From contig NZ_JACHMB010000001.1 in assembly GCF_014204795.1 (NCBI RefSeq), positions 10,676,501 to 10,740,500 on the forward strand: a stretch of DNA of 64,000 nucleotides. The letters run 5' to 3'. Of this stretch, positions 1-64,000 are shown one piece after another. The notes under the pieces are model-generated. The model was not told where the DNA came from and did no database searches. It saw nothing but the letters and a program-made list of their open reading frames with translations. The translations under genes and the position numbers were made by a program. Every line of letters begins with the position of its first letter. Position 1 is the stretch's first letter. The DNA is from Nonomuraea jabiensis (GTDB lineage: Bacteria > Actinomycetota > Actinomycetes > Streptosporangiales > Streptosporangiaceae).

Positions 1-640
1 TCGCCTCGCGCAAAGCTAGAGGGTGGCTCCGTTGAGCGGGCGTTTCCGACGTACCCATTTTATGAGAAGAGCACCTGCGCGAGGCCAAGACCGCTGGCGC
101 CCAACCGCCGGAGTGGCTCCGCAGGATGCCGGCGACGTCTGCAGGCGATGTGGGCGACACCTCGCATCATCGACGGGAGGCTGTCGGCGGCCATCGGCGT
201 CAACGTCTCGGCCAGGGCGCTGCCGAGGGTGAGCAACGCTGTGGCGGTCACTGTCCTCGGCCGCCGACCAGGCACCTCGTGAGGTGAGGCGTCTGTCCGA
301 ATACAGACCGCTGAACCCCACGACGTCGAGAGACGCCCAGGTAAGGACGCCTCCCCCGGCTCGAGGGGGAGGCCAAGCAGCTTTCCGCGCGGTCTTCGCG
401 GACATACGCCGGGCAGTGCCGAAGCTTTCACGAGATATGGGGTGCGCCGCCTGTCACGCGAGCCCCGTCTTGAATGCAGCACCGCGGTGGCGCGGCGCCC
501 GGCCGGACGCAGGTGAGGGCCTGTCCGACAGCAGTTCGAGCCGATATCGGCTCATGGTTCGCGTGCCTTCATCCGCCTCCGGTACGCAATATCCGCAACT
601 CCCGCGTTCCCCCGATCTGGCCCCCTTGCGTGCGGCCGGC
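1..640. other. Left-edge stretch without a recognisable gene
   Basis: All frames here are short and overlap each other on both strands, and none gives a protein I recognise. Codon use in every frame is irregular and arginine/proline-rich, as expected from GC-rich DNA read out of frame. The stretch lies directly upstream of a decayed Nramp gene and may hold further gene debris, but I cannot assign any of it. Confidence 0.5.
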
Positions 641-742
641 GCGGGGAGTACGGCTGAGCGCGCCCCTTGGAGGCCCATTTCGGGCTGAGAGGGGTTACGC
701 CGGACTCGGTGAAATCTGCGGGTGTGACCCTCGACCGCCTCG
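641..742 (+). promoter_or_regulatory. Candidate structured leader upstream of the decayed Nramp gene
   Basis: The segment begins with a GGGGAGTA motif (643-650) whose G-run can pair with CCCC at 662-665. Next come a short GGCCC/GGGCT hairpin (672-685) and a long imperfect hairpin (about 687-732) in which GGGGTTAC faces GTGACCC. GGGGAGTA is a hallmark of yybP-ykoY manganese-sensing leaders, and the remnant downstream is an Nramp-type transporter, a plausible metal-regulated target. The rest of the conserved yybP-ykoY core is not clearly present, so this is a structural suggestion only. It could equally be an unrelated attenuator. Confidence 0.3.
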
Positions 743-1189
743 GTGCCACACCCCGGCACGCCCACGCCGGGCGACATCTGCGGCGCTCTCGGCGCGATCC
801 GGCGCGGCGAGGCGGCGGCTCCGGGGTTGTCCAACAAGATCAAGACGCTGCCGGCGATCACCGGCCCCACCCTGATCGTGATGGTAGGCAACGATGCCGG
901 GGCGTTCGCCACCTACGGGCAGACCGGCCACGCGCTCACCCTGATCACGGAATTCGTCTATCTGGGTCTGCCGAAGATTCTCGCCGGACTTGTCGTCATG
1001 GCTGCTGCTTCCACCGGTTCGTCCCGCCGCTTCGAACGGATCGCCATCGCGCTGTGCGGCGCGTGCCCGGTCCTCGCACGGGATGCGGCCGGCGCTGCCT
1101 TTGGCCGTGGACGTGGCCGCCACTCCTCAACTACCCATAAGTCAGGAATTGTCATAAATGTCCTAAAAGTGCGTTTTGTCAGGCATTAG
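743..1189 (+). pseudogene. Decayed Nramp-family divalent metal transporter
   Basis: The open frame (148 codons, GTG start) carries recognisable pieces of an actinobacterial Nramp protein. The first is an N-terminal stretch ending in the first-membrane-segment motif GPTLIVMVGNDAGAFATY, where intact proteins normally have VGDNDAG. This jumps to a later piece (LITEFVYLGLPK) and then to VVMAAASTG followed by RRFERIAIAL. Several transmembrane segments between these pieces are missing, and the C-terminus runs into unrelated arginine-rich sequence. The family normally has about 400 residues and 11 membrane helices, so this cannot be a working transporter. The internal losses keep the reading frame open, so it looks like an intact small ORF unless compared with the family. 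Confidence 0.7.
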
Positions 1190-1247
1190 GCGGCCCGGGG
1201 TGGTTATCACTGCTTACTGAGGAGGACAACCGGGGAGGTGACGGAAC

Positions 1248-1772
1248 GTGTCGGACACAATGTCCAACCGAGCTGCGGAGACCGATCAGGCCGCGACCGT
1301 GCCGAGGGCCAGGACGTACGAGGGCGGCCCGGGAGCCGGGCTGGTCACCGAGAAGGGCACCACCAGGATCGAAGACGTCGTCGTCGCCAAGATCGCCGGG
1401 GTCGCTGCCCGCGAGATGTCCGGTGTCTACGCCATGGGCGGGGGCGCGGCGCGCGCGTTGAGCAGCGTACGCGGCATTGTCGGTGTTGACGAGAGCGTGA
1501 CGCAGGGCGTGTCCGTGGAGGTGGGCGAGCGGCAGGCCGCCGTCGACCTCGACCTCGTGGTGGAGTACGGCATGGCGATCCCGGACCTGGCGGGGGCAGT
1601 GCGGAAGAACGTCATCAACGCGGTCGAGCGGATGTGCGGGCTCGAGGTGACCGAGGTCAACATCCGCGTCGACGACGTCCATCTGCCCGAGCAGGACCGC
1701 GATCGAGACCGCGACCGAGACAGCGCCAAGCACCGTGGGCAGGACACCGGGTCGGAGCCGCGGGTCCAATGA
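1248..1772 (+). CDS. Asp23/Gls24 family envelope stress protein (first of operon)
   Basis: This 174-residue protein has an Asp23-type core at about residues 27-140: a first strand 'GTTRIEDVVVAKIAGVAA', then paired segments around AAVDLDLVVEYG and VRKNVINAVERMCGLEVTEVNI. An acidic and arginine-rich repetitive tail (DRDRDRDRD) follows. Asp23 proteins are small cytoplasmic alpha/beta proteins held at the membrane by AmaP, and both partner types follow here. The GTG start has a GGGAGG ribosome site about 9 bases upstream; an ATG four codons later is an alternative. It is the first of six genes that overlap by four bases at every junction, so they are probably one translationally coupled unit. The repeated Arg-Asp tail is unusual. 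Confidence 0.85.
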   Translation: MSDTMSNRAAETDQAATVPRARTYEGGPGAGLVTEKGTTRIEDVVVAKIAGVAAREMSGVYAMGGGAARALSSVRGIVGVDESVTQGVSVEVGERQAAVDLDLVVEYGMAIPDLAGAVRKNVINAVERMCGLEVTEVNIRVDDVHLPEQDRDRDRDRDSAKHRGQDTGSEPRVQ

Positions 1773-2149
1773 CGGACACGGGCCCGGCCCCAAGTTCCGG
1801 TACGAGCCCCGGAACCGGAACGTGCCCAGCCGAAGACGCGGGCACCGGGGCGGACGACGGCTTCGGGACAGGCCCCGAGGACGAGGCGTGGGCGATCGCT
1901 GAGCGGGCCCGAGCGTGTGGCGGCGTGGCCGGGCTGTCCGGTGGCCTGTTCGGGACCGTGGCCACCTACCTGCCGGGCCGGCGGCTGACGGGCGTCTCCG
2001 TGAACGACCGCGCGGTCGAGATCGCCATCGTGGCCACGATGGAGCGCCCGCTCACGGAGACCGCCGACGAGGTGCGGCGCGCCGTGACGGACCTGGCCGG
2101 CGAGCGCCGGGTGAACGTGCGCATCGACGACATCGTGGAGGGACCATGA
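1769..2149 (+). CDS. Small Asp23-like protein
   Basis: The predicted protein has 126 residues. An N-terminal 40 residues rich in Gly, Thr, Pro and Ser look disordered; the C-terminal 80 residues resemble the second half of an Asp23 domain (VEIAIVATMERPLTETADEVRRAV, then RVNVRIDDIV; these are two separate pieces of the match). The start ATG overlaps the previous stop as ATGA. It is probably an accessory Asp23 paralogue that lacks a membrane segment of its own. No enzymatic motif is visible. The function is inferred only from its place between a full Asp23 protein and the small membrane protein. Confidence 0.7.
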   Translation: MTDTGPAPSSGTSPGTGTCPAEDAGTGADDGFGTGPEDEAWAIAERARACGGVAGLSGGLFGTVATYLPGRRLTGVSVNDRAVEIAIVATMERPLTETADEVRRAVTDLAGERRVNVRIDDIVEGP

Positions 2150-2322
2150 ACAACCAGTGGCTACCGCTGATCGGGATGACCGTCGGCATCGTTCTCGGGA
2201 TCGTCGGGGCGTTCGGCGGGCTGGTGCCGTTCCTGATCGTGCTGGTGCTCGGCGCCGTCGGCTACCTTGTCGGCCGGCTGGCCGAGACCGGCGAAGTGAA
2301 CCTGTCCGTGAGGCGAAAGTGA
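2146..2322 (+). CDS. Small membrane protein, DUF2273-like
   Basis: This 58-residue protein consists almost entirely of two hydrophobic helices (about residues 6-24 and 26-44) followed by a short charged tail (ETGEVNLSVRRK). DUF2273 small membrane proteins commonly sit in Asp23/AmaP operons and are thought to help fix the Asp23 layer to the membrane. It overlaps both neighbours through ATGA/GTGA junctions. The assignment rests on size, hydropathy and context, not on a diagnostic motif. Confidence 0.7.
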   Translation: MNNQWLPLIGMTVGIVLGIVGAFGGLVPFLIVLVLGAVGYLVGRLAETGEVNLSVRRK

Positions 2323-2696
2323 TCGCTGCTGTCGGCGCAGGCACCGTGGCCGTGCCGGGGCAGCGTCGTCCTGCGCCCCCGCCGCCCGAGGTGCGCGGGC
2401 GCACCCGGATCGCCGGCCGGGTGGTCACCAAGATTGCCTGCTGCGCCGCCGGGGAGGTTCCCGAGGTGCTGAGGGTGCGTCCCGGAGGCGCGTCGCGGTC
2501 GCGCTCGTCGGACGCTGAGGTCCGCGGTGAGCAGGCCACGGTTCACCTGAGCGTGAGCGTCGCCTACCCGTCACCGTTGCGCACCGTGGCGGCGCGGGTC
2601 AGGCAGCACGTGATCGCTCGCGTCACCGCCCAGACCGGCCTGAACGTCACCCGTCTGGACGTGACCATTACCGACTTCGGCGGTGACCTTCCATGA
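2319..2696 (+). CDS. Asp23/Gls24 family protein (second full copy)
   Basis: This 125-residue protein begins with a GTG overlapping the previous stop (GTGA). It has the Asp23 pattern: 'GRVVTKIACCAAGEVP' near residues 32-47, then a strand pair around ATVHLSVSVAYPSP and a final helix-strand with VRQHVIARVTAQTGLNV. A Cys-Cys pair in the first helix (IACCAAG) is unlike the first copy and might be a redox or metal feature, though that is speculation. A proline-rich N-terminus precedes the domain. It most likely oligomerises with the upstream paralogues at the membrane. Confidence 0.75.
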   Translation: MIAAVGAGTVAVPGQRRPAPPPPEVRGRTRIAGRVVTKIACCAAGEVPEVLRVRPGGASRSRSSDAEVRGEQATVHLSVSVAYPSPLRTVAARVRQHVIARVTAQTGLNVTRLDVTITDFGGDLP

Positions 2697-3331
2697 CCGG
2701 ACAGACACTGAGTCAAGAGGACGGCGCGATCCCTCCTGAGGGCGGCCCCGTAGACGCTCACCAGGCGAAGCGCAACAAGGCCGCCGACCGGGCGGCCGTG
2801 CGGGCGTTCCGCCCGTCCAGGAGGGCTCCGGCCATCGTGGTGGCCCTGCTGCTCACGCTTCTGGGCCTGCTCGTGGCCGCCGAGACCGTCTCGGCGCTGC
2901 TCGGCAATCCGCTGCGCCTGGTGCCGTACGACCGGATGCTCGGCTGGGCGGTCTCCACACCATGGTCCAACCCGCTGTTCGTGCTGGCCTCGATGGTCGT
3001 GGCGCTGCTGGGGCTGGCGCTGCTGATCACCGCTCTGGTGCCGGGACGGCCGCGCATGATGCCGGTACGCAGCGGCGACCCCGACGTGATCATTGGCCTG
3101 CGCCCCAAGAGCGTCACCAGGGCCCTGGCGCACGCGGCCGAGGAGGTGCCGGGCGTGCATTCGGCCCACGCCACGCTTCGAGGCTGGACCGTCGCCGTCA
3201 CACCCTCCACATCGGGGTGGGACAAGGAGAGGTTCGCCCAGGAGGTGCACGCCGCCGTGCTCACCAGACTGGCGGGACTGGATCTCGTGGAGCCGTACCG
3301 GGTGACCGTGAACGTCAAGGAGCGCAAGTGA
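2693..3331 (+). CDS. DUF6286-type membrane protein of the Asp23 operon
   Basis: The protein has 212 residues, with a hydrophilic N-terminus of about 45 residues and two transmembrane segments (about 46-70 and 86-113). The C-terminal soluble domain (about 120-210) has alternating strands and helices resembling the Asp23/AmaP C-terminal fold. DUF6286 proteins are typical partners of Asp23 and AmaP in actinomycetes. Its ATG overlaps the previous stop. It would display a soluble domain on the cytoplasmic face and could serve as an anchor or adaptor. The role is inferred from context. Confidence 0.7.
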   Translation: MTGQTLSQEDGAIPPEGGPVDAHQAKRNKAADRAAVRAFRPSRRAPAIVVALLLTLLGLLVAAETVSALLGNPLRLVPYDRMLGWAVSTPWSNPLFVLASMVVALLGLALLITALVPGRPRMMPVRSGDPDVIIGLRPKSVTRALAHAAEEVPGVHSAHATLRGWTVAVTPSTSGWDKERFAQEVHAAVLTRLAGLDLVEPYRVTVNVKERK

Positions 3332-3906
3332 ACAGGAAGACCAGCCGGGGCAACCGATGGGGACTCGCGCTGGTCGGGATGGTGCTGGTCGTCCTGGGCG
3401 GGCTCGCGGCGGCCCGCGGACTGGGCGGCTTCGGATCAGCGCAGACCTCGATCGTGGACGGTAGCGTACAGGGGTTCTTCGCCCGTAACAGCCCGGCGAT
3501 CTGGTGGGCCGTGGCAATCGTGTCGATCGTGGTGGCGCTGCTGGCGCTGCGCTGGTTGTCGGTACAGGGCCGCAGGGAGATCACGCACCGCCCGATTCGG
3601 CTGGAGCGGTCGCCGACCGGCCTCTCGGAGGTGTCCGCAGACGGGGTGGCGCACGCCGTTGCCGCCGACGTGGCGTCGAGCCCGGCCGTGCTCAACGCCG
3701 ACGCAGGCTTGACCAGCGCGCATTACCCCTCTGAAGTGCGGCTACGCATTGTCGCCGACGAGAGGGCGCCCATCGGAGAGCTCAGCCGGCACCTGTCGGC
3801 GATTGCGCTTCAGCACTTGCGCGACGCCCTGCACCTTGATGATGTCCAGGCGGTGGCCCGCGTCAGCCTGGAGCCGCCGCGCACCCCGCACCGGACGGTG
3901 CACTGA
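3328..3906 (+). CDS. Alkaline shock response membrane anchor AmaP-like protein
   Basis: This 192-residue protein has two membrane segments (about residues 11-34 and 58-77) separated by an outward loop, then a soluble C-terminal domain. That layout matches AmaP, the membrane anchor for Asp23 in Gram-positive bacteria. The GTG start overlaps the previous stop. It is the last gene of the six-gene run; no obvious terminator follows, and about 800 bases of non-coding DNA come next. The name rests on topology and operon position, since AmaP sequences diverge strongly. Confidence 0.65.
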   Translation: MNRKTSRGNRWGLALVGMVLVVLGGLAAARGLGGFGSAQTSIVDGSVQGFFARNSPAIWWAVAIVSIVVALLALRWLSVQGRREITHRPIRLERSPTGLSEVSADGVAHAVAADVASSPAVLNADAGLTSAHYPSEVRLRIVADERAPIGELSRHLSAIALQHLRDALHLDDVQAVARVSLEPPRTPHRTVH

Positions 3907-4712
3907 CGAGAGCGTTTTACTGAGCGTGCCCGACATCGATCCAAGAGTTGCACTCACCATTCCATACGCTAAGCACTGCGAACCAAGCCCACTCAGCCAT
4001 GTGGCGACGGCAGGCGCCGGCCGAGGTCGACGTATGCCGGCGCGGCGCCGCATGGGATGGGCAGAATCCGAGCACGAGGTGCGCCAACGCACTCATTGCA
4101 CGCCCACGGCGCCGGGACTGCCAATTCACCGCGACGCCGGACGAACACCTCTTGATCTGTACATGCCGGTCGCTTTACGTGCAGAGACGGCCCAAACCCC
4201 AGCCCGCGGTGTTCACGGTGGCCGGGCCCGTCCGACACAGAGGCGTCCGAGCCCATAAACCCCACCCGAGGTGTGAACGGGAGGAGCTGTCACCCCCAGG
4301 CGAGGCCGATCGGTCATCTTCCCAGCCAGGCATGGTTATGACTCTGCCCCACCACGCTGGTGCCTGCGCGCGGTTCCGGGAGGCCAGCCATGTGGGGACG
4401 GCTCTCATCGAGTACCGTCCCCAGGCTGGGCCTACCTTCGGGCTAGCGACCTCGAAGTAACCCGCACCGTGGACTCATGGCTAAAGCGGGCCGGCCTCCT
4501 CGTAGGCCAAAAGGAGACCGTAACCCATTCTCCGGGCTGCGGGTCGGGGATGTTAAGGATCCCCGCGCGATCGTAGATGAGGCTTGTCTGCGCTTTGACC
4601 TGTGACGAGATGGCTGGATAGGGCCCACCCTCCGAGCGCCGTCCCGTGCTGACCCGGCCTTGGGACTGCCAAACTCAAAGTGGTCCTCCGTAGGCCGGGA
4701 AGACCGTCGCCG
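3907..4712. other. Intergenic stretch, nothing recognised
   Basis: This is about 800 bases between the Asp23 operon and the SPW-repeat gene, which face each other. No reading frame with actinomycete codon bias and no protein resemblance was found. I looked for tRNA-like cloverleafs and strong U-tailed hairpins and did not find convincing ones. It may be eroded coding DNA. Confidence 0.5.
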
Positions 4713-5168
4713 TCATCGTAGATGCGCACCGTGGCGTTTGGACACCATCCCGAGTGAGGCGCATGCCAGGCCGATTACGAAGATGACCGCTCCCGTGATG
4801 ACGTTGTTGATGATCGTCGAGGCGCCCGCTCCGTGTGGAGGGAGCACCCATGGCGTGATGATGGTCCAGACGCCAATGATCGGTACAACCCAGGCGAGAC
4901 TATGGAAGCGGCCGTTGGCCGATGCGACGCCGCCCGCCAGCAGGATCACCGCTATACCGGTGATCAGGTTGTTGACGGCCAGGGTCGTGTGGCCGAAGAA
5001 GCCCGCCACCCATGGCGAGATGGCCAGGTAGAGCCCGCTCAGAAAGGCGACCCCGCTGATGGACTGCCCTGTTGGCCGCTGGGCCGCCCAGTCGTAGCGA
5101 GCGCGAAGCGCGGCTATGTCGGGGTGCTGGTCGATATCGTAAGTGGGACGCGTCGGCTGGTCAGCCAT
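4713..5168 (-). CDS. SPW-repeat integral membrane protein
   Basis: The protein has 151 residues with four predicted membrane helices arranged as two repeats. Each repeat carries the family signature: SPWVAGF near residues 50-56 and TPWVL near 104-108. An N-terminal polar segment of about 35 residues contains HPDIAALRARYD, also typical of actinobacterial SPW proteins. I chose the ATG at 5168, which follows an AGGGGAAAGG ribosome site about 10 bases upstream, rather than the GTG four codons earlier. The molecular function of SPW-repeat proteins is not established. The gene stands alone and converges on the Asp23 operon. Confidence 0.8.
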   Translation of the reverse strand: MADQPTRPTYDIDQHPDIAALRARYDWAAQRPTGQSISGVAFLSGLYLAISPWVAGFFGHTTLAVNNLITGIAVILLAGGVASANGRFHSLAWVVPIIGVWTIITPWVLPPHGAGASTIINNVITGAVIFVIGLACASLGMVSKRHGAHLR

Positions 5169-5478
5169 GTCGCACACCACCTTTCCCCTCTTGCAGAGGT
5201 ACGATCATTGATCCTCTGCCCGCCCCGTCTTGCCAACACCCCTGATCAGGTAAAACGTCTCTCCATATCCTCACGCGGTCGCGCAGTCATGACGCCTGGC
5301 GTGAGCCGGACGCCCCATCAAGCCCGCTCGGCGATGCAGGGGAACGCACATGATCCACGCGTCGGGCTCATGAGAAACGTGGACGCGGTGGTGGCGCCCC
5401 GAACGCCCACGGCGGCCCGGCGTTTCATTTGACGGTCTGCGGTCGGACAACTCAGATAACTCCCAGCAATCGTCATGC

Positions 5479-5491
5479 TACTCTTCGAGTA
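5479..5491. promoter_or_regulatory. Short palindrome TACTC-TTC-GAGTA
   Basis: This perfect five-base inverted repeat with a three-base spacer lies in the long gap between the SPW gene and the phosphatase gene. It could be a small operator. No neighbouring regulator is known to bind it, and a repeat this short can occur by chance. Confidence 0.2.
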
Positions 5492-5543
5492 AGTCCTCGC
5501 ATTGAGTAACCGCATTGTCCGAGCTCACGGGCGGGAGGCCACC

Positions 5544-5702
5544 GTGCACGAGCCACCGCCTTCGGGCGAGACGGCCCCCATCACCACCTGGATACTCCAG
5601 CTCCTCGCACTGGCCGGCGTGCCCCCCACACTGCCCATGCCGCCACAGCGGCTGGCCCTCACGCAGCGGAACACGCCCGCAGGCCCGAAACGCCGACCAT
5701 GA
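5544..5702 (+). CDS. Possible small hypothetical protein
   Basis: This 52-codon frame starts with GTG 4 bases after a GGGAGG-like ribosome site and shows moderately high third-position GC. It reads as a proline-rich peptide with one short hydrophobic stretch (WILQLLALAGV). I do not recognise it. It lies in a 700-base gap and is the only frame there with a reasonable start signal. It may well not be expressed. Confidence 0.3.
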   Translation: MHEPPPSGETAPITTWILQLLALAGVPPTLPMPPQRLALTQRNTPAGPKRRP

Positions 5703-5864
5703 CCTCAGACAAGGCCCCCGAATGACCCTTATCGACAGAGGGCCGGAAGACGTCCAGCCCCGAAACCATAGAAACATCCTCAGGCGTTAAAGCATCGGCC
5801 AACTTGACCAAAGAATCACTGGCAGGGGTCCGACTCGAAACCATGACACATATAGACAGATAGC

Positions 5865-6986
5865 GTGAAGTTCGCAAAGGGACTCCCTCGCCGACTGCTG
5901 GATGTCCCATCGTTGGACAGCCGAAAGGTCGTCGCTGTCCCGCTGAGCATGATCGTCGTGATTACGGCCGCCGACCTCCTGACCCCTTCGAGCGTCCACA
6001 TTGGGTCGTTGCTGGTGGCCGCCCCCGCGATCACCGCCCCCTTCGCCAGCCCCCTGCTTACCACCGTTATCGGCACCATGACCATCGCGGCCGAGGTTCT
6101 CATCGGCATGCACGATCAGCTGCTCGGAACCTTGAACTTCCAGGCCGGGCTGCTCGGCCTGGCCCTGGTCTGCCTGTTCCTCGTGCTGTTCGCCCTGGTC
6201 AGGGATCGCCAGCAGCGCGAGCTGACACAGGTTCGCTCCGTGGCCACGGCTGTTCAGACGGCGCTGCTGCGACCCGTTCCCGAGCGCCTCGGGCCGCTCC
6301 ACCTGGCCTCCGCGTATATGGCTGCCGAGGCCGAGGCCCAGATCGGTGGCGACATCTACGCCGCCGTCCGCACTCCGCACTGCACCCGGCTGATCATCGG
6401 CGACGCCCGCGGCAAGGGCCTGCCTGCGATCTCCGAGGCCGCCACCCTGCTCGGCGCGTTCCGCGAGACCGCCCGCCGGTGCCCGGAACTACCCGATCTC
6501 GTCGCCGACCTGGAAGACAGCTACCTCACGCATAACCATCCCGACAACGCGGCGGATCAGGTCTTCGCGGAGAGCTTTGTGACAGCCGCGATCGTCGACA
6601 TCCCTGACGAACGGCCAGTCCTCACCATCGTCAACTGCGGCCACCCGCCGCCGCTCCTACTGAGCAAGGGGCGAGTCATTTCCCTTGACGTCAGCCAGCC
6701 CGCGCCACCCCTGGGCCTCGGCGGGCTCAGCGAACCGCAGTACCTGCCCACTGAATTCGCCTTCGGGGATGGCGATCTCCTCCTGCTCTACACTGACGGC
6801 GTCATCGAGGCCCGCGACACCACGGGCACTTTCTTCCCGCTGGCAAAAAAGGCTGCCCGCTGGACCGAGGAGGAGCCGGCGGCGACGCTCAAGGGCATCT
6901 GCGACGACCTGCTTGCGCACGTTGGGGGGCGTCTCGGCGACGACGCCGCCCTCATCGCGATCCGCCGTGTCGGTTATCCGCCATAG
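5865..6986 (+). CDS. Membrane-anchored PP2C/SpoIIE-type serine phosphatase
   Basis: The protein has 373 residues. The N-terminal 115 form about four membrane helices; the C-terminal about 250 are a SpoIIE-like PP2C phosphatase. Metal-binding aspartates are visible in IGGDIY (Asp163), IIGDARGKG (Asp180), LLLYTDGVIEA and LGDDAALI near the C-terminus. Such enzymes dephosphorylate serine residues, classically on anti-sigma-factor antagonists, and act at the inner face of the membrane. No anti-sigma or STAS partner is adjacent, so the target is unknown. The start is a GTG with only a weak ribosome site; a different start a few codons away is possible. No PAS or GAF sensory domain is present, so the membrane part is the likely input. 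Confidence 0.85.
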   Translation: MKFAKGLPRRLLDVPSLDSRKVVAVPLSMIVVITAADLLTPSSVHIGSLLVAAPAITAPFASPLLTTVIGTMTIAAEVLIGMHDQLLGTLNFQAGLLGLALVCLFLVLFALVRDRQQRELTQVRSVATAVQTALLRPVPERLGPLHLASAYMAAEAEAQIGGDIYAAVRTPHCTRLIIGDARGKGLPAISEAATLLGAFRETARRCPELPDLVADLEDSYLTHNHPDNAADQVFAESFVTAAIVDIPDERPVLTIVNCGHPPPLLLSKGRVISLDVSQPAPPLGLGGLSEPQYLPTEFAFGDGDLLLLYTDGVIEARDTTGTFFPLAKKAARWTEEEPAATLKGICDDLLAHVGGRLGDDAALIAIRRVGYPP

Positions 6987-7332
6987 ACACACAGCACGCT
7001 CGACCGTCCTTCGGAGACCGGCTGGGTGCGGCTGGACCGCGCTGCCGGTCTCGTTCTGCGGCCGAACGGGGTGACGAGCGGATGAGCGACATCCTCAGAC
7101 TGCGGTACCGCCGCACTGGGTGCGGCGAAAGCGCCGGCGGAGGGCGCCGCCGACCGGCAGGGGCGGCGTGGCGGCCGGTCGGCCAGGGTCCACTGGATCG
7201 CCGTCGCGCTCGGAGCGGGGGCCGTGGTCGCCGTGGTGGTACGGGCCGCCCGGCGTGCCTCGCGGTGATTCAGTTCATTCCACGTGAAGGGGGCCACTCG
7301 AATGGCCGGACACGACCCGCAAACGGCATGAC
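6987..7332. other. Gap with possible gene debris
   Basis: No intact gene was found. One frame at about 7190-7275 encodes a hydrophobic segment (WIAVALGAGAVVAVVVRAA) ending in a stop, without an upstream start codon; it looks like the C-terminal end of a lost small membrane protein. The stretch sits between the phosphatase gene and a clear pseudogene and is probably part of the same decaying region. Confidence 0.4.
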
Positions 7333-8489
7333 GAGCTCCGGTACATCCACATACGGCACGAGGAGGTCGCGGCGGTGGGCTACGCCAAGTTCACCGGGCG
7401 GCTCGGCGTCCGCTTCTCCACCTCGGGCCCCGGCGCACGTCATCAACGCCACCGACTTCGCGGTGCGCATCGCCCTGGCCCAGCGCGGCCCCAGCCACCT
7501 GGCCTTCCCCATCGACTTCCAGAACGCGCCCGCCGACTCGGGCAAGCGCTTCCGGCGCAACGTCAAGGGGCACACCTCCACCATCTACCGGCCGCCCGTC
7601 CGCGTCCCCTGCCGCCAGGACCTCGACGCCGCCGCCTGGGCGCTGGCCGGCAGGTCCCGGATCGCGATCCTCGCCGGAGCCGGGGCCCGCGGCGGCACCG
7701 ACGAACTGGAGGCCGTCGCGGACGCTGCTCACCCGTAACGAGGACCGCTCGTTCGTGGAGAAGGCCCAGGCCGGCATGAAGGAGTGGTGGAGGCTGCATC
7801 CGGATGCGATCGTCTGCGGTGACTCGGACACCGTCACCACCTGGGTGGCCCGGCAGGTCAAGGTCCGCCGTGGCCAGCTCTTCAACTTCTCGGGCACGAA
7901 CTGTTCCATGGCCGCGGGTCTGCCGTACGCCATCGGCGCGCAGGCCGCCTACCCGGCCGCCAGGTGGTCGCGTTCACCGGGGACGGGTCGACCATGCAAC
8001 TCGGCGACTTCCTCACGGCCGTCCAGCACCGGCTGGCGATCAAGATCGTGGTGGTGCGCAACGACACCCTGGGGCTGATCAAGTGGGAACAGATGGTCTT
8101 CCTGGTGAACATGGCCCCCTTCGACTTCGTGAAGTTCGCCGAGGCGTGCGCGGCCCGCGGCATGCGCATCGAGGATCCCGGGACGTGCGCCGATCGGACG
8201 CGGGAGGCCCTGTCCTGGGACGGGCCGGTCATCATCGAATGCGTCGTGGACCCCCATGAGCCACCACAGCCGGCGAAGGTGAAGAAACACCAGCTCACCG
8301 CGCTGATGTCGGCGTTGCGCGCGGGAACGCCCAACCGCAACCGGATAGCGCTGCAGATGGTCAAGGACGTGCTGGACGAGTCCTCGTTCGAGGCCGCCCC
8401 CGGGCCCGGGGCCGGGCCGGATCGGCGAGGCGGTTTCCGGCGTGGTCGGCAAGCTCCGCAACCACACGAGGGAGAAACACCCCGAGTGA
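7333..8489 (+). pseudogene. Decayed PoxB-like thiamine-diphosphate enzyme
   Basis: Pieces of one protein appear in order but in different frames. The N-terminal RYIHIRHEEVAAVGYAKFTG (about 7333-7436) contains the conserved catalytic-glutamate region. Then come FAVRIALAQRGPSHLAFPID (about 7456-7515), VVTGE-like linker debris, KEWWRLHPDAIVCGDSDT (from about 7780) and the cofactor motif GDGSTMQLGDFL (from about 7979). The natural C-terminus GEAVSGVVGKLRNHTREKHPE is reached by another shift, with the stop at 8487-8489. The match is to pyruvate dehydrogenase (quinone)/pyruvate oxidase or acetolactate-synthase-like proteins. At least four frameshifts and missing internal segments rule out function. 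A 3' part runs open into the next gene by chance. Confidence 0.75.
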
Positions 8490-8659
8490 CGGCCGCGCGG
8501 GGAACCCGCCGCCGCCTTCCACTGACGCGATCGGTCATCTGGGTCAGTGCCACAGCGGGGACCAGCGCTGTTATCTTGCTGAACACGTGTGAGTCTGTAT
8601 ATCGTGCAATCTGCCCGACGAGTCCCGACCGTCCGGGCAGCGGGGACCGAGGGGACACG

Positions 8660-9703
8660 GTGGAGTCAGCGACCGTTGAACGGCGCCCGCCGGGGCGGTG
8701 GGCGGTCTTGGGGTTGTTGGTGCGGCGCTTCCGTGTAGAGGCGTTCGCGTTCGTCATGGCCACCGGGATCGTGTCCAAGGCGCTGGACATGGGCGGCACG
8801 CGGATGGTTTCCGCGGCGCTGCTGGTGGTGGCGGGAGCCGGTTTCGTGACGTTGGCTCTGGCGTACGGGTGGTGGCTGCTGCGCCGGCGAACGTGGTCGG
8901 CGGAAGGTGGCTTCGCCGTCCTGACGATCGCGGCGGCATCGAACGTGCTGGCGAGCCGGATCCTGGCGGCCGGCCACATCGGTGTCGCCGTCGTGCTGCT
9001 GATGTTCGGTGCGGCGGTATGGGCGGTGCTGACCTACAGCGTGCCGCTCCGGCTGATCGTCTCCGGCGAACGTCATCAGGCGGACGGGAGCTGGTTCGTG
9101 TGGGTGGTCGGCACCCAGTCCGTCGCGGTCGCCACGGCAACGCTGACCAGGCTCTTCCCCAGTGCGGCATTGGCTGTGCCGGCGTCGGTGTGCTGGGCGA
9201 TCGGGCTCGTGCAGTACCTGCTGATCGCCGCGATCGTGCTGGCCCGGCTGCTGGCGCGCCCGCTGAGGGCGGAGGAGCTCCGGCCGCACTACTGGATCTT
9301 CATGGGCGCCGCTGCGATCAGCGTCCTGGCCGGGGCACAGCTGCTGAACCTCCCGCCGGGCGTCGGCGTGGTGCCGCGCGAGTTCATCGCCGGGGTGTCG
9401 CTCATGCTGTGGGCGTTCTGCAGCTGGCTGATCCCCTTGCTGGTCGCCCTGGGAGTATGGCGGCATGTGCGGCGCCGCGTACCACTGCGCTGGGAGTGGG
9501 GCCTGTGGAGCATGGTCTTCCCGATCGGCATGTACGGCGTCGCGACCCGCGAACTCGGACACTCCACCGGAATGTCGTGGATAGCCGCGCTGGGCGACGG
9601 CGAAGTCTGGCCGGCCGCCGCTGTCTGGCTGATCGTTTTCAGCGCCATGATCAGAGCCTCGTTCCGTCTCCTGAGCGACAACCGCGCGCCACGGATGCCA
9701 TGA
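8660..9703 (+). CDS. TDT-family (TehA / C4-dicarboxylate) transporter
   Basis: The protein has 347 residues and about ten hydrophobic segments. It begins the membrane part with FVMATGIVSKAL, the signature-like start of TDT-family carriers (tellurite resistance TehA, malate transporter Mae1, SLAC1 fold). The start GTG follows a GGGGA ribosome site (8651-8655). It stands alone between pseudogenes. The substrate cannot be read from the sequence; dicarboxylate, sulfite or anion channel activity are all known in the family. An apparent long fusion with upstream sequence is not real, because the upstream part belongs to the decayed enzyme before it. Confidence 0.75.
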   Translation: MESATVERRPPGRWAVLGLLVRRFRVEAFAFVMATGIVSKALDMGGTRMVSAALLVVAGAGFVTLALAYGWWLLRRRTWSAEGGFAVLTIAAASNVLASRILAAGHIGVAVVLLMFGAAVWAVLTYSVPLRLIVSGERHQADGSWFVWVVGTQSVAVATATLTRLFPSAALAVPASVCWAIGLVQYLLIAAIVLARLLARPLRAEELRPHYWIFMGAAAISVLAGAQLLNLPPGVGVVPREFIAGVSLMLWAFCSWLIPLLVALGVWRHVRRRVPLRWEWGLWSMVFPIGMYGVATRELGHSTGMSWIAALGDGEVWPAAAVWLIVFSAMIRASFRLLSDNRAPRMP

Positions 9704-9799
9704 CAGCACGTCACACGCGGGACGCGAGCCGAGAGGCACCGCAAGCCGATCGACACAGGCGCCCCGAGGGCAGGGTGACCTGAGGGACAGCGCTTTCCC

Positions 9800-10060
9800 G
9801 CAGCACTTCGACCAGGCCGTCCATGGTGTGAGCAGGAGGCGTCGGTCGGGCGGTTTCGCGGGCGAGGAGGATCTTAAGCAGGTCCTGCGGTGCGTCCCGC
9901 ATGAGGTTGTGCCCGCCGTCCAGCACGTACGTCTCCCACGCGAGATCCTCGCGTAGCCGCTGGTAGACGGGCGTGAAGGGGACTCGCCGTCGCCCGGCAC
10001 CATGGCGTCCAGGTACACCAGGGCAGCCACGCGGGCCGGCGCTCGCCCTCATCCGCACCC
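9800..10060 (-). pseudogene. C-terminal remnant of an alpha/beta-hydrolase
   Basis: Read on the minus strand, one frame gives AALVYLDAMVPGDGES (about 10027-9980). After a shift, another gives FTPVYQRLREDLAWETYV and then LDGGHNLMRDAPQDLLKILL (down to about 9860). The GGHNLMRDAP piece is the catalytic-histidine region of alpha/beta-hydrolases, and the earlier piece is the strand before the acid residue. The N-terminal half with the nucleophile elbow is missing. It is a frameshifted fragment, not a gene. Confidence 0.6.
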
Positions 10061-10131
10061 ACCTCGTAATGCATCGCGAGGTTCGGTCAAGTACAAGGTG
10101 TAGGCACTGTTGAACGAAGGGAGCCCAGCTC

Positions 10132-10382
10132 GTGCGGCCCGACCAGGAGAAACCGGCGGACCCGTTAACACGGACGCAGGCTTTCGAAGACTTCTACCTG
10201 CGGCACTTCGACATGATGACGCGGTTCGTTGCACGGCGGATAGGCAACCCACACACGTGGGCGATCTCGCGGAAGCAGGGCTTGCACCATGCGGACAGCA
10301 TGTTGGCGTTGTCATGATCAGGCGTAGAAGTCAGCGCGGGCCCGCGCCGGCGGCAGCGGGGGCAGAGCAGGCCCAGCTCTGA
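10132..10382 (+). pseudogene. N-terminal remnant of a sigma-70 (ECF-type) factor
   Basis: The start reads FEDFYLRHFDMMTRFVARRIGNPH, here split as FEDFYLRHFD and MMTRFVARRIGNPH, typical of sigma region 2.1-2.2 in ECF sigma factors. The family would continue with a VADL-TAEVF motif; a shifted frame carries the equivalent HVGDLAEAGL. The rest of region 2 and all of region 4 are lost and the frames stop within about 100 bases. It is a truncated and frameshifted remnant. Confidence 0.55.
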
Positions 10383-10551
10383 TGGAGGCTGCGTGGGCGG
10401 TTCTGTGGGCGGCGGCACCCCTGCTCGCGCCATGGCTTGGGCCCGCGGTCGTTGAAGACGACGCGCCGTTCAAGGCCGGATCTCCACCACCGACGGGACG
10501 TAACCCACCGTTGGTCACAGCGACTCCACGACACGCCGACCTGACAAAGCA

Positions 10552-12050
10552 CTACTGGTCGGTCAGTTGGAGGGTGGCGAGTTCTGATCTGGAGGTGACT
10601 CCCAGTTTGGGGTAGGCCTTGTAGAGGTGGTGGCCGACGGTTCGTGGGCTCAGGAAGAGCTGTGTCGCGGTTGGTCAGGCCCTGGGCGGCCAGTCGGGTG
10701 ATCTGCGTGAGCTGGGAGAGAACACCTTGGGTCCGTCCGCGTGTGACGGCCAGACCGGTGGCGTCGAGTTCGATGCCGGCACGTTCGGCCCAGGGCCTGG
10801 CGTTGATGTGATCGAAGATCGCCAGTGCGGCGCGCAGGTGCTCGCGGGCCTCGGCTTTGCGCGCGCCCGGCGCAGCCACTCCCCGTACAGGAGCATCGTG
10901 CGGGCGTGTTCGAACGGCCTGCTGTCGTGTTCGTGGCTGCGCAGCGCGGCGGCATAATGTGCCTCCGCCCGCTCGTCGGGTGAGAGCAGAGCCCGGCAGC
11001 GTTCGATGAGGGCGTCGATGGACGCCTGCCTGACGCGGCGGGCGACGTCCTCGAAGCGGGTGTACGGGCCGGTCGCCCGCTCGGGCACACCGATCCGTAC
11101 TGCTGCCTCGATCAGGTCGGGGGCGCTGCGTTCACCGGATAGTTGATGGCGCCCGTCCCCCCAGGCCGAGGGGCTCGAGCCGCTCCAGTGCCGCCTCCGC
11201 CCGGCCGTACCCGAGGTCGAGCAGGCCGAGCGCCCATTCGGCCCGGTGCATGCCGGGCGGGAAGACCCGGTCGCGGGAGCCGGTTCGGGTGCCGGCCGCC
11301 AGGCCGCAGGTGTGTGCCTCGTCGCCTTCGATCGCGGCGTGGTAGGCCAGTACACCGCTCGCGAGGCTGATCCACTGCCACTGGCCGGTGTCCTGCGCGA
11401 TGCTGAGCGCCTCGGTGGCGCTGGCTACGGCGTCGCGGTGCCGCCCGAGCATGGCCTCGGTCATGGCCGCGTGATAGAGCGCCGCGAACAGGTCTGCGAT
11501 CGCCCCCCGCGCTCGGTTGTCGGCGACGACGGTGTTCGCGAGGTCGAGTGACCAGGTGTCCAGGCTCGAACGAGACGATCCAGTCGAGCAGCTGATGCAC
11601 CGGCACAAGCGAACCGCCCTCGTCCAACTGCAGGGCGTCGAGGTGCCCGGCGGCTTGGACGGCCATGTCGAGGTCGCCCGCGAACCAGGCGTTCCCTACC
11701 GCTTCCATCACCATACCGATGGCACTGTGGCGATCACTCCTGGCAGCCTCGGCGAGCAGCAGGTCGTTCGCTCCCCGGAGCGAACCGTTCCCGGCCCTGG
11801 CTGCCGCCAGCACCCGGACGAGCCTGGCACGCGCAACGGGGCGGGTGACGTACGGCACCGCCCGCTCGGCCAGGGCACGGGCGGTGTCGAGCTGCCCGGC
11901 CTGTGCGGCCGATGCGGCCGCCGGCACCGGCGCCCGTACGAGGGCGCTGACAACGCCCGGACGGCCATGGAGGCGTACCTTGTGTGGGAGTTCGGCCTGG
12001 TCGGGCAGCTCGAGCGGGACGGCACCCACCACTTCCGGGTGGTCCGGTGA
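10552..12050 (-). pseudogene. Decayed LuxR-family (LAL-type) regulator, C-terminal half
   Basis: Minus-strand pieces in at least four frames line up as the TPR-like middle and LuxR helix-turn-helix of a large regulator. They include AQAGQLDTARALAERAVPYV (about 11905-11846), LLDWIVSFEPGH, ASATEALSIAQDTGQWQW (about 11440-11380), GPYTRFEDVARRVRQAS (about 11071-11021), and a split HTH around QLTQITRLAAQGLTNR followed in another frame by FLSPRTVGHHLYKAYPKLGV, ending at a TAG (10552-10554). The N-terminal ATPase domain is absent, because the intact neighbour begins its stop codon at 12055. The many shifts and the missing half mean it is not functional. Confidence 0.75.
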
Positions 12051-12054
12051 GCCG

Positions 12055-13419
12055 TCAACCCCGGCGGTGGGCGGCCCCCGGATGGGTGGCGGGCAACCGG
12101 TGGACGCCCGGGCCGAGCAGCCGCTCGCGCAGCGTCGTGTCCTCGTAGGAGGTCCGGTAGCGGCCCCTGCGCTGCAGCTCGGGCACGACCAGCTCGATGA
12201 AGTCCTCGGCGGTGCCCGGTGACAGGTACTGCATGAGGTTGAACCCGGTCGCGCCGGTCTCGTCGGCCCAGCGTTCGATCTCGTCCGCGACCCGCTCGGG
12301 CGTGCCGGCGGCGAAGAACGGGCCGCCCTGCCCGATGCGGCCCACGGAGTCGAGCACGTCGCGCACCCGCAGGCCACGGCCGGTCAGCGGGCGCACGGCC
12401 CGCTCGGTGAAGTCGCCGCCCCGGGCCACGATGTCGTCGATGAGCTCGTCCGGGTCGTAGGCGGCCAGGTCGATGCCGCTGCCCCGCTGGGCGAGGAAGC
12501 CTTCGGGGCGGATGTGCCGCTGCAGGTCGGCGATCTTGGCGTCCACCTCCTGCTGCGTGTGCGCCACGATCACCGATGCGCTGGGGAAGAACGTGATGTG
12601 TGAGGGGTCGCGGCCGTACGCCGCAGCGCGGCGGCGGGTGTCGGCGATGTCGTCGCGCAGCGCCTCCAGGGACGCGGCGCCGGTGAAGACCGCCTCGGCG
12701 TGCCTGGCCGCGAAGTCCTTGCCCCGGTCGGAGTTGCCCGCCTGGTAGAGGACGGGCGTGCGCTGCGGCGACGGCTCCGACAGGTGCGGCCCGGCCACCC
12801 TGAAGTGCTTGCCCACGTGGTCGATGGCGTGCACCTTGGCGGGATCGGTGTAGACGTGCCGTTCCCGGTCGCGGACCACGGCGTCGTCCTCCCAGCTGCC
12901 CTCCCACAGCTTGTAGAGCACCTCCAGGTACTCCTCGGCGATCTCGTAGCGCAGGTCGTGCTCGATCTCGTCGTCGAGCCCGAAGTTACGGGCGGCGCCG
13001 CGCAGGTAGGAGGTGACGACGTTCCAGGCGACGCGGCCCTTGGTGAGGTGGTCGAGGGTGGACATGCGGCGGGCGTGCGCGAACGGCGGCTCGTACGTGG
13101 TCGAGAACGTGACCGCGAACCCCAGGTGCTCGGTAACGGCGGCCATGGCGGGCACCACGAGCAGCGGGTCGTTGGCGGGGATCTGCACGGCCTCCCGGAT
13201 GGCGGTCTCGGGGCCACCGCGGAAGCGGTCATAGGCGCCCACGACGTCGGCCAGGAAGACGGCGTCGAACAGGCCGCGCTCCAGCAGCCTGGCCAGGTCC
13301 GTCCAGTACTCCAGGTCGGTGTAGCGGTGGCGGTTGTTGGCGGGGTGGGTCCACAGGCCGTGCTGGATGTGGCCGACGCAGTTCATCTCGAACAGGTTGA
13401 AGTGGATGATGCCGCTCAT
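12055..13419 (-). CDS. FMN-dependent monooxygenase, NtaA/SnaA/DszA family
   Basis: The protein has 454 residues, the usual length for this luciferase-like family. The N-terminal FNLFEMNCVGHIQHGLW and the internal GRVAWNVVTSY (flavin site) are family hallmarks. Relatives oxidise dibenzothiophene sulfone (DszA), nitrilotriacetate (NtaA) or pristinamycin precursors (SnaA), using reduced FMN from a separate reductase. Here it is the last gene of an operon with an SfnB-like oxidase and an oligopeptide-type ABC transporter, and it overlaps the oxidase by four bases. An SsuE-type reductase is encoded 11 kb away. The context suggests desulfurisation of an imported organosulfur compound; the substrate is unknown. 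Confidence 0.85.
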   Translation of the reverse strand: MSGIIHFNLFEMNCVGHIQHGLWTHPANNRHRYTDLEYWTDLARLLERGLFDAVFLADVVGAYDRFRGGPETAIREAVQIPANDPLLVVPAMAAVTEHLGFAVTFSTTYEPPFAHARRMSTLDHLTKGRVAWNVVTSYLRGAARNFGLDDEIEHDLRYEIAEEYLEVLYKLWEGSWEDDAVVRDRERHVYTDPAKVHAIDHVGKHFRVAGPHLSEPSPQRTPVLYQAGNSDRGKDFAARHAEAVFTGAASLEALRDDIADTRRRAAAYGRDPSHITFFPSASVIVAHTQQEVDAKIADLQRHIRPEGFLAQRGSGIDLAAYDPDELIDDIVARGGDFTERAVRPLTGRGLRVRDVLDSVGRIGQGGPFFAAGTPERVADEIERWADETGATGFNLMQYLSPGTAEDFIELVVPELQRRGRYRTSYEDTTLRERLLGPGVHRLPATHPGAAHRRG

Positions 13420-14594
13420 CTAGGAAAGCTCCTGGGGGCGATGCCGTTGAGGTGGTAGTCGCCGACGTCGTGCACCTTGGCGCGCCGCGGGTCGTGGACG
13501 GTGTGGGTGCGGGCGTTGCGCCAGTGCCGGTCCAGGCCGAGCGGGAGCCGAGCGGCGCTGGCCCCGGCCAGCTCGAACCACTCGGCGCTCACCCGATTGG
13601 CGGCGCGGTCGGCCTGCGCGCGGGCGGCGGCCATCGCGACGGCCGCCTCCGCCGCGAGCGCGGGCAGCTCTTCGGGCGGGGCCGATCTGGCCCGGTCCAC
13701 GGCGTCGCCGGCGCTCTCCAGCAGCGCGCGGGCGGCCCTGGTCAGCACGGCCAGCTCGCCGAAGAGCTGTACGACGACCGGGTCCTCGACCACCTTCTCC
13801 GCCTGGGCGCCTGGCCAGCCGCCCTTGACGTACCCGCGCAGGAAGGCGGCGGCGTCGGCGAGCGCGCCCTCCGCGATGCCCGTGTCGATGGCGGCGTGGA
13901 TGAGCAGGCCGAAGCTGCGGAACGTGCTGACGTCGTCGCGGCGCACCGGCATGACGCGGTCGGCGGGCACGAACACGTCCTCCAGCAGGACGGTGCCGCT
14001 GGCCGTGGTGCGCTGGCCGAAGCCGTCCCAGTCGTCCACGACCGTGAGGCCGGGGGTGTCGCGGGGCACGAACGCCACACTGTGCGAGTCCTCGTCGAGC
14101 GCGGTCACCGGGATCCAGTGGGCGAACAGCGCCCCGGTCGAGTAGATCTTCCGGCCGGAGATGAGGTAGCCGCCGTCGTGCGGGCGCAGGGTGGCGCGCT
14201 CGCGTTCGCCGTCGGGGCCGCGGGCGTCCACCGCGGCGTTGCCGAGGCGGCGCCCGGCGAGGACCTCGGCGTGGAAGAACGCCTGCTGGCCGGGGGTGCC
14301 GTGCTCGCGCAGCGAGTCGAGGTACCAGAAGTGGTTCTGGGGGATCTGCCCGATGCTGGCGTCGGCGGCCGACAGCTCCCTGATGACGGAGCCGAGCGTG
14401 GCGGTGCGCACCCCGGCGCCGCCGTGCTCGGCGGGGACGGTGATGCCGAGCAGGCCGCTGTCCGACAGCGCCTCGATCTCGGCCACGGGCAGGACGCGCT
14501 CGGCGTCACGCCGCGCCGCGCCTGCCGCGAAGCTCGCGGCCAGCTCGCGGGCGACCGCGATCGCCTCCTCGTCGGTTTTGATCACATGTGCCAT
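13416..14594 (-). CDS. SfnB-like acyl-CoA-dehydrogenase-fold monooxygenase
   Basis: The protein has 392 residues with the acyl-CoA dehydrogenase three-domain layout: N-terminal helices, a middle beta domain with GYLISGRKIYSTG and DDWDGFGQRTTASGTV, and a C-terminal helical domain ending LDRHWRNARTHTVHDP. The IGQIPQNHFWYLDSLR segment near residues 95-112 is typical of SfnB/DszC proteins. These use reduced flavin and oxygen rather than dehydrogenating CoA esters. It overlaps the downstream monooxygenase gene by four bases and closely follows the ATPase gene. Oxidation of a sulfur compound such as a sulfide, sulfone or sulfonate is likely, but the substrate is not evident. Confidence 0.8.
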   Translation of the reverse strand: MAHVIKTDEEAIAVARELAASFAAGAARRDAERVLPVAEIEALSDSGLLGITVPAEHGGAGVRTATLGSVIRELSAADASIGQIPQNHFWYLDSLREHGTPGQQAFFHAEVLAGRRLGNAAVDARGPDGERERATLRPHDGGYLISGRKIYSTGALFAHWIPVTALDEDSHSVAFVPRDTPGLTVVDDWDGFGQRTTASGTVLLEDVFVPADRVMPVRRDDVSTFRSFGLLIHAAIDTGIAEGALADAAAFLRGYVKGGWPGAQAEKVVEDPVVVQLFGELAVLTRAARALLESAGDAVDRARSAPPEELPALAAEAAVAMAAARAQADRAANRVSAEWFELAGASAARLPLGLDRHWRNARTHTVHDPRRAKVHDVGDYHLNGIAPRSFPR

Positions 14595-14595
14595 G

Positions 14596-16164
14596 TCACG
14601 CCACCGCCAGTCTCGGGATCGCCGCCACGAGTTCCTTCGTGTACGGGTGCGCGGGCTCGCGGAAGACCGTCCCGACCGGCCCTTCCTCGACCACGCTCCC
14701 GTCCTTCATGACCAGCACCCGGTCGCACAGGTGGTGGACCACGCCCAGGTCGTGGGAGATGAACAGGTAGGCCACGCCCGTCTCCCGCTGCACGTCCTCC
14801 AGCAGGTCGAGGACCTGCGCCTGCACCGACACGTCGAGCGCCGAGACCGGCTCGTCGCACACGATCACCGACGGCGACGGGGCCAGGGCCCGCGCGATGG
14901 CCACGCGCTGCCGCTGCCCGCCGGACAGCTTCAGCGGCCGGCGCGCCAGGTGCTCCTCGCCGAGCCCCACCAGTTCCAGCAGCTCGACGGAGCGGGCGCG
15001 GCGGCGCTCGCGCGGCACGCCCGCCACCGCCAGGGCCTCGGCGAGCACCTTGGCGACGGTGTAGCGGGGGTCGAAGGAGGCCAGGGTGTCCTGGTAGACA
15101 ACCTGGACATCGCGGCGCAGGCCCGGGTCGTGTCCGGTCCAGGGGCGGCCGTGCACCTCGACCGTGCCGGTGTCGGGCCTGGTGAGCCCGAGGGCGATGC
15201 GGGCGGTGGTGGTCTTGCCCGAGCCTGACTCGCCGACGATCCCCAGGGTCTCGCCCGCGCGCAGTTCGAACGACACCCCCTGCACCGCGACCCGGCCGCC
15301 GAATGACTTGCCGACGCTGTCGGCCCGCACCACGACCTCGCCGGGGGCGGGGCGCGGGTCCGCGGGGGCGGTGCTGGACAGGCGGGTGCCCTTGGTGTGC
15401 TCGGCCGGGATCGCCCGCAACAGGCGCCGGGTGTACTCGTGAGCAGGACGGGTGAGCACCTCGCCGGTCGGCCCCTGCTCGACGATCACTCCGTCCTTCA
15501 TGACGGCCACCCGGTCGGCCAGCCGGGCCACCACGGCCAGGTCGTGGCTGATCACCAGCAGCGACCTGCCCTCGGCTTTGATCCCGGCCAGCAGGTCCAG
15601 CACCTGCGCCTGGATCGTGACGTCCAGGGCCGTGGTGGGCTCGTCCGCGATGACGAGCTCGGGGTCTGCGGCCAGCGCGGCGGCGATCAGCGCGCGCTGC
15701 CGCAGCCCGCCCGACAGCTCGTACGGGAGCTGCCCGGCGCGCAGTTCGGGCTCCGGCACGCCGACGGCGGTCAGCAACTCCACCACCCGGGCCCGGCGGC
15801 GCGCGCCGGACAGGCCGGTGTGGGTGGTGAGGACCTCCTCGATCTCCTTGCCGACCTTGCGCAGCGGGTCCAGCGAGACCAGGGCGTCCTGGAGCACGAA
15901 GCCGATCCGGCCGCCGCGCAGGCGCCGCCAGCCGCGCTCGCGCAGGCGGGTGAGGTCCTGTCCGTCGAAGGTCAGCTCGCCGGCGGCGACGCGAGCGCCG
16001 CCTCCGGTGAGGCCGACCAGGGTGCGTGCGGTGACGCTCTTGCCGGAGCCGGACTCCCCGACCAGGGCCAGGCACTCCCCCGCCCCGATCTCGAACGACA
16101 CCCCGTGCACGACCGGTGTCGCGCCGAAGGTGACGCGCAGGTCGTCCACCTTGACCAGGCTCAC
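14596..16164 (-). CDS. Double ABC ATPase, Dpp/Opp DF type
   Basis: This 522-residue protein has two complete ATP-binding cassettes. The first has GESGSGKSVTA (about residues 37-47), LSGGLRQRALIA and LVIADEPTTALD. The second has GESGSGKTTTA, LSGGQRQRVAIA and VIVCDEPVSALD. It is equivalent to DppD plus DppF fused. It would power the two permeases encoded just upstream, at the inner membrane face. The start is the GTG at 16164, which overlaps the permease stop as GTGA; the open frame runs much further upstream only by chance. The transporter family carries peptides, nickel, glutathione and, in sulfur loci, organosulfur compounds. Confidence 0.88.
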   Translation of the reverse strand: MSLVKVDDLRVTFGATPVVHGVSFEIGAGECLALVGESGSGKSVTARTLVGLTGGGARVAAGELTFDGQDLTRLRERGWRRLRGGRIGFVLQDALVSLDPLRKVGKEIEEVLTTHTGLSGARRRARVVELLTAVGVPEPELRAGQLPYELSGGLRQRALIAAALAADPELVIADEPTTALDVTIQAQVLDLLAGIKAEGRSLLVISHDLAVVARLADRVAVMKDGVIVEQGPTGEVLTRPAHEYTRRLLRAIPAEHTKGTRLSSTAPADPRPAPGEVVVRADSVGKSFGGRVAVQGVSFELRAGETLGIVGESGSGKTTTARIALGLTRPDTGTVEVHGRPWTGHDPGLRRDVQVVYQDTLASFDPRYTVAKVLAEALAVAGVPRERRRARSVELLELVGLGEEHLARRPLKLSGGQRQRVAIARALAPSPSVIVCDEPVSALDVSVQAQVLDLLEDVQRETGVAYLFISHDLGVVHHLCDRVLVMKDGSVVEEGPVGTVFREPAHPYTKELVAAIPRLAVA

Positions 16165-16964
16165 CCGGTCCTCCCTTCCGATCGCAATCTGAGTGCCCGG
16201 CCGACCACGGTCACGCTGATCACCGTCAGCGTGATCGCCAGGCCGGGGAAGACGCCGTACCACCAGGCCCGCGAGATGAAGTTGCGGGCGGTGGACAGCA
16301 TGGAGCCCCACTCGGGTTCCGGAGGCGGCGTGCCGAGTCCCAGGAAGCTCAGCGCCGAGCCGGCCACCAGGGCGGTGCCGACGCCGATGGTGGCCAGGAT
16401 CAGCACCGGCTTGACGGCGTTCGGCAGCACGTGGCGCAGGATCACGCGCGGCCCTGGCAGTCCCAGCGCGTACGCCGCCTCGACGTAGCTCGCCCGGCGG
16501 ATGGCCAGCGTCTGGGCGCGGACGAGGCGGGCGTAGGAGGGGATGTTGGCCACGCCGATGGCGAGGATGGCGTTGGCGGTGCCGCCGCCCGCCACGGTGA
16601 TGACGACGAGGGCCAGCAGCAGCTCGGGGAAGGCCATGCCGAAGTCGGACAGGCGCATGATGACGTTCTCGACGAGCCGGTTGCCCAGCCCGGCAGCCAG
16701 GCCGAGCAGCCCGCCGAAGACCAGGGCGACGGCGATCGCGCCGAAGCCGAGCAGCAGCGAGGCGCGCGTGCCGTGCACGACGCGGGCCAGCACGTCGCGG
16801 CCGTTCTCGTCGGTGCCGAGCAGGTGCGCGGCGCTGGGGGCCTGGAGGGTGGCGCCGCTGTCCACGGCGAGCGGGTCCTGGCCGGTGAACAGGCCCGGCG
16901 CGAGCGCGGCCAGGACCAGCACGGTCAGGACTGCCGCGGCGAGCCACACGCCGACCCGGTTCAC
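16161..16964 (-). CDS. ABC transporter permease, DppC type
   Basis: The protein has 267 residues, beginning with one membrane helix and the conserved LLGTDENGRDVLARVVHGTR region. The EAA loop appears as YVEAAYALGLPGPRVILRHVLPN, here split as YVEAAYALGLPGPR and VILRHVLPN. Five further hydrophobic segments follow, and the C-terminal GLGTPPPEPEWG is typical of DppC. The GTG start overlaps the stop of the DppB gene, and its own stop overlaps the ATPase start. It forms the inner-membrane pore together with that DppB protein. Confidence 0.88.
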   Translation of the reverse strand: MNRVGVWLAAAVLTVLVLAALAPGLFTGQDPLAVDSGATLQAPSAAHLLGTDENGRDVLARVVHGTRASLLLGFGAIAVALVFGGLLGLAAGLGNRLVENVIMRLSDFGMAFPELLLALVVITVAGGGTANAILAIGVANIPSYARLVRAQTLAIRRASYVEAAYALGLPGPRVILRHVLPNAVKPVLILATIGVGTALVAGSALSFLGLGTPPPEPEWGSMLSTARNFISRAWWYGVFPGLAITLTVISVTVVGRALRLRSEGRTG

Positions 16965-17893
16965 GCTGTCTCCTTGAGGCGGGGGTCGATGACCAGGTAG
17001 AGCAGGTCGACCAGGAGGTTGACCAGGACGTAGACCAGCGCGGACAGCAGCACCACGCCGAGCACGAGCGGCAGGTCCTTGGCGTTCACGGCCGAGACGA
17101 GCAGACGGCCGATGCCCTGGCGGGTGAAGAGCGTCTCGGTGACGACGGCGCCGCCGAGCAGCGCGCCCAACCAGAAGCCGGTCATCGTGACCAGCGGGGT
17201 CAGGGCGTGCCGGAGCGCGTGACGCAGCCGTACGGCGGTGTCGCCCAGGCCGCGGGCGCGGGCGCTGACGATGAAGGGTTCGTCCAGCACCTCCTCCAGC
17301 GCCTCGCGCAGCACGTGGCCGAGCACGCCCGCGATCGGCAACGCCAGGCACAGCGCGGGCAGCACCAGCGAGGCCAGGCCCTGGCCGCCGGTCGAGGGGA
17401 ACAGTCCCAGACCGAAGGAGAAGACGGTCAGCAGCACGATGCCCAGCCAGAACGTCGGCGTCGAGGCCGCCACCAGCTCCGCCGCCGAGGCCAGACCGCG
17501 CCACCGGCGGCGCCCGGCGGTGGCCAGCGCGACCGCGATCGCCAGGAGCAGCCCGGTGACGGCGGCGGCCACGGCCAGCTCCACCGTGGCGGCGGCCTGC
17601 TCGCCGATGGCCCGGGTGACCGGGGTGTGCAGGCGGTAGGAGGTGCCGAAGTCGCCGTGCGCGATGCGCCACAGGTGGGCGGCGTACTGCTCGTACCAAG
17701 GGCGGTCGAGCCCGTACTCGGCCCTGACCTGGGCGAGCACCTCCGGGGTGGGGGCGGCGCCCTCACCCCCGACGACGGCCTCGGCCGGGTCGCCGGGGGT
17801 GAAGTGCACCACCAGGAAGGTCAGGGTCGCCGCACCCCACAGCACGCCGACCCCGGCCAGCAGGCGCCATCCGATGAACTTCAGGGTCTTCAT
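16961..17893 (-). CDS. ABC transporter permease, DppB type
   Basis: The protein has 310 residues, with an N-terminal helix followed by FLVVHFTPGDPAEAVV, the classic DppB start. The GDFGTSY motif, the EPFIVSARARGLG loop and a C-terminal LLVDLLYLVIDPRLK also match the family. Its ATG overlaps the stop of the second binding protein as ATGA, so it is translated together with it. It pairs with the DppC protein encoded next. Confidence 0.88.
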   Translation of the reverse strand: MKTLKFIGWRLLAGVGVLWGAATLTFLVVHFTPGDPAEAVVGGEGAAPTPEVLAQVRAEYGLDRPWYEQYAAHLWRIAHGDFGTSYRLHTPVTRAIGEQAAATVELAVAAAVTGLLLAIAVALATAGRRRWRGLASAAELVAASTPTFWLGIVLLTVFSFGLGLFPSTGGQGLASLVLPALCLALPIAGVLGHVLREALEEVLDEPFIVSARARGLGDTAVRLRHALRHALTPLVTMTGFWLGALLGGAVVTETLFTRQGIGRLLVSAVNAKDLPLVLGVVLLSALVYVLVNLLVDLLYLVIDPRLKETA

Positions 17894-19509
17894 TCGTCCA
17901 GCCAGGTGTCGTAGAAGTACGGCGACGGGTAGGCGGGCGTGAAGGCCAGGTCGCGGACCTTCTTCTGGTAGGCGACCGGGCGCGGGTCGTCGTAGAAGGG
18001 GATGGCGGGGACGAGTTCGAGCAGCCTGGACTGCGCCTGGTTGTACAGCTCGGCCGGGTCCGCGGTGCCTCTCGCCTTCTCCAGGAGGTCGTCGAGCTTG
18101 GAGTCGGACAGGCGGGCGACGTTCTGGCCGCGTCGCTTGTCGGTGGTGATGTTCTTGGAGGAGTACTGGATCCACAGCACGTCGGCCGTGTTCGTGGCCC
18201 ACAGGCCCGAGGTCAGGTCGTAGTCGCCCTTGATCGAGCGGTCCGTGAGCTCCTGCTCGGGCGGCGTCTGGATCTGGATGTCCAGGCCGATCTTCCTGGC
18301 CGCGGCCTGCGTCTGAACGGCGATCTGCATGCGCTGGGCCGGGAAGTTCGCCGCGATCGGGAAGTAGGCGGTCAGCCGCTTGCCGTCCTTGAGCCGGATG
18401 CCGTCCTTGTCCCTGGCCGTCCAGCCGGCCTCGTCGAGCAGCTTGCTCGCCTTGGCCGGGTCGTAGGCGATGGTGCCGGCCAGGCCCTGGGCGTAGCCGG
18501 GCGTGGAGGAGGTGACGAAGCCCTGGGCCACCTGGTACTGGCCGAAGGAGATGCCCTGGATGATGGACTCGCGGTCCACGGCGGCCAGCAGCGCCTGGCG
18601 CACCCGGATGTCGTCGAACGGCGGGCGCGAGGTGTTCAGCCAGAACGACATCGGGTGGCCGGGCCGGATCGCGGTGAGGAAACCGAGATCGGGGTTGGCC
18701 TTGACGTCCTCGACGTTCTGCGGCGGGGTGAAGTCGATGGCGTGCACCTCGCCGGCGGCCAGCGCGTTGTAGCGGGTCGCGTCCTCGGCCAGGAAGCGGA
18801 TCTCCAGCTTCGCCAAATAGGCGGGGCCGGTGTGCTTGGCGCTCTTCGGACCCCACTTGTAGTCGGGGTTGCGGTGGTAGGTGATGCTCTGGCCCTTGGT
18901 CCACTTGTCGAAGACGAACGGGCCGGAGCCGATCGGGTGCTCGCAGATGGTCTGCGGTGACTCCTTGATCTGCTTGGGGGAGATCATGCCGAGGTAGCCC
19001 TGGGCGAGGATGTCGAGGAAGGGCCGGTACGGCGAGCTCAGGTGCACTTCGAGCGTGTAGTCGTCCACGATCTTCGCGTCCTTGTAGGGCGCGATGTACG
19101 AGGCGGCCAGCGGTGACTTGGTCGCCGGGTCGCGCATGTGCTCGAAGTTGACCTTGAGGGCCTCGGCGTTCCAGACCGCCCCGTCATGAAATTTCACGCC
19201 CTGGCGGAGCTTGAACGTATAGGTCCTGCCGTCGTTGGAGATCTCCCAGCTGTCCGCCAGCCACGGCTGGATCGTCCCGTCCGCGTCGAACCACACCAGC
19301 GAGTCGGCCACCGGGACCGTGCTCACCGGGCCGTCGGAGCTGGCGTTGCCGTGCGGGTCGAGGCAGGGCGGCTCCTGCCCGTTCTCGCCCAGGATCAGGG
19401 TGCCGCCGGACTTGGGGGTGTTCGTGGTGCCGCCCGAGGTCCCGGCCGCGCTGCCGCATCCGGCGAGCAGCAGCGCGAGGGTGAGGACGGCGAGAGGGGT
19501 CTTGGTCAT
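17890..19509 (-). CDS. Solute-binding lipoprotein, SBP family 5 (second tandem copy)
   Basis: This 539-residue protein starts with a lipoprotein signal (LALLLAGCGS, lipidated Cys18) and continues with a complete family 5 binding fold (GGTLILGENGQEPPCLDPH, then LEVHLSSPYRPFLDIL). It would sit on the outer face of the membrane and deliver ligand to the adjacent permeases. It starts three bases after the stop of a very similar lipoprotein gene. The two share long runs such as ATKSPLAASYIAPYKDAK and IRFLAEDATRYNALAAGEV/LAGEV, so they come from a recent tandem duplication. Diverged ligand preference is possible. Confidence 0.88.
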   Translation of the reverse strand: MTKTPLAVLTLALLLAGCGSAAGTSGGTTNTPKSGGTLILGENGQEPPCLDPHGNASSDGPVSTVPVADSLVWFDADGTIQPWLADSWEISNDGRTYTFKLRQGVKFHDGAVWNAEALKVNFEHMRDPATKSPLAASYIAPYKDAKIVDDYTLEVHLSSPYRPFLDILAQGYLGMISPKQIKESPQTICEHPIGSGPFVFDKWTKGQSITYHRNPDYKWGPKSAKHTGPAYLAKLEIRFLAEDATRYNALAAGEVHAIDFTPPQNVEDVKANPDLGFLTAIRPGHPMSFWLNTSRPPFDDIRVRQALLAAVDRESIIQGISFGQYQVAQGFVTSSTPGYAQGLAGTIAYDPAKASKLLDEAGWTARDKDGIRLKDGKRLTAYFPIAANFPAQRMQIAVQTQAAARKIGLDIQIQTPPEQELTDRSIKGDYDLTSGLWATNTADVLWIQYSSKNITTDKRRGQNVARLSDSKLDDLLEKARGTADPAELYNQAQSRLLELVPAIPFYDDPRPVAYQKKVRDLAFTPAYPSPYFYDTWLDE

Positions 19510-19512
19510 GTG

Positions 19513-21126
19513 TCAGCTCACCCATGCGTCGTGGAAGGTGACGGCGCCGTAGGCGTAGTCCCAGGTCAGGCCGTGCACCCGCTTCTGTGAGGAGACGAGG
19601 CTGGGCCTGTTGTAGAGCGGGATGGCGGGCGCCAGTTCGAGCAGCCGGGCCTGCGCCCTGCCGTAGATTCCGGCCCGCTGGGCGGGGTCGGTGCTGGCCC
19701 TGGCCTCTTCGAGCAGCTTGTCGAGGTCGTCGTCGGAGAGCCTGGTGGTGTTCTGGCCGCGCCGCTCGGCGGTGGTGATGTTCTTGGAGGAGTACTGGAT
19801 CCACAGCACGTCGGCGGTGTTCGTGGTCCAGATGCCGACGGACACGTCGAAGTCGCCCTTGGCCGTGCGGTCGGACGAGATCTGCGCCGTGACGTTCTCG
19901 ATTTTGATTTCGATGCCCGCCTTGGCAGCGGCGGCCTGAGCCTGGACCAGGATCTGGGTGTTCTGCGGGTTCACGCCCGTGTCGAGGGCGACGGCGGTCA
20001 GGCGTTTGCCGTCCTTGAGGCGGATGCCGTCCTTGTCCTTCTGCGTCCAGCCCGCCTCGTCCAGCAGCTCGTTCACCCTGGCCGGGTCGTAGGCGATCTG
20101 CCCGCCCTGGGCGTGGTCGGGGGTGGAGGGGGTGACGAAGCCCGTGGCCACACTCCACTGTCCGAAGGAGACGCTGTCGATGATGGCCTTGCGGTCCACG
20201 GCCAGCGTGAGCGCCTGGCGTACCTTCTGGTCGCCGAACGGGGCGCGGCCGGTGTTGAGCCAGACCGAGAACGGGTGTCCCGGCCGGTCGATGGTGGCGA
20301 AGGCGAGGTCCGGGTTGGCTTTGACGTCCTCGACGCTGGCCGGCGGGGTGTTGTCGATCACATTGACCTCGCCGGCGAGCAGCGCGTTGTAGCGGGTCGC
20401 GTCCTCGGCCAGGAAGCGGATCTCCAGACCGTCCAGGTACGCGGGACCCGTGCGGCCGGTCGGCCCCCACGCGTAGCGGGGGTTCTTGCGGTAGGTGATG
20501 CTCTGCCCCTTGGCCCACTTGCCGAAGACGAACGGGCCGGAGCCGATCGGGTGCTCGCAGGTGCTCGCCGGGTCCTCCTTGAGCTGCTTGGGCGAGATCA
20601 TGGCCAGGTACGACTGCGCGAGCACGTTCAGGAACGCCGAGTACGGCGAGCTCAGGCGCACTTCCAACGTGTGCTCGTCCACGACCTTCGCGTCCTTGTA
20701 GGGCGCGATGTACGAGGCGGCCAGCGGCGACTTGGTCGCCGGGTCGCGCATGTGCTCCAGGTTGAGCTTCAGCGCCTCGGCGTTCCAGGCCGACCCGTCG
20801 TGGAACGTCACGCCGTTCCGGAGAGTGAAGGTGTAGGTCAGGCCGTCGTCGGAGATCTTCCAGGCGGAGGCCAGCCAGGGCTTCAGGTTGCCCTCGGCGT
20901 CCTGCCACAGCAGGGAGTCGAAGATCGGGCGGCTCACGACCGTGGTGTTCGTGGTGGACAGCTGGTGGGGGTCGAGGCAGGCGGGCTCGTCGCCGTTCTC
21001 CCCGAGCACGAGCGTGCCTCCGGACTGCGGGCCGGCGTCGCCGACGACCGGTTGCGGCGTGGTGTCAGCGCCGCAACCGGCCAGCAGCAGGGCCGTGACG
21101 AGCAGCATTGTGAAGCGGGTCAGCAT
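19513..21126 (-). CDS. Solute-binding lipoprotein, SBP family 5 (first tandem copy)
   Basis: The protein has 537 residues with a lipoprotein signal (LLLAGCGAD, Cys18). I chose the ATG at 21126, preceded by an AGGA ribosome site, over an upstream ATG that would add 11 residues before the signal. The fold and ligand-site segments match the next gene closely. It is the promoter-proximal gene of a minus-strand transporter and oxygenase operon reaching to 12055. The divergent promoter at 21127-21209 separates it from a second set of sulfur-type oxygenases, so its ligand is probably an organosulfur compound or a sulfonate. Confidence 0.87.
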   Translation of the reverse strand: MLTRFTMLLVTALLLAGCGADTTPQPVVGDAGPQSGGTLVLGENGDEPACLDPHQLSTTNTTVVSRPIFDSLLWQDAEGNLKPWLASAWKISDDGLTYTFTLRNGVTFHDGSAWNAEALKLNLEHMRDPATKSPLAASYIAPYKDAKVVDEHTLEVRLSSPYSAFLNVLAQSYLAMISPKQLKEDPASTCEHPIGSGPFVFGKWAKGQSITYRKNPRYAWGPTGRTGPAYLDGLEIRFLAEDATRYNALLAGEVNVIDNTPPASVEDVKANPDLAFATIDRPGHPFSVWLNTGRAPFGDQKVRQALTLAVDRKAIIDSVSFGQWSVATGFVTPSTPDHAQGGQIAYDPARVNELLDEAGWTQKDKDGIRLKDGKRLTAVALDTGVNPQNTQILVQAQAAAAKAGIEIKIENVTAQISSDRTAKGDFDVSVGIWTTNTADVLWIQYSSKNITTAERRGQNTTRLSDDDLDKLLEEARASTDPAQRAGIYGRAQARLLELAPAIPLYNRPSLVSSQKRVHGLTWDYAYGAVTFHDAWVS

Positions 21127-21209
21127 GGGAGTCCTTAAACAGATATTGCCTACCTGCATTGCAGGGATTACGGTGAACCATAACGTAACACGCAGAACGG
21201 ACGAAACAC
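21127..21209. promoter_or_regulatory. Divergent promoter with CCTGC-ATT-GCAGG palindrome
   Basis: This 83-base gap drives both arms of the sulfur-type locus. A perfect inverted repeat CCTGC (21153-21157) / GCAGG (21161-21165) lies in the middle. Flanking AT-rich stretches (CAATAT on the minus strand, TAACGT at 21181 on the plus strand) could be the two -10 regions, which places the palindrome where a regulator could control both directions. The binding protein is unknown. Confidence 0.5.
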
Positions 21210-22391
21210 ATGACCCACGTGATCGCCGGCGACGCCGCGGCGCTTGCGGCGGCGCGCGAGCTCGCCGCCGGGTTCGCGGCCGAGGCGGCGGCCCGCGACG
21301 CCGAGCGCCGCCTGCCGGAGCCCGAGCTCGACAGGCTGTCGGCCAGCGGTCTGCTCGCCATCACCGTGCCGCGCGCGTACGGCGGTGCCGACGTGAGCGC
21401 GCGCACCCTCGCCGAGGTGTTCCGGCTGCTGGCCGCGGCCGACCCGAACCTCGCGCAGATCCCGCACAGCCACTTCGTCTACGTCAACGTCCTGCGGCAG
21501 CAGGGCACGGACATGCAGCGCAAGTTCTTCTTCGGCGAGGTGCTGGACGGCAGACGCTTCGGCAACGCGCAGTCCGAGGCGGGCACCAAGCACGTCCAGG
21601 ACTACCGGACCTCGCTGACCGCCGCCCCCGCAGGGGGCTTCCTGCTGAACGGCATCAAGCACTACAGCACGGGCGCGCTGTTCGCGCACTGGATCCCGGT
21701 GCTGGCACGGCGGGAGGACCGAACGCTGCACGTGGCGTACGTGCCGCGAGACGCCCCCGGCCTGACCGTCGTGGACGACTGGGACGGCATGGGCCAGCGC
21801 ACCACCGCCAGCGGCACGGTCCGGCTGGAGGACGTGCACGTGCCCGAGGACCGGGTGGTGCCGCACCACCTCACGTTCACCGGTCCGCAGCTCCACGGGG
21901 CGTACGCCCAGCTCCTGCACGCCGCGATCGACGTGGGCATCGCAGGCGGAGCGCTGGAGGAGGCGCTGGAGTTCGTCCGGACCAAGGCCAGGCCGTGGTT
22001 CGAGAGCGGTCAGGACCGCGCGGCCGACGATCCGCTCGTCATCCAGCGAGCCGGCGAGCTTGTCGTCAAGGTACGCGCCGCCGAGGCACTGCTCGACCGG
22101 GCCGCACAGGCCGTGGACGCCGCCCGGGACGACCTGACCGACGAGACGGCCGCCGCCGCCTCCATCGCCGTGGCCGCGGCCAAGGCGTTCGCCGACCCGG
22201 TGGCGGTGGAGCTGGGCGGCGCGATCTTCGAGCTGGGCGGCACCCGGTCCAGCCTCGACGGGCTCAACCTGCACCGCCACTGGCGCAACGCCCGCACCCA
22301 TACCCTGCACGACCCGGCCCGCTGGAAGATCCAGCACATCGGCCGCTACGTGCTCAACGGCCAGCTTCCGCCCCGGCACGGCCTGCTCTAG
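21210..22391 (+). CDS. SfnB-like acyl-CoA-dehydrogenase-fold monooxygenase (second copy)
   Basis: The protein has 393 residues and the same family as the product of 13416-14594: LAQIPHSHFVYVNVLRQQGT near residue 85, FLLNGIKHYSTGALFAHW, VDDWDGMGQRTTASGTVR, and the C-terminal LHRHWRNARTHTLHDPARWK. It is the first gene of the rightward arm, followed after 8 bases by an SsuD-type monooxygenase. SfnB-type enzymes are linked to growth on dimethyl sulfone and other organosulfur sources. It needs reduced flavin, which the SsuE-like reductase at 24717 could supply. Confidence 0.82.
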   Translation: MTHVIAGDAAALAAARELAAGFAAEAAARDAERRLPEPELDRLSASGLLAITVPRAYGGADVSARTLAEVFRLLAAADPNLAQIPHSHFVYVNVLRQQGTDMQRKFFFGEVLDGRRFGNAQSEAGTKHVQDYRTSLTAAPAGGFLLNGIKHYSTGALFAHWIPVLARREDRTLHVAYVPRDAPGLTVVDDWDGMGQRTTASGTVRLEDVHVPEDRVVPHHLTFTGPQLHGAYAQLLHAAIDVGIAGGALEEALEFVRTKARPWFESGQDRAADDPLVIQRAGELVVKVRAAEALLDRAAQAVDAARDDLTDETAAAASIAVAAAKAFADPVAVELGGAIFELGGTRSSLDGLNLHRHWRNARTHTLHDPARWKIQHIGRYVLNGQLPPRHGLL

Positions 22392-22399
22392 GAGAGACG

Positions 22400-23554
22400 A
22401 TGACTTTGACGTTCCACTGGTTCCTGCCCACGTACGGCGACAGCCGCGACGTCGTGGGCGGTGGCCACGGGCTCCCGGCGGGCGCGGCGTCCGGCGCCCG
22501 CCCCGCGACCCTGTCCTACCTGCGCCAGATCGTGCACGCGGCCGAACAGGTCGGCTTCGTCGGCGCGCTGACGCCCACCGGCGCGTGGTGCGAGGACGCG
22601 TGGCTGACCACCGCGATGCTGGCCGACACCACCGAGCGGCTGAAGTTCCTGGTGGCCTTCCGTCCCGGCCTGGTCTCCCCCACGCTCGCCGCGCAGATGG
22701 CGGCCACCTTCCAGTGGCACTCGCGGGGGCGGCTGCTGCTGAACGTGGTGACGGGCGGGGAGAGCCACGAGCAGCGCGCGTACGGCGACTTCCTGGACAA
22801 GGACGCCCGCTACGCGCGTACCGACGAGTTCCTGCAGGTGGTACGGGCGCTGTGGCAGGGCGAGACGGTGAGCCTGTCCGGTGATCATCTCCAGGTCGAG
22901 GACGCCCGGCTCAACCGGCTGCCCGATCCGGTGCCCGACGTGTACTTCGGCGGCTCCTCTCCCGCCGCGGGCCGGGTGGCCGCGCGGCACGTGGACGCCT
23001 ACCTCACCTGGGGCGAGCCGCCGGACGCCGTGGCCCGGAAGATCGCGTGGGTGAACGGGCTGGCCGCCGCCGAGGGCCGCACGCTCAGGCACGGCATCAG
23101 GCTGCACGTCATCACCCGCGACACCAGCGAGCAGGCGTGGGCGCAGGCGCGCAGGCTGCTCGACGGCATCGACCAGGCGACTCTGGAGAAGGTGCAGGCC
23201 GGCCTGGGCCGCAGCGAGTCCGAGGGGCAGAAGCGCATGCTCGCCCTGCACGGCGGCAGGCGCGACGACCTGGAGATCTACCCGAACCTGTGGGCGGGCG
23301 TCGGCCTGGTGCGCGGCGGGGCGGGCACGGCGCTGGTCGGCAGCCACGCCGAGGTCGCCGACCGCATCGAGGAGTACCACCGGCTCGGGCTCACCGAGTT
23401 CGTGCTGTCCGGTTATCCGCACCTGGAGGAGGCGTACTGGTTCGGCGAAGGCGTCCTTCCCCTACTGCGCGAGCGCGGCCTGTGGCGGCATCCCGCGGAG
23501 CCGGCGTCCGCCGGACCTGCCTCGATCCCGTTCGCCACGGCGGGAGCCCAGTGA
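22400..23554 (+). CDS. ssuD: Alkanesulfonate monooxygenase, SsuD type
   Basis: This 384-residue luciferase-like enzyme is close to the 380 residues of SsuD. The reactive cysteine region reads TGAWCEDAW (Cys64; TGRSCEDSW at Cys54 in the E. coli enzyme), and IRLHVITRDT matches the conserved Arg/His strand. The reaction is oxygenolytic cleavage of alkanesulfonates to an aldehyde and sulfite with FMNH2. The ATG follows a GGAGAG ribosome site. Its stop overlaps the next start (GTGA). The specific sulfonate cannot be predicted, and the enzyme may act on a related organosulfur compound. Confidence 0.85.
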   Translation: MTLTFHWFLPTYGDSRDVVGGGHGLPAGAASGARPATLSYLRQIVHAAEQVGFVGALTPTGAWCEDAWLTTAMLADTTERLKFLVAFRPGLVSPTLAAQMAATFQWHSRGRLLLNVVTGGESHEQRAYGDFLDKDARYARTDEFLQVVRALWQGETVSLSGDHLQVEDARLNRLPDPVPDVYFGGSSPAAGRVAARHVDAYLTWGEPPDAVARKIAWVNGLAAAEGRTLRHGIRLHVITRDTSEQAWAQARRLLDGIDQATLEKVQAGLGRSESEGQKRMLALHGGRRDDLEIYPNLWAGVGLVRGGAGTALVGSHAEVADRIEEYHRLGLTEFVLSGYPHLEEAYWFGEGVLPLLRERGLWRHPAEPASAGPASIPFATAGAQ

Positions 23555-24702
23555 GCACGCTGACGGAGCTGCGGCAGCGCGCCGCCGAGCTGCTTCCCGA
23601 GCTGGCGGCCGGGGCCGGGCAGCGGGAGCTCGCCCGAGAGCTCCCGCAGGGTGAGATCCGCGCCCTGGCCGCCGCGGGCCTGCTCACCTTCCGCATTCCC
23701 GCCTCGTACGGCGGAGGCGGCTCCAGCGTGGCCGAGGTGTTCGACTTCCTCATCTCCCTGGCCGCCGCCGACTCCAACATCGCCCAGGCGGTCCGCCCCG
23801 GCTTCGGCCGGGTCGAGCACCTGCTCACCACCTCCGAGCAGGAACGCGAACGCTGGTTCCCGCGCTTCCTGGCCGGGGACGTGTTCGGCAACGCGGGCTG
23901 GGAGATCGGCGGCGCCAGCGGGGAGGTGCGCACCCGCATCGACCGCGACGGCGTCGTGAACGGCAGCAAGTACTACAGCACAGGCGCGCTGTACGCGGAC
24001 TGGGTCAGCGCGTCCGCCGTGGACGACTCCGGCGAGCGGGTGTTCTTCACGCTGCCGCGCGACCGGGAGGGGTTGGAACTCCTCGACGACTTCGACGGGA
24101 TCGGGCAGCGGCTCACGGCCAGCGGCACGACCCGGCTGAACGGGGTCAAGGTGCTGCAGGACGAGATCGCCGAACGTCCCGGGAACGGCGCCCGCTCCCC
24201 CGTCAGCGCGTTCATGCAGCTCTACCTGGCCGCCGTGCTCGCCGGGATCGCGCGGGGCGCCCTGACCGACGCCGTCGCCTTCACCCGCGAGCGCGCCCGC
24301 CCGATCCAGCACAGCGGCGCCGCCCGCTCCGTGGACGACCCGTACGTGCGCCACGCCGTCGGCGAGATCGCCGCCCGCGCCTACGCCGCCGAATCCGCGG
24401 TCCTGCGGGCCGCCGCCACGATCGACCGGGCCTGGGGCGGCGACCTGGAGCCCGGCCTGCTCACAGACGCGGCCGTCGAGGTGGCCCAGGCGCAGTTCGT
24501 CGCCGCGGAGTCGGCGCTGAAGGCCGCCGAGCTGCTGTTCGACGTGGGCGGCGGCTCCGCGGTCGCGCGCCGCCACAACCTCGACCGGCACTGGCGCAAC
24601 GCCAGGACCGTCGCCAACCACAACCCCCGCGCCTGGAAGGCCGCCGTGGTCGGCGCCTACCACCTCACCGGCACGCAGCCGCCGCTGAACGGCCTGTTCT
24701 GA
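23551..24702 (+). CDS. DszC-like acyl-CoA-dehydrogenase-fold monooxygenase
   Basis: The protein has 383 residues with the acyl-CoA dehydrogenase fold: FRIPASYGGGG, FGNAGWEIGGASGEV, NGSKYYSTGALYADW, and the C-terminal NLDRHWRNARTVANHNPRAW. The N-terminal SNIAQAVRPGFGRVEHLL distinguishes it from the two SfnB-like copies and is nearer to DszC-type enzymes. It starts at a GTG overlapping the SsuD stop and is followed 14 bases later by the flavin reductase gene, so the two are probably made together. A flavin-dependent S-oxidation is the best inference. Confidence 0.8.
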   Translation: MSTLTELRQRAAELLPELAAGAGQRELARELPQGEIRALAAAGLLTFRIPASYGGGGSSVAEVFDFLISLAAADSNIAQAVRPGFGRVEHLLTTSEQERERWFPRFLAGDVFGNAGWEIGGASGEVRTRIDRDGVVNGSKYYSTGALYADWVSASAVDDSGERVFFTLPRDREGLELLDDFDGIGQRLTASGTTRLNGVKVLQDEIAERPGNGARSPVSAFMQLYLAAVLAGIARGALTDAVAFTRERARPIQHSGAARSVDDPYVRHAVGEIAARAYAAESAVLRAAATIDRAWGGDLEPGLLTDAAVEVAQAQFVAAESALKAAELLFDVGGGSAVARRHNLDRHWRNARTVANHNPRAWKAAVVGAYHLTGTQPPLNGLF

Positions 24703-24716
24703 AAGGGATCTCCGTC

Positions 24717-25223
24717 ATGACCCCCGTGCTTCTGATTTCGGGCAGCCCGTCCGCGACCTCCCGCACCGGACGACTCCTCGACCACGTGGCCGAGCTCCTG
24801 GACGGCGCGGTCTCCCTGCTCCACCTACGCGACCTGCCCGCCGAGCCGCTCCTGCTCGGCCGCGACCATCCGGACATCGTGGCGGCGGAGCGCTCCGTGG
24901 CCGAAGCCGACGTGATCGTCCTGGCCACGCCCATCTACAAGGCCGCCTACACCGGCCTGGTCAAGGCCTTCCTCGACGGGCTGCCGCAGAAGGCGTTCGC
25001 CGGCAAGACCGTGGTGCCCATCGCCACCGGGGGCACGCAGGCGCATCTGCTGGCGGTGGACTACGCCCTGCGGCCGGTGCTCAGCGTGCTGGGGGCGCGG
25101 CACGTGACGCGGGGGCTGTTCGTGCTGGACACGCAGATCACCCCGCTGGCCGAGGAGCTGCGGCCCCGGCTTCGCGAGCTGGCCGACGAGGTGAACGCGG
25201 TCCCGCTGCGCGCGGTCGCCTGA
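24717..25223 (+). CDS. ssuE: NAD(P)H-dependent FMN reductase, SsuE type
   Basis: This 168-residue flavodoxin-like protein has the phosphate-binding loop at its start (ISGSPSATSRTG), the flavin-contact motif ATPIYKAAYTGLVKAFLD and the second site ATGGTQAHLLAVDYALRP, split here as ATGGTQAHLL and AVDYALRP. SsuE enzymes reduce FMN with NADPH for SsuD and related monooxygenases. As the last gene of the rightward arm, it can serve all the flavin-dependent enzymes of this locus. The start has a GAAAGGGA ribosome site. Confidence 0.9.
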   Translation: MTPVLLISGSPSATSRTGRLLDHVAELLDGAVSLLHLRDLPAEPLLLGRDHPDIVAAERSVAEADVIVLATPIYKAAYTGLVKAFLDGLPQKAFAGKTVVPIATGGTQAHLLAVDYALRPVLSVLGARHVTRGLFVLDTQITPLAEELRPRLRELADEVNAVPLRAVA

Positions 25224-25232
25224 CGCCGTTCG

Positions 25233-25532
25233 TCACCCGGGATCTCGGGCGAGGGGCAGCGAGCCCTGGGCCAGGCCGAGCGGCGTCAGCTCGTAGTCGA
25301 CGCGAGGCGGCACCTCGGCGTAGACGCTGCGCGTGACCAGCCCATCGCGTTCGAGCAGGCGCAGGGTGGCGGTCAGCATGCGCTGGCTGATACCGGGAAC
25401 GGCGCGCCTGAGCTCGTTGGAGCGGCGCGGGCCGGCTCCGACCTCGTTGACGACCGGCAGGGTCCACTTGTTCCCCACACGGTTCAGGACGTCGCGGACC
25501 TGGCAGGTCATCTCGTCGCGCGCCTTGAGCAC
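25233..25532 (-). CDS. HxlR-family transcriptional regulator
   Basis: This 99-residue winged-helix protein has the HxlR pattern: a CQVRDVLNRVGNKWTLPVV start, RRSNELRRAVPGISQRMLTATLR as recognition region (split RRSNELRRAVPG and ISQRMLTATLR), then ERDGLVTRSVYAEVPPRVDY and ELTPLG. The usual C-terminal helix (about 15-20 residues) is replaced by a short tail, so the 3' end may have been altered. It converges on the SsuE gene with 9 bases between stops and could regulate the sulfur genes or its divergent neighbour. Confidence 0.8.
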   Translation of the reverse strand: MLKARDEMTCQVRDVLNRVGNKWTLPVVNEVGAGPRRSNELRRAVPGISQRMLTATLRLLERDGLVTRSVYAEVPPRVDYELTPLGLAQGSLPLARDPG

Positions 25533-25549
25533 GGAGCTCGCGCCGCATC

Positions 25550-26074
25550 GTGCACGTCGTGGACAGCGTCGCCGAGGCCCGCGAGCTCGTCACCGGACTG
25601 ATCCCCGGCGACGAGAGCGTCTTCACCACCTCCAGCGAGACTCTCCGGCTGTCCGGCATCGCCGCCGACCTCGACGAGTCGGGCCGGTTCGCCTCCGTCC
25701 GGGCCGCAGCCGAGGACCCCAAGGGAGACGTGCAGGCTGTCATCCGCCTCGGCGCCACGGCCGAGTACGTCGTGGGCAGCGTGCACGCGGTGACGGAGGA
25801 GGGCCGCCTGGTCATCGCCTCGGCCAGCGGCAGCCGGCTCGCGCCGTACGCGTCGGGGGCACGCAAGGTCGTCTGGGTGGCCGGCGCCCAGAAGGTGGTG
25901 CCGGACCTGGAGACGGCACTGCGGCGGGTCCGCTCCTACAGCCTGCCGCGCGAGCACCGGCGCCTCCAGGAGTTCGGACAGTCATCGTTCATCGGCAAGA
26001 TCCTCATCGTGGAGCGCGAGGCCCTGCCGGAGCGGGCCACGGTCGTGCTCGTGCGTGAGCCGATCGCGTTCTGA
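25550..26074 (+). CDS. LUD-domain (LutC/YkgG-like) protein
   Basis: The protein has 174 residues, most of it one LUD domain: FTTSSETLRLSGI, ATAEYVVGSVHAVTEEGRLV, SGSRLAPYASGARKVVWV and a C-terminal HRRLQEFGQSSFIGKILIVE. LUD proteins occur in lactate-utilisation complexes and as stand-alone proteins of unknown role. Family members usually carry 20-50 more residues at the N-terminus; here only 17 bases separate its GTG from the divergent HxlR start, so the front may have been lost in a rearrangement. A stop lies eight codons upstream in frame. Confidence 0.7.
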   Translation: MHVVDSVAEARELVTGLIPGDESVFTTSSETLRLSGIAADLDESGRFASVRAAAEDPKGDVQAVIRLGATAEYVVGSVHAVTEEGRLVIASASGSRLAPYASGARKVVWVAGAQKVVPDLETALRRVRSYSLPREHRRLQEFGQSSFIGKILIVEREALPERATVVLVREPIAF

Positions 26075-26103
26075 GCGACCCCCGGCTGATCCCAGGGCGA
26101 TCG

Positions 26104-27021
26104 TCAGGCGTGGCAGGTCAGCGGTCCGCCGTGGAAGGCGACCATCTCCTGGAAGATGTCCAGCACGTCCAGCGGGACGCCAGGGGCACCGCCGAGCTGT
26201 TCGGCATAGGCGCGGTGCAGGTTGGCCGTCAGCCGCTCCGAGTCGCGCAGCGCGCCGAAGCCGCCGAGGTCGGCCTCCTTGGCGGCCAGCAGCGGCGGCA
26301 GGCCCGCACGCACGCCCTCCGCCGCCACCTTCCGCACCCACCTCAGGTACGCCTCGGCCTCGTCCAGCACCTCGGGTCCGGCCACCCGCCCGTGCCCGGC
26401 CACCACGACAGTGGCTCCGAGCGTGCGCAGCCACTCCAGCGCGCGCAGCGACCCGTCGATCGAGCCCATCAGGCAGAACGGCGTCACCCCCGACATCACC
26501 ACGTCCCCGGTGAACAGCACGCCACGCTCCGGCACCCACACCACGGTGTCGTTGGTGGTGTGCGCGGGCACCGGCGGATGGATGAGCTCCACCCGCAGCT
26601 CTCCCAGGTGCACGGTCAGCCGGTCCTGGTAAGTGGCCTCGGGCAGGGCCAGCGCGAGGTCGCCCCACTCGACGCCGGGGAACAACCCGCACAGCCCGAA
26701 ACCGGAGGCGGACATCTCCTCCCGGCACCGTTCCTGGGCCAGGATGAGGGAGTCCGGCGCGAAGACGAAGTTGCCGAAGGTGTGGTCGCTGTGGTGGTGG
26801 GTGTTGACCACCAGGCGGGGCGGGCCGCCGCCGATGCGGCTCACCGTGTCCTTCAGCCGGCGGGCACGTGCCTCGGTCGCCGCCGTGTCGACCAGTAACG
26901 CACCGGACTCGCTCACCACCAGCCCGGCGTTGTTCAGGCACCAGCCGCCGTCGGGCTGGACATAGGCGAAGACGCCGTCGGCGACCTCGTGCACCTCGGG
27001 CTCGGCGACCGTCTGTCGCAT
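26104..27021 (-). CDS. MBL-fold metallo-hydrolase
   Basis: This 305-residue protein has metallo-beta-lactamase-fold metal ligands: NTHHHSDHTFGNF (HxHxDH-type), HTTNDTVVW, LFTGDVVMSG (bridging Asp) and VVAGHGRVAG. It starts 52 bases after the rmlD stop on the same strand, so it is probably the last gene of the polyketide operon. MBL-fold enzymes act as thioesterases, lactonases or cyclase partners in some polyketide pathways. Here release or hydrolysis of a polyketide intermediate is a reasonable guess, but a resistance or housekeeping role cannot be excluded. Confidence 0.8.
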   Translation of the reverse strand: MRQTVAEPEVHEVADGVFAYVQPDGGWCLNNAGLVVSESGALLVDTAATEARARRLKDTVSRIGGGPPRLVVNTHHHSDHTFGNFVFAPDSLILAQERCREEMSASGFGLCGLFPGVEWGDLALALPEATYQDRLTVHLGELRVELIHPPVPAHTTNDTVVWVPERGVLFTGDVVMSGVTPFCLMGSIDGSLRALEWLRTLGATVVVAGHGRVAGPEVLDEAEAYLRWVRKVAAEGVRAGLPPLLAAKEADLGGFGALRDSERLTANLHRAYAEQLGGAPGVPLDVLDIFQEMVAFHGGPLTCHA

Positions 27022-27072
27022 GGCCGTACCTCCTCAGGGTGTGAACGACAACGGTCCCGGTCCGCCAGGCGT

Positions 27073-27933
27073 TCATCGCCGCCACGCGTGACGAAGTGCG
27101 GCGCGGGCGAGGGCGGGCCAGGCGGCTCGCAGGGCCGTGTGCCAGTGGCGGATCGGATCCCAGCGCGTGTGGGCCAGCACGCTGTTGGCGGGGCGCATCG
27201 CCGGGCGGGGGTGGGCGGAGGTCGGCACGGGGCGTACCCGGGCGGGGTCCTCGCCCAGCAGAGTGAAGATCTCTCTGGCGAATCCGTGCCAGGTCGTCTC
27301 GCCCGCGCTGGTGCCGTGGTAGACGCCCGGCGGCAGGCCGGACTGCACCAACCGGACCAGGTAGTCGGCCAGGTCGGCGGTCCAGGTGGGCTGGCCGCGC
27401 TGGTCGTCCACGACGTCGAGGTACGGCCGTTCACCCGCCATGCGGATGATCGTGCGCACGAAGTTGTCGGCGCCATGTGTCCCGTACAGCCAGGCGGAGC
27501 GCACCACATAGTGGCCGTGCTCAAGTGCGGCCCGTTCTCCGGCCAGTTTGGTGCGGCCGTAGGCGTTCAGCGGTGCGGTCGGCGCGTCCTCCGGATAGGG
27601 CTCGGCGCTGGTCCCGTCGAAGACGTAGTCGGTGGACACGTGCACGAGCCGGGCTCCGGCCACGTCGCACGCCTCGGCGAGCCAGCGCACCGCGGTGCCG
27701 TTGACCGCCAGCGCTTGGTCCTCCTTCGCCTCCGCGTCGTCCACCGCGGTCCATCCGGCACAGTTGACCACCACCTTGGGCCGGTGGGCGGCCATGTGGT
27801 CGCGCACCGCGCGCCGGTCGCGCACGTCCAGCTCGGCGCGGCCCAGCGCGAGCACCGGCTCGCCGGTCAGCGCCGTGCGATCGAGCACGTCGGCGGCCAG
27901 CATCCCGCCCGCTCCCGTGATCAGCCAGCTCAT
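27073..27933 (-). CDS. rmlD: dTDP-4-dehydrorhamnose reductase
   Basis: This 286-residue NAD(P)-dependent SDR-type reductase has ITGAGGMLAADV (nucleotide loop), NCAGWTAVDDAE, HVSTDYVFDG and the catalytic YGRTKLAGE. RmlD reduces the 4-keto group of dTDP-4-dehydro-6-deoxyhexose as the last step to dTDP-rhamnose or a related sugar. Its ATG overlaps the rmlB stop. Its presence with rmlA and rmlB in the polyketide operon shows a dedicated dTDP-deoxysugar supply. No rmlC epimerase is in the window. Confidence 0.88.
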   Translation of the reverse strand: MSWLITGAGGMLAADVLDRTALTGEPVLALGRAELDVRDRRAVRDHMAAHRPKVVVNCAGWTAVDDAEAKEDQALAVNGTAVRWLAEACDVAGARLVHVSTDYVFDGTSAEPYPEDAPTAPLNAYGRTKLAGERAALEHGHYVVRSAWLYGTHGADNFVRTIIRMAGERPYLDVVDDQRGQPTWTADLADYLVRLVQSGLPPGVYHGTSAGETTWHGFAREIFTLLGEDPARVRPVPTSAHPRPAMRPANSVLAHTRWDPIRHWHTALRAAWPALARAALRHAWRR

Positions 27934-28856
27934 GTCCTCCACCAGTCCCGGTGCTCGGCGTACCAGCGGACCGTGTCCTTCAGCCCCCACTCGAACGGCA
28001 CCCGGGGGCGGTAGCCCAGTGCCCGCAGCTTCGAGTCGTCCAGGGAATACCTGCGGTCGTGGCCCTTGCGATCGGCCACGTGCTCGACCAGTTCCCAATC
28101 CCGGCCGCAGGCTTCGAGCAGGTGCGCCGTCAACTCCTTGTTCGTCAGCTCCGCCGTGCCCGCGATGTGATAGACCTCGCCCGGCTCGCCCTTCTCCGCG
28201 ACCAGGCGAATGCCCGCACAGTGGTCCTCGACGTGGATCCAGTCCCGTACGTTGCCACCATCGCCATAGAGCGGTACCTTCCTGCCCCGCAGAAGGTTCG
28301 TGACGAACAGCGGGATCAGCTTCTCCGGATACTGCCGCGGCCCGTAGTTGTTGCCACAACGCGTGATCGACACGTCCAGCCCGTACGTGATCGCGTACGC
28401 GCGGGCGATCAGGTCAGCGCCCGCCTTGGACGCCGCGTACGGTGAGCGGGGCCGCAGCGGGGCCGTCTCGTCCCACGAGCCCACGTCGATCGACCCGTAC
28501 ACCTCGTCGGTCGACACCTGCACCACCTTCGGCACCCCCGCCTCCAGGCACGCCTGCAGCAGCGTCTGCGTCCCGAGAGTGTTGGTGCGCACGAACTCCC
28601 CCGCACCGGCGATCGACCGGTCCACGTGCGACTCGGCCGCGAAGTTCACCACGAGGTCATGACCCGGTACGACCTTTGCCAGCAGACCGGCATCACACAT
28701 GTCTCCATGCACGAACTCGTGCCGCACCCCATCCAGATTGGCCCGATTCCCGGCATAGGTCAGCTTGTCGAGAACCGTGACCAACCCTTCGTGAAGGCTC
28801 CGGACGAAATGCGAGCCGATGAACCCGGCTCCCCCGGTTACCAGAATGCGGCTCAT
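27930..28856 (-). CDS. rmlB: dTDP-glucose 4,6-dehydratase
   Basis: This 308-residue SDR-fold enzyme has VTGGAGFIGSHFVRSL at the N-terminus, the active-site region STDEVYGSID and the catalytic YAASKAGAD. SITRCGNNYGPRQYPEKLIP, split SITRCGNNYG and PRQYPEKLIP, matches RmlB. It converts dTDP-glucose to the 4-keto-6-deoxy sugar, the common precursor of antibiotic deoxysugars. Both ends overlap neighbouring genes by four bases, between rmlA and rmlD. Confidence 0.92.
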   Translation of the reverse strand: MSRILVTGGAGFIGSHFVRSLHEGLVTVLDKLTYAGNRANLDGVRHEFVHGDMCDAGLLAKVVPGHDLVVNFAAESHVDRSIAGAGEFVRTNTLGTQTLLQACLEAGVPKVVQVSTDEVYGSIDVGSWDETAPLRPRSPYAASKAGADLIARAYAITYGLDVSITRCGNNYGPRQYPEKLIPLFVTNLLRGRKVPLYGDGGNVRDWIHVEDHCAGIRLVAEKGEPGEVYHIAGTAELTNKELTAHLLEACGRDWELVEHVADRKGHDRRYSLDDSKLRALGYRPRVPFEWGLKDTVRWYAEHRDWWRT

Positions 28857-29920
28857 GACCCGATCTGCACCTTGCTGTGATCGCCCAGCAGCAGGCGATG
28901 CGCCTTGGGCGTCTGCGGCGCAGGGGTGACCTCCACGTCCCGGCCGATGAGCGACGACTCGATGCGCCCGACACCGGCGATGGAAGCCCTCGGCAGCACG
29001 ATCGAATACTCGATCTCACTGCCCGTGATGACACACGAAGCCCCGATGGAGGTGTACGGACCGACATAACTGTCGCGCACCCTCGCCCCCGCGCCCACGA
29101 TCGCCGGGCCCACCACGCGAGACCGCTCGACCACCGCCCCCGCCTCCACCGCCACCCGCCCGATCAGCTCACTGGCCCCGTCCACCCGCCCCAGCACACG
29201 AGGCTCCACCGACTCCAGAACCAGCCGGTTCACCTCCAGCATGTCCGTCACGTTCCCGGTGTCCTTCCAATAACCGGAGATCACCGACGACTCCACCCGC
29301 AACCCCGCGTCGATCAACCCCTGAATCGCATCCGTGATCTCCAGCTCACCCCGCCACGACGGCTTCAACTCCCCCACCACCGCATGCACCGCCGCGCTGA
29401 ACAGATACACCCCGACCAGCGCCAGATCACTCTTCGGCCGCGCCGGCTTCTCCTCCAGCCCCACCACCCGGCCGCCCGCGTCCAACTCCGCCACCCCGAA
29501 CGCCTGCGGCTCCGCGACCTTCGTCAGCATGATCTGCGCGGCCGGCCGCTCCCTCACGAACCGCTCGACCACCTCGTTGATCCCACCCACGATGAAGTTG
29601 TCACCCAGATACATCACGAAGTCCTCGTCACCCAGGAACTCCCGGGCGATCAGCACCGCGTGCGCCAACCCCAGCGGCGCCTCCTGCCGCAGATACGTCA
29701 CCCGCAGCCCGAACGCCGACCCGTCGCCCACCGCCGCCTCGATCTCCGCATGCGTGTCCCCCACCACCAGGCCCAGCTCCCGGATCCCCGCCGCCGCGAT
29801 GGCCTCCAGGCCATAGAAGAGAACCGGCTTGTTCGCCACCGGCACCAGCTGCTTGGCCGAGGTGTGCGTGATGGGCCGCAACCTGGTGCCCGACCCCCCG
29901 GCGAGCAAGAGAGCCTTCAC
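28853..29920 (-). CDS. rmlA: Glucose-1-phosphate thymidylyltransferase (long StrD-type)
   Basis: This 355-residue protein has LLAGGSGTRLRPITHT (nucleotide site), YLGDNFIVGG and EEKPARPKSDLALVGVYLF, split EEKPARPKSD and LALVGVYLF. The C-terminal 100 residues form a left-handed-helix domain, the long form typical of StrD-like enzymes in antibiotic clusters. It makes dTDP-glucose from glucose-1-phosphate. The GTG start overlaps the accC stop, linking sugar supply to the carboxylase genes in one transcript. Confidence 0.92.
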   Translation of the reverse strand: MKALLLAGGSGTRLRPITHTSAKQLVPVANKPVLFYGLEAIAAAGIRELGLVVGDTHAEIEAAVGDGSAFGLRVTYLRQEAPLGLAHAVLIAREFLGDEDFVMYLGDNFIVGGINEVVERFVRERPAAQIMLTKVAEPQAFGVAELDAGGRVVGLEEKPARPKSDLALVGVYLFSAAVHAVVGELKPSWRGELEITDAIQGLIDAGLRVESSVISGYWKDTGNVTDMLEVNRLVLESVEPRVLGRVDGASELIGRVAVEAGAVVERSRVVGPAIVGAGARVRDSYVGPYTSIGASCVITGSEIEYSIVLPRASIAGVGRIESSLIGRDVEVTPAPQTPKAHRLLLGDHSKVQIGS

Positions 29921-31284
29921 CGCGGGTCCTCCTGCCGCAGGCGTTCGACCAGGCCGGTGTCATAGCGTCCGGCGCGGAAGTCCGGGCTGGCGAGGACCGA
30001 TTCCAGGAAGGCGGTCGTGGTGCGCACGCCGGGGCCCGCGATCCGGACCTCGCCCAGCGCCCGCCGCATCCTGGCCAGCGCCCCGTCACGGTCGGGCGCC
30101 CACACCGACACCTTCGCAAGCAGGGAGTCGTAGAAGGCCGACACCGTACCGCCCGCGCCCGCGTGCGTGTCCACCCTGACGAAGGGGCCCGCGGGCACGG
30201 CGAACTGTTCGAGGCGGCCCGGCGTGGGCGCGAAGTCACGCACGGCGTCCTCGGCGTTGACCCGGCACTCGATGGCCACCCCACGCGGCACGACGTCCTC
30301 CTGACGCAACCGCAGGGGATGACCCGCCGCGATCCGGATCTGCTCCTGCACCAGGTCGATGCCCGTGACGAGTTCGGTGACCGGATGTTCGACCTGGATC
30401 CTGCAGTTGACCTCCATGAACGAGAAGCGGCCCGCGGCGTCCACGAGGAACTCGAAGGTGCCGGCACCGACGTAACCCGCGGCCCTGGCGCCTCGCACGG
30501 CGTGCGCGGCCATCTCGTCGAGCAGGTCGCGGCCGAGCGCGGGCGCCGGCGTCTCCTCCACGAGCTTCTGGTGGCGGCGCTGCACCGAGCAGTCGCGCTC
30601 GCCGAGGTGCAGGACGTTGCCGTGCCGGTCGGCCAGCACCTGGATCTCGACATGCCTGGCGGGGCTGAGGTAGCGCTCCAGATAGACGCGTCCGTCGCCG
30701 AACAGGGCGCTCGCGTGCCGCCTGGTCTCGCGGTAGACGGACGACAGGTCCTCGGGCGTCCGGCTCACCCCGATGCCGCGCCCGCCGCCGCCCGCGACGG
30801 CCTTGACCACCAGGGGCCAGCCGATGGCCGCGGCAGCCTCCTGCGCCTCGGCCAGGGTCTCGACGGGTTCCAGCGTGCCGGGCAGCATCGGCAGGCCCGC
30901 CCGCGCCATGAGGGAGCGGCAGGACGACTTGTCGCCCAGCGCCTCGATGACGTGGGGCGGCGGACCGATGAACGTCAGCCCTTCGGCGGCGCAGAGCTCG
31001 GCGAAGTCGGCGTTCTCCGACAGGAAGCCGTAGCCGGGATGCACGGCGTCCGCGCCGACCATGCGGGCGGCCTCCAGTACCGCCGGGATGTTGAGGTAGC
31101 TGTGCTTGGCCGCTCCGGGGCCGACGCACACCGCCCGGTCGGCGTAGCGGACCACCTCGCCGCCGGCGTCCTCGGTCGAGTACACGACGGCCACCTTGAC
31201 GCCCAGTTCCCGGCAGGCCCGCGCGACGCGCAGCGCGATCTCGCCGCGGTTGGCGATGAGGACGGTGTCGAACATGCCGCTCAC
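29917..31284 (-). CDS. accC: Acetyl-CoA carboxylase, biotin carboxylase subunit
   Basis: The protein has 455 residues, the standard AccC length. The N-terminal VLIANRGEIALRVARACREL, the ATP-grasp loop KAVAGGGGRGIGV and FMEVNCRIQVEHPVTE are all clear. It carboxylates biotin on the AccB protein encoded just upstream. I chose the GTG at 31284, which overlaps the accB stop; an ATG three codons later is possible. In this cluster the full carboxylase set should raise malonyl-CoA for polyketide chain extension. Confidence 0.9.
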   Translation of the reverse strand: MSGMFDTVLIANRGEIALRVARACRELGVKVAVVYSTEDAGGEVVRYADRAVCVGPGAAKHSYLNIPAVLEAARMVGADAVHPGYGFLSENADFAELCAAEGLTFIGPPPHVIEALGDKSSCRSLMARAGLPMLPGTLEPVETLAEAQEAAAAIGWPLVVKAVAGGGGRGIGVSRTPEDLSSVYRETRRHASALFGDGRVYLERYLSPARHVEIQVLADRHGNVLHLGERDCSVQRRHQKLVEETPAPALGRDLLDEMAAHAVRGARAAGYVGAGTFEFLVDAAGRFSFMEVNCRIQVEHPVTELVTGIDLVQEQIRIAAGHPLRLRQEDVVPRGVAIECRVNAEDAVRDFAPTPGRLEQFAVPAGPFVRVDTHAGAGGTVSAFYDSLLAKVSVWAPDRDGALARMRRALGEVRIAGPGVRTTTAFLESVLASPDFRAGRYDTGLVERLRQEDPR

Positions 31285-31859
31285 CCGCCCTGTGCCGGTG
31301 CGACGGCGAACAGCGGATGTCCGTACTCGACCGCGGTCCCGTCCGGCTGGAGGCAGGCGACGATGCGGCCGTGCCGGTCGGCCTCGACGGGGATCATGAG
31401 CTTCATGGCCTCGATCAGCCCCACCTTCTGGCCGGGTACGACGGTGTCGCCCTCGGCCACGAACGGTGGGGCGCCCGGCTCTGGGGCGCGGTAGAAGACG
31501 CCCACGGACGGCGCGACGAGGGGGACGGTCCCCTCGTCCCGCGGTGCGCCGGCCGGGGCGGGCGTGGGCGCGGGGGCCGGCGACGGCGAGGGTGATGCCG
31601 GTTCCTCGGGCCAGTCGAGCTCGATGGTCACCGGTCCCACGGCCAGCCGCAGCGTACGCGGCTGCCGGGGCAGGCCGGCCAGGAGGTCGAGTACGCCGGC
31701 CCGCGCCGCGGCCAGCAGATCAGGCAGCCCCTCCGGCGGCACGTCCTCCGGCAGACCGTTGCGCCGCCCGTCCAGGAGGGCATCTCGCCGCTCGTCCGAC
31801 GGCCCGTCCCGGCGCCCGGTGACCAGCACGCCGTCGAACGTGTCTCCTTCCCGTCTCAC
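31281..31859 (-). CDS. accB: Acetyl-CoA carboxylase biotin carrier protein
   Basis: The protein has 192 residues. The C-terminal 80 form a biotinyl domain with IEAMKLM, biotin on Lys153; before it is a Pro/Ala/Ser linker (about 88-106) as in E. coli-type BCCP. The N-terminal 85 residues contain a dimerisation-like helix ([19 protein letters not shown]). The GTG start overlaps the AccDA stop. Actinomycetes usually use fused BC-BCCP alpha subunits, so a separate BCCP is characteristic of this cluster-borne enzyme. Confidence 0.9.
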
Positions 31860-33556
31860 CCCACCACCGCCCGGGACCCGAGCCGCCGGAACCGGGCTCT
31901 CCTGCGGGCCGTCAGCTCCGCGGCGGGCAGCGCCCGCAGCTCGGCCAGGGTCGCGGCGACGGCCTCGCCCAGCAGGTACGCCGTACCCGCCGGGTCGGCC
32001 TGGGCGCCGCCGTCGGGCTCGGGCAGCACCGCGTCCACCACGCCCCGGGCCAGGAGGTCGCGCGCGTCCAGACCCAGCGCGCGGGCCGCGCTCGGCGCCG
32101 CCGTTCCGTCGCGCCACAGGATCGCGGCGCAACCCTCGGGGCTGATCACCGAGTAGACGGCGTTGCTCAGCATCAGGACGCGATCCGCGACGGCCAGTCC
32201 CAGCGCCCCGCCGCTGCCGCCCTCGGAGATCACCACGGACACGATCGGCACCGGCAGGCCGGCCATGAGGCGCAGGTTCTCGGCGATCGCGACGGCCTGT
32301 CCTTCGCGTTCCGCCGACACTCCCGGGTACGCCCCTCCCGTGTCCACCAGCGTGAGAACGGGGATGCCGACCTTGGCGGCCAGCCGCATGAGCCGGCCGG
32401 CCTTGCGGTACCCGGCGGGGGCGGGCATGCCGAAGTTGCGCTCCCTGAGCTCGGCGGCGTCGTGTCCCTTCTGCTGGCCGATCACGACGATGGGCTGCCC
32501 GTCGAGGGTGCCGACGCCGCCGATCGTGGCGGGGCAGTCGCCACCCAGGCGGTCGCCGCGTAGCTCCTCGAAGTCGTCCACGAGCCAGTGCACGTAGTCG
32601 AGGGCGGTGGGCCTGTCGAGGCTCCTGGCCAGGCGTACGACCTGGTAGGGGTCGGTGGTGGGCAGCCGGTCCGGGTCGGTCAGGAGGATGGAGGGCCCGG
32701 CGGAGGACGACCGGGCGGTCGCCTTCGCGAGGGACGGCCGGCTCTCCGCGGGGGCGAGGGTGCGCAGCAGGCGTCGTAGCGTGGGGCGCAGCTCGTCGCG
32801 GGACCTGATGGCGTCGATCTGTCCGTGCCGCAGCAGGAACTCCGCCGTCTGGAAACCGGACGGCAGCCGCTCGCCGATCGTGCGCTCGATCACCCGCGGC
32901 CCGGCGAACCCCATCCGCGCCCCCGGCTCGGCCACGATGACGTCGCACAACGTGGCGAAGGAGGCCGCCACGCCGCCGTAGGTCGGATCGGTGATCACCG
33001 ATACGGTCGGCAGGCCCGCCTGGTCCAGCGCCAGCAGCGCCTGGCTGGTCTTGGCCATCTGCATGAGCGCGAGCGCGCCCTCCTGCATGCGGGCGCCGCC
33101 GGACGCGGCCACGATGACGAGCGGCCGGCGTTCTGCCAGGGCGGTCTCGGCGGCGACCGTGATCAGCTCGCCCACCGCGCCGCCCAGGCTGCCGCCCAGG
33201 AAGTCGAACTCCATGACCACGAGCACCGCGGGCACGCCGCCGATCCGGCCGCGCGCCGCGATCGCCGCCTCGGCCAGCCCGGTACGGGCCCGCGCCTCGG
33301 CCAGCCGCTCCCGGTACGGCCGCGTGTCGGCGAAGCCCAGCGGGTCGTCGGGCGGGTACGGCACGTCCATCGGCTCGGCCGTGCCCGGATCCAGCAGCAG
33401 CTCGACCCGCTCCCCGGCGGGGATGCGCCGGTGGTGCCCGCACTCGGGGCACACACCGTGCGAGCGGGCCAGTCGCTTGGCGTAGACGAGGTAACCGCAG
33501 CCGTCGCAACGCCACCAGGGGGCGGTCGCGGCGGGGCGGAGCGTGGTCGCGGTCAC
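31856..33556 (-). CDS. accDA: Acetyl-CoA carboxyltransferase, AccD-AccA fusion
   Basis: This 566-residue protein joins both carboxyltransferase halves. The front (about 1-270) is AccD-like with a zinc ribbon (CDGC ... CPECG) and [13 protein letters not shown]. The back (about 290-550) is AccA-like with [34 protein letters not shown] and [12 protein letters not shown]. It moves the carboxyl group from biotin to acetyl-CoA. Fusions of this kind occur in several actinobacterial type II polyketide clusters. It overlaps the ACP gene at its start and accB at its end. Confidence 0.9.
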
Positions 33557-33810
33557 GGCGCCGGCGCGATCTCGGTGCCCGCCAGCTCCAGCACCTTCCT
33601 TGGCGTGGCGTCACCGAGAACGTCCTCGTCGGACAGATTCACGCCGTAGTCCCTGCTCAGACACGCGGCCATCTCCAGGACGGCGATGGAGTCGTAGCCG
33701 AGTTCGGCGAACGGGACGTCGGCGATGTCGCCTTCTAGGGTCGCGGCGTCGTCCTCGCCCGCGACCTCACGCAGGATCGTGGCCAGGCCGGCCAGCGTGA
33801 GCGGTTTCAT
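33553..33810 (-). CDS. Type II PKS acyl carrier protein
   Basis: The protein has 85 residues, the normal ACP length. The phosphopantetheine attachment motif is [10 protein letters not shown] with Ser41; helix 2 and the C-terminal [15 protein letters not shown] fit type II PKS ACPs. It follows the KS-alpha and KS-beta genes with 33 bases between, completing the minimal polyketide synthase. It carries the growing poly-beta-ketone chain. Confidence 0.93.
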
Positions 33811-33843
33811 GAAGATCCCTCCTGGAATGTTGTCGGGCGCGGC

Positions 33844-35112
33844 TCAGACCGGCCCGCCCACCACCATCGCGGTGTTGAAGCCGCGCAGGCCCCTGGCCAC
33901 GACCAGGGCGGTGCGGACGCGCCGCGGACGCGGCTCGCCCACGACGAGGTCGAGCCCGTAGTCCGGATGCGGCCGGACGTGCACCGCGGGCGGGACGAGG
34001 CCGTCCCTGATCGACAGCAGCGCGGCCGCCACGTCGAGCGGTCCCGCGCCGGCGCACAACCGGCCGGTCATGGTCTTGGGGATGGAGACGGGCACCGAGC
34101 GGGGCCCGAAGACGGCCACGAGCGCCTCCGCCTCGGCGCGGTCGAGGTCCGGGACGCCGGCCCCGTCCGCGAAGATCACGTCGATGTCGCCGGGGGCGCG
34201 GCCGGCTTCGGCCAGGGCCGATTCGATCGCCCGGCGCAGGCCGAGCGGGTCGGCGGGCGCGCCGGGGCGGGGCCGCCTGTCGAAGGTGGCCGCGTGGCCG
34301 AGGACGCGCCCGTAGACGCGGGCGCCGCGGGCCGCGGCCGCGGCGTCGTCCTCGGCGATCAGGATGGCTCCGCCTTCGCCGGGCACGAACCCCGAGGCGG
34401 CGGCGTCGAAGGGGCGGTAGGCGCCGGCCGGGTCGTCGGCCCGGCTGAGCTGCCCGGTGCTCACCTGGGCGACCCAGCCCCATGGGCACAGGGAGCCGTC
34501 CACGGCACCCGTCACGACCGCGGGCACGCCGGCGCGCACGTGCCTGCGGGCCTGGGCGATGGCGTCCAGGCCGCCCGCCTGGTCCGAGACGAGCACGCCG
34601 CTCGGACCGCGGAAGCCGTGCCTGATCGAGATCTGGCCGGTGTTGACGGCGTAGAACCAGGCGAACGACTGGTACGCGCTGACGTGCCCGGGGCCGTCGC
34701 GCCACAGCTTCTCCAGCTCTCGGTGGCCGAATTCGAAGCCGCCCGCTCCGGCCGCGGTCACCACACCGACGCCGTACTCAGGCTGGGTCTCCTGGGTGAG
34801 GCCGGCGTCGGCCAGCGCCTCCTCGGCCGCCACGAGCGAGAGCCTGGTCATGTGGTCGGTCTGCGGGATGAGCCGGCCGGGCAGGTGGTCGGCGGGGACG
34901 AAGCCGGAGACCTCGCCTGCCAGCACCACGGGGTATCTGGCGGGGTCGAACCGGGTGATGCGCCCGATGCCGGACCGGCCGGCCAGGGTCGCGGCCCAGT
35001 AGTCGGCGACGCCGAGGCCGATCGGCGCGACGACGCCGATGCCGGTGATCACCGTCCCCGCCACCGTCCTCTCCGTCGTGCCGGTCGCCGGTGCGGCCGT
35101 CGTCCCCCTCAT
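33844..35112 (-). CDS. Ketosynthase beta / chain length factor
   Basis: This 422-residue ketosynthase fold lacks the active-site cysteine, replaced by glutamine in VSDQAGGLDA (Gln178). This Cys-to-Gln change is the hallmark of KS-beta (CLF), which pairs with KS-alpha and sets chain length. I chose the ATG at 35112, overlapping the KS-alpha stop by four bases. Chain length cannot be judged reliably by eye. The gene order KS-alpha, KS-beta, ACP is the usual one. Confidence 0.93.
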   Translation of the reverse strand: MRGTTAAPATGTTERTVAGTVITGIGVVAPIGLGVADYWAATLAGRSGIGRITRFDPARYPVVLAGEVSGFVPADHLPGRLIPQTDHMTRLSLVAAEEALADAGLTQETQPEYGVGVVTAAGAGGFEFGHRELEKLWRDGPGHVSAYQSFAWFYAVNTGQISIRHGFRGPSGVLVSDQAGGLDAIAQARRHVRAGVPAVVTGAVDGSLCPWGWVAQVSTGQLSRADDPAGAYRPFDAAASGFVPGEGGAILIAEDDAAAAARGARVYGRVLGHAATFDRRPRPGAPADPLGLRRAIESALAEAGRAPGDIDVIFADGAGVPDLDRAEAEALVAVFGPRSVPVSIPKTMTGRLCAGAGPLDVAAALLSIRDGLVPPAVHVRPHPDYGLDLVVGEPRPRRVRTALVVARGLRGFNTAMVVGGPV

Positions 35113-36383
35113 CGGCGGCCCGCCCGCCGCGGCCCGGTGAGCACCATCGCGCTCTGGAACCCGCCGAAGCCGCTGCCCACGGTGAGCACGGTGTCGAGGC
35201 CGGCGGCGTTCCTGGCGACCAGCGGGACGTAGTCGAGGTCGCACTCGGGATCGGGCTCGTGGAGGTTGGCGGTGGGCGGGATCGCGCCGTGCTCGATCGC
35301 CAGCGCGCAGGCGGCGATCTCCAGCGAGCCGATCGCGCCGAGGGAGTGGCCGATCATGGACTTGATCGAGCTGACCGGCGTCCGGTAGGCGGAGTCACCG
35401 AGGGCGCGTTTGAAGGCGGCGGTCTCGTGCCGGTCGTTCTGGCGGGTGCTGGAGCCGTGGGCGTTGACGTAACCGACCTCGTCCGGCGCGACCCGGGCCT
35501 CGTCGAGCGCGGCGCTGATCGCCGCCGCCATCTCCTTGCCATCGGGTCGCAAGCCGGTCATGTGGAAGGCGTTGCAGCGGGAGGCGAACCCCTCGATGGC
35601 GGCGTACACGTGAGCGCCCCTGGCCAGGGCCCGCTCGCGCTCCTCCAGGACGAACACCGCCGAGCCCTCGCCGAGGACGAACCCGTTGCGGGTGTTGTCG
35701 AAGGGCCTGGAGGCCGTGGCAGGCTCGTCGTTGCGCGGGGTGGTGGCCCTGATGGCGTCGAAGCAGGCCAGGGTGATGGGGGAGATCGGCGCGTCCGACG
35801 CACCGGCGATCATGGTGTCGGCCGAGCCCTCCTCGATCAGCCGGACCGCGTGACCGACCGCGTCGAGGCCCGAGGTGCAGCCGGTGGAGACGACGGTGCA
35901 CGGGCCCTGCGCCTCCACCGCCCAGCCGACCTCCGCGGCGATCGAGCTGGGCACGTAGTAGTCGTAGAGGTGTGGCACCGCGTAGTCGGGGTCCACGTGC
36001 CATTCGCGGCCGCCGTCGCTGACGACCACGTACTCCCGTTCCAGGCTGGTCGTGCACCCCACGGCGCTGCCGATGGCGACGCCGGTCCTGAACGGGTCGA
36101 GCTCCTGCGGCGCGAGCCCGCTGTCGGCCAGCGCCTGGCGGGCCGACACGACGGCGAACTGGGCCGCGCGGTCCATCCTGCGCAGCTCCTGCGGTGTCAG
36201 CCCCTCGGCGACCCCGTCGAAGTCGCATTCGGCGGCGACGGTGGAGCGGAACGGGGAGGCGTCGAAGTGGGTGATCGTCCGGGTGGCCGTGCGGCCGGAT
36301 ACGAGCAGGTCCCAGAAGGGTTTGACGCCGACGCCGCCGGGTGCGACGACGCCGATGCCGGTGATCACGGCTGTGCGGCTCAT
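35109..36383 (-). CDS. Ketosynthase alpha
   Basis: This 424-residue type II ketosynthase has the full catalytic set: VSTGCTSGLDAVGH (Cys169), NAHGSSTRQND (His) and IGHSLGAIGS (His). It catalyses decarboxylative condensation of malonyl-ACP units as a heterodimer with KS-beta. The gene starts four bases inside the hydroxyacyl-CoA dehydrogenase stop and overlaps KS-beta. No KSIII or acyltransferase for an unusual starter is seen nearby, which fits an acetate starter, though other starters cannot be excluded. Confidence 0.94.
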   Translation of the reverse strand: MSRTAVITGIGVVAPGGVGVKPFWDLLVSGRTATRTITHFDASPFRSTVAAECDFDGVAEGLTPQELRRMDRAAQFAVVSARQALADSGLAPQELDPFRTGVAIGSAVGCTTSLEREYVVVSDGGREWHVDPDYAVPHLYDYYVPSSIAAEVGWAVEAQGPCTVVSTGCTSGLDAVGHAVRLIEEGSADTMIAGASDAPISPITLACFDAIRATTPRNDEPATASRPFDNTRNGFVLGEGSAVFVLEERERALARGAHVYAAIEGFASRCNAFHMTGLRPDGKEMAAAISAALDEARVAPDEVGYVNAHGSSTRQNDRHETAAFKRALGDSAYRTPVSSIKSMIGHSLGAIGSLEIAACALAIEHGAIPPTANLHEPDPECDLDYVPLVARNAAGLDTVLTVGSGFGGFQSAMVLTGPRRAGRR

Positions 36384-37321
36384 CGGGTCGCGTCCCCCTC
36401 GCCGAGCTCGGCCAGCGCGCGCAGCACCGCCGTGTGCCTGGCGTCCCGCTCGGCGGCGAGCTGCTCGTACGTACGGCCCGCGAACGCCTGATCGGCCTGG
36501 TCGATGAGCGTGCGCACGGTCTGCTCGTCCATCGGCGGGCTGCCGAGCCCGGCCCAGCCCTTCTCCAGCCCCGCGCCCAGATGGCTGAGCCAGTGGCGCA
36601 GTCCGCCGGGACCGCCGCCGAGGTGGAAGGACTGGAAGGGCCCGACGGTGGACCAGCGCAGCCCGATCGAGTTGACCACCACGGCGTCGAGCTGCTCCAC
36701 CGTGACCACACCCGAGCGGACCAGGTGGATGCTCTCGCGCAGCAGCGCCGACTGCAGCCGGTTGGCCACGAACCCGTTGATGCCGTGGTCCAGCACGATC
36801 GGCGTCTTGCCCAGCTCCCGGTAGAACGCCACGGCCCGCTCGGCGAGCCGGGGATCGGCCCCTTCCGCGGCGACGACCTCCACCAGCGGGATGAGGTGCG
36901 CCGGGTTGAACGGATGGCCGACCAGGACCCTGCGCGGGTCGGGCAGATCGGCGCCGATGTCCTCGGGCAGGAAAGTCGAGGTGGAGCTGAGCAGCAGCGC
37001 GTCAGGCGGCGCCGCCGCGGCGACCTTGCCGAACAGCTCCCGCTTGAGCTCCAGGTTCTCCGGCGCGTTCTCCTGCACGACGTCGGCGCCGTCGAGCGCG
37101 CGGTCCAGATCCGGCTCGATCCGTAACCGCGTGACCAGTTCCTCCGGGTCGGCGCCGCCGCCCGGGATCGTGGGCGCGAACAGTTCCAGGCCCTCACGTA
37201 CGACGCGCTCGGCGTCCGCGCGGCGGCTGTTCACGCGTACCCGGAGCCCGCGGGCGAGGAACAGGGCGGTCCACCCGAGCCCTATGGTTCCCGCGCCGAT
37301 AATTGTCGCCTCAGCGGCCAT
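36380..37321 (-). CDS. 3-hydroxyacyl-CoA dehydrogenase family protein
   Basis: The protein has 313 residues with a Rossmann N-terminus (IIGAGTIGLGWTALFLARG) and the family motifs VVQENAPENLELK, LSSTSTFLP, VGHPFNPAHLIPLVEVV and NGFVANRLQSALLRE. Such enzymes interconvert 3-hydroxyacyl- and 3-ketoacyl-CoA. In aromatic polyketide clusters they have been linked to starter-unit or tailoring reductions; here the role is undetermined. It is translationally coupled to KS-alpha. A 98-base gap separates it from the exporter gene, enough for an internal promoter. Confidence 0.8.
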   Translation of the reverse strand: MAAEATIIGAGTIGLGWTALFLARGLRVRVNSRRADAERVVREGLELFAPTIPGGGADPEELVTRLRIEPDLDRALDGADVVQENAPENLELKRELFGKVAAAAPPDALLLSSTSTFLPEDIGADLPDPRRVLVGHPFNPAHLIPLVEVVAAEGADPRLAERAVAFYRELGKTPIVLDHGINGFVANRLQSALLRESIHLVRSGVVTVEQLDAVVVNSIGLRWSTVGPFQSFHLGGGPGGLRHWLSHLGAGLEKGWAGLGSPPMDEQTVRTLIDQADQAFAGRTYEQLAAERDARHTAVLRALAELGEGDATR

Positions 37322-37419
37322 GGGCCGTCACCATCCCCGATCGTTTCGGTTGCCGTACACCCGTCAGGATCACGGGCTCTCCTCGCGGTGCACTCAAGTC
37401 CAGGACGAACCAGGACAGA

Positions 37420-38823
37420 TCACTCAGAACGGCGGCGGCCTGCCATGAGGAGCGCCGGCAGCAGCGTCAGCACGGTGAACCCGATGGCCCACCAGAAGGT
37501 CCCGGAGTAGGCGTCGGCGGCCCCGCCAGGATCGCCCAGCCGCCACTGCAGCACGACCGCGAGCACGGCGGTGCCGAACGACGCGCCCAGCCGCTGGACG
37601 ATGTTGAACACGGTCGTCGCGCCCGGATAGTCCCGCTCCGGGATCCCGTAGTACGCCGCCGAGACGACGGGGATCACCGCCGCCCCCAGCCCGAGCCCGC
37701 GCACCCCCAGAGCCGGCGCGAGTACCGCCTGGTCCGCCGACGGACCGGCGAGCGCGAACGGGAGCGTGCCGGCGACGGCCAGGACGATCCCCGCCAGCAC
37801 GAGAGGCCGCGGGCCGATCCGGTCCACCAGCAGCCCGACCAGCGGCATCGCGAGCATCGCGCCGATCCCCTGGGGAGCCAGCAGCAGCCCGGCCCGCAGC
37901 GCGTCCGCACCGTGGATCCGCTCGTAGAACAGGGGCAGCACGAACATCGTCCCGAGCAGCGCGGCCTGGGTGCAGAAGACCACGGCCGAGGCCGACGACA
38001 GCGAGCGTACCCGTAACAGGCGCACGTTCACGAGCGACACGGGCCGGCGCGACGCGCGGACGACGAAGGCCAGCAGCAGGACGATCCCCGCTCCGGCGCA
38101 GCCGGACGCCACGACGTCCGGGCCGTCGGGAGCCTCCCCGACCCGCGTCAGGCCGTAGACCAGCAGCGCCATCGCGGGCGCGAGCAGCGCCAGACCGGCC
38201 ACGTCGAGCCGTCGCCCGGCGTCCCGGACGCCCCGCGGCAGCCCGCGGTGGCCGGCCACCAGCGCGACCAGGCAGATCGGCAGGTTGACGAAGAAGATCC
38301 AGCGCCACCCGAGCGTGGCGACGAGCACCCCGCCGAGTGTGGGCCCCGCGATGGGGGCGAGCTGGCCGGGCACCGCCAGGATCGCCATGGCCCGCCCGAG
38401 CCGCCGCTCTCCCGCGACCTGGGCCAGGACCGTCTGCATGACCGGGAAGATCATCCCGCCCGCCGCCCCCTGCGCCACCCTGGCCGCCACCAGGACGGGC
38501 AGCGACCAGGCCACCCCGCACAGCAGCGACCCGGCCAGGAACAGCAGCAGCGACACCGTCCAGACGGGCCGCCCACCATAGCGCTCGATCGCCCAGCCGA
38601 CGAGCGGCACCACCATGGCGAAGGCCAGCAGGTAACCGGTGCTGACGAGCTGGATGGCGGCGACCGGTGCCCCGAAGGCCCGGCCCAGGTCGGGGATCGC
38701 GACGCTGACGATGGTGGTGTCCAGCAGCGGTGCCAGCGCGCCGAGCTGGAGGATCAGCCCGACGCGCAGCAGCCGGCCGTCCACGCGGGGCGGGCCGGCC
38801 TGCGGCGCCGCCTCGTCAGGCAT
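37420..38823 (-). CDS. MFS exporter, DHA2 (EmrB/QacA) type
   Basis: This 467-residue integral membrane protein has about 14 hydrophobic helices. It opens with LAPLLDTTIVSVAIPDLGRAFG, split LAPLLDTTIVS and VAIPDLGRAFG, the DHA2 motif in helix 1. It also has GGRPVWTVSLLLFLAGSLLCG (motif A region, shortened here to GGRPVW) and PTLGGVLVATLGWRWIFFVN (motif C region: GPTLGG). It most likely exports the finished polyketide and may give self-resistance. The start overlaps the luciferase-like oxygenase gene by 8 bases. Confidence 0.87.
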   Translation of the reverse strand: MPDEAAPQAGPPRVDGRLLRVGLILQLGALAPLLDTTIVSVAIPDLGRAFGAPVAAIQLVSTGYLLAFAMVVPLVGWAIERYGGRPVWTVSLLLFLAGSLLCGVAWSLPVLVAARVAQGAAGGMIFPVMQTVLAQVAGERRLGRAMAILAVPGQLAPIAGPTLGGVLVATLGWRWIFFVNLPICLVALVAGHRGLPRGVRDAGRRLDVAGLALLAPAMALLVYGLTRVGEAPDGPDVVASGCAGAGIVLLLAFVVRASRRPVSLVNVRLLRVRSLSSASAVVFCTQAALLGTMFVLPLFYERIHGADALRAGLLLAPQGIGAMLAMPLVGLLVDRIGPRPLVLAGIVLAVAGTLPFALAGPSADQAVLAPALGVRGLGLGAAVIPVVSAAYYGIPERDYPGATTVFNIVQRLGASFGTAVLAVVLQWRLGDPGGAADAYSGTFWWAIGFTVLTLLPALLMAGRRRSE

Positions 38824-39877
38824 GCAGCTTGGGCAGCACCCGGTCGGCCAGCAGGCGCAGGGTGCGCGCCGCGTCCTGGACGTCCAGGTGCCCGGAATGG
38901 ATGCCCAGGCTGATCGTCACGTCGTCGCCGTACCAGCCGGCGATGCGCTCGAGCTGGCCGCGGACCTGTTCGGGGTCGCCCACCAGCACCTTGTCGTCCT
39001 TGAGCCGGTCGTCGAAGGTCGTCCGCGTGGTGAGGTCGGCCAGTTTCTCGTAGCCCGGGTAGGCCGCGCTGGTGGTGCCGCTCCAGGCGCGGACGGCGGC
39101 GGCGATGGCCGCGGTGTTCCGCTCCTCGTCGAAGCGCCCCTTGAGGACGGCCTGAGCGCCGTCCTCCGCCACCACGCAGGGATAGCTGAAGTGGACACGC
39201 GCCGCGCCCTCAGGATGGCCGGCCGCCGCCCAGGCGCCCCGGTAGATCGACAGGCGTTCCTGGAGCACCTCGCGCGACATCACGTTCGGCACCGTCTGCA
39301 GGTTGTAGCCGTCGGTGCCGGCCCGCTCGACCGACTCCGCGCTGCGCGCGCTGGTGACGAACACCGGCGGGTGCGGCCGCTGCACGACCCTGGGCAGCAG
39401 CGTGACGGGGCCGAACTGGTGGAAGCGCCCCTCGAACCGTACGTCCTCCTCGCTCCACAGCCGTACGCAGGCCGTCACCCCCTCGGTGAACCTGTCCCTG
39501 CTCTCGTCCAGCGGGATGCCGAAGGCGGCGAACTCGTCCGGCAGGAACGCCCGCCCGAACGCGGCGTCCAGCCGCCCGTGGGACAGGTTGTCCAGCATGG
39601 CGAGCTTGCCGGCGAGTTTGACCGGATGGGTGAAGGCGGGGATGGCCGCGCTGGTCCCGAGCCGGATCCTGCTGGTGCGGGCGGCCACGGCGGCGAGGAA
39701 GGTCACCGGGTCGGGGCTGTAGCCGCCGTAGGGAAAGAAGTAGTGCTCGACCGTCTTGACGTGCCGGAAGCCCAGATCTTCCGCCAGCTCCGCGAGGTGG
39801 AGGCACTCGTCGAAGTATTGCGGGGCCGGCTTGTCGCCGGGACCGACGGTGGGGAAGAAGACTACGCCGAACTCCAC
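38816..39877 (-). CDS. Luciferase-like flavin monooxygenase of the polyketide operon
   Basis: This 353-residue LLM-class protein has VEFGVVFFPT at the start, FRHVKTVEHYFFPYGGYSP (flavin/substrate region), IRLGTSAAIPAFTHPVKLAGKL (split IRLGTSAAI and PAFTHPVKLAGKL) and GRLDAAFGRAFLP. The GTG start overlaps the SnoaL-like gene by 16 bases. Being inside the polyketide operon, it is expected to oxidise a polyketide intermediate (hydroxylation or Baeyer-Villiger-type). Reduced FMN could come from the reductase encoded at 46916. The precise reaction is not predictable. Confidence 0.85.
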   Translation of the reverse strand: MEFGVVFFPTVGPGDKPAPQYFDECLHLAELAEDLGFRHVKTVEHYFFPYGGYSPDPVTFLAAVAARTSRIRLGTSAAIPAFTHPVKLAGKLAMLDNLSHGRLDAAFGRAFLPDEFAAFGIPLDESRDRFTEGVTACVRLWSEEDVRFEGRFHQFGPVTLLPRVVQRPHPPVFVTSARSAESVERAGTDGYNLQTVPNVMSREVLQERLSIYRGAWAAAGHPEGAARVHFSYPCVVAEDGAQAVLKGRFDEERNTAAIAAAVRAWSGTTSAAYPGYEKLADLTTRTTFDDRLKDDKVLVGDPEQVRGQLERIAGWYGDDVTISLGIHSGHLDVQDAARTLRLLADRVLPKLHA

Positions 39878-40323
39878 GGCGCCTCGCTCTCCAGCGGCCC
39901 GGCCGCGTCGTGACGGATGCTCCGGTGGCTGACCAGCCAGCCGTCGTGGTGCGGGACCAGCACGTCGTGCGCCTCCGCGCTGAGGTAGACGGCGAGCCCG
40001 CCGCCGGTCGGCGTGGACATCACCAGGGCGTAGTAGGTGGCGCCGAGCCTGCCGTCGGCCTCGTGATCGACCTCCAGCATGCCGAACCAGTGCCGGCGCT
40101 GCACCCCCTCCGCGGCGGTGGCGTCGGCGCGCTTGCGGGCGGAGGCGGCGATGGCCTCGCGGCCCTCCAGCCGCTCGCCCTTGACGACCTCCTCGAAGAC
40201 GCCGTCCTCGGTGAAGGTGGCCGCCCATTCGTCGGTCCTGCCGCGGTCGAGCAGGCGGGTCTGCCTGGCGTAGAACGCCTGGATCTCGGCGTACAGGCCG
40301 CCCGGGGAGAGGGGACGGCTCAC
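39862..40323 (-). CDS. SnoaL/NTF2-like protein
   Basis: This 153-residue alpha+beta-barrel protein has IQAFYARQTRLLDRGRTDEW, shortened to AFYARQTRLLDRG, a typical NTF2-like helix pair, then WAATFTEDGVFEE and AIAASARKRA, with strands ending HHDGWLVSHRSIRHD. In polyketide clusters this fold serves as a fourth-ring cyclase (SnoaL), hydroxylase or nuclease-like tailoring factor. The GTG start overlaps the aromatase/cyclase stop. A cyclase or oxygenase-partner role is inferred. Confidence 0.8.
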   Translation of the reverse strand: MSRPLSPGGLYAEIQAFYARQTRLLDRGRTDEWAATFTEDGVFEEVVKGERLEGREAIAASARKRADATAAEGVQRRHWFGMLEVDHEADGRLGATYYALVMSTPTGGGLAVYLSAEAHDVLVPHHDGWLVSHRSIRHDAAGPLESEAPWSSA

Positions 40324-41276
40324 GACGCCGCTCCCACGGCGCTCTCCGCGTACTTCTTCGCGTGCTCCAGCGTGGCCAGGCTGTTGCCGCTCAGCGCCCG
40401 CTGGACCCATGCGCGGGCCGTCTCGACGTCCGCGTCCTCGCCCAGGACGGAGGCGATGGCCTCCTCCTTGATGACCACCGTGTGCTCGCTGGTCGCGGTG
40501 GTGCGGCCGTCGTGCTCGGCGAAGGTCCACCGGCCGTTGTGCACCGACAGCAGCGCGGGGAGCACCTGCTGCTTGTAGACGATGGACCGGTGGGGGAAGG
40601 TGACGCGTACGGACTCTGTGGTGTGCAGGTCACCCTTGGCCGTACGCGTGTCCAGGCCGAGCACCTGGACGTGGGGCTGCACCTCGCGCAGCGAGACGCG
40701 GGCCACGTGCGGCAGCCGCTCGGCCCAGTGCTGCGCCTGGTCGACGAAGTCGAAGACGTCCCGGGCGGAGCCGGCGATCTCGACGCTGTCGGCGAAGACC
40801 AGCAGCAACCGGTCCTGGGCCGCTTCACGCTCGGCGACCTGCTTGAGCGCGGCCAGCTCCGCCTCGCTGTTGCGATCGACCGCCCGCGCGATCCACTCGG
40901 CGCCGTCCGGATCGTCGCCGACCGCCCGGTAGTCGTGATGCAGCCGGACGAGCGACTCGCCGCCCGGCAATGGTTCGATCTCCCACCGGCCGCCCATCTC
41001 GGCGACCGGAGGCTGCGACACCTCCTGGCGGAACGAGATCCGCAGCCCGGCCCGGTCCAGCTCGCGGCGGGACGTCCAGGACTTGACCGTGTCGTTGGCG
41101 GTCGCCCAGATGGTGATCCGCTCGGCGGCCCCGTCCGTCTCCAGCCGCTGGACGTGCACGGTCGGCGGGAACACGCGCGGCCAGGCGGTCACGTCGGCGA
41201 TCAGCTCGTAGACCTTCTCCGCCGGAGCCCGCACCGTGACGCGGTGCTCGGCCCGGTGCGTGCGCGGGTCGGCCAT
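40320..41276 (-). CDS. Didomain aromatase/cyclase (first of three)
   Basis: This 318-residue protein is made of two SRPBCC (START-like) domains, about 8-150 and 160-310. Segments AWPRVFPPTVHV, FRQEVSQPPVAEMGGRW, VYKQQVLPALLSVHNGRW (split VYKQQVLPAL and LSVHNGRW) and RALSGNSLATLEHAKKYAE match ActVII-like didomain enzymes. These dehydrate and aromatise the first ring after C9 ketoreduction, which fits the ketoreductase gene just upstream (12-base gap). Of the three paralogues in the window this one sits in the core operon and looks most canonical. Confidence 0.9.
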   Translation of the reverse strand: MADPRTHRAEHRVTVRAPAEKVYELIADVTAWPRVFPPTVHVQRLETDGAAERITIWATANDTVKSWTSRRELDRAGLRISFRQEVSQPPVAEMGGRWEIEPLPGGESLVRLHHDYRAVGDDPDGAEWIARAVDRNSEAELAALKQVAEREAAQDRLLLVFADSVEIAGSARDVFDFVDQAQHWAERLPHVARVSLREVQPHVQVLGLDTRTAKGDLHTTESVRVTFPHRSIVYKQQVLPALLSVHNGRWTFAEHDGRTTATSEHTVVIKEEAIASVLGEDADVETARAWVQRALSGNSLATLEHAKKYAESAVGAAS

Positions 41277-41288
41277 CTCACTCTCCTC

Positions 41289-42107
41289 TCAGTAGTTGCC
41301 CAGGCCGCCGCACACGTTCAGCGCCTGCGCGGTGATCGACGCCGCCGTGTCGGTGACCAGGTAGCCGACCAGACCGGCCACCTCGTCGGGGGTGGAGTAA
41401 CGGCCCAGCGGGATCTTGGCGTTGAACCTGGTGAGCACCTCGTCGGGCGTGGTCCCCCAGACCTCGGCGTAGCCGTTCCTGACGCGCTCGGCCATCGGGG
41501 TCTCGACGTACCCCGGGCAGACGGCGTTCACGGTGATGCCGGACTTGGCCAGCTCCAGGCCGAGCGCCTTGGTCAGGCCGATCACGCCGTGCTTCGAGGC
41601 CGAGTACGGGGCGCCGAGGACGACGCCCTGCTTGCCGCCCGTGGAGGCGATGTTGATGATCCGGCCCTGCCTCCGGGCCGCCATGCCGCCGTTGGTCAGC
41701 ACCTCGCGCGTGACCAGGAAGACGCTGTTCAGGTTGGTGTTGATGACGTCGAACCAGAGCTCGTCGGTGATCTCGGCGGTCACGCCGCCGCCGTTGCGCC
41801 CGGCATTGTTGACCAGGACGTCCACGGGGCCGTGGCGCCGCACCGCGGTCTCGACGAACGTGCGCACGTCGCCGGGGTCGCGCACGTCGGCCGGGACCCC
41901 GTCCACCGCCAGCCCCTCCTCGCGCAGCCCTTTGACCACCAGGGCGAGCTGGTCCGCCCTGCGGGCGCAGATGAAGACCTGGTGGCCGGCGGCGGCCAGC
42001 GACCTGGTCACGGCCAGGCCGATGCCGCTGGTCCCGCCGGTCACCAGCGCCAGCCTGCGCCGTGCGACCGTGGCCCCCGCAGCCCCGGTGCTGTGCTGTT
42101 CGGTCAT
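41289..42107 (-). CDS. Polyketide C9 ketoreductase (ActIII-like)
   Basis: This 272-residue SDR has VTGGTSGIGLAVTRSLA, VLVNNAGRNGGGVTAEI, NIASTGGKQGVV, the catalytic YSASKHGVIGLTKALG and VCPGYVETPMAERVR. NAGRNGGG and the long helix after it are typical of type II PKS ketoreductases such as ActKR. It reduces the C9 carbonyl of the nascent chain with NADPH. The gene lies between the oxygenase gene at 42145 and the aromatase/cyclase, completing a reducing aromatic PKS set. Confidence 0.92.
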   Translation of the reverse strand: MTEQHSTGAAGATVARRRLALVTGGTSGIGLAVTRSLAAAGHQVFICARRADQLALVVKGLREEGLAVDGVPADVRDPGDVRTFVETAVRRHGPVDVLVNNAGRNGGGVTAEITDELWFDVINTNLNSVFLVTREVLTNGGMAARRQGRIINIASTGGKQGVVLGAPYSASKHGVIGLTKALGLELAKSGITVNAVCPGYVETPMAERVRNGYAEVWGTTPDEVLTRFNAKIPLGRYSTPDEVAGLVGYLVTDTAASITAQALNVCGGLGNY

Positions 42108-42144
42108 GCCGTCTCCTCGCTTTCGCGCTGTCCCACCCCGACGG

Positions 42145-43353
42145 TCACACCCTGGCCTGGAGCCCGGCTGCCGCCCCGCTCGACTCGCGCTCGAACCGGT
42201 CCTCGGGGGAGGGGGTGAGCAGGTGGGCGGCGTACTGGAGGGCGGCGGGCTCGAAGCGCAGGGCCACGTGGCCGGCCACGCAGGAGACGTCCCGCCAGGC
42301 CCGTTGGAGGGGATCCCCGGCGGCCTGGACGCGGGTGCCCGCGCTGCGGAACAGCCGGTCGGTGGCCTCCCGCAGCAGCTCGACGGCGTACGCGCAGTCG
42401 CGGGCGTTGCGTGCCTCGTCCGGCGGGCCGCCCAGCGGGGCGCGATCGGCCGTCTCGGCGGCCCGGTTCAGCAGCAGCCGGGCCGTCTCGACCTCGGTCG
42501 CGGACCGCGCGAGCGCCAGCCGGGCGCTCTCGGCCGCGGACGCCTCCGCGCTCAGGCGGGCCCGCCACGCCTGAACGGCGGCCGTCGCGGCGCCGAGCGC
42601 GGGCCCGGCGAACAGCAGCCCGCTGACCAGCCGCAACGGCACGGCGTGACACCGCGCCGCCGGCTGCGCGGCCTCGCCCCGGTAGATCCGCTCGCGCGGC
42701 ACCGACCGGTGCTCCGGGACGAACACGTCCGTCACCGCCACCGTGTCGCTGGCGGTGGCCCGCATGCCGAGCGCCCGCCACGTGGGCCGCACCGTGTACC
42801 CGGCGCGCGGGACGGCGAAGAACCTCGCCGCGTTGCCGCCGGCGCCGTCGCCCGGGCCGGTCGGCGCGCACAGCAGGACCCAGTCGGAGAACTCGGCGCC
42901 GCTGGTGTAGGCCCACTCCCCGGTCAGCCTCCAGCCGTCGCGCTGGCGCACCGCCCGCCCGGAGGGGATGAGCCCCGCCGCGACCAGCACGTCGGGCCCG
43001 CCGCCCCACAGGTCCGCCTGCCCACTCTCCGGCAGGTACGCCCCGAGCCGCGCGGACCCCGCCGCCAGCGAGGCGCACCACGCGACGGACGCGCACCGCT
43101 CCCCCACGGCCGCGACAGCGCCGAGCAGCGCGGCGAACCCGCCCGCCGCCCCGCCGTGCCGTTCGGGGACGAAGTGGCGGGCGAAACCGGCGGCCACGAT
43201 GCCGGACACCGCCTCCTGGGCCGGCTCCCCCGACGCGTCCGCCCGCTCGGCGTGCCGCCCGGCGACGTCGGCCAGCTCGCGCACGGCCCGCTCGCCCGCC
43301 GCCACACCTCGCGCCGCAGGCTCCACGGCCGGCCCGCGTGTCCTGACGTTCAT
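42145..43353 (-). CDS. Flavin-dependent monooxygenase, acyl-CoA dehydrogenase fold
   Basis: This 402-residue protein has the acyl-CoA dehydrogenase fold: FVPERHGGAAGG, WRLTGEWAYTSGAEFSDW, GMRATASDTVAVTDVFVPE and a helical C-terminus. WAYTSG and the lack of a catalytic glutamate context match two-component FMN hydroxylases such as ActVA-ORF5 or HsaA rather than true dehydrogenases. It is the promoter-proximal gene of the long polyketide operon, with a GGGAGG ribosome site. It probably hydroxylates the aromatic core using FMNH2. Confidence 0.8.
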   Translation of the reverse strand: MNVRTRGPAVEPAARGVAAGERAVRELADVAGRHAERADASGEPAQEAVSGIVAAGFARHFVPERHGGAAGGFAALLGAVAAVGERCASVAWCASLAAGSARLGAYLPESGQADLWGGGPDVLVAAGLIPSGRAVRQRDGWRLTGEWAYTSGAEFSDWVLLCAPTGPGDGAGGNAARFFAVPRAGYTVRPTWRALGMRATASDTVAVTDVFVPEHRSVPRERIYRGEAAQPAARCHAVPLRLVSGLLFAGPALGAATAAVQAWRARLSAEASAAESARLALARSATEVETARLLLNRAAETADRAPLGGPPDEARNARDCAYAVELLREATDRLFRSAGTRVQAAGDPLQRAWRDVSCVAGHVALRFEPAALQYAAHLLTPSPEDRFERESSGAAAGLQARV

Positions 43354-43570
43354 TCCGGTCACCTCCCTCTCGCGGCACGCCCGCCGGGGCGCGCCCGAAC
43401 TCACTGTCACCGGCGTCCCTCTACCGGCGCTCAAGCGCGGGCGGATCCGGCCGCCCGTGCCGGCGGCGGGGACGGGCCGTCTCCAGTCCTTCTCCAGCAC
43501 GCGTGGACGCCGCCTCCGCGCCCACCGGCCACTCTCGGCCGGTAGACGGGACGAGAAAGGGGTGCTTCGA
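43354..43570. promoter_or_regulatory. Divergent promoter with 11-bp-phased TGGAG heptamers
   Basis: This region lies between the operon-leading oxygenase (minus) and the MycE-like methyltransferase (plus). On the minus strand TGGAGAC (43485-43479) and TGGAGAA (43496-43490) lie exactly 11 bp apart, and CGGAGGC (43518-43512) lies 22 bp further. SARP activators bind heptamer direct repeats with 11- or 22-bp spacing. No AT-rich -10 sits at the expected 8 bp, so the transcription start is uncertain. This would be the main control point for the polyketide operon. Confidence 0.5.
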
Positions 43571-44719
43571 ATGACGGATGCGGAACCGTGGGGCGTGGTG
43601 GCGTCGCTGGTCGAAGCGGGCGACCTGGACGGCGGCCACGAGCGCGTGATCGCGGAGATCGGGCCGGAGAAGGTGGCAGGCGTGCTGGTCGCCGAGCTGC
43701 TCAGCCGCTGCGGGCCCGCCGCCGAGGAGTCGGTGGTCCGGCTGGAGCTGACCGGTCCTGACGCCGACGGCACCGGCCCGGTCCCCGGTATCGCCTTCGA
43801 CATCGGCTTCGGGCCCGAGGGCGCGGCCGTGGTGGAGGGTGAGAGGAGCGGGGCCGACGTGCGGATCACGTACCCGATCGCCGACCTGGCGCGGGCGCTG
43901 TACGGCACGCGCGCCACCGGGCTGCGCAGGCAGCACGAGCTGCTGGCCCGCTGGCCGGACGACCCCGACCCTGCGGAGGTGCCGCCGCTGCTGGCGCGCA
44001 GGCGGCGCGGCGTGCGAGCCGGCCACGCGCTGCTGCGCGAGCTCCGGCCCGTGCCCCCGGCCCTCGACGACCTGGCCGTGACCTTCGGCTCCGACAAGTG
44101 GGGAGGTGTGCACTGGTACACGCCGCACTACGAACGCCATTTCGCGCCGCTGCGCGACGCTCCGGTGCGCCTGCTGGAGATCGGCATCGGCGGCTACGAC
44201 GACCCCCGCGCCGGCGGCGGGTCGCTGCGCATGTGGCAGCGGTACTTCCGCCGGGGCCTGATCTACGGGCTCGACGTGCACGACAAACGGCTGGACGAGC
44301 CCCGCGTCCGCACGATCAGGGGCGACCAGAGCGACGGCGCCTTCCTGGCCCGCTTGGGGGCCGGGATCGGCGGGCTGGACATCGTCATCGACGACGGCAG
44401 CCACGTCAACAGGCACGTGCTGACCTCGTTCGCGGCGCTCTTCCCGCACGTACGCCCAGGCGGCTGGTACGTCATCGAGGACCTGCAGACCTCCTACTGG
44501 CCCTCCTACGGCGGCGGCCCCTCCGCGCCGGGCACCACGATGGGCCTGCTCAGGTCCCTGATCGACGGCCTGCACCACAAGGAGTACGACCACGGGCCCG
44601 GCCACGAGCCGTCCTACACCGACGCCCACGTGACCGGCGTGCACCTTTACCACAACATCGCGTTCATCGAGAAGGGTTACAACGACGAGCCCGGTCCCGC
44701 GCGCAAGCCCCAGGGGTGA
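43571..44719 (+). CDS. Sugar O-methyltransferase, MycE/ElmMI-like
   Basis: The protein has 382 residues. The N-terminal about 170 form an auxiliary domain; the C-terminal methyltransferase domain carries FGSDKWGGVHWYTPHYE, LLEIGIGGYDDP (AdoMet loop), GLDVHDKR, IVIDDGSHVNRHV (metal and catalytic region) and GGWYVIEDLQTSYWPSYGG, split GGWYVIEDLQ and TSYWPSYGG. MycE and relatives are metal-dependent enzymes that methylate the 2-hydroxyl of a 6-deoxysugar already attached to an aglycone. The gene reads away from the core operon, with an AAAGGGG ribosome site. It converges with the glycosyltransferase gene, with 7 bases between stops. Confidence 0.87.
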   Translation: MTDAEPWGVVASLVEAGDLDGGHERVIAEIGPEKVAGVLVAELLSRCGPAAEESVVRLELTGPDADGTGPVPGIAFDIGFGPEGAAVVEGERSGADVRITYPIADLARALYGTRATGLRRQHELLARWPDDPDPAEVPPLLARRRRGVRAGHALLRELRPVPPALDDLAVTFGSDKWGGVHWYTPHYERHFAPLRDAPVRLLEIGIGGYDDPRAGGGSLRMWQRYFRRGLIYGLDVHDKRLDEPRVRTIRGDQSDGAFLARLGAGIGGLDIVIDDGSHVNRHVLTSFAALFPHVRPGGWYVIEDLQTSYWPSYGGGPSAPGTTMGLLRSLIDGLHHKEYDHGPGHEPSYTDAHVTGVHLYHNIAFIEKGYNDEPGPARKPQG

Positions 44720-44726
44720 GCCGCGC

Positions 44727-45893
44727 TCAGCCCTCCGCCGCGGCCAGGGCCTCCAGCCTCGGCACCAGCGCGGCGGGGGCGGGCAGCTCGCGTACGCGCC
44801 GCGCCGCCGCCCGCGCGGCGGCGCGTACGGGGCCGTCCTCCAGCAGCTCGGCCAGGACCTTCTGGTCGGCCTCCCCTGGTTCGCGGCTCAGCCCCAGACC
44901 CGCGCTGACGACGACGCCCGCATTGAGGTACTGGTCCGCGCCGTGCGGCAGGACGAGCTGCGGCACCCCGGCGGCCAGGGCGGTCAGCGTCGTGCCCGAC
45001 CCGCCGTGGTGGACGACGGCCGCGCAGCGGGTGAGCACCGAGTGCAGGGGCACCCAGGGCACCTGCCGTACATTGGCGGGCAGCGGCCCGAGCGCGCCGG
45101 GCTCCGCCTGACCGCCCAGCGCCAGCACGAACTCCGCGTCGGTCTCCGCCGCGGCGGCCAGCAGCGGAGCCAGCCCGCCGAGCCCGGCCATCTTCGGCAC
45201 CACGGTGCCCAGCGTGACCAGCACCCGGGGCCGTGCCGCGGGCTCCCAGAGCCAACCCGGCACCTCCCCGCCCGCGTTGTACGGGACATACCGCGCGGAC
45301 CAGCCCTCCCCGCCGCCGATCATCAGCTCCGGCGGCGCGACGTGGACCGGCTGGACGCGCGGCTCGCGTGGCGGCACGCCGTTGCGGGAGAACAGCTCGG
45401 CGAGGTGCGGCAGGTAGCGGCGGGCGAAGCCGGGCTCGGCGACGAAGTTGAAGCCGTGCTCGACGGCCGGCACGCCCAGCGCGGCGGCGACGAGCAGGCC
45501 CGCCCCCTGCAGCCGGGAGTACACCACCAGCTCGGGACCCCAGTCGCGGGCCACCCGCAGGGTCTCGTCCGCCATCAGCGCGGAGACCCGCGCGAAGCGC
45601 TCGAAGACCAGGTCGGGCGTGGTGGCGCCGGCCTCGGCGATCTTCCTGCCGCGCTCGCGCAGGGTGCGGGCGCGTTCCTCCTGGGTGCCCTGACCCTGCC
45701 CGAAGACCGTGGCGGCGATGTCCACGCCGGGCGCCGCGTCCACGACCGGCAGCCCGGCGCGCACCGCGGCGTCCACCGCGCCGTCCGAGGTGACCACCAG
45801 CACCTCGTGCCCCGCCGCGCGCAACGCCCAGGCGAGCGGCACGACCGGGAAGAGGTGACCGAGCGCCGGCAGTACGACGACCATGACCCTCAT
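44727..45893 (-). CDS. Glycosyltransferase (GT1 family)
   Basis: This 388-residue GT-B protein starts VMVVVLPALGHLFPVVPLAWAL, shortened to LPALGHLFPVVPLAW, a typical acceptor-domain start. The C-terminal donor site is VVHHGGSGTTLTALAAGVPQ, then LPHGADQYLNA. It should transfer the dTDP-deoxyhexose made by the Rml enzymes onto the polyketide. I chose the ATG at 45893, after a GGAGGGAGCAGGAG ribosome stretch; a longer form would add nine residues. It is the only glycosyltransferase in the window, so one sugar type is likely. Confidence 0.9.
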   Translation of the reverse strand: MRVMVVVLPALGHLFPVVPLAWALRAAGHEVLVVTSDGAVDAAVRAGLPVVDAAPGVDIAATVFGQGQGTQEERARTLRERGRKIAEAGATTPDLVFERFARVSALMADETLRVARDWGPELVVYSRLQGAGLLVAAALGVPAVEHGFNFVAEPGFARRYLPHLAELFSRNGVPPREPRVQPVHVAPPELMIGGGEGWSARYVPYNAGGEVPGWLWEPAARPRVLVTLGTVVPKMAGLGGLAPLLAAAAETDAEFVLALGGQAEPGALGPLPANVRQVPWVPLHSVLTRCAAVVHHGGSGTTLTALAAGVPQLVLPHGADQYLNAGVVVSAGLGLSREPGEADQKVLAELLEDGPVRAAARAAARRVRELPAPAALVPRLEALAAAEG

Positions 45894-45956
45894 GCTCCTG
45901 CTCCCTCCTGCACGCCGCACGTCACCTCACGAATCCACGACCGCCCGCGTCCGGTC

Positions 45957-46808
45957 TCATGCATCGAAGTCCACCTTCTCGGCCAGCTCGCGCCACGGTT
46001 CCCAGCCTGCGACGCGCTCGCGCAGAACGCGCGGGGCGAGCTCGGCCGCACCGCGGCCGAGCAGCAGGCGCAGCGGCGGCGGGTCGGCGTCGAGGACCTC
46101 CAGCAGCGCCTGCCCGAGCCTGGCCGGATCGCCTGGCTGCAGGTGCGCGTACACCCCCGACAGCCCGTGCCGCCGTTTGGCCAGCACGTCGTCATAGGCG
46201 GCCAGCGGCACGGCCCTGACCATGCTGCCCGCGCTCCACTCGGTGCGGAACTCGCCCGGCTCCACGATCGTCACCCGGATGCCGAAGCCGGCCACCTCCT
46301 GGGCCAGCGTCTCGCTCAGCCCTTCCAGCGCCCACTTGCTCGCGCAGTAGAGGCCGAGGTTGGGGTAGGTGGTGACGCCGGCGATGCTCGACATCTGGAA
46401 GATGTGGCCCCCGCCCCGGCGGCGCAGCACCGGCAGCACCGCCTGGACGCACCACAGCGCGCCGAAGAAGTTGACCTCCAGCTCCTCGCGCGCCTGGGTT
46501 TCGGAGACCTCCTCCACGGCCCCCGCCAGACCGTGACCGGCGTTGTTGACCAGGACGTCGATGCCGCCCGCCAGCTCCACCGCCCGCTCGACGGCGGCGA
46601 AGACGGCCTGCCGGTCGGTGACGTCGAGCGGCAGGGCGACGGCGCGGTCGCCGTGCGCGGCGACCAGGTCGTTGAGCGCGGCCGGCTTGCGCGCGGTGGC
46701 GATCACGGTGTCGCCCGCCGCCAGGGCCGCCTCGGCGACCGCTCGGCCGAGGCCGCGTGAGGCACCCGTGACGAGCCAGCGGCGCGGCCGTGAAGTGGTG
46801 TCGGTCAT
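45957..46808 (-). CDS. SDR family oxidoreductase
   Basis: This 283-residue classical SDR has VTGASRGLGRAVAEAAL, VLVNNAGHGLAGAVEE, MSSIAGVTTYP and the catalytic YCASKWALEGLSE. EPGEFRTEWS follows, as in the family that includes many secondary-metabolite and general reductases. It probably shares a transcript with the glycosyltransferase gene 63 bases downstream. Its promoter contains two palindromic operators, shared with the divergent FMN reductase. It may reduce a keto group on the polyketide or the sugar; the substrate is not evident. Confidence 0.83.
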   Translation of the reverse strand: MTDTTSRPRRWLVTGASRGLGRAVAEAALAAGDTVIATARKPAALNDLVAAHGDRAVALPLDVTDRQAVFAAVERAVELAGGIDVLVNNAGHGLAGAVEEVSETQAREELEVNFFGALWCVQAVLPVLRRRGGGHIFQMSSIAGVTTYPNLGLYCASKWALEGLSETLAQEVAGFGIRVTIVEPGEFRTEWSAGSMVRAVPLAAYDDVLAKRRHGLSGVYAHLQPGDPARLGQALLEVLDADPPPLRLLLGRGAAELAPRVLRERVAGWEPWRELAEKVDFDA

Positions 46809-46867
46809 GCCGTCACCATGGGCGGGGCCGCTCGATTCCGGCTACACGGCCGCTGGACCGAGCCATG

Positions 46868-46903
46868 TGGAGCGATTCGCTCCGAACGGAGCGCACCGCT
46901 CCA
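46868..46903. promoter_or_regulatory. Double palindromic operator (GGAGCG-N3-CGCTCC twice)
   Basis: Two 15-bp palindromes lie side by side: GGAGCG-ATT-CGCTCC (46869-46883) and GGAGCG-CAC-CGCTCC (46888-46902). The block lies between the SDR and FMN reductase genes. A stretch from GAACGGAG (46884) to TTTA closely matches 56507-56530 upstream of the TetR gene (about 19 of 24 positions by eye), so the TetR protein encoded at 55827 is the likely binder. The right palindrome abuts a likely -10 (TTTAGT), where binding would block transcription. Confidence 0.65.
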
Positions 46904-46915
46904 TTTAGTGTTACG

Positions 46916-47545
46916 ATGCCCTCCAATCCGCCGCCCAGAAGGGAATCCCCATTGTCCGGCGCTCCTCTGAAACTGGCCGTGATCATCGGCAGCACCCGCG
47001 AGGGCCGCTTCGGCTCCATCGTGGGAAGCTGGCTCGTCGACCGGGTCCGCGACCACGGCGGCTTCGAGCTCGACGTCATCGACCTGGCCGAGGTGTCCCT
47101 GCCGATCGTCCAGCAGAAACACCCGGTCAGCACCGGTGAGTACCCCGAGCGGGAAGTACGCGACTTCGCCGCCCGCATCGGCGCCGCCGACGCCTTCGTC
47201 GTGGTCACGCCGGAGTACAACCACGGTTATCCCGCCTCGCTGAAGCTCGCCATCGACTCCGTCCACCCCGAGTGGTGGGCCAAGCCCGTGGCCTTCGTCT
47301 CCTACGGCGGCTACGCGGGCGGCCTGCGCGCCGTCGAACAGCTCCGGCTCGTCTTCGCCGAGCTGCACGCCACCACGATCCGCGAGACGGTCAGCTTCCA
47401 CATGGCCTACACCCAGTTCGACGAGACCGGCAGGCCGCACGACGCCGAGAGCGTCAACGCCGCCGCCAAGCTCCTGCTCGACCAGCTCGGCTGGTGGGGC
47501 GAGGCGCTGCGGGCGGCGCGGGCGGCCCGCCCCTACGTCTGCTGA
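46916..47545 (+). CDS. NAD(P)H-dependent FMN reductase
   Basis: This 209-residue flavodoxin-like protein has IIGSTREGRFGSIVGSWL (phosphate loop), VTPEYNHGYPASLKLAIDSV, split VTPEYNHGYPA and SLKLAIDSV (FMN contacts), and SYGGYAGGLRAVEQLR. It could feed FMNH2 to the luciferase-like and ActVA-ORF5-like oxygenases of the polyketide operon, which otherwise lacks a reductase. The ATG lies about 10 bases after a possible -10 (TTTAGT) and there is no ribosome site, so the mRNA may be leaderless. A later TTG start is possible. Confidence 0.85.
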   Translation: MPSNPPPRRESPLSGAPLKLAVIIGSTREGRFGSIVGSWLVDRVRDHGGFELDVIDLAEVSLPIVQQKHPVSTGEYPEREVRDFAARIGAADAFVVVTPEYNHGYPASLKLAIDSVHPEWWAKPVAFVSYGGYAGGLRAVEQLRLVFAELHATTIRETVSFHMAYTQFDETGRPHDAESVNAAAKLLLDQLGWWGEALRAARAARPYVC

Positions 47546-47554
47546 CCGCCCGCC

Positions 47555-47572
47555 CGGGCCGGCGACGGCCCG
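47555..47572. terminator. Hairpin between convergent genes
   Basis: CGGGCC (47555-47560) and GGCCCG (47567-47572) form a six-base stem with a GGCGAC loop between the stops of the FMN reductase gene and the MycF-like gene. It is a modest candidate for a bidirectional terminator and has no U-tract. Confidence 0.35.
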
Positions 47573-47573
47573 C

Positions 47574-48332
47574 TCAGTCCGTACGCCGCCAGTAGACGCC
47601 GAAGGTGTCTATCGGCACGATCTCGTCCTTGATCCCGAACGTCGCCCGGTAGTCGTGCACCGCCTCCCGGCAGGCTCCGATGGCGTAGTCGTCGATGATG
47701 GCGAAGCCGCCGGGCGACAGCCTCGGGTAGAGATTCACCAACGCGTCGGTGGTCGACTCGTACAGGTCGCCGTCGAGCCGGATGACGGCCAGCGGCCCGG
47801 GAGGCGCCGTGGGCAGCGTGTCCTTGAACCAGCCCTTCAGGAACTTGACCTGGTCGTCGAGCAGGCCGTACCGCGCGAAGTTCTCCTTCACCGCCTCCAG
47901 CGACACCGCGAGCACGTGGTTGTAGCGGTGCACCGCCAGCCTGCGGTCGGCCTCGTGACTCTCCTCTCCCGTCACCGGCATGCCCTCGAAGGAGTCGGCC
48001 AGCCACACCGTGCGGTCGGTGACCCCGTGGGCCTGCAGGATCGCGCGGATCAGGATGCACACGCCGCCGCGCCACACCCCGGTCTCGACGAAGTCGCCCG
48101 GCACCCCGTCCTCCAGCACCTTCTCCACCGCCCAGTGCACGTTGTCCAGGCGCTTACGGCCCACCATGGTGTGGGCCACGGTGGGCCAGTCGAGCCCGAT
48201 CTCCCGGATGTCGTCCCGGTAGCCCGAGATGCCGTGCTCGGCGGCGGGGTCGGGGAAGGTCGGGTCCTGGTAGATGACGTTCGTCAGGATCTTCTTGAGC
48301 AGTTCCAGGTAGAGCTGCGTCCCGTCGGGCAT
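47574..48332 (-). CDS. Sugar O-methyltransferase, TylF/MycF family
   Basis: This 252-residue class I methyltransferase has the family start LYLELLKKILTNVIYQDP, GDFVETGVWRGGVCILIRAI (AdoMet loop, shortened to FVETGVWRGG), WLADSFEGMP, VIRLDGDLYESTTDAL and GGFAIIDDYAIGACREAV, split GGFAIIDDYAI and GACREAV. TylF and MycF methylate the 3-hydroxyl of a deoxysugar after a MycE/TylE-type 2-methylation. With the MycE-like enzyme at 43571 this suggests a di-O-methylated 6-deoxyhexose. The ATG has a GAGGAG ribosome site. Confidence 0.88.
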   Translation of the reverse strand: MPDGTQLYLELLKKILTNVIYQDPTFPDPAAEHGISGYRDDIREIGLDWPTVAHTMVGRKRLDNVHWAVEKVLEDGVPGDFVETGVWRGGVCILIRAILQAHGVTDRTVWLADSFEGMPVTGEESHEADRRLAVHRYNHVLAVSLEAVKENFARYGLLDDQVKFLKGWFKDTLPTAPPGPLAVIRLDGDLYESTTDALVNLYPRLSPGGFAIIDDYAIGACREAVHDYRATFGIKDEIVPIDTFGVYWRRTD

Positions 48333-48386
48333 GTGATCTCCTCGTGGCAGGGGCCGGCGGCCGGATGGGGGGATCCTCGCCGCCGG

Positions 48387-48440
48387 GGCTCGAATACGGT
48401 TCGAGCCAGGCCGCTCCACCAGCACTCCAGCGGCGCTCCA
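48387..48440. promoter_or_regulatory. SARP-box-like repeats upstream of the MycF-like gene and the ABC operon
   Basis: On the minus strand three heptamers TGGAGCG (48440-48434), TGGAGTG (48429-48423) and TGGAGCG (48418-48412) are spaced exactly 11 bp apart, pointing at the MycF-like gene. Next to them is the palindrome GGCTCGAA (48387-48394) / TTCGAGCC (48400-48407), in which TCGA cores are also 11 bp apart. This is the clearest SARP-type operator in the window. The AT-richer GTATTC inside the palindrome could be part of a -10. Confidence 0.65.
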
Positions 48441-48515
48441 CCGTGGCTCGAGTGGCGGGAGAGATGCCGTTGTTAACGTGGAGATCATGATCGTCTTGTC
48501 CTCTCCGCCGCGCCG

Positions 48516-49472
48516 GTGAGCCGGTATCTCCTTCAGCGCCTGCTCTCCCTGGCCCTGGTCCTGCTCGTCGCGGTGTCGCTCTCGTTCGCACTCGTGCACC
48601 TCCTCCCCGGAGACCCCGTGGAGCTGATGCTCGACGGGAATCTCGGCGGGTTGCAGGCCACGCCGGAGCAGGAGGCCGCGCTGCGTCACGAGCTCGGGCT
48701 GGACCGGCCGATCGCGGAGCAGTACCTGGCCTTCCTCGGCAACGCGCTGACCGGCGACTTCGGCAGGAGCATCGCCTCCGGCCAGCCTGCGGTCCTGGCC
48801 ATCGCCGAGGCGGCGCCCGCCAGCCTCGCTCTGCTGGCGCTCGCGCTCCCGCTGTCGCTGCTGGCCGGCGTGGCCGTCGCGGTGGCCGCCACGCTGACGC
48901 GCCGGCGCGTCCTGAGCGGCGCGCTCGCGGGGCTGGCCGTGCTGGGCGTGTCGATGCCGGGCTATTGGCTGGGCATCCTGCTGATCGAGGGGCTGTCGTT
49001 CCGGCTGCCGCTCTTCCCCGCCACCGGCAACGAGGGCCTGCGCAGCCTGGTGCTGCCGGCCATCACCCTGGCGGTACCCAGCGCGGGGATGATCGCCCAG
49101 GTGCTGCGCGGCAGCCTGCGCCACGCGCTCGCCGAGCCGTACGTCACCACGGCCCTCGCCAAGGGCGCGAGCCCGGTCCGGGTGAACCTGCGCCACGCCC
49201 TTCGTAACGCGGCCCTGCCCGCGGTCACGGTCGTCGGCATGCTGACCGGCGGGCTGATCGGGGGCGCGACCGTGGCGGAGATCGTGTTCGGGCGGGCCGG
49301 GCTGGGCCGGTTGCTGGTGACGGCCATCGCCCACCGGGACATGACGGTCGTCCAGGCGATGGTCGTCTTCGTCGGCGCCGCCTACATCGTGCTCAACCTG
49401 CTCATCGACCTGCTCTACTCGTGGCTCGACCCGCGGGTGACCGCGGGCCGCCCGGCCGGGAGGACCACCTGA
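48516..49472 (+). CDS. ABC transporter permease, DppB type (second transporter)
   Basis: This 318-residue protein has LLQRLLSLALVLLVAVSLSF as first helix (shortened to SLALVLLVAVSLSF), FALVHLLPGDPVELML, GDFGRSI and the loop EPYVTTALAKGAS, with LLIDLLYSWLDPRV at the end. The start GTG overlaps the stop of a ten-codon reading frame (ATG at 48487), which could couple translation. It is first in an operon with a DppC permease, a double ATPase and a GST-like protein, and no binding-protein gene lies directly beside it. The lipoprotein encoded at 56754 may be its partner. Confidence 0.87.
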   Translation: MSRYLLQRLLSLALVLLVAVSLSFALVHLLPGDPVELMLDGNLGGLQATPEQEAALRHELGLDRPIAEQYLAFLGNALTGDFGRSIASGQPAVLAIAEAAPASLALLALALPLSLLAGVAVAVAATLTRRRVLSGALAGLAVLGVSMPGYWLGILLIEGLSFRLPLFPATGNEGLRSLVLPAITLAVPSAGMIAQVLRGSLRHALAEPYVTTALAKGASPVRVNLRHALRNAALPAVTVVGMLTGGLIGGATVAEIVFGRAGLGRLLVTAIAHRDMTVVQAMVVFVGAAYIVLNLLIDLLYSWLDPRVTAGRPAGRTT

Positions 49473-50283
49473 TGCCGTCGTTCATCCGGCGGCCGGCGAC
49501 GGTTCTGTCCGCGCTGGCCGCCGTCGCCATCGGGTTCTGCGCGCTGTTCCCCTCCGTCGTGGCGCCCTACGGGCCGCACGAGGGCGACCCCGTGCGGGCC
49601 CTCCTGCCCCCGGGCGGCGCTCACCCGTTCGGGACCGACCAGCTCGGCCGCGACCTGTTCAGCGAGATCGTCTGGGGCGCCCGGCCCTCGCTGCAGGTGA
49701 GCCTGCTGGCCACGGCACTGGCGCTGGTCGCCGGCGCGCTGCTCGGGCTGGTGGCCGGTTACGTGGGCGGGCTGCTCGACGGGCTCGTCATGCGGGCGGT
49801 GGACGTGCTGATGGCCGTTCCCACCATGCTGATGATCCTCGTCGTCATCGCCGTGCTCGGCAGCGGCACCACCAACATCGCCATCGCGGTGGCGCTGGCC
49901 ACGGTGCCCACCTTCGCCCGGCTCATGCGGGCCGAGGTGCTGCGCGTCCGCACCCGGCTCTACGTCAAGGCCGCCATCGCCGCGGGGGTGCGCACGCCGG
50001 TCGTCCTGCTCCGCCACGTCGTGCCCAACGCCGCCGCGCCGGTCCTCGCCTACGCGGTGCTGGCCGTCGGCGGATCGCTGCTGGCCACCTCCGGGCTCGG
50101 CTTCCTCGGTTTCGGCGCCCCGCCGCCGAACGCCGAATGGGGAGCCCTGGCCGCCGCGGGCCGCGACTTCGTGGGCACGTGCTGGTGGCTGACGACGTTC
50201 CCCGGGCTCATGGTGGTGCTCACCGTGCTGGCCGCGACGGGGCTCAGCCAGACCCGTCCCGAGGGCACCGCGGCGGTGCCCAG

Positions 50284-50287
<4 letters not shown>
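49472..50287 (+). CDS. ABC transporter permease, DppC type (second transporter)
   Basis: This 271-residue protein has the family features HPFGTDQLGRDLFSEIVWGAR (shortened to FGTDQLGRDLFSEIV), LYVKAAIAAGVRTPVVLLRH (EAA loop, split LYVKAAIAAG and VRTPVVLLRH) and GLGFLGFGAPPPNAEWG. Its ATG overlaps the previous stop as TGATG and its stop overlaps the ATPase GTG. It forms the pore with the DppB-type protein. Confidence 0.87.
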
Positions 50288-51887
<1,600 letters not shown>

Positions 51888-51891
<4 letters not shown>

Positions 51892-52754
51892 CCTCCGTCC
51901 CAGCGTTCGCCAGCCCCGTGGACCTCGACGTCCACGGCAGGTACGACCCGTTCCGCGGGCTGCCCGACCGCAGCGCGCCCCCCGCGTACGTCTTCGACGG
52001 CCGGATCGGCGACGACGCTCACCCGGCCGAGCCCGGCAGGTACCACCTCTACGTGGCGCTGTCGTGCCCGGTGGCCCAGCTCGCCAGGATCGCCCGGCTG
52101 CTGCTCGGCCTGGAGAAGGTGATCGGCGTCTCGGTCGTGGACGACGAGCGGGACGGCCGCGGCTGGGCCTTCAGAGAGCGTCGGGGCCCCGACGAGGTCA
52201 ACGGCTTCACCCTGCTCAGCCAGGCGTACGAGGCCACCCAGCCCGGTTACTCCGGGCACATCTCGGTGCCGGTGCTGTGGGACCGGCACGAGGGCCGCAT
52301 CCTGAGCAACGAGTACTTCCACATCCTGCGCGACCTCGGCACCCGGTTCGGCGAGCACGCGACGAGCGAGGTCCAGCTGTACCCGCCGGAGCTGGCCGCG
52401 CGCATCGACGCGATCAACACCCTCGTCCACGAGGAGATCTCGCTGGCCCTGTCGGCCACCGACAAGCGCCACGAGGATGTGCGTCCGCAGGTGATCGCGG
52501 CGCTGGACCAGTTCGAGGCACGCCTGTCGACGCACCGCTACCTGCTCGGCGCCGCGATCACCGAGGCGGATCTGCGCTTCTACACGACCTTGGTCCGCTT
52601 CGACCAGGGCGCGAACGCGCTGTCGGTCATCACCGGGCGGCCGCTCCCGTCGTGGCCGCGGCTGCTCGGTTACCTCCAGGACCTGTACGCGCTGCCCGCC
52701 TTCCGCGACACCACGCTCGTCGTGCCCGAGTATCTGGCGGCCGGGCAGCCGTAG
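51888..52754 (+). CDS. Xi-class glutathione S-transferase-like protein
   Basis: This 288-residue protein has an N-terminal thioredoxin fold with the cysteine motif LSCPVAQLARIARLL (Cys60; canonical glutathionyl-hydroquinone reductases have CPWAHR). The C-terminal helical domain has INTLVHEEISLAL and RYLLGAAITEADLRFYTTLVRFD, split RYLLGAAITEAD and LRFYTTLVRFD. Such enzymes remove thiol adducts from quinones. Actinomycetes use mycothiol, so the thiol is uncertain. It is translationally coupled to a transporter operon; either thiol-adduct cleavage for sulfur use or protection from a quinone polyketide is possible. Confidence 0.8.
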
Positions 52755-52760
52755 CCGCCA

Positions 52761-52781
52761 CGGGCCGGATCATCCGGCCCG
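52761..52781. terminator. Perfect 10-bp hairpin terminator between convergent genes
   Basis: CGGGCCGGAT (52761-52770) and ATCCGGCCCG (52772-52781) form a near-perfect stem, followed on the plus strand by CTGTTCTTTC. It lies between the stops of the GST-like gene and the second aromatase/cyclase gene and can end transcription from both sides. Confidence 0.75.
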
Positions 52782-52789
52782 CTGTTCTT

Positions 52790-53635
52790 TCAAGGCCGAG
52801 GAACCCCCGTGCCCGCGCGTTCCTCGGCGTAGGCGCGGGCGCGTTCGGCCACCACGACGCTGTTCCCGCCCAGTGCCTTGCGGATCCACTCCCGCGCGCC
52901 GGCCACGGTCGTGCCCTCGCCGAGCACGGCCGCGACACCGGAGGGCCGGATCACGACCGTGTGCGCCGCGGTCACCGCCACGGACCCGCCGGACTCCTCG
53001 ATCGTCCAGCGCAGCACGTGCAGCGTGGCCAGCGGCGGCAGCAACCGGTGCTTCTCCACGATGGCCCGGCCGGGGAAGCCGACCCGCACCGCCTCGGTGG
53101 TGCGGACCGGGCCGCCGGGACCCGCGTTGTCGATCTCGATGAACCGGCCGTGCGGGCCGGCGGGCCGGGCGGAGGCCGCCGCGACGTGCGGGACGACCCG
53201 CGGCCACTCCTCCACCCGGTGCAGGAAGTCGTAGACGTCGCTCGCCGCGCCCGCGATCCGTACGGTGTCGGCGAACTCCAGGTGCACCTCCGGCTGCCCG
53301 GTCTCCTCCTCGGCCGCGATCCGGACGGGTTCGAGATCGGCCTCGCCGCGCAGCCTGCTCTCGCCCTCGCCCAGCGGCTCGGCCGTCCAGGTCCCGCCGA
53401 TCGGCGGCCCGAGGCCGTCGCTCTGGAACCTCACGGAGCCGGTGCCGCCGTCGTACCCGACGACGGCCTCGGCGATCTCGTCGTCGCGCAGCCACCACAC
53501 GCGGGCACTCCCGCCGTCGATCGGCTCGGCGTGCACCACTGACGGGAAGACTCGCGGCCAGGCCGCCACGTCGGTCAGCAACCGCAGGACGGTCGTGGCG
53601 GGGGCTCGTACCGTCGTGCTCGGAACGTCTGACAT
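52790..53635 (-). CDS. Didomain aromatase/cyclase (second, divergent copy)
   Basis: This 281-residue protein has two SRPBCC domains (about 5-130 and 135-270), shorter than the 311-318 residues of its two paralogues. Recognisable parts are DVAAWPRVFPSVVHAEP, GPPIGGTWTAEPL, SDVYDFLHRVEEWPRVVPHV and RKALGGNSVVVAERARAYAE. The first domain has lost several residues conserved in the others (for example the acidic DYR segment). It may handle a later ring closure or be partly degenerate. It is the second gene of a two-gene unit with the DUF6081-like gene, 10 bases downstream of it. Confidence 0.82.
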   Translation of the reverse strand: MSDVPSTTVRAPATTVLRLLTDVAAWPRVFPSVVHAEPIDGGSARVWWLRDDEIAEAVVGYDGGTGSVRFQSDGLGPPIGGTWTAEPLGEGESRLRGEADLEPVRIAAEEETGQPEVHLEFADTVRIAGAASDVYDFLHRVEEWPRVVPHVAAASARPAGPHGRFIEIDNAGPGGPVRTTEAVRVGFPGRAIVEKHRLLPPLATLHVLRWTIEESGGSVAVTAAHTVVIRPSGVAAVLGEGTTVAGAREWIRKALGGNSVVVAERARAYAEERAGTGVPRP

Positions 53636-53645
53636 CGCCGCCCCC

Positions 53646-54671
53646 TCAGTGGCCGTGCCGGAGCGTGACGGACACGTGATCGACCTGGATCGAGATGCCC
53701 TGCCCCCACAGCCGGTTGCTCTCCAGGCTCTCGTCGTCGTAGAACTCCGCGGGCGTCGGCGCCCCCACGCGCGGCGCGTAGTAGACGTCGGGCAGGCTCG
53801 ACAGGCGCACCAGCCCCCGCCCGTCGCGGCCGGCGCCGTCGAGGAAGGTGACGGTGCTGAAGCCGCAGTAGAGCTGGCGCGGCTGGGCGAGCTGCGGCGT
53901 GCCGCCGTGGTCGGTGAGCAGGTATTTGCGGTCGAAGGCCGGCTCGCCGATGCGGTCGAGCCTCAGCACCCGCCGCCCGTCCACCACCCAGCTCACCACA
54001 CCCGCGTCCTTGTCGAACTCGATGGCCAGGCTGTTGGTCTGTGACGGCACCCGCGGCGTGACGGGGATGGCGTAGAAGAAGGAGGCGTGGTTCTGGCCGG
54101 GCTTGGGCTGCCGGGCGTAGGCGGCGTAGATGAGCTGGTTGGTCACGAAGTACGTGAACACCGAGCCGGTCTCGGGATCGGCCGACTGCACGGTCGCCGA
54201 GGCCAGCCGTAAATCGCGGTCCGGGTCGCCGGCCAGGTTGCCGAAGGGGTGGCCGGCGGTGCCGAAGGTGCGCACCGCCAGCGAGACCTCGCACCTGAAG
54301 ACCGAGCCGGCCGGCACGTCGAACCCGCGGAACCCGTTGGAGGAGGTGTGGTTGACCGTGGCCCCCCACTTGACCTCGTCGCTGGCGCCGAGCCCGCCGT
54401 CGTCCTCCTGCGGGGTGGTGTAGACGAAGGCGGGCTCGCCGGTGGCCGGGTTGGTGCCGGACGCACGTACGTTCAGCCCGTCGGCCGAAGTGGTGGGGAT
54501 CCCGTCGCGGGCCACCACCCAGGTGTTCACCGTGTCGAAACCTGCGCGGAAGTCGTCATGGAAGAGACGCTCGACGCGTCCCGTGACCGTCGCGGAAGCC
54601 GGAGCGGCCATGACCGCGACCAGAGCCGCCGAGGCGAGGACGCTCCCCATCGCGCGGTACAGACTCCTCAT
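53646..54671 (-). CDS. Exported DUF6081-like protein
   Basis: This 341-residue protein has a signal peptide ending at about APASA (residue 27). The mature part is rich in beta strands (FHDDFRAGFDTVNTW, FRCEVSLAVRTFGTAG, VVSWVVDGRRVLRLDRIG), resembling the jelly-roll lectin/glycosidase-like fold of DUF6081 proteins. No catalytic residues can be named. It is first in a transcript with an aromatase/cyclase, behind three 11-bp-spaced TCGA heptamers, so it belongs to the polyketide regulon. An extracellular tailoring, binding or cyclase-like role is possible. Confidence 0.7.
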   Translation of the reverse strand: MRSLYRAMGSVLASAALVAVMAAPASATVTGRVERLFHDDFRAGFDTVNTWVVARDGIPTTSADGLNVRASGTNPATGEPAFVYTTPQEDDGGLGASDEVKWGATVNHTSSNGFRGFDVPAGSVFRCEVSLAVRTFGTAGHPFGNLAGDPDRDLRLASATVQSADPETGSVFTYFVTNQLIYAAYARQPKPGQNHASFFYAIPVTPRVPSQTNSLAIEFDKDAGVVSWVVDGRRVLRLDRIGEPAFDRKYLLTDHGGTPQLAQPRQLYCGFSTVTFLDGAGRDGRGLVRLSSLPDVYYAPRVGAPTPAEFYDDESLESNRLWGQGISIQVDHVSVTLRHGH

Positions 54672-54713
54672 TCATTCTCCCTGTTCTGAGCAGCCGAAGA
54701 TCGGCCTTGCAGC

Positions 54714-54762
54714 GGAGATTGAACGGGGAGCCGGTCGAGGACGCGTCGAGCGCGACTCGACC
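54714..54762 (-). promoter_or_regulatory. SARP-type promoter of the DUF6081 / aromatase-cyclase unit
   Basis: TCGA-centred heptamers start every 11 bp (plus-strand positions 54735, 54746 and 54757). On the minus strand they read TCGAGTC, TCGACGC and TCGACCG, followed by an 8-bp spacer and TTCAAT, a good -10-like hexamer. This spacing (heptads 11 bp apart, the last 8 bp before the -10) is the textbook arrangement for SARP activators such as ActII-ORF4. The start codon lies about 50 bp further on. Confidence 0.7.
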
Positions 54763-54791
54763 TCGCTCGTCGACGGCCCGTATAACCTCGC

Positions 54792-55706
54792 TCAGCCCAC
54801 CGTCAGCACGACCTTGCCGCGCCCGTGCCCGAGATCGACCCGCTCGTGGGCCTGGACGGCGTCCGTCAGCGGGAACGCGGTGGTCGGCAGGATCAGCTCC
54901 TTGCGCGCGGCCAGGCCGGCCAGGTGAGCGAGGGTCTCCACGGAGCGGGCGCCCGACAGCCGCCTGATCCCATGTTTCGCGATGGCCTCCTCGGCGTCGA
55001 CGAGCGTGCCGATCCGCCGGCGATCCTGGACCAGCTCGACCGAGACGTCGGTGGCCTCGCCGCCGATCGCGTCGAGCGCCGCGTCCACCCCGTCGGGCGC
55101 GGCCTCCCGGATCCGGTCGGCCAGGCCGGGGCCGTAGGTGACGGGCGTGACGCCCAGCGAGCGCAGATAGTCGTGGTTGGCCTCGCCGGCCGTGCCGATC
55201 ACCTTCGCGCCGCGCAGGACGGCGAGCTGGGCGGCGACCGTGCCGACCCCGCCCGCGCAGGCGTGGATGAGGAACGTCTCTCCGGCCGCCACGCCCAGCT
55301 CTTCGACGAAGCCGTACGCGCCCTGCCCCACCACGGACAGCGCGCCGGCGATCTCCCACGACAGATCCGCCGGCTTGACGGCGAGCTGGGTCGCGGGTAC
55401 GACGATCACCTCCGCGTACGCGACGAGGAGCGCCCAGCCCAGCACCTCGTCACCCGCCGCGAACCCGGTCACGCCCTCGCCGACCGCGTCGACCACTCCG
55501 GCGAACTCGTTGCCGAGCCGCTGCGGGAACGCCGCGGGGAAGAACTCGCGCAGTTCCCCGGCACGGAGCTTGGCGTCGAACGGCGCCACGCCTGCGGCAC
55601 GGATTCTGACCCGGACCTCGCCGGCGCCGGGCTCGGGCTCGGCGATGTCGATGGGGTGGAGCACCGTGGGGGCGCCGTACTCGGAGAACGCGATCGCAAC
55701 AGGCAC
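54792..55706 (-). CDS. Quinone oxidoreductase-like MDR protein
   Basis: This 304-residue zinc-independent medium-chain reductase has VRIRAAGVAPFDAKLRAGEL, LGNEFAGVVDAVGEGVTGF, split LGNEFAGVVDA and VGEGVTGF, FLIHACAGGVGTVAAQLA (cofactor loop) and DAALDAIGGEATD. Such enzymes reduce quinones or enones with NADPH. The GTG start follows a strong AAGGAGG site. It lies downstream of the TetR gene on the same strand and may share its control. A role in quinone detoxification or polyketide tailoring is possible. Confidence 0.83.
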   Translation of the reverse strand: MPVAIAFSEYGAPTVLHPIDIAEPEPGAGEVRVRIRAAGVAPFDAKLRAGELREFFPAAFPQRLGNEFAGVVDAVGEGVTGFAAGDEVLGWALLVAYAEVIVVPATQLAVKPADLSWEIAGALSVVGQGAYGFVEELGVAAGETFLIHACAGGVGTVAAQLAVLRGAKVIGTAGEANHDYLRSLGVTPVTYGPGLADRIREAAPDGVDAALDAIGGEATDVSVELVQDRRRIGTLVDAEEAIAKHGIRRLSGARSVETLAHLAGLAARKELILPTTAFPLTDAVQAHERVDLGHGRGKVVLTVG

Positions 55707-55735
55707 GTGAGACCTCCTTGAGGACATGCCGCGGG

Positions 55736-55755
55736 CCGCCCGGTGCGCCGGGCGG
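55736..55755. terminator. Perfect 8-bp hairpin between TetR and MDR genes
   Basis: CCGCCCGG (55736-55743) and CCGGGCGG (55748-55755) form a stem with a TGCG loop just upstream of the MDR gene ribosome site. It may attenuate readthrough from the tetR-type gene, or simply structure the leader. Confidence 0.4.
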
Positions 55756-55826
55756 TGCGGGGATGCGGAACCACGGGCCGGCGCGGCGCTGCGCGGCCCG
55801 GTCGTGCGCGGGGCGGAGGGAGCGCC

Positions 55827-56489
55827 TCAGCCCGGGTCGGTGTCCGGCTCCTTGGAGCGGCTCTTCATCGCCTTCTCGATCTCCTGCCAGTCGGTGGCCG
55901 GCGCGCCCAGCCGGTGGGACCCCTCCGGGCGCAGGCCGTCCAGCACGATGCCGAGGAAACGGCGGCTGAGCGCGGCCGCCGTCTCGCCCTTCTCCGCGCG
56001 CCGCTCACGCAACGCGTGGAGCAGGGTGATGATGTCATCGGCGTTGACGTCGGGACGCACGACCCCGGCCTCCTGCGCGCGGTCCACGAGCGTCTGGATG
56101 GCCTCACGGGCCCGCTTGCTGGCGGCCAGCACGTCCTCGGTGATCTCGAAGGTGCCGGCGAGCCTGGGCGAGCCGTCCACGCCGGCCTCCACGCAGGCGG
56201 TGACGAAACCCTCGAACCCCTCCCAGGCGTCATCGACGACGAGACCGCGCTCGGCCTCCTGCCAGGTCTGCTCCATGTGCGCCAGCGACAGGGCGCGCAT
56301 CAGGTCTTCCTTGCTCGGATAGCGCCGGTACAGAGTGCCCATGCCGACGCCCGCGCGCTCCGCGATGACCGACACCGGAGCCTCGGGCCCCAGCTCGACG
56401 AAGACGGCCCGGGCGGCGGCGAGAATGCGCTGGTCATTGCGGCTGGCGTCGGACCGGCGCGGCCCTCGTCCAGCGGTGCTCCCTCTCAC
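55827..56489 (-). CDS. TetR/AcrR family regulator
   Basis: This 220-residue protein has an N-terminal helix-turn-helix (ARAVFVELGPEAPVSVIAERAGVGMGTLYRRYPSKEDL, split AERAGVGMGTLYRRYPSKED for the recognition part). The C-terminal domain is helical. It is divergent from the leader-peptide and binding-protein transcript. A GGAG-N7-CTCC palindrome (56511-56525) lies at its own promoter and matches the double operator at 46868-46903, so it probably represses itself and the SDR/FMN reductase pair. The ligand may be the polyketide or an intermediate. Confidence 0.88.
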   Translation of the reverse strand: MRGSTAGRGPRRSDASRNDQRILAAARAVFVELGPEAPVSVIAERAGVGMGTLYRRYPSKEDLMRALSLAHMEQTWQEAERGLVVDDAWEGFEGFVTACVEAGVDGSPRLAGTFEITEDVLAASKRAREAIQTLVDRAQEAGVVRPDVNADDIITLLHALRERRAEKGETAAALSRRFLGIVLDGLRPEGSHRLGAPATDWQEIEKAMKSRSKEPDTDPG

Positions 56490-56508
56490 ATCCCGAGACT
56501 AACATAGA

Positions 56509-56527
56509 ACGGAGCCCTCCACTCCGT
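56509..56527. promoter_or_regulatory. Palindromic operator ACGGAG-N7-CTCCGT
   Basis: The inverted repeat ACGGAG (56509-56514) / CTCCGT (56522-56527) lies between the TetR gene and the leader peptide. It aligns with the palindromes at 46868-46903, mainly in GAACGGAGC and CTCC. It is the probable self-control site of the TetR protein and may also influence the sulfur transcript on the other side. Confidence 0.65.
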
Positions 56528-56568
56528 GTACGGTGACCGGTATCGCCGCTCGCGGAAGAGAGGTCGTC

Positions 56569-56643
56569 ATGCCTTTCCCGTTGCGTCTGGTCTCCCGCCG
56601 CCACGTGGACTACTGCCGGATCGCCGGCCAAGCCTGTCACTGA
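56569..56643 (+). CDS. Cysteine-type leader peptide (24 residues)
   Basis: This short frame has a GGAAGAGAGG ribosome site. The peptide contains LVSRRHVDYCR in its middle and ends with a second cysteine just before the stop (AGQACH). Actinobacterial leader peptides of this kind, with an RRHVD or RLHVD core followed by one or two cysteines near the end, precede sulfur-assimilation genes and are proposed to act by cysteine-dependent attenuation. The gene 110 bases downstream encodes a solute-binding lipoprotein. The frame is too short for usual gene finders. Confidence 0.75.
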   Translation: MPFPLRLVSRRHVDYCRIAGQACH

Positions 56644-56753
56644 CCCCGGCCCCTCCCCCAGCACGCCACCCGATCCCGGCGGCGACCGCCACCGGGCCGC
56701 TCAAGCGCGCCTTGAGTTCGCACGTTTCACGTTCTCGACAGGAGCTCCGACAA
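56644..56753 (+). promoter_or_regulatory. Attenuator-like region after the leader peptide
   Basis: Two hairpins are visible: a nested one with CCCGG at about 56675-56679 pairing with CCGGG at about 56692-56696, and CTCAAG (56700-56705) / CTTGAG (56711-56716) with a CGCGC loop. These are placed where ribosome stalling at the leader cysteines could change RNA folding before the binding-protein start. The last part contains the GGAG ribosome site (56741-56744). Confidence 0.5.
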
Positions 56754-58367
56754 GTGACAGTCGTGTCACCGGCAGGCCGCGGCCTCTGCGCGGTCCTCGC
56801 CTTCGCCCTCACCCTCGCCGCGGCCGGCTGCGGCGGCTCGGCGGAAGGAGTGGGCAGCGCCGCCACCACCCCCCGCCCCGGCGGAACCCTCAAGATCGCC
56901 GTGTCCGAGGACCCGGTCTGTCTGGACCCGCCGCAGGCGAACTTCTCCTCAGCCGTCAACGTCATGCGCCAGCTCTTCGACACGCTCACCGACCAGGATC
57001 CCCGCACCGGCGAGATCAAGCCGTGGCTGGCCACCTCCTGGGAGATCGGCCCCAAGGCCACCTCCTTCACGTTCCACCTGCGTAAGGGAGTGACGTTCAG
57101 CGACGGCGCACCCGTGAACGCGGCCGCGGTCAAGGCGAACCTCGACGAGGTGGTCAAGCTGGGCGCGAAGTCGCTGTTCGCCTCCACCTACCTGTTCGGC
57201 TACAAGGGCACGACCGTGGTGGACGAGCACACCGCCCGGGTCGAGTTCAAAAGCCCCAACGCCCAGTTCCTCCAGGCGACCGCGACCACCTCGCTGGGGC
57301 TCAGCTCCCCGGCGTCGCTGGCCAAGCCGGCCGCCGACAGGTGCCGGGCGCCGATCGGCTCCGGCGCCTTCGTGCTGGACAAGCTGCAGACCAACCACAG
57401 CGTCACGGTGAAACGGCGAGCCGGGTACGCCTGGCCCTCGTCGCTGGCCGCCCACCAGGGTGAGGCGTACCTGGAGGCGGTGGAGTTCCGTATCGTGCCC
57501 GAGCAGGGGGTGCGTACCGGGGTGCTGACCTCCGGCCAGGTGCAGGCGATCACCGACGTGCAGCCGGTCACCGAGCGGCAGTTCCGGCAGGGCGGATTCC
57601 AGGTGCTGAGCCGCTACAACCCGGGCCTTCCGTACGCCCTCTACCCCAACACGTTCCGGCCGCTGCTCGGCGACGAGGCGGTGCGCAAGGCCATCAGCAA
57701 GGGCATCGACCGCAAGCAGGTGGTGGACGTGGTCCTGACGCCCACCTACCGCCCGGCGACCAGCATCCTGACCAGCTCCACCCCGGCCTACGTCGACCTC
57801 GGCAAGGACCTGGCTCACGACCCCGCCGGGGCCGCGGCGCTGCTGGACGGGGCAGGCTGGAAGCCCGGCCCCGACGGGATCCGGCAGAAGGACGGCCGGA
57901 AGCTGAGCCTGAACGTGTACTTCACCACCGGCTTCAACCCGAACACCACGATCCTCGAACTGCTGAGCCAGCAGCTCCGCAAGATCGGCGTGGATCTTCA
58001 GCTACGGCCGGTGGACGCGGCCGGGTTCGGCGAGGCCCAGGCGAAGAAGCAGATCGACTTCCGCTGGGGCAACAGCACCAGGGCCGACCCCGACATCCTG
58101 CGCACGGTCTTCTCCACGAAGTTCTCCGCCGCCGCCTACCTGCCGCCCACCGACCTCGACGACCGGCTCGACCAGGAGGTCAAGACGCTCGACCAGGCCG
58201 GGAGGGCCGAGGTGGTGGGCGAGATCCAGCGGACCGTCCTCGACCGCGGCTACGCCATCCCCGTCTTCGAGCTGGCCCAGGTCGTGGGGGTGTCGAAGGC
58301 GGTGCGAGGGCTGACCCTGGACCCGTCCGTACGGCTGCGCCTGCACGACGCCTGGCTGGCCTCGTGA
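56754..58367 (+). CDS. Solute-binding lipoprotein, SBP family 5, behind a cysteine leader
   Basis: This 537-residue protein has a lipoprotein signal ([11 protein letters not shown], Cys26), then [19 protein letters not shown] and the family 5 fold ([19 protein letters not shown], split [12 protein letters not shown] and KANLDEV). The GTG start has a GGAG site. No permease is adjacent, but the orphan permease/ATPase operon at 48516-51891 lacks a binding protein, so the two probably make one transporter. The leader peptide suggests expression when cysteine is scarce. It overlaps the oxygenase gene that follows. Confidence 0.87.
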
Positions 58368-59503
58368 GCGGCGGGGGCGCGGTGCCGCTGTCCGTCCTGG
58401 ACCTGTCGCCCATCACCTCGGGCGGCACGGCGGCCGGCGCCCTGCGCGAGACCCTGGACCTGGCCCGCCACGCGGAACGGCTCGGCTACTCCCGCTACTG
58501 GATCGCCGAGCACCACCTGAGCCCCAGCGTGGCCGCCGCCGCCCCGGCCGTGCTGATCGCGCTGGTGGTCTCGGCGACCGACCGCCTGCGGGTCGGCTCG
58601 GGCGCGGCGCTGATCGCCAACTCCACGCCGTTGCTGCTCGCCGAGCAGTTCGGCACGATCGCGCAACTCCATCCCGGCCGCGTGGACCTGGGGCTGGGGC
58701 GTTCCGGCTCCAGGCGGTTCGCGGAGGTCGCGGCCGAGTCCGGCAAGGCCCCGCCGGGCGGGGTCCTGGCGACCGCTCCCGGCACGGTGGTGAACGGCGT
58801 CGTGATCCCCGCCAGGACCAGCGTCTCCTTCGACACCGAGCTGTTCCGGGTCAAGGCCCGGCTGCTCGGCCAGGTGGACGGCGCCGACGACGACTACTCC
58901 GGTCAGGTGCGGGACGTGCTGAGCTTCCTGCGCGGCGACTACCGCACCGACCAGGGGGTCGCCCTGCGGGCGCTGCCCGCGGAGGACGCCGACCTGCAGG
59001 TGTGGATCCTCGGGTCGAGCGCGGGGGCCAGCGCCGCGGCCGCCGGGGAGCACGGCCTGCCCTACGCGGCCAACTACCACCTGGGCGGGGCGACCGTGCT
59101 GGAGTCGGTGGCGGCCTACCGGGCGGCGTTCCGGCCGTCGGAGGGGCTGGCGAAGCCGTACGTGATGGTGTCGGCGGACGTGATCGTGGCCGAGAACGAC
59201 GAGAGCGCCGCCCGGCTGGCGGCGCCGACCGCGCTGTGGGTGCTGAACATGCGACGGGGGCTGGCGACGGGGCCCTTCCCCAGCACGGCCGAGGCGGAGG
59301 CGCACGAGTGGACCGACGAGGAGCGGGCCTACGTGGCCGACCGGATCAGCACCCAGATCGCCGGCTCGCCCGCCACGGTCGTGTCGCGGCTGCGCCGCCT
59401 GGCGGACGTCACGGGGGCCGACGAGCTGCTCGTCACCACGATCACCGCACGTCACGCCGATCGCGTGCGCTCCTACGAGCTGCTGGCCAAGGCGTGGAAA
59501 TGA
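58364..59503 (+). CDS. Luciferase-like flavin monooxygenase of sulfur module 2
   Basis: This 379-residue LLM-class protein has [36 protein letters not shown] (the conserved AEHH motif), [22 protein letters not shown], split [12 protein letters not shown] and [10 protein letters not shown], and [11 protein letters not shown]. The GTG start overlaps the lipoprotein stop, so both respond to the leader. It is more like MsnO8/YvbT-type luciferases than SsuD. Probably it cleaves or oxidises the imported organosulfur substrate; the FMN reductase could be any of the two encoded in the window. Confidence 0.83.
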
Positions 59504-59508
59504 GGGGC

Positions 59509-59537
59509 TCGATCGGCAGTCGAGTGAGCTTCGGCAG
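59509..59537 (+). promoter_or_regulatory. SARP-box-like repeats upstream of the third aromatase/cyclase
   Basis: Heptamers TCGATCG (59509), TCGAGTG (59520) and TCGGCAG (59531) are spaced 11 bp apart, just after the monooxygenase stop. They face the aromatase/cyclase gene starting at 59598. The 8-bp position downstream is GC-rich, so the -10 is not clear. The match in spacing and core with the other sites supports SARP control. Confidence 0.55.
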
Positions 59538-59597
59538 CGGCACCAGGGACCGGTACCACGATGGCGGCCACGAAGACCCTCCAGGAAGGAAAGAGCA

Positions 59598-60533
59598 TTG
59601 GCGCAACCGGACAAGCACGAAGTAGAGCACCGGGGCACCGCGCACGCTCCGGCGAAGACCGTCTACGGTCTGCTCGCGGACCTGACCGTGTGGCCGCGGA
59701 TCTTCCCGCCGATCGTCCACGTGGAGTATCTGGAGCGGACGGCGGAGCGCGAACGGGCCCGGATCTGGCTCCACGGCGGCCAGGACGTCCGCCAGTGGGT
59801 GGCGCTGCGGACCCTGGTTCCCGAGTCCTTGAGCGTCTTCTACCGGCAGGAGGTGGCCCAGCATCCCGTCGCCGACATGGGCGGCGGCTGGATCGTCGAA
59901 CCGGACGGGCCTGAGCGGTCGCTGGTACGGCTGCTGCACGACTACCGGCCTGTCAGCGAGGACTCCGTGCCCTGGATCGACGAGGTGCTCGACAAGAACA
60001 GCGACGCGGAGCTGACCGCGCTGCTCGCAGCGGCCGGGCTGGAGCCCCGGGCGTCCGAGCTGCTGCTCGAACTGCAGGACAGCGTTCACGTGGCCGGCTC
60101 CGCGCAGGCGGTCTACGACTTCCTGTACGACGGGAGCAGGTGGCACGAGCACTTCGAGCACCTCGCCCGCTCGGAGGTCCGGCCGGCCGGCGAGGAGGCG
60201 CACCTCCTCGAACTGGAGTCCCCGGACAAGGACGGCAACCCGCACACCACCCGTCAGGTACGGGTCGGGATCCCCGGCCGGAAGATCGTCTACAAGCAGC
60301 TCGTGATTCCGCCCCTGTCGAGTGGGCACACGGGCGAATGGTCCATCGAGGAGCGCCCGGACGGCGTGGAGGTGACCGCGCGCCAGACCATCGTGATCCG
60401 CGAGGAGGGCATCGCCGAAGTGCTCGGCCCGGAGGTGAGCCTCGCCGACGGCCGGGCGTGGATCGAGCGGGCGCTGGGAGGGAACGCGCGCCTGATTCTG
60501 GAGCGGGCCAAGGCACACGTGGAATCGGCCTAA
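59598..60533 (+). CDS. Didomain aromatase/cyclase (third copy)
   Basis: This 311-residue protein has two SRPBCC domains. AWPRVFPP is here VWPRIFPPIVHVEYLE; FYRQEVAQHPVADMGGGW, VYKQLVIPPLSSGHTGEW and RALGGNARLILERAKAHVE line up with the 40320 paralogue along the whole length. It starts with TTG, supported by an AGGAAGG ribosome site 8 bases upstream and no better start. It is alone on the plus strand before strong terminators. It may close a different ring than the core copy. Confidence 0.85.
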   Translation: MAQPDKHEVEHRGTAHAPAKTVYGLLADLTVWPRIFPPIVHVEYLERTAERERARIWLHGGQDVRQWVALRTLVPESLSVFYRQEVAQHPVADMGGGWIVEPDGPERSLVRLLHDYRPVSEDSVPWIDEVLDKNSDAELTALLAAAGLEPRASELLLELQDSVHVAGSAQAVYDFLYDGSRWHEHFEHLARSEVRPAGEEAHLLELESPDKDGNPHTTRQVRVGIPGRKIVYKQLVIPPLSSGHTGEWSIEERPDGVEVTARQTIVIREEGIAEVLGPEVSLADGRAWIERALGGNARLILERAKAHVESA

Positions 60534-60539
60534 CGGGAG

Positions 60540-60567
60540 ATCGCCGCGGAATCGTTTCCGCGGCGAT
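60540..60567. terminator. 12-bp perfect hairpin terminator
   Basis: ATCGCCGCGGAA (60540-60551) pairs with TTCCGCGGCGAT (60556-60567) around a TCGT loop, immediately after the aromatase/cyclase stop. It is a very stable terminator stem. Confidence 0.85.
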
Positions 60568-60572
60568 TCACG

Positions 60573-60600
60573 AGCGCTATCGAGAATCGGCGATAGCGCT
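60573..60600. terminator. Second 10-bp perfect hairpin
   Basis: AGCGCTATCG (60573-60582) pairs with CGATAGCGCT (60591-60600), loop of 8 bases, five bases after the first terminator. The tandem stems isolate the SARP gene from upstream transcription. Confidence 0.75.
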
Positions 60601-60619
60601 ATTCGGCGTTGGCCGGGGC

Positions 60620-60793
60620 GCGCCCTAATTAACCGGAGAATGCAACAGGTAAAATCTGAATCCACCTGCCAAGAAACGTGACAATCGATTGCGAACCACT
60701 TAGTATCCATATAACCCGCAAATTTGGTAGGGAAAGTTCTAAACAAGCCGCCGCCGAGGACCCGGGGCGGACGCCACAGAACGGAGGCCCGTC
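60620..60793 (+). promoter_or_regulatory. AT-rich promoter region of the SARP gene
   Basis: The region is markedly poorer in GC than the rest of the window (for example CTAATTAACC and ATCCATATAACC). An inverted pair CAGGT (60646-60650) / ACCTG (60664-60668) could be an operator. A TATAAC hexamer near 60712 could be a -10. No SARP heptamers are seen here, so the SARP gene is probably controlled by another regulator. Confidence 0.5.
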
Positions 60794-61732
60794 ATGCACG
60801 TCAGGGTGCTAGGCGCACTGCATGTCGAACAAGACGGGGTCGACATCACTCCCAGCGCCCACAAACCCCGGCAGATCCTGTCGTTACTGGCGCTCAACTC
60901 CAACCGCGTCGTGCCGAACGCCGGTCTTATGGAAGAGCTCTGGGACGACAATCCGCCGCGCAGCGCGGTGACGACGCTGCAGACGTACATCATGCAATTG
61001 CGCAAAAGCATGGCCGGGGCAATGGAAGTCCCCACCTCCGTCGTCGTCAAGGAGAATCTGATCACGACCCCCGGCGGTTATCTGCTGCGACTGCCGCCCG
61101 AATCCATCGACCTGCACAGGTACGAAACGCTCGACGCGCGCGGGCGCGACGCGCTCGATGCCGACGACGTCGCCGAGGCCGTGCGGCTGTTCGACGAGGC
61201 GTTGCGGCTGTGGCACGGCACGGCCCTGGTCGACGTGCCGCCGGGGCCGCTGTTGCAGCGCGAGATCGTCCGCATGGAGGAGGCGCGGTTCGGCACCATC
61301 GAGAAGCGGATCGAGGCCAACCTCCGGCTCAACCGGCACAGCGAGATGCTCGGCGAGCTGCGCGCGCTGTGTATGGAACACCAGTTGCACGAGTCGCTCC
61401 AGGCGCAGTACATGATCTGCCTGCACCACTGCGGGCGGCGGGACGAGGCGCTGGCCGCCTTCCGCACGCTGCGCTGGAGCCTGATCAAGGAATTAGGGCT
61501 GGAGCCGTCGGTAAAGCTCCAGCGGCTGCACCGCGCCATCCTCGCCGACGACCCCATCCTGCACCGCACACCCTCCTTCTTCCGCCTGCCCCCCGCGCAC
61601 GCCGGGACGCCGGAGCGGGCCAAGACGCCCACCCCGGTGAGCGTGAACGCCACCGAGAAGGAGGGCGGCGAGCGCGCCCGCGGCAAGCCGTCGCGCCGCC
61701 GCAAGGCGCAGCACCGGCGCCGGCGCGGCTAG
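60794..61732 (+). CDS. SARP-family activator (BTAD) with two TTA codons
   Basis: This 312-residue protein has an N-terminal winged-helix DNA-binding domain (PRQILSLLALNSNRVV, ELWDDNPPRSAVTTLQTYI) and a BTAD domain (about 100-245, with HESLQAQYMICLHHCGRRDEAL, split HESLQAQYMI and CLHHCGRRDEAL). It should activate the polyketide genes through the 11-bp repeats listed here. Two leucines are coded by TTA, at residues 31 (60884-60886) and 234 (61493-61495), so translation depends on the rare bldA tRNA. The C-terminal 60 residues are a basic, probably disordered tail, unusual for a SARP. Confidence 0.9.
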   Translation: MHVRVLGALHVEQDGVDITPSAHKPRQILSLLALNSNRVVPNAGLMEELWDDNPPRSAVTTLQTYIMQLRKSMAGAMEVPTSVVVKENLITTPGGYLLRLPPESIDLHRYETLDARGRDALDADDVAEAVRLFDEALRLWHGTALVDVPPGPLLQREIVRMEEARFGTIEKRIEANLRLNRHSEMLGELRALCMEHQLHESLQAQYMICLHHCGRRDEALAAFRTLRWSLIKELGLEPSVKLQRLHRAILADDPILHRTPSFFRLPPAHAGTPERAKTPTPVSVNATEKEGGERARGKPSRRRKAQHRRRRG

Positions 61733-61744
61733 AGGTGTCCCGGG

Positions 61745-62359
61745 TCAGGAACGGCGCACCCGGGCCAGCCAGCCCGGCACGTCCACCTCCCGCAGCGGGT
61801 CACGCGGGTCGAGGCAGGTGAAGGGAGCGGCCTGGATCTCCTCGACGTGCCAGCCGTCGCCGAAGGCCGTGCGGTAGTCGGCCTGCCCCGCTCCCGGAGG
61901 GAAGCCCTCGGTCGGCGTGTCGGAGAGCGACAGGACGTGCACCCGGGCCCCGGGACGGCAGGCCCGGTGCAGGGCGGCGGTGTAACGGGCGCGGGCCTCG
62001 CCGTCGAACAGGTGGAACAGGCCCGTGTCGACCACGGTGGCGTACCCTTCCCCTCGCCCGCCGAGGCGCAACGCGTCGCCGAGTTCGAACGTGGCCGCGA
62101 TCCCGCGCTCCTCCGCCTTGGCCCGCGCCTCGCTGATCGCCGCCGGCGAGCTGTCGATCCCCAGCACGTCGTAGCCGAGCGCGGCCAGCAGCAGCGTGTG
62201 CTCGCCCGTGCCGCAGCCCGCGTCCAGCACGGGCCCCTCGATCAGCCCGGCGCGCTCCAGCCGGACCACGACCTCCTGGGGGTGCCCCACGTCCCAAGGC
62301 GGTGCCTGCCGCCGTGCCTTGGCGCGGTACGCCTCCTCGAAAGGGTCCTTCTCCCCCAT
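61745..62359 (-). CDS. Class I SAM-dependent methyltransferase
   Basis: This 204-residue protein has PVLDAGCGTGEHTLLLAALG (motif I, shortened to LDAGCGTGEHTLLLA), VLGIDSSPAAI (motif II) and FHLFDGEARARYTAALHRA, with PPWDVGHPQEVVVRL at the start. Similar small methyltransferases occur widely, including TehB-like and thiol methyltransferases. It converges with the SARP gene, with 12 bases between stops. It may methylate the polyketide core, but nothing in the sequence fixes the substrate. Confidence 0.8.
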   Translation of the reverse strand: MGEKDPFEEAYRAKARRQAPPWDVGHPQEVVVRLERAGLIEGPVLDAGCGTGEHTLLLAALGYDVLGIDSSPAAISEARAKAEERGIAATFELGDALRLGGRGEGYATVVDTGLFHLFDGEARARYTAALHRACRPGARVHVLSLSDTPTEGFPPGAGQADYRTAFGDGWHVEEIQAAPFTCLDPRDPLREVDVPGWLARVRRS

Positions 62360-62378
62360 CCCGTCTCCTCTCCCTCGC

Positions 62379-62413
62379 CGGCGCCGCCGGCGTCCTGTCC
62401 GCCGGCGGCGCCG
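62379..62413. other. Perfect 14-bp inverted repeat
   Basis: CGGCGCCGCCGGCG (62379-62392) pairs with CGCCGGCGGCGCCG (62400-62413) around a 7-base loop. It lies between the methyltransferase gene and the multicopper oxidase gene, which diverge. It could be an attenuator in the methyltransferase leader or a barrier between the two promoters. Confidence 0.6.
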
Positions 62414-62550
62414 ATGCGCTTCCCACTTTCCCGCGACCCGGTAGAGCGGCCCTCAAGACGCCATGGATCACGTTGTGAGCGGGGTGACCCGTGCCCGCTC
62501 CAGCCGCGGTCGAGGCGGGCGCGAGCGCAGAACGCCAGCCTTCCGACGAC

Positions 62551-62572
62551 ATCTCACAGCGATCTCACAGCC
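62551..62572 (+). promoter_or_regulatory. Direct 11-bp repeat upstream of the multicopper oxidase
   Basis: Two adjacent 11-base units differ only in the last base: ATCTCACAGCG (62551-62561) and ATCTCACAGCC (62562-62572). They lie 56 bp before the oxidase ATG. The 11-bp phase fits SARP or PhoP-type binding, but the core differs from the TCGAG/TGGAG heptamers of the other sites. Confidence 0.5.
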
Positions 62573-62627
62573 GATCGGCTGCGGGCTGGAGCAGCAGCAG
62601 CCAGCACCACACGGGGAGCCCCAGACC

Positions 62628-64000
62628 ATGGTGAAACGACGTGACCTGTTCAAGCTGGGCGCCCTCGCGGGCGGCGCCGCCATGATTCCCGTCCTCGCCT
62701 CCGAAGACACCGGTGTCCAGGCGTTCGCACGGCCCGCCGGTCACCGCCACCACGCCACCACCACGTTCTCGGGACGCGCCGCGGACGCCCCCGACCCCTT
62801 CACCGTGCCCCTGCCCCTGCCCCCGGCGCTCAAGCCGGCCGCCGTCCTGCCCGACGCCGACGTCTACCGCGTGACCACCCGGCCGGCGGTCGCCGAACTG
62901 CTGCCCGGCCTGCAGACACCCGTCCTCACCTACGGCGGCTCGTACATCGGGCCCACCATCCGCGCCACGACCGGGCGCCGGGTGATCGTGCACCACACCA
63001 ACACGCTCGACATGGGCACCGCCGTGCACCTGCACGGCGCCCACGTGCCCGCCGCCCACGACGGCTTCCCCACCGACCTCATCAACCCGGGCACCACCCG
63101 CACCTACGAATATCCGAACCGGCAGGCGGCCGCGACGCTGTGGTACCACGACCACGCCCACCACATGGAGGCCGAGCACGTCTATCGCGGTCTGCACGGC
63201 TTCTACCTGTTGGAAGACCCGGCCGAGCGCTCGCTCAAGCTGCCCAAGGGCGCGTACGACATCCCGATCATGCTGACCGACGCCCGCTTCGCCGACGACG
63301 GCAGCCTCGTCTTCATCATGGACGACTCGGGCAACCGCACGACCCTCCTCACCAACGGCCGCCCGGCCCCGTACCTGCCGGTGGCGGGCCGCCGCTACCG
63401 GCTGCGCCTGCTCAACGCCAGCAACATGCGGGTGTTCCGGCTCCAGCTCGCCGGAGGCGAGGAACTGGTGCAGGTCGCGAGCGACGGCGGCCTGCTGCCC
63501 GCCCCGGCGCCCACCGGAACGATCACGCTGAGCGCGGCCGAGCGGGCGGACGTCGTCGTCGACTTCTCCCGCTATCCGGCGGGCACCCGACTGGTCCTCA
63601 GCGACACGCTCACCGGTCTGCCCGTGCTGCGCTTCGACGTGGAGGGCCGTGTGCGTGACGACAGCCGGGTCCCCTCCGTGCTGCGCCCGGCGGCCCCGCT
63701 GCCCCCGGCCACGACCGTGCGCGACGTGACGTTCGCCTACGACTTCGCCCTCGGCTGGTTCACCATCAACGGCAGGCTCTTCGACCCCGACCGGGTGGAC
63801 TTCACGATCAATCGGGGCAGCACCGAGATCTGGCGCATCCACAACTCGACGAGTCCCATCGGGGTGCCGCACAACCTGCATGTGCATCTCGTCCAGTTCC
63901 GGGTCCTCGACCGCAACGGCGTGCCGGCCGGGCCGGCCGAGCAGGGGCCGAAGGACACGGTGTCGGTGGCGCCGGGCGAGACCGTCCGAGTCCAGGCCAC
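62628..64000 (+). CDS. Tat-exported multicopper oxidase (cut by window end)
   Basis: The 457 visible residues start with a twin-arginine signal (KRRDLFKLGALAGGAAM). Copper ligands follow in order: HLHGAH (about residues 132-137), WYHDHAHHM (about 170-178) and HNLHVHLVQF (about 415). The last copper motif (HCH-type) lies beyond the window. It resembles CotA/bilirubin-oxidase-like and phenoxazinone-synthase-like enzymes, which oxidise phenols outside the membrane using oxygen. Beside an aromatic polyketide cluster it could oxidise or couple the phenolic product, but it may be an unrelated cell-envelope enzyme. Confidence 0.88.
   Translation, partial: MVKRRDLFKLGALAGGAAMIPVLASEDTGVQAFARPAGHRHHATTTFSGRAADAPDPFTVPLPLPPALKPAAVLPDADVYRVTTRPAVAELLPGLQTPVLTYGGSYIGPTIRATTGRRVIVHHTNTLDMGTAVHLHGAHVPAAHDGFPTDLINPGTTRTYEYPNRQAAATLWYHDHAHHMEAEHVYRGLHGFYLLEDPAERSLKLPKGAYDIPIMLTDARFADDGSLVFIMDDSGNRTTLLTNGRPAPYLPVAGRRYRLRLLNASNMRVFRLQLAGGEELVQVASDGGLLPAPAPTGTITLSAAERADVVVDFSRYPAGTRLVLSDTLTGLPVLRFDVEGRVRDDSRVPSVLRPAAPLPPATTVRDVTFAYDFALGWFTINGRLFDPDRVDFTINRGSTEIWRIHNSTSPIGVPHNLHVHLVQFRVLDRNGVPAGPAEQGPKDTVSVAPGETVRVQA

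Follow-up and report, generated by a model that had tools for sequence, protein, structure and literature searches.

In the stretch of Nonomuraea jabiensis DNA analysed here (64,000 nt, hereafter the window), two GGAGCG-N3-CGCTCC palindromes lie in the divergent intergenic region between an SDR oxidoreductase gene and an FMN-reductase gene, and they are very likely operators, predicted to be sites for a TetR-type repressor. In the reading we prefer, to which we give a probability of roughly 70%, they form a TetR operator pair through which the TetR of the polyketide cluster would repress the FMN reductase, the SDR and, weakly, its own operon of tetR and a quinone-oxidoreductase-like dehydrogenase (QOR), until a quinone of the pathway releases it. 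A small TetR regulon with an operator shared between the regulator and the SDR/FMN-reductase pair had been proposed in the initial annotation, and the idea is well supported by the footprint of the operator at homologue loci, by the matrix rank of the sites and, most strongly, by a sister cluster in Micromonospora sp. KC213. Conservation of the operator, conservation of the promoter and the association of both with particular genes were established by computation.

The SDR gene (PRK08263 subfamily) occupies 45957-46808 on the minus strand and the gene for the NADPH-dependent FMN reductase (PF03358) 46952-47545 on the plus strand. Both palindromes, expected by the initial annotation within 46868-46903, are present there: the left one, GGAGCGATTCGCTCC, at 46869-46883 and the right one, GGAGCGCACCGCTCC, at 46888-46902, with a spacing of 19 bp from centre to centre. 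A sigma-70 consensus scan called no promoter at 46909-46917, and the -10 of the FMN reductase was therefore deduced from conservation: the putative extended -10, TGTTACGAT (46909-46917, plus strand), has its counterpart in GTGTTAC, which is equally spaced from the operator in the QOR promoter of KC213. The right palindrome, formerly placed at the -10 itself, ends 9 bp upstream of the probable hexamer TACGAT (46912-46917). For the SDR gene, no obvious promoter was seen by eye. As for translation, the start codon TTG at 46952 is preceded at 7 nt by the Shine–Dalgarno sequence AGAAGGGA (46937-46944, plus strand) and aligns with the ATG of the KC213 orthologue, which has a GGAG of its own, and an in-frame ATG at 46916 falls within the -10. 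Thus, the suggestion that the reductase mRNA is leaderless fails.

The regulator of the cluster is encoded at 55827-56489 on the minus strand. Its product combines an N-terminal TetR_N helix-turn-helix domain (46.8 bits, cut-off 24), with the helix GVGMGTLYRRYPSKEDL, and an SbtR-like C-terminal domain, TetR_C_43 (PF21597; 59 bits, cut-off 27). The QOR gene (54792-55727, minus strand) lies 99 bp downstream on the same strand; a neighbouring QOR-type gene is a feature shared with the operator-bearing TetR clade. Upstream of tetR, the palindrome ACGGAG-N7-CTCCGT at 56509-56527 forms a degenerate operator, ACGGAGCCCTCCACTCCGT. It had been described as part of a nearly identical 24-base stretch common to 46884-46907 and 56507-56530; the two stretches are related, and the near-identity does not hold, since 19 of 24 positions agree (counted by eye). 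Nor does the tetR site have the GGAGCG-N3-CGCTCC form, as it reads GGAGCC-CTC-CACTCC. In the form CGGAGTGGAGGGCTCCG it stands two mismatches from CGGAGCG-N3-CGCTCCG and likewise two from GAACGGA-N4-TCCGTTC. A putative -10 of tetR, TATGTT (56501-56506, minus strand), would lie 4 bp from the GGAG/CTCC core, and TAAGGT is placed likewise relative to the TTCC arm at the KC213 tetR gene. A cysteine within ACVEAGVDGSPRLAG is common to the window TetR (55827-56489) and its KC213 orthologue (L189:2995-3639), and could possibly act as a redox or electrophile sensor.

We read the clusters of the window and of KC213 as type II-like polyketide clusters, because they hold a FabF-like synthase, a FabG-like ketoreductase (KR) and a SARP regulator, together with cyclase-like proteins named by eye. 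Sulfur or peptide salvage genes may be interleaved with the polyketide cluster at 12055-22391 and 48516-59503, where an NtaA/DmoA-type monooxygenase, an acyl-CoA-dehydrogenase-like gene, family-5 solute-binding proteins, a GST and a luciferase-like monooxygenase occur together with ABC permease and ATPase genes (the latter two named by eye). A 24-residue ORF, MPFPLRLVSRRHVDYCRIAGQACH (56569-56643, plus strand), separates a family-5 solute-binding protein gene from the tetR operator, and we take it to resemble the leader peptides that precede actinobacterial sulfur-uptake genes. At the other end of the window, an M-box magnesium riboswitch (RF00380) was found at 269-448 on the plus strand (70.5 bits, gathering threshold 44).

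Homologues of the TetR were sought in 98 genomes, and 29 best-match loci outside the window's genome, all in its genus, were examined; these 29 TetR loci, and likewise 29 loci each for the FMN reductase and the SDR, are the best matches of longer match lists. A site with at most two mismatches from CGGAGCG-N3-CGCTCCG lies between -300 and +30 at 24 of the 29 TetR loci, two sites being present at 21 of these 24, and such a site occurs in 1.7% of random 330-bp windows drawn from the 400-kb neighbourhood of the window. Among the best-match homologue loci of the enzymes the corresponding counts were 0/29 for the SDR and 0/29 for the FMN reductase, hence the operators are no general feature of those enzymes. 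Moreover, a QOR-like gene was detected by tblastn (27-38% identity) within the 1.5-kb flanks of 21 of the 29 TetR loci, and within those flanks at none of the five TetR loci that have no operator.

Of 59 genomes, 23 yielded the exact tandem pattern and none the reversed control; the 23 include the genome of the window and all belong to its genus. With six repeats read from the opposite strand set aside, the 30 tandem loci correspond to 24 distinct sites, of which 17 lie by a TetR homologue, three by an FMN reductase and four by neither, meaning that none of the four reference proteins is adjacent. In genomes G000 (that of the window), G020 and G010, an FMN-reductase gene with tandem sites before it has a related TetR at a distance of about 2 kb. 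Random scatter of the motif, named in the initial annotation as the contrary outcome, does describe the bare and loose matches; the annotated tandem sites, on the other hand, stand at TetR or FMN-reductase promoters in 20 of 24 cases.

To rank individual sites we used a weight matrix built from 44 palindromes near TetR matches of other genomes, the window's genome being excluded. Its training sites (scores 14.3 to 38.5) were chosen by GGAG-N7-CTCC and at least 5/7 arm matches, so the matrix is biased to that core, and five TetR loci without sites (L024, L028, L029, L038 and L039) contributed nothing to it. In the 400 kb around the window, the left palindrome ranked first (24.4 bits) and the right one second (15.7 bits), followed by two unrelated places outside the window (12.6 and 10.0 bits) and then by the tetR site (6.5 bits), which is fifth of the 400 kb and third inside the window. 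The top scores of 20 shuffled 400-kb sets ranged from 6.8 to 17.9; the left site was reached in none of them and the right site exceeded in two, and the tetR site scores below every shuffled top, so that it stands out by its promoter position only. The MFS gene of the window (37420-38823) has no nearby site among the eight best matrix scores of the window. Past the window, CGGAGCCGAACGCTCCG at G000 10740694-10740710 (window +194) is weak by the matrix (0.5 bits); the gene that it precedes, at about 210 bp from the likely start, encodes a second quinone oxidoreductase.

When one genome per species was scanned for relatives of the TetR, six were confirmed, of which one is close. This protein, from Micromonospora sp. 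KC213 (NZ_SMKF01000015.1), has 65% identity to the window TetR and the identical helix, GVGMGTLYRRYPSKEDLM, and likewise matches the TetR_C_43 family. The contig carries the one sister cluster that was found, resembling that of the window in its ketoacyl synthase (73% identity), KR (72%), biotin-carboxylase-like protein (66%), QOR (56%), glycosyltransferase (54%) and MFS protein (47%). An FMN-reductase orthologue (65%) follows tetR there by about 64 bp on one strand. GAGCG-N3-CGCTC occurs three times in the 62.9-kb contig, with one copy at the promoter of tetR and two in the divergent MFS/QOR promoter, and three control palindromes of similar composition occur 1, 1 and 0 times. The 13-mer GAGCGGAACGCTC is identical at the KC213 tetR and QOR genes, and with 11.2 and 9.7 bits the MFS/QOR sites have the two best matrix scores of the contig, compared with 0.2 bits for the site at tetR. 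Among the 19 next-best TetR homologues in the family of KC213, the core operator was seen in 1/19 and an FMN reductase in the flanks in 0/19.

Conservation also extends from the operator into the promoter. The FMN-reductase promoter of the window and the KC213 QOR promoter agree without gaps at 25 of 30 positions, from the operator through GTGTTAC, which 0/1000 shuffles equalled. Over six promoter pairs, with p values uncorrected for the number of tests, this match was accompanied by likeness of the window tetR site to the KC213 QOR promoter (19/23; 3/1000 shuffles as good), of the two KC213 promoters QOR and tetR to each other (p 0.002), of the SDR/FMN and tetR intergenic regions of the window (best local alignment 16/19; 9/1000 shuffles as good, p 0.009) and of the window FMN/SDR region to the KC213 tetR promoter (p 0.022), and the window and KC213 tetR promoters were alike no more than by chance (p 0.31).

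Which TetR would read these sites is a separate matter. In the tree, the TetRs of the window and KC213 form a clade of their own (99/99), outside the GSLYRRYR-type clade that trained the matrix and also separate from the GISALYRRY-type TetRs. GISALYRRY/GMSALYRRY-type TetRs of the same family have GAACGGA-N4-TCCGTTC-like sites, a second operator class whose loci include L195, L199, L203, L206-L208, L213, L241, L246, L248 and L252; 21 of 29 rows of the GISALYRRY-type clade carry a site with at most one mismatch. Label counts on this tree call for caution, as its labels A and B overlap. The KC213 tetR site is closer to this second form (two mismatches) than to CGGAGCG-N3-CGCTCCG (three). The helix changes that set the window TetR apart also occur in TetRs with a retained operator: the change from S to T (GTLYRRYGSK) in L197 and L245, which have exact CGGAGCG-N3-CGCTCCG sites, that from R to P (GSLYRRYPSK) in L236 and L238, with sites at one mismatch, and both together (GTLYRRYPSK) in L237, with a site at two mismatches. 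Hence, recognition of the same core by the cluster TetR is plausible. The consensus of the paralogous TetRs, however, is matched more closely by the left site than by the cluster's own tetR site, so that a paralogue, alone or beside the cluster TetR, has to be considered as the binding protein.

The genome of the window holds at least three further operator-bearing TetRs of the same type (66511, 9361018 and 9506540). Of the six exact 17-mers in the whole genome, one precedes TetR 66511, one TetR 9506540, one the FMN reductase at 9504350 and three lie elsewhere, inside called ORFs and away from TetR or FMN-reductase promoters; gene calls around the exact 17-mers, as in the KC213 contig, are rough, and the called MFS gene overruns the TetR/MFS sites. 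A module near 9.5 Mb groups an FMN reductase and a divergent MFS-like gene with a TetR-QOR pair; it has tandem sites both at TetR/MFS and at the FMN reductase, and the order FMN reductase-MFS-TetR with both tandem pairs is repeated in G020 and G010. Sixteen genome stretches were chosen by hand, some of them for a nearby FMN-reductase match, and this gene is present in five (G020, G010, G006, G026 and G048), being preceded by sites in two of the five; in G006, G026 and G048 it has no called site of its own, and an operator-bearing TetR is found 1.4-2.5 kb away. QOR calls in these stretches rest on the window QOR as the reference. In another of the 16, G150, an SDR 70% identical to that of the window lies 370 bp after an operator-bearing TetR, and the SDR homologues among the matches listed reach at most 57% identity.

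Two alternatives to exclusive control by the cluster TetR were considered. The cluster TetR and at least one paralogue could share the site pair, in which case induction would come from general quinone stress as well as from the pathway product; this is compatible with our preferred reading, and the left site indeed fits the paralogue consensus while the right site and the promoter fit the cluster type of KC213. We nevertheless hold it to be somewhat unlikely, as several helix positions around GSLYRRYRTK/GTLYRRYPSK differ and cross-binding is a prediction. Less probable again is that the palindromes are operators of a chromosomal TetR_C_43 paralogue such as 9506540, which would make the SDR/FMN pair part of a general quinone-stress regulon. 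The left site owes its 24.4 bits to a matrix made from the promoters of that clade, its 15-mer is identical to a site before the 9506540 TetR, and the module there has tandem sites at both its FMN reductase and TetR/MFS; yet in KC213 it is the orthologous cluster TetR that is followed by the FMN reductase, with the operator core shared with the QOR promoter, and the 9506540 paralogue is 1.2 Mb distant.

A broader scheme may be put forward tentatively, and we consider it doubtful as it stands: aromatic polyketide clusters may have captured, together with its operators, a mobile actinobacterial quinone-stress module, and the SDR/FMN promoter would be read by both kinds of TetR. Such a module would comprise a TetR_C_43 repressor, QOR, FMN reductase, an MFS pump and sometimes an SDR, with GAGCG-N3-CGCTC operators that are usually tandem. 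In the captured form product quinones would induce it, whereas the chromosomal version would serve as a general quinone-stress circuit.

That the palindromes arose by chance in GC-rich DNA is very improbable. The bare form GGAG-N7-CTCC was found three times in the window against an expectation of 2.81, so this count by itself is no proof. The longer GAGCG-N3-CGCTC also occurs three times in the window, namely as the two SDR/FMN operators and at 48914 in coding sequence, where three control palindromes of similar composition gave 1, 1 and 0. Genome-wide, matches to the 17-mer within two mismatches are not enriched and are in fact rarer than those of its reversed control (363 versus 614); weak matches thus mean little, and strong or tandem sites alone were used. 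ACGGAG-N7-CTCCGT at one mismatch numbers 41 against 14 for its control. What speaks against chance is the first and second matrix rank in 400 kb and the cross-genus promoter match of 25/30. Finally, although a consensus scan marks 46888-46902 as terminator-like, we reject the hardly credible reading of the right palindrome as an intrinsic terminator, a stem followed by ATTTAGTGTT, because it lies upstream of both divergent genes and not downstream of a transcribed gene, its run of T is interrupted, and upstream of TetR genes this palindrome is found again in tandem pairs.

For the circuit under the cluster TetR, we infer binding, repression, the ligand and the identity of the regulator, and the following steps are proposed. 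The SbtR-like TetR_C_43 protein would bind each palindrome as a dimeric repressor. If TGTTACGAT is the extended -10, the right palindrome would span about -36 to -22 in the promoter of the FMN reductase, where a dimer would cover the -35 and spacer and exclude polymerase. A second dimer on the left palindrome may strengthen repression and block the SDR side, so that FMN reductase and SDR would both be kept off. Through the degenerate copy of the operator, the cluster TetR may control its own tetR-QOR operon weakly. The polyketide pathway would then supply the ligand, a quinone-type product or intermediate suggested by the enzyme types and the setting, which would bind the TetR and release it from the operators, and the derepressed flavin reductase, SDR and quinone oxidoreductase might serve redox tailoring or self-protection.

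These results propose a specific operator, open to test, for a large TetR group whose targets are undescribed in the literature searched. They also provide a handle for derepression of the polyketide cluster, through one TetR gene or two palindromes, and should the cluster product prove to be the ligand, a product reporter could be made from the TetR and the SDR/FMN promoter. In the open-licence literature, a full-text search for both operator halves with "TetR family" returned no paper, a looser string search gave no title about TetR regulators among the matches listed, and in searches of open-licence titles and the beginnings of abstracts on TetR with quinone or FMN reductase, polyketide, SbtR and ActR, the circuit was not among the matches listed.

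TetR repressors with palindromic operators are familiar in antibiotic clusters, and the SDR/FMN circuit is a switch of this familiar kind, of which the present member is newly documented. Quinone- or electrophile-sensing TetRs of the NemR type control a flavin-dependent reductase, and the predicted circuit resembles them in placing a TetR over flavin or quinone reductases, a likeness of logic only. ActR of S. coelicolor is a TetR with palindromic operators within an aromatic polyketide (actinorhodin) cluster, and it senses a product of the pathway. A possible parallel is that the KC213 sites lie in a divergent MFS/QOR promoter, whereas those of the window are not at an efflux gene. In PMC3511530, the ActR operator sites contain CCACCGTT, letters different from GGAGCG-N3-CGCTCC, and the operators given there for ActR and six other Streptomyces TetRs differ from that of the window. 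For SCO7222, a TetR of S. coelicolor, the same paper describes a single intergenic region with multiple short inverted repeats that are perfect (TGGAACG-N-CGTTCCA); the occurrence of more than one repeat between two genes is shared with the window, and the arms and spacing differ. The nearest solved chain to the cluster TetR, and its best PDB sequence match, is MAB_4384 of Mycobacterium abscessus (PDB 5OVY, E 4.1e-29), a likeness of protein sequence. According to PMC5895659, the DNA target of MAB_4384 is a palindromic region of 27 bp, and an efflux operon is repressed. It controls MmpS5/MmpL5 efflux, whereas the predicted targets of the window TetR are reductases in a polyketide cluster.
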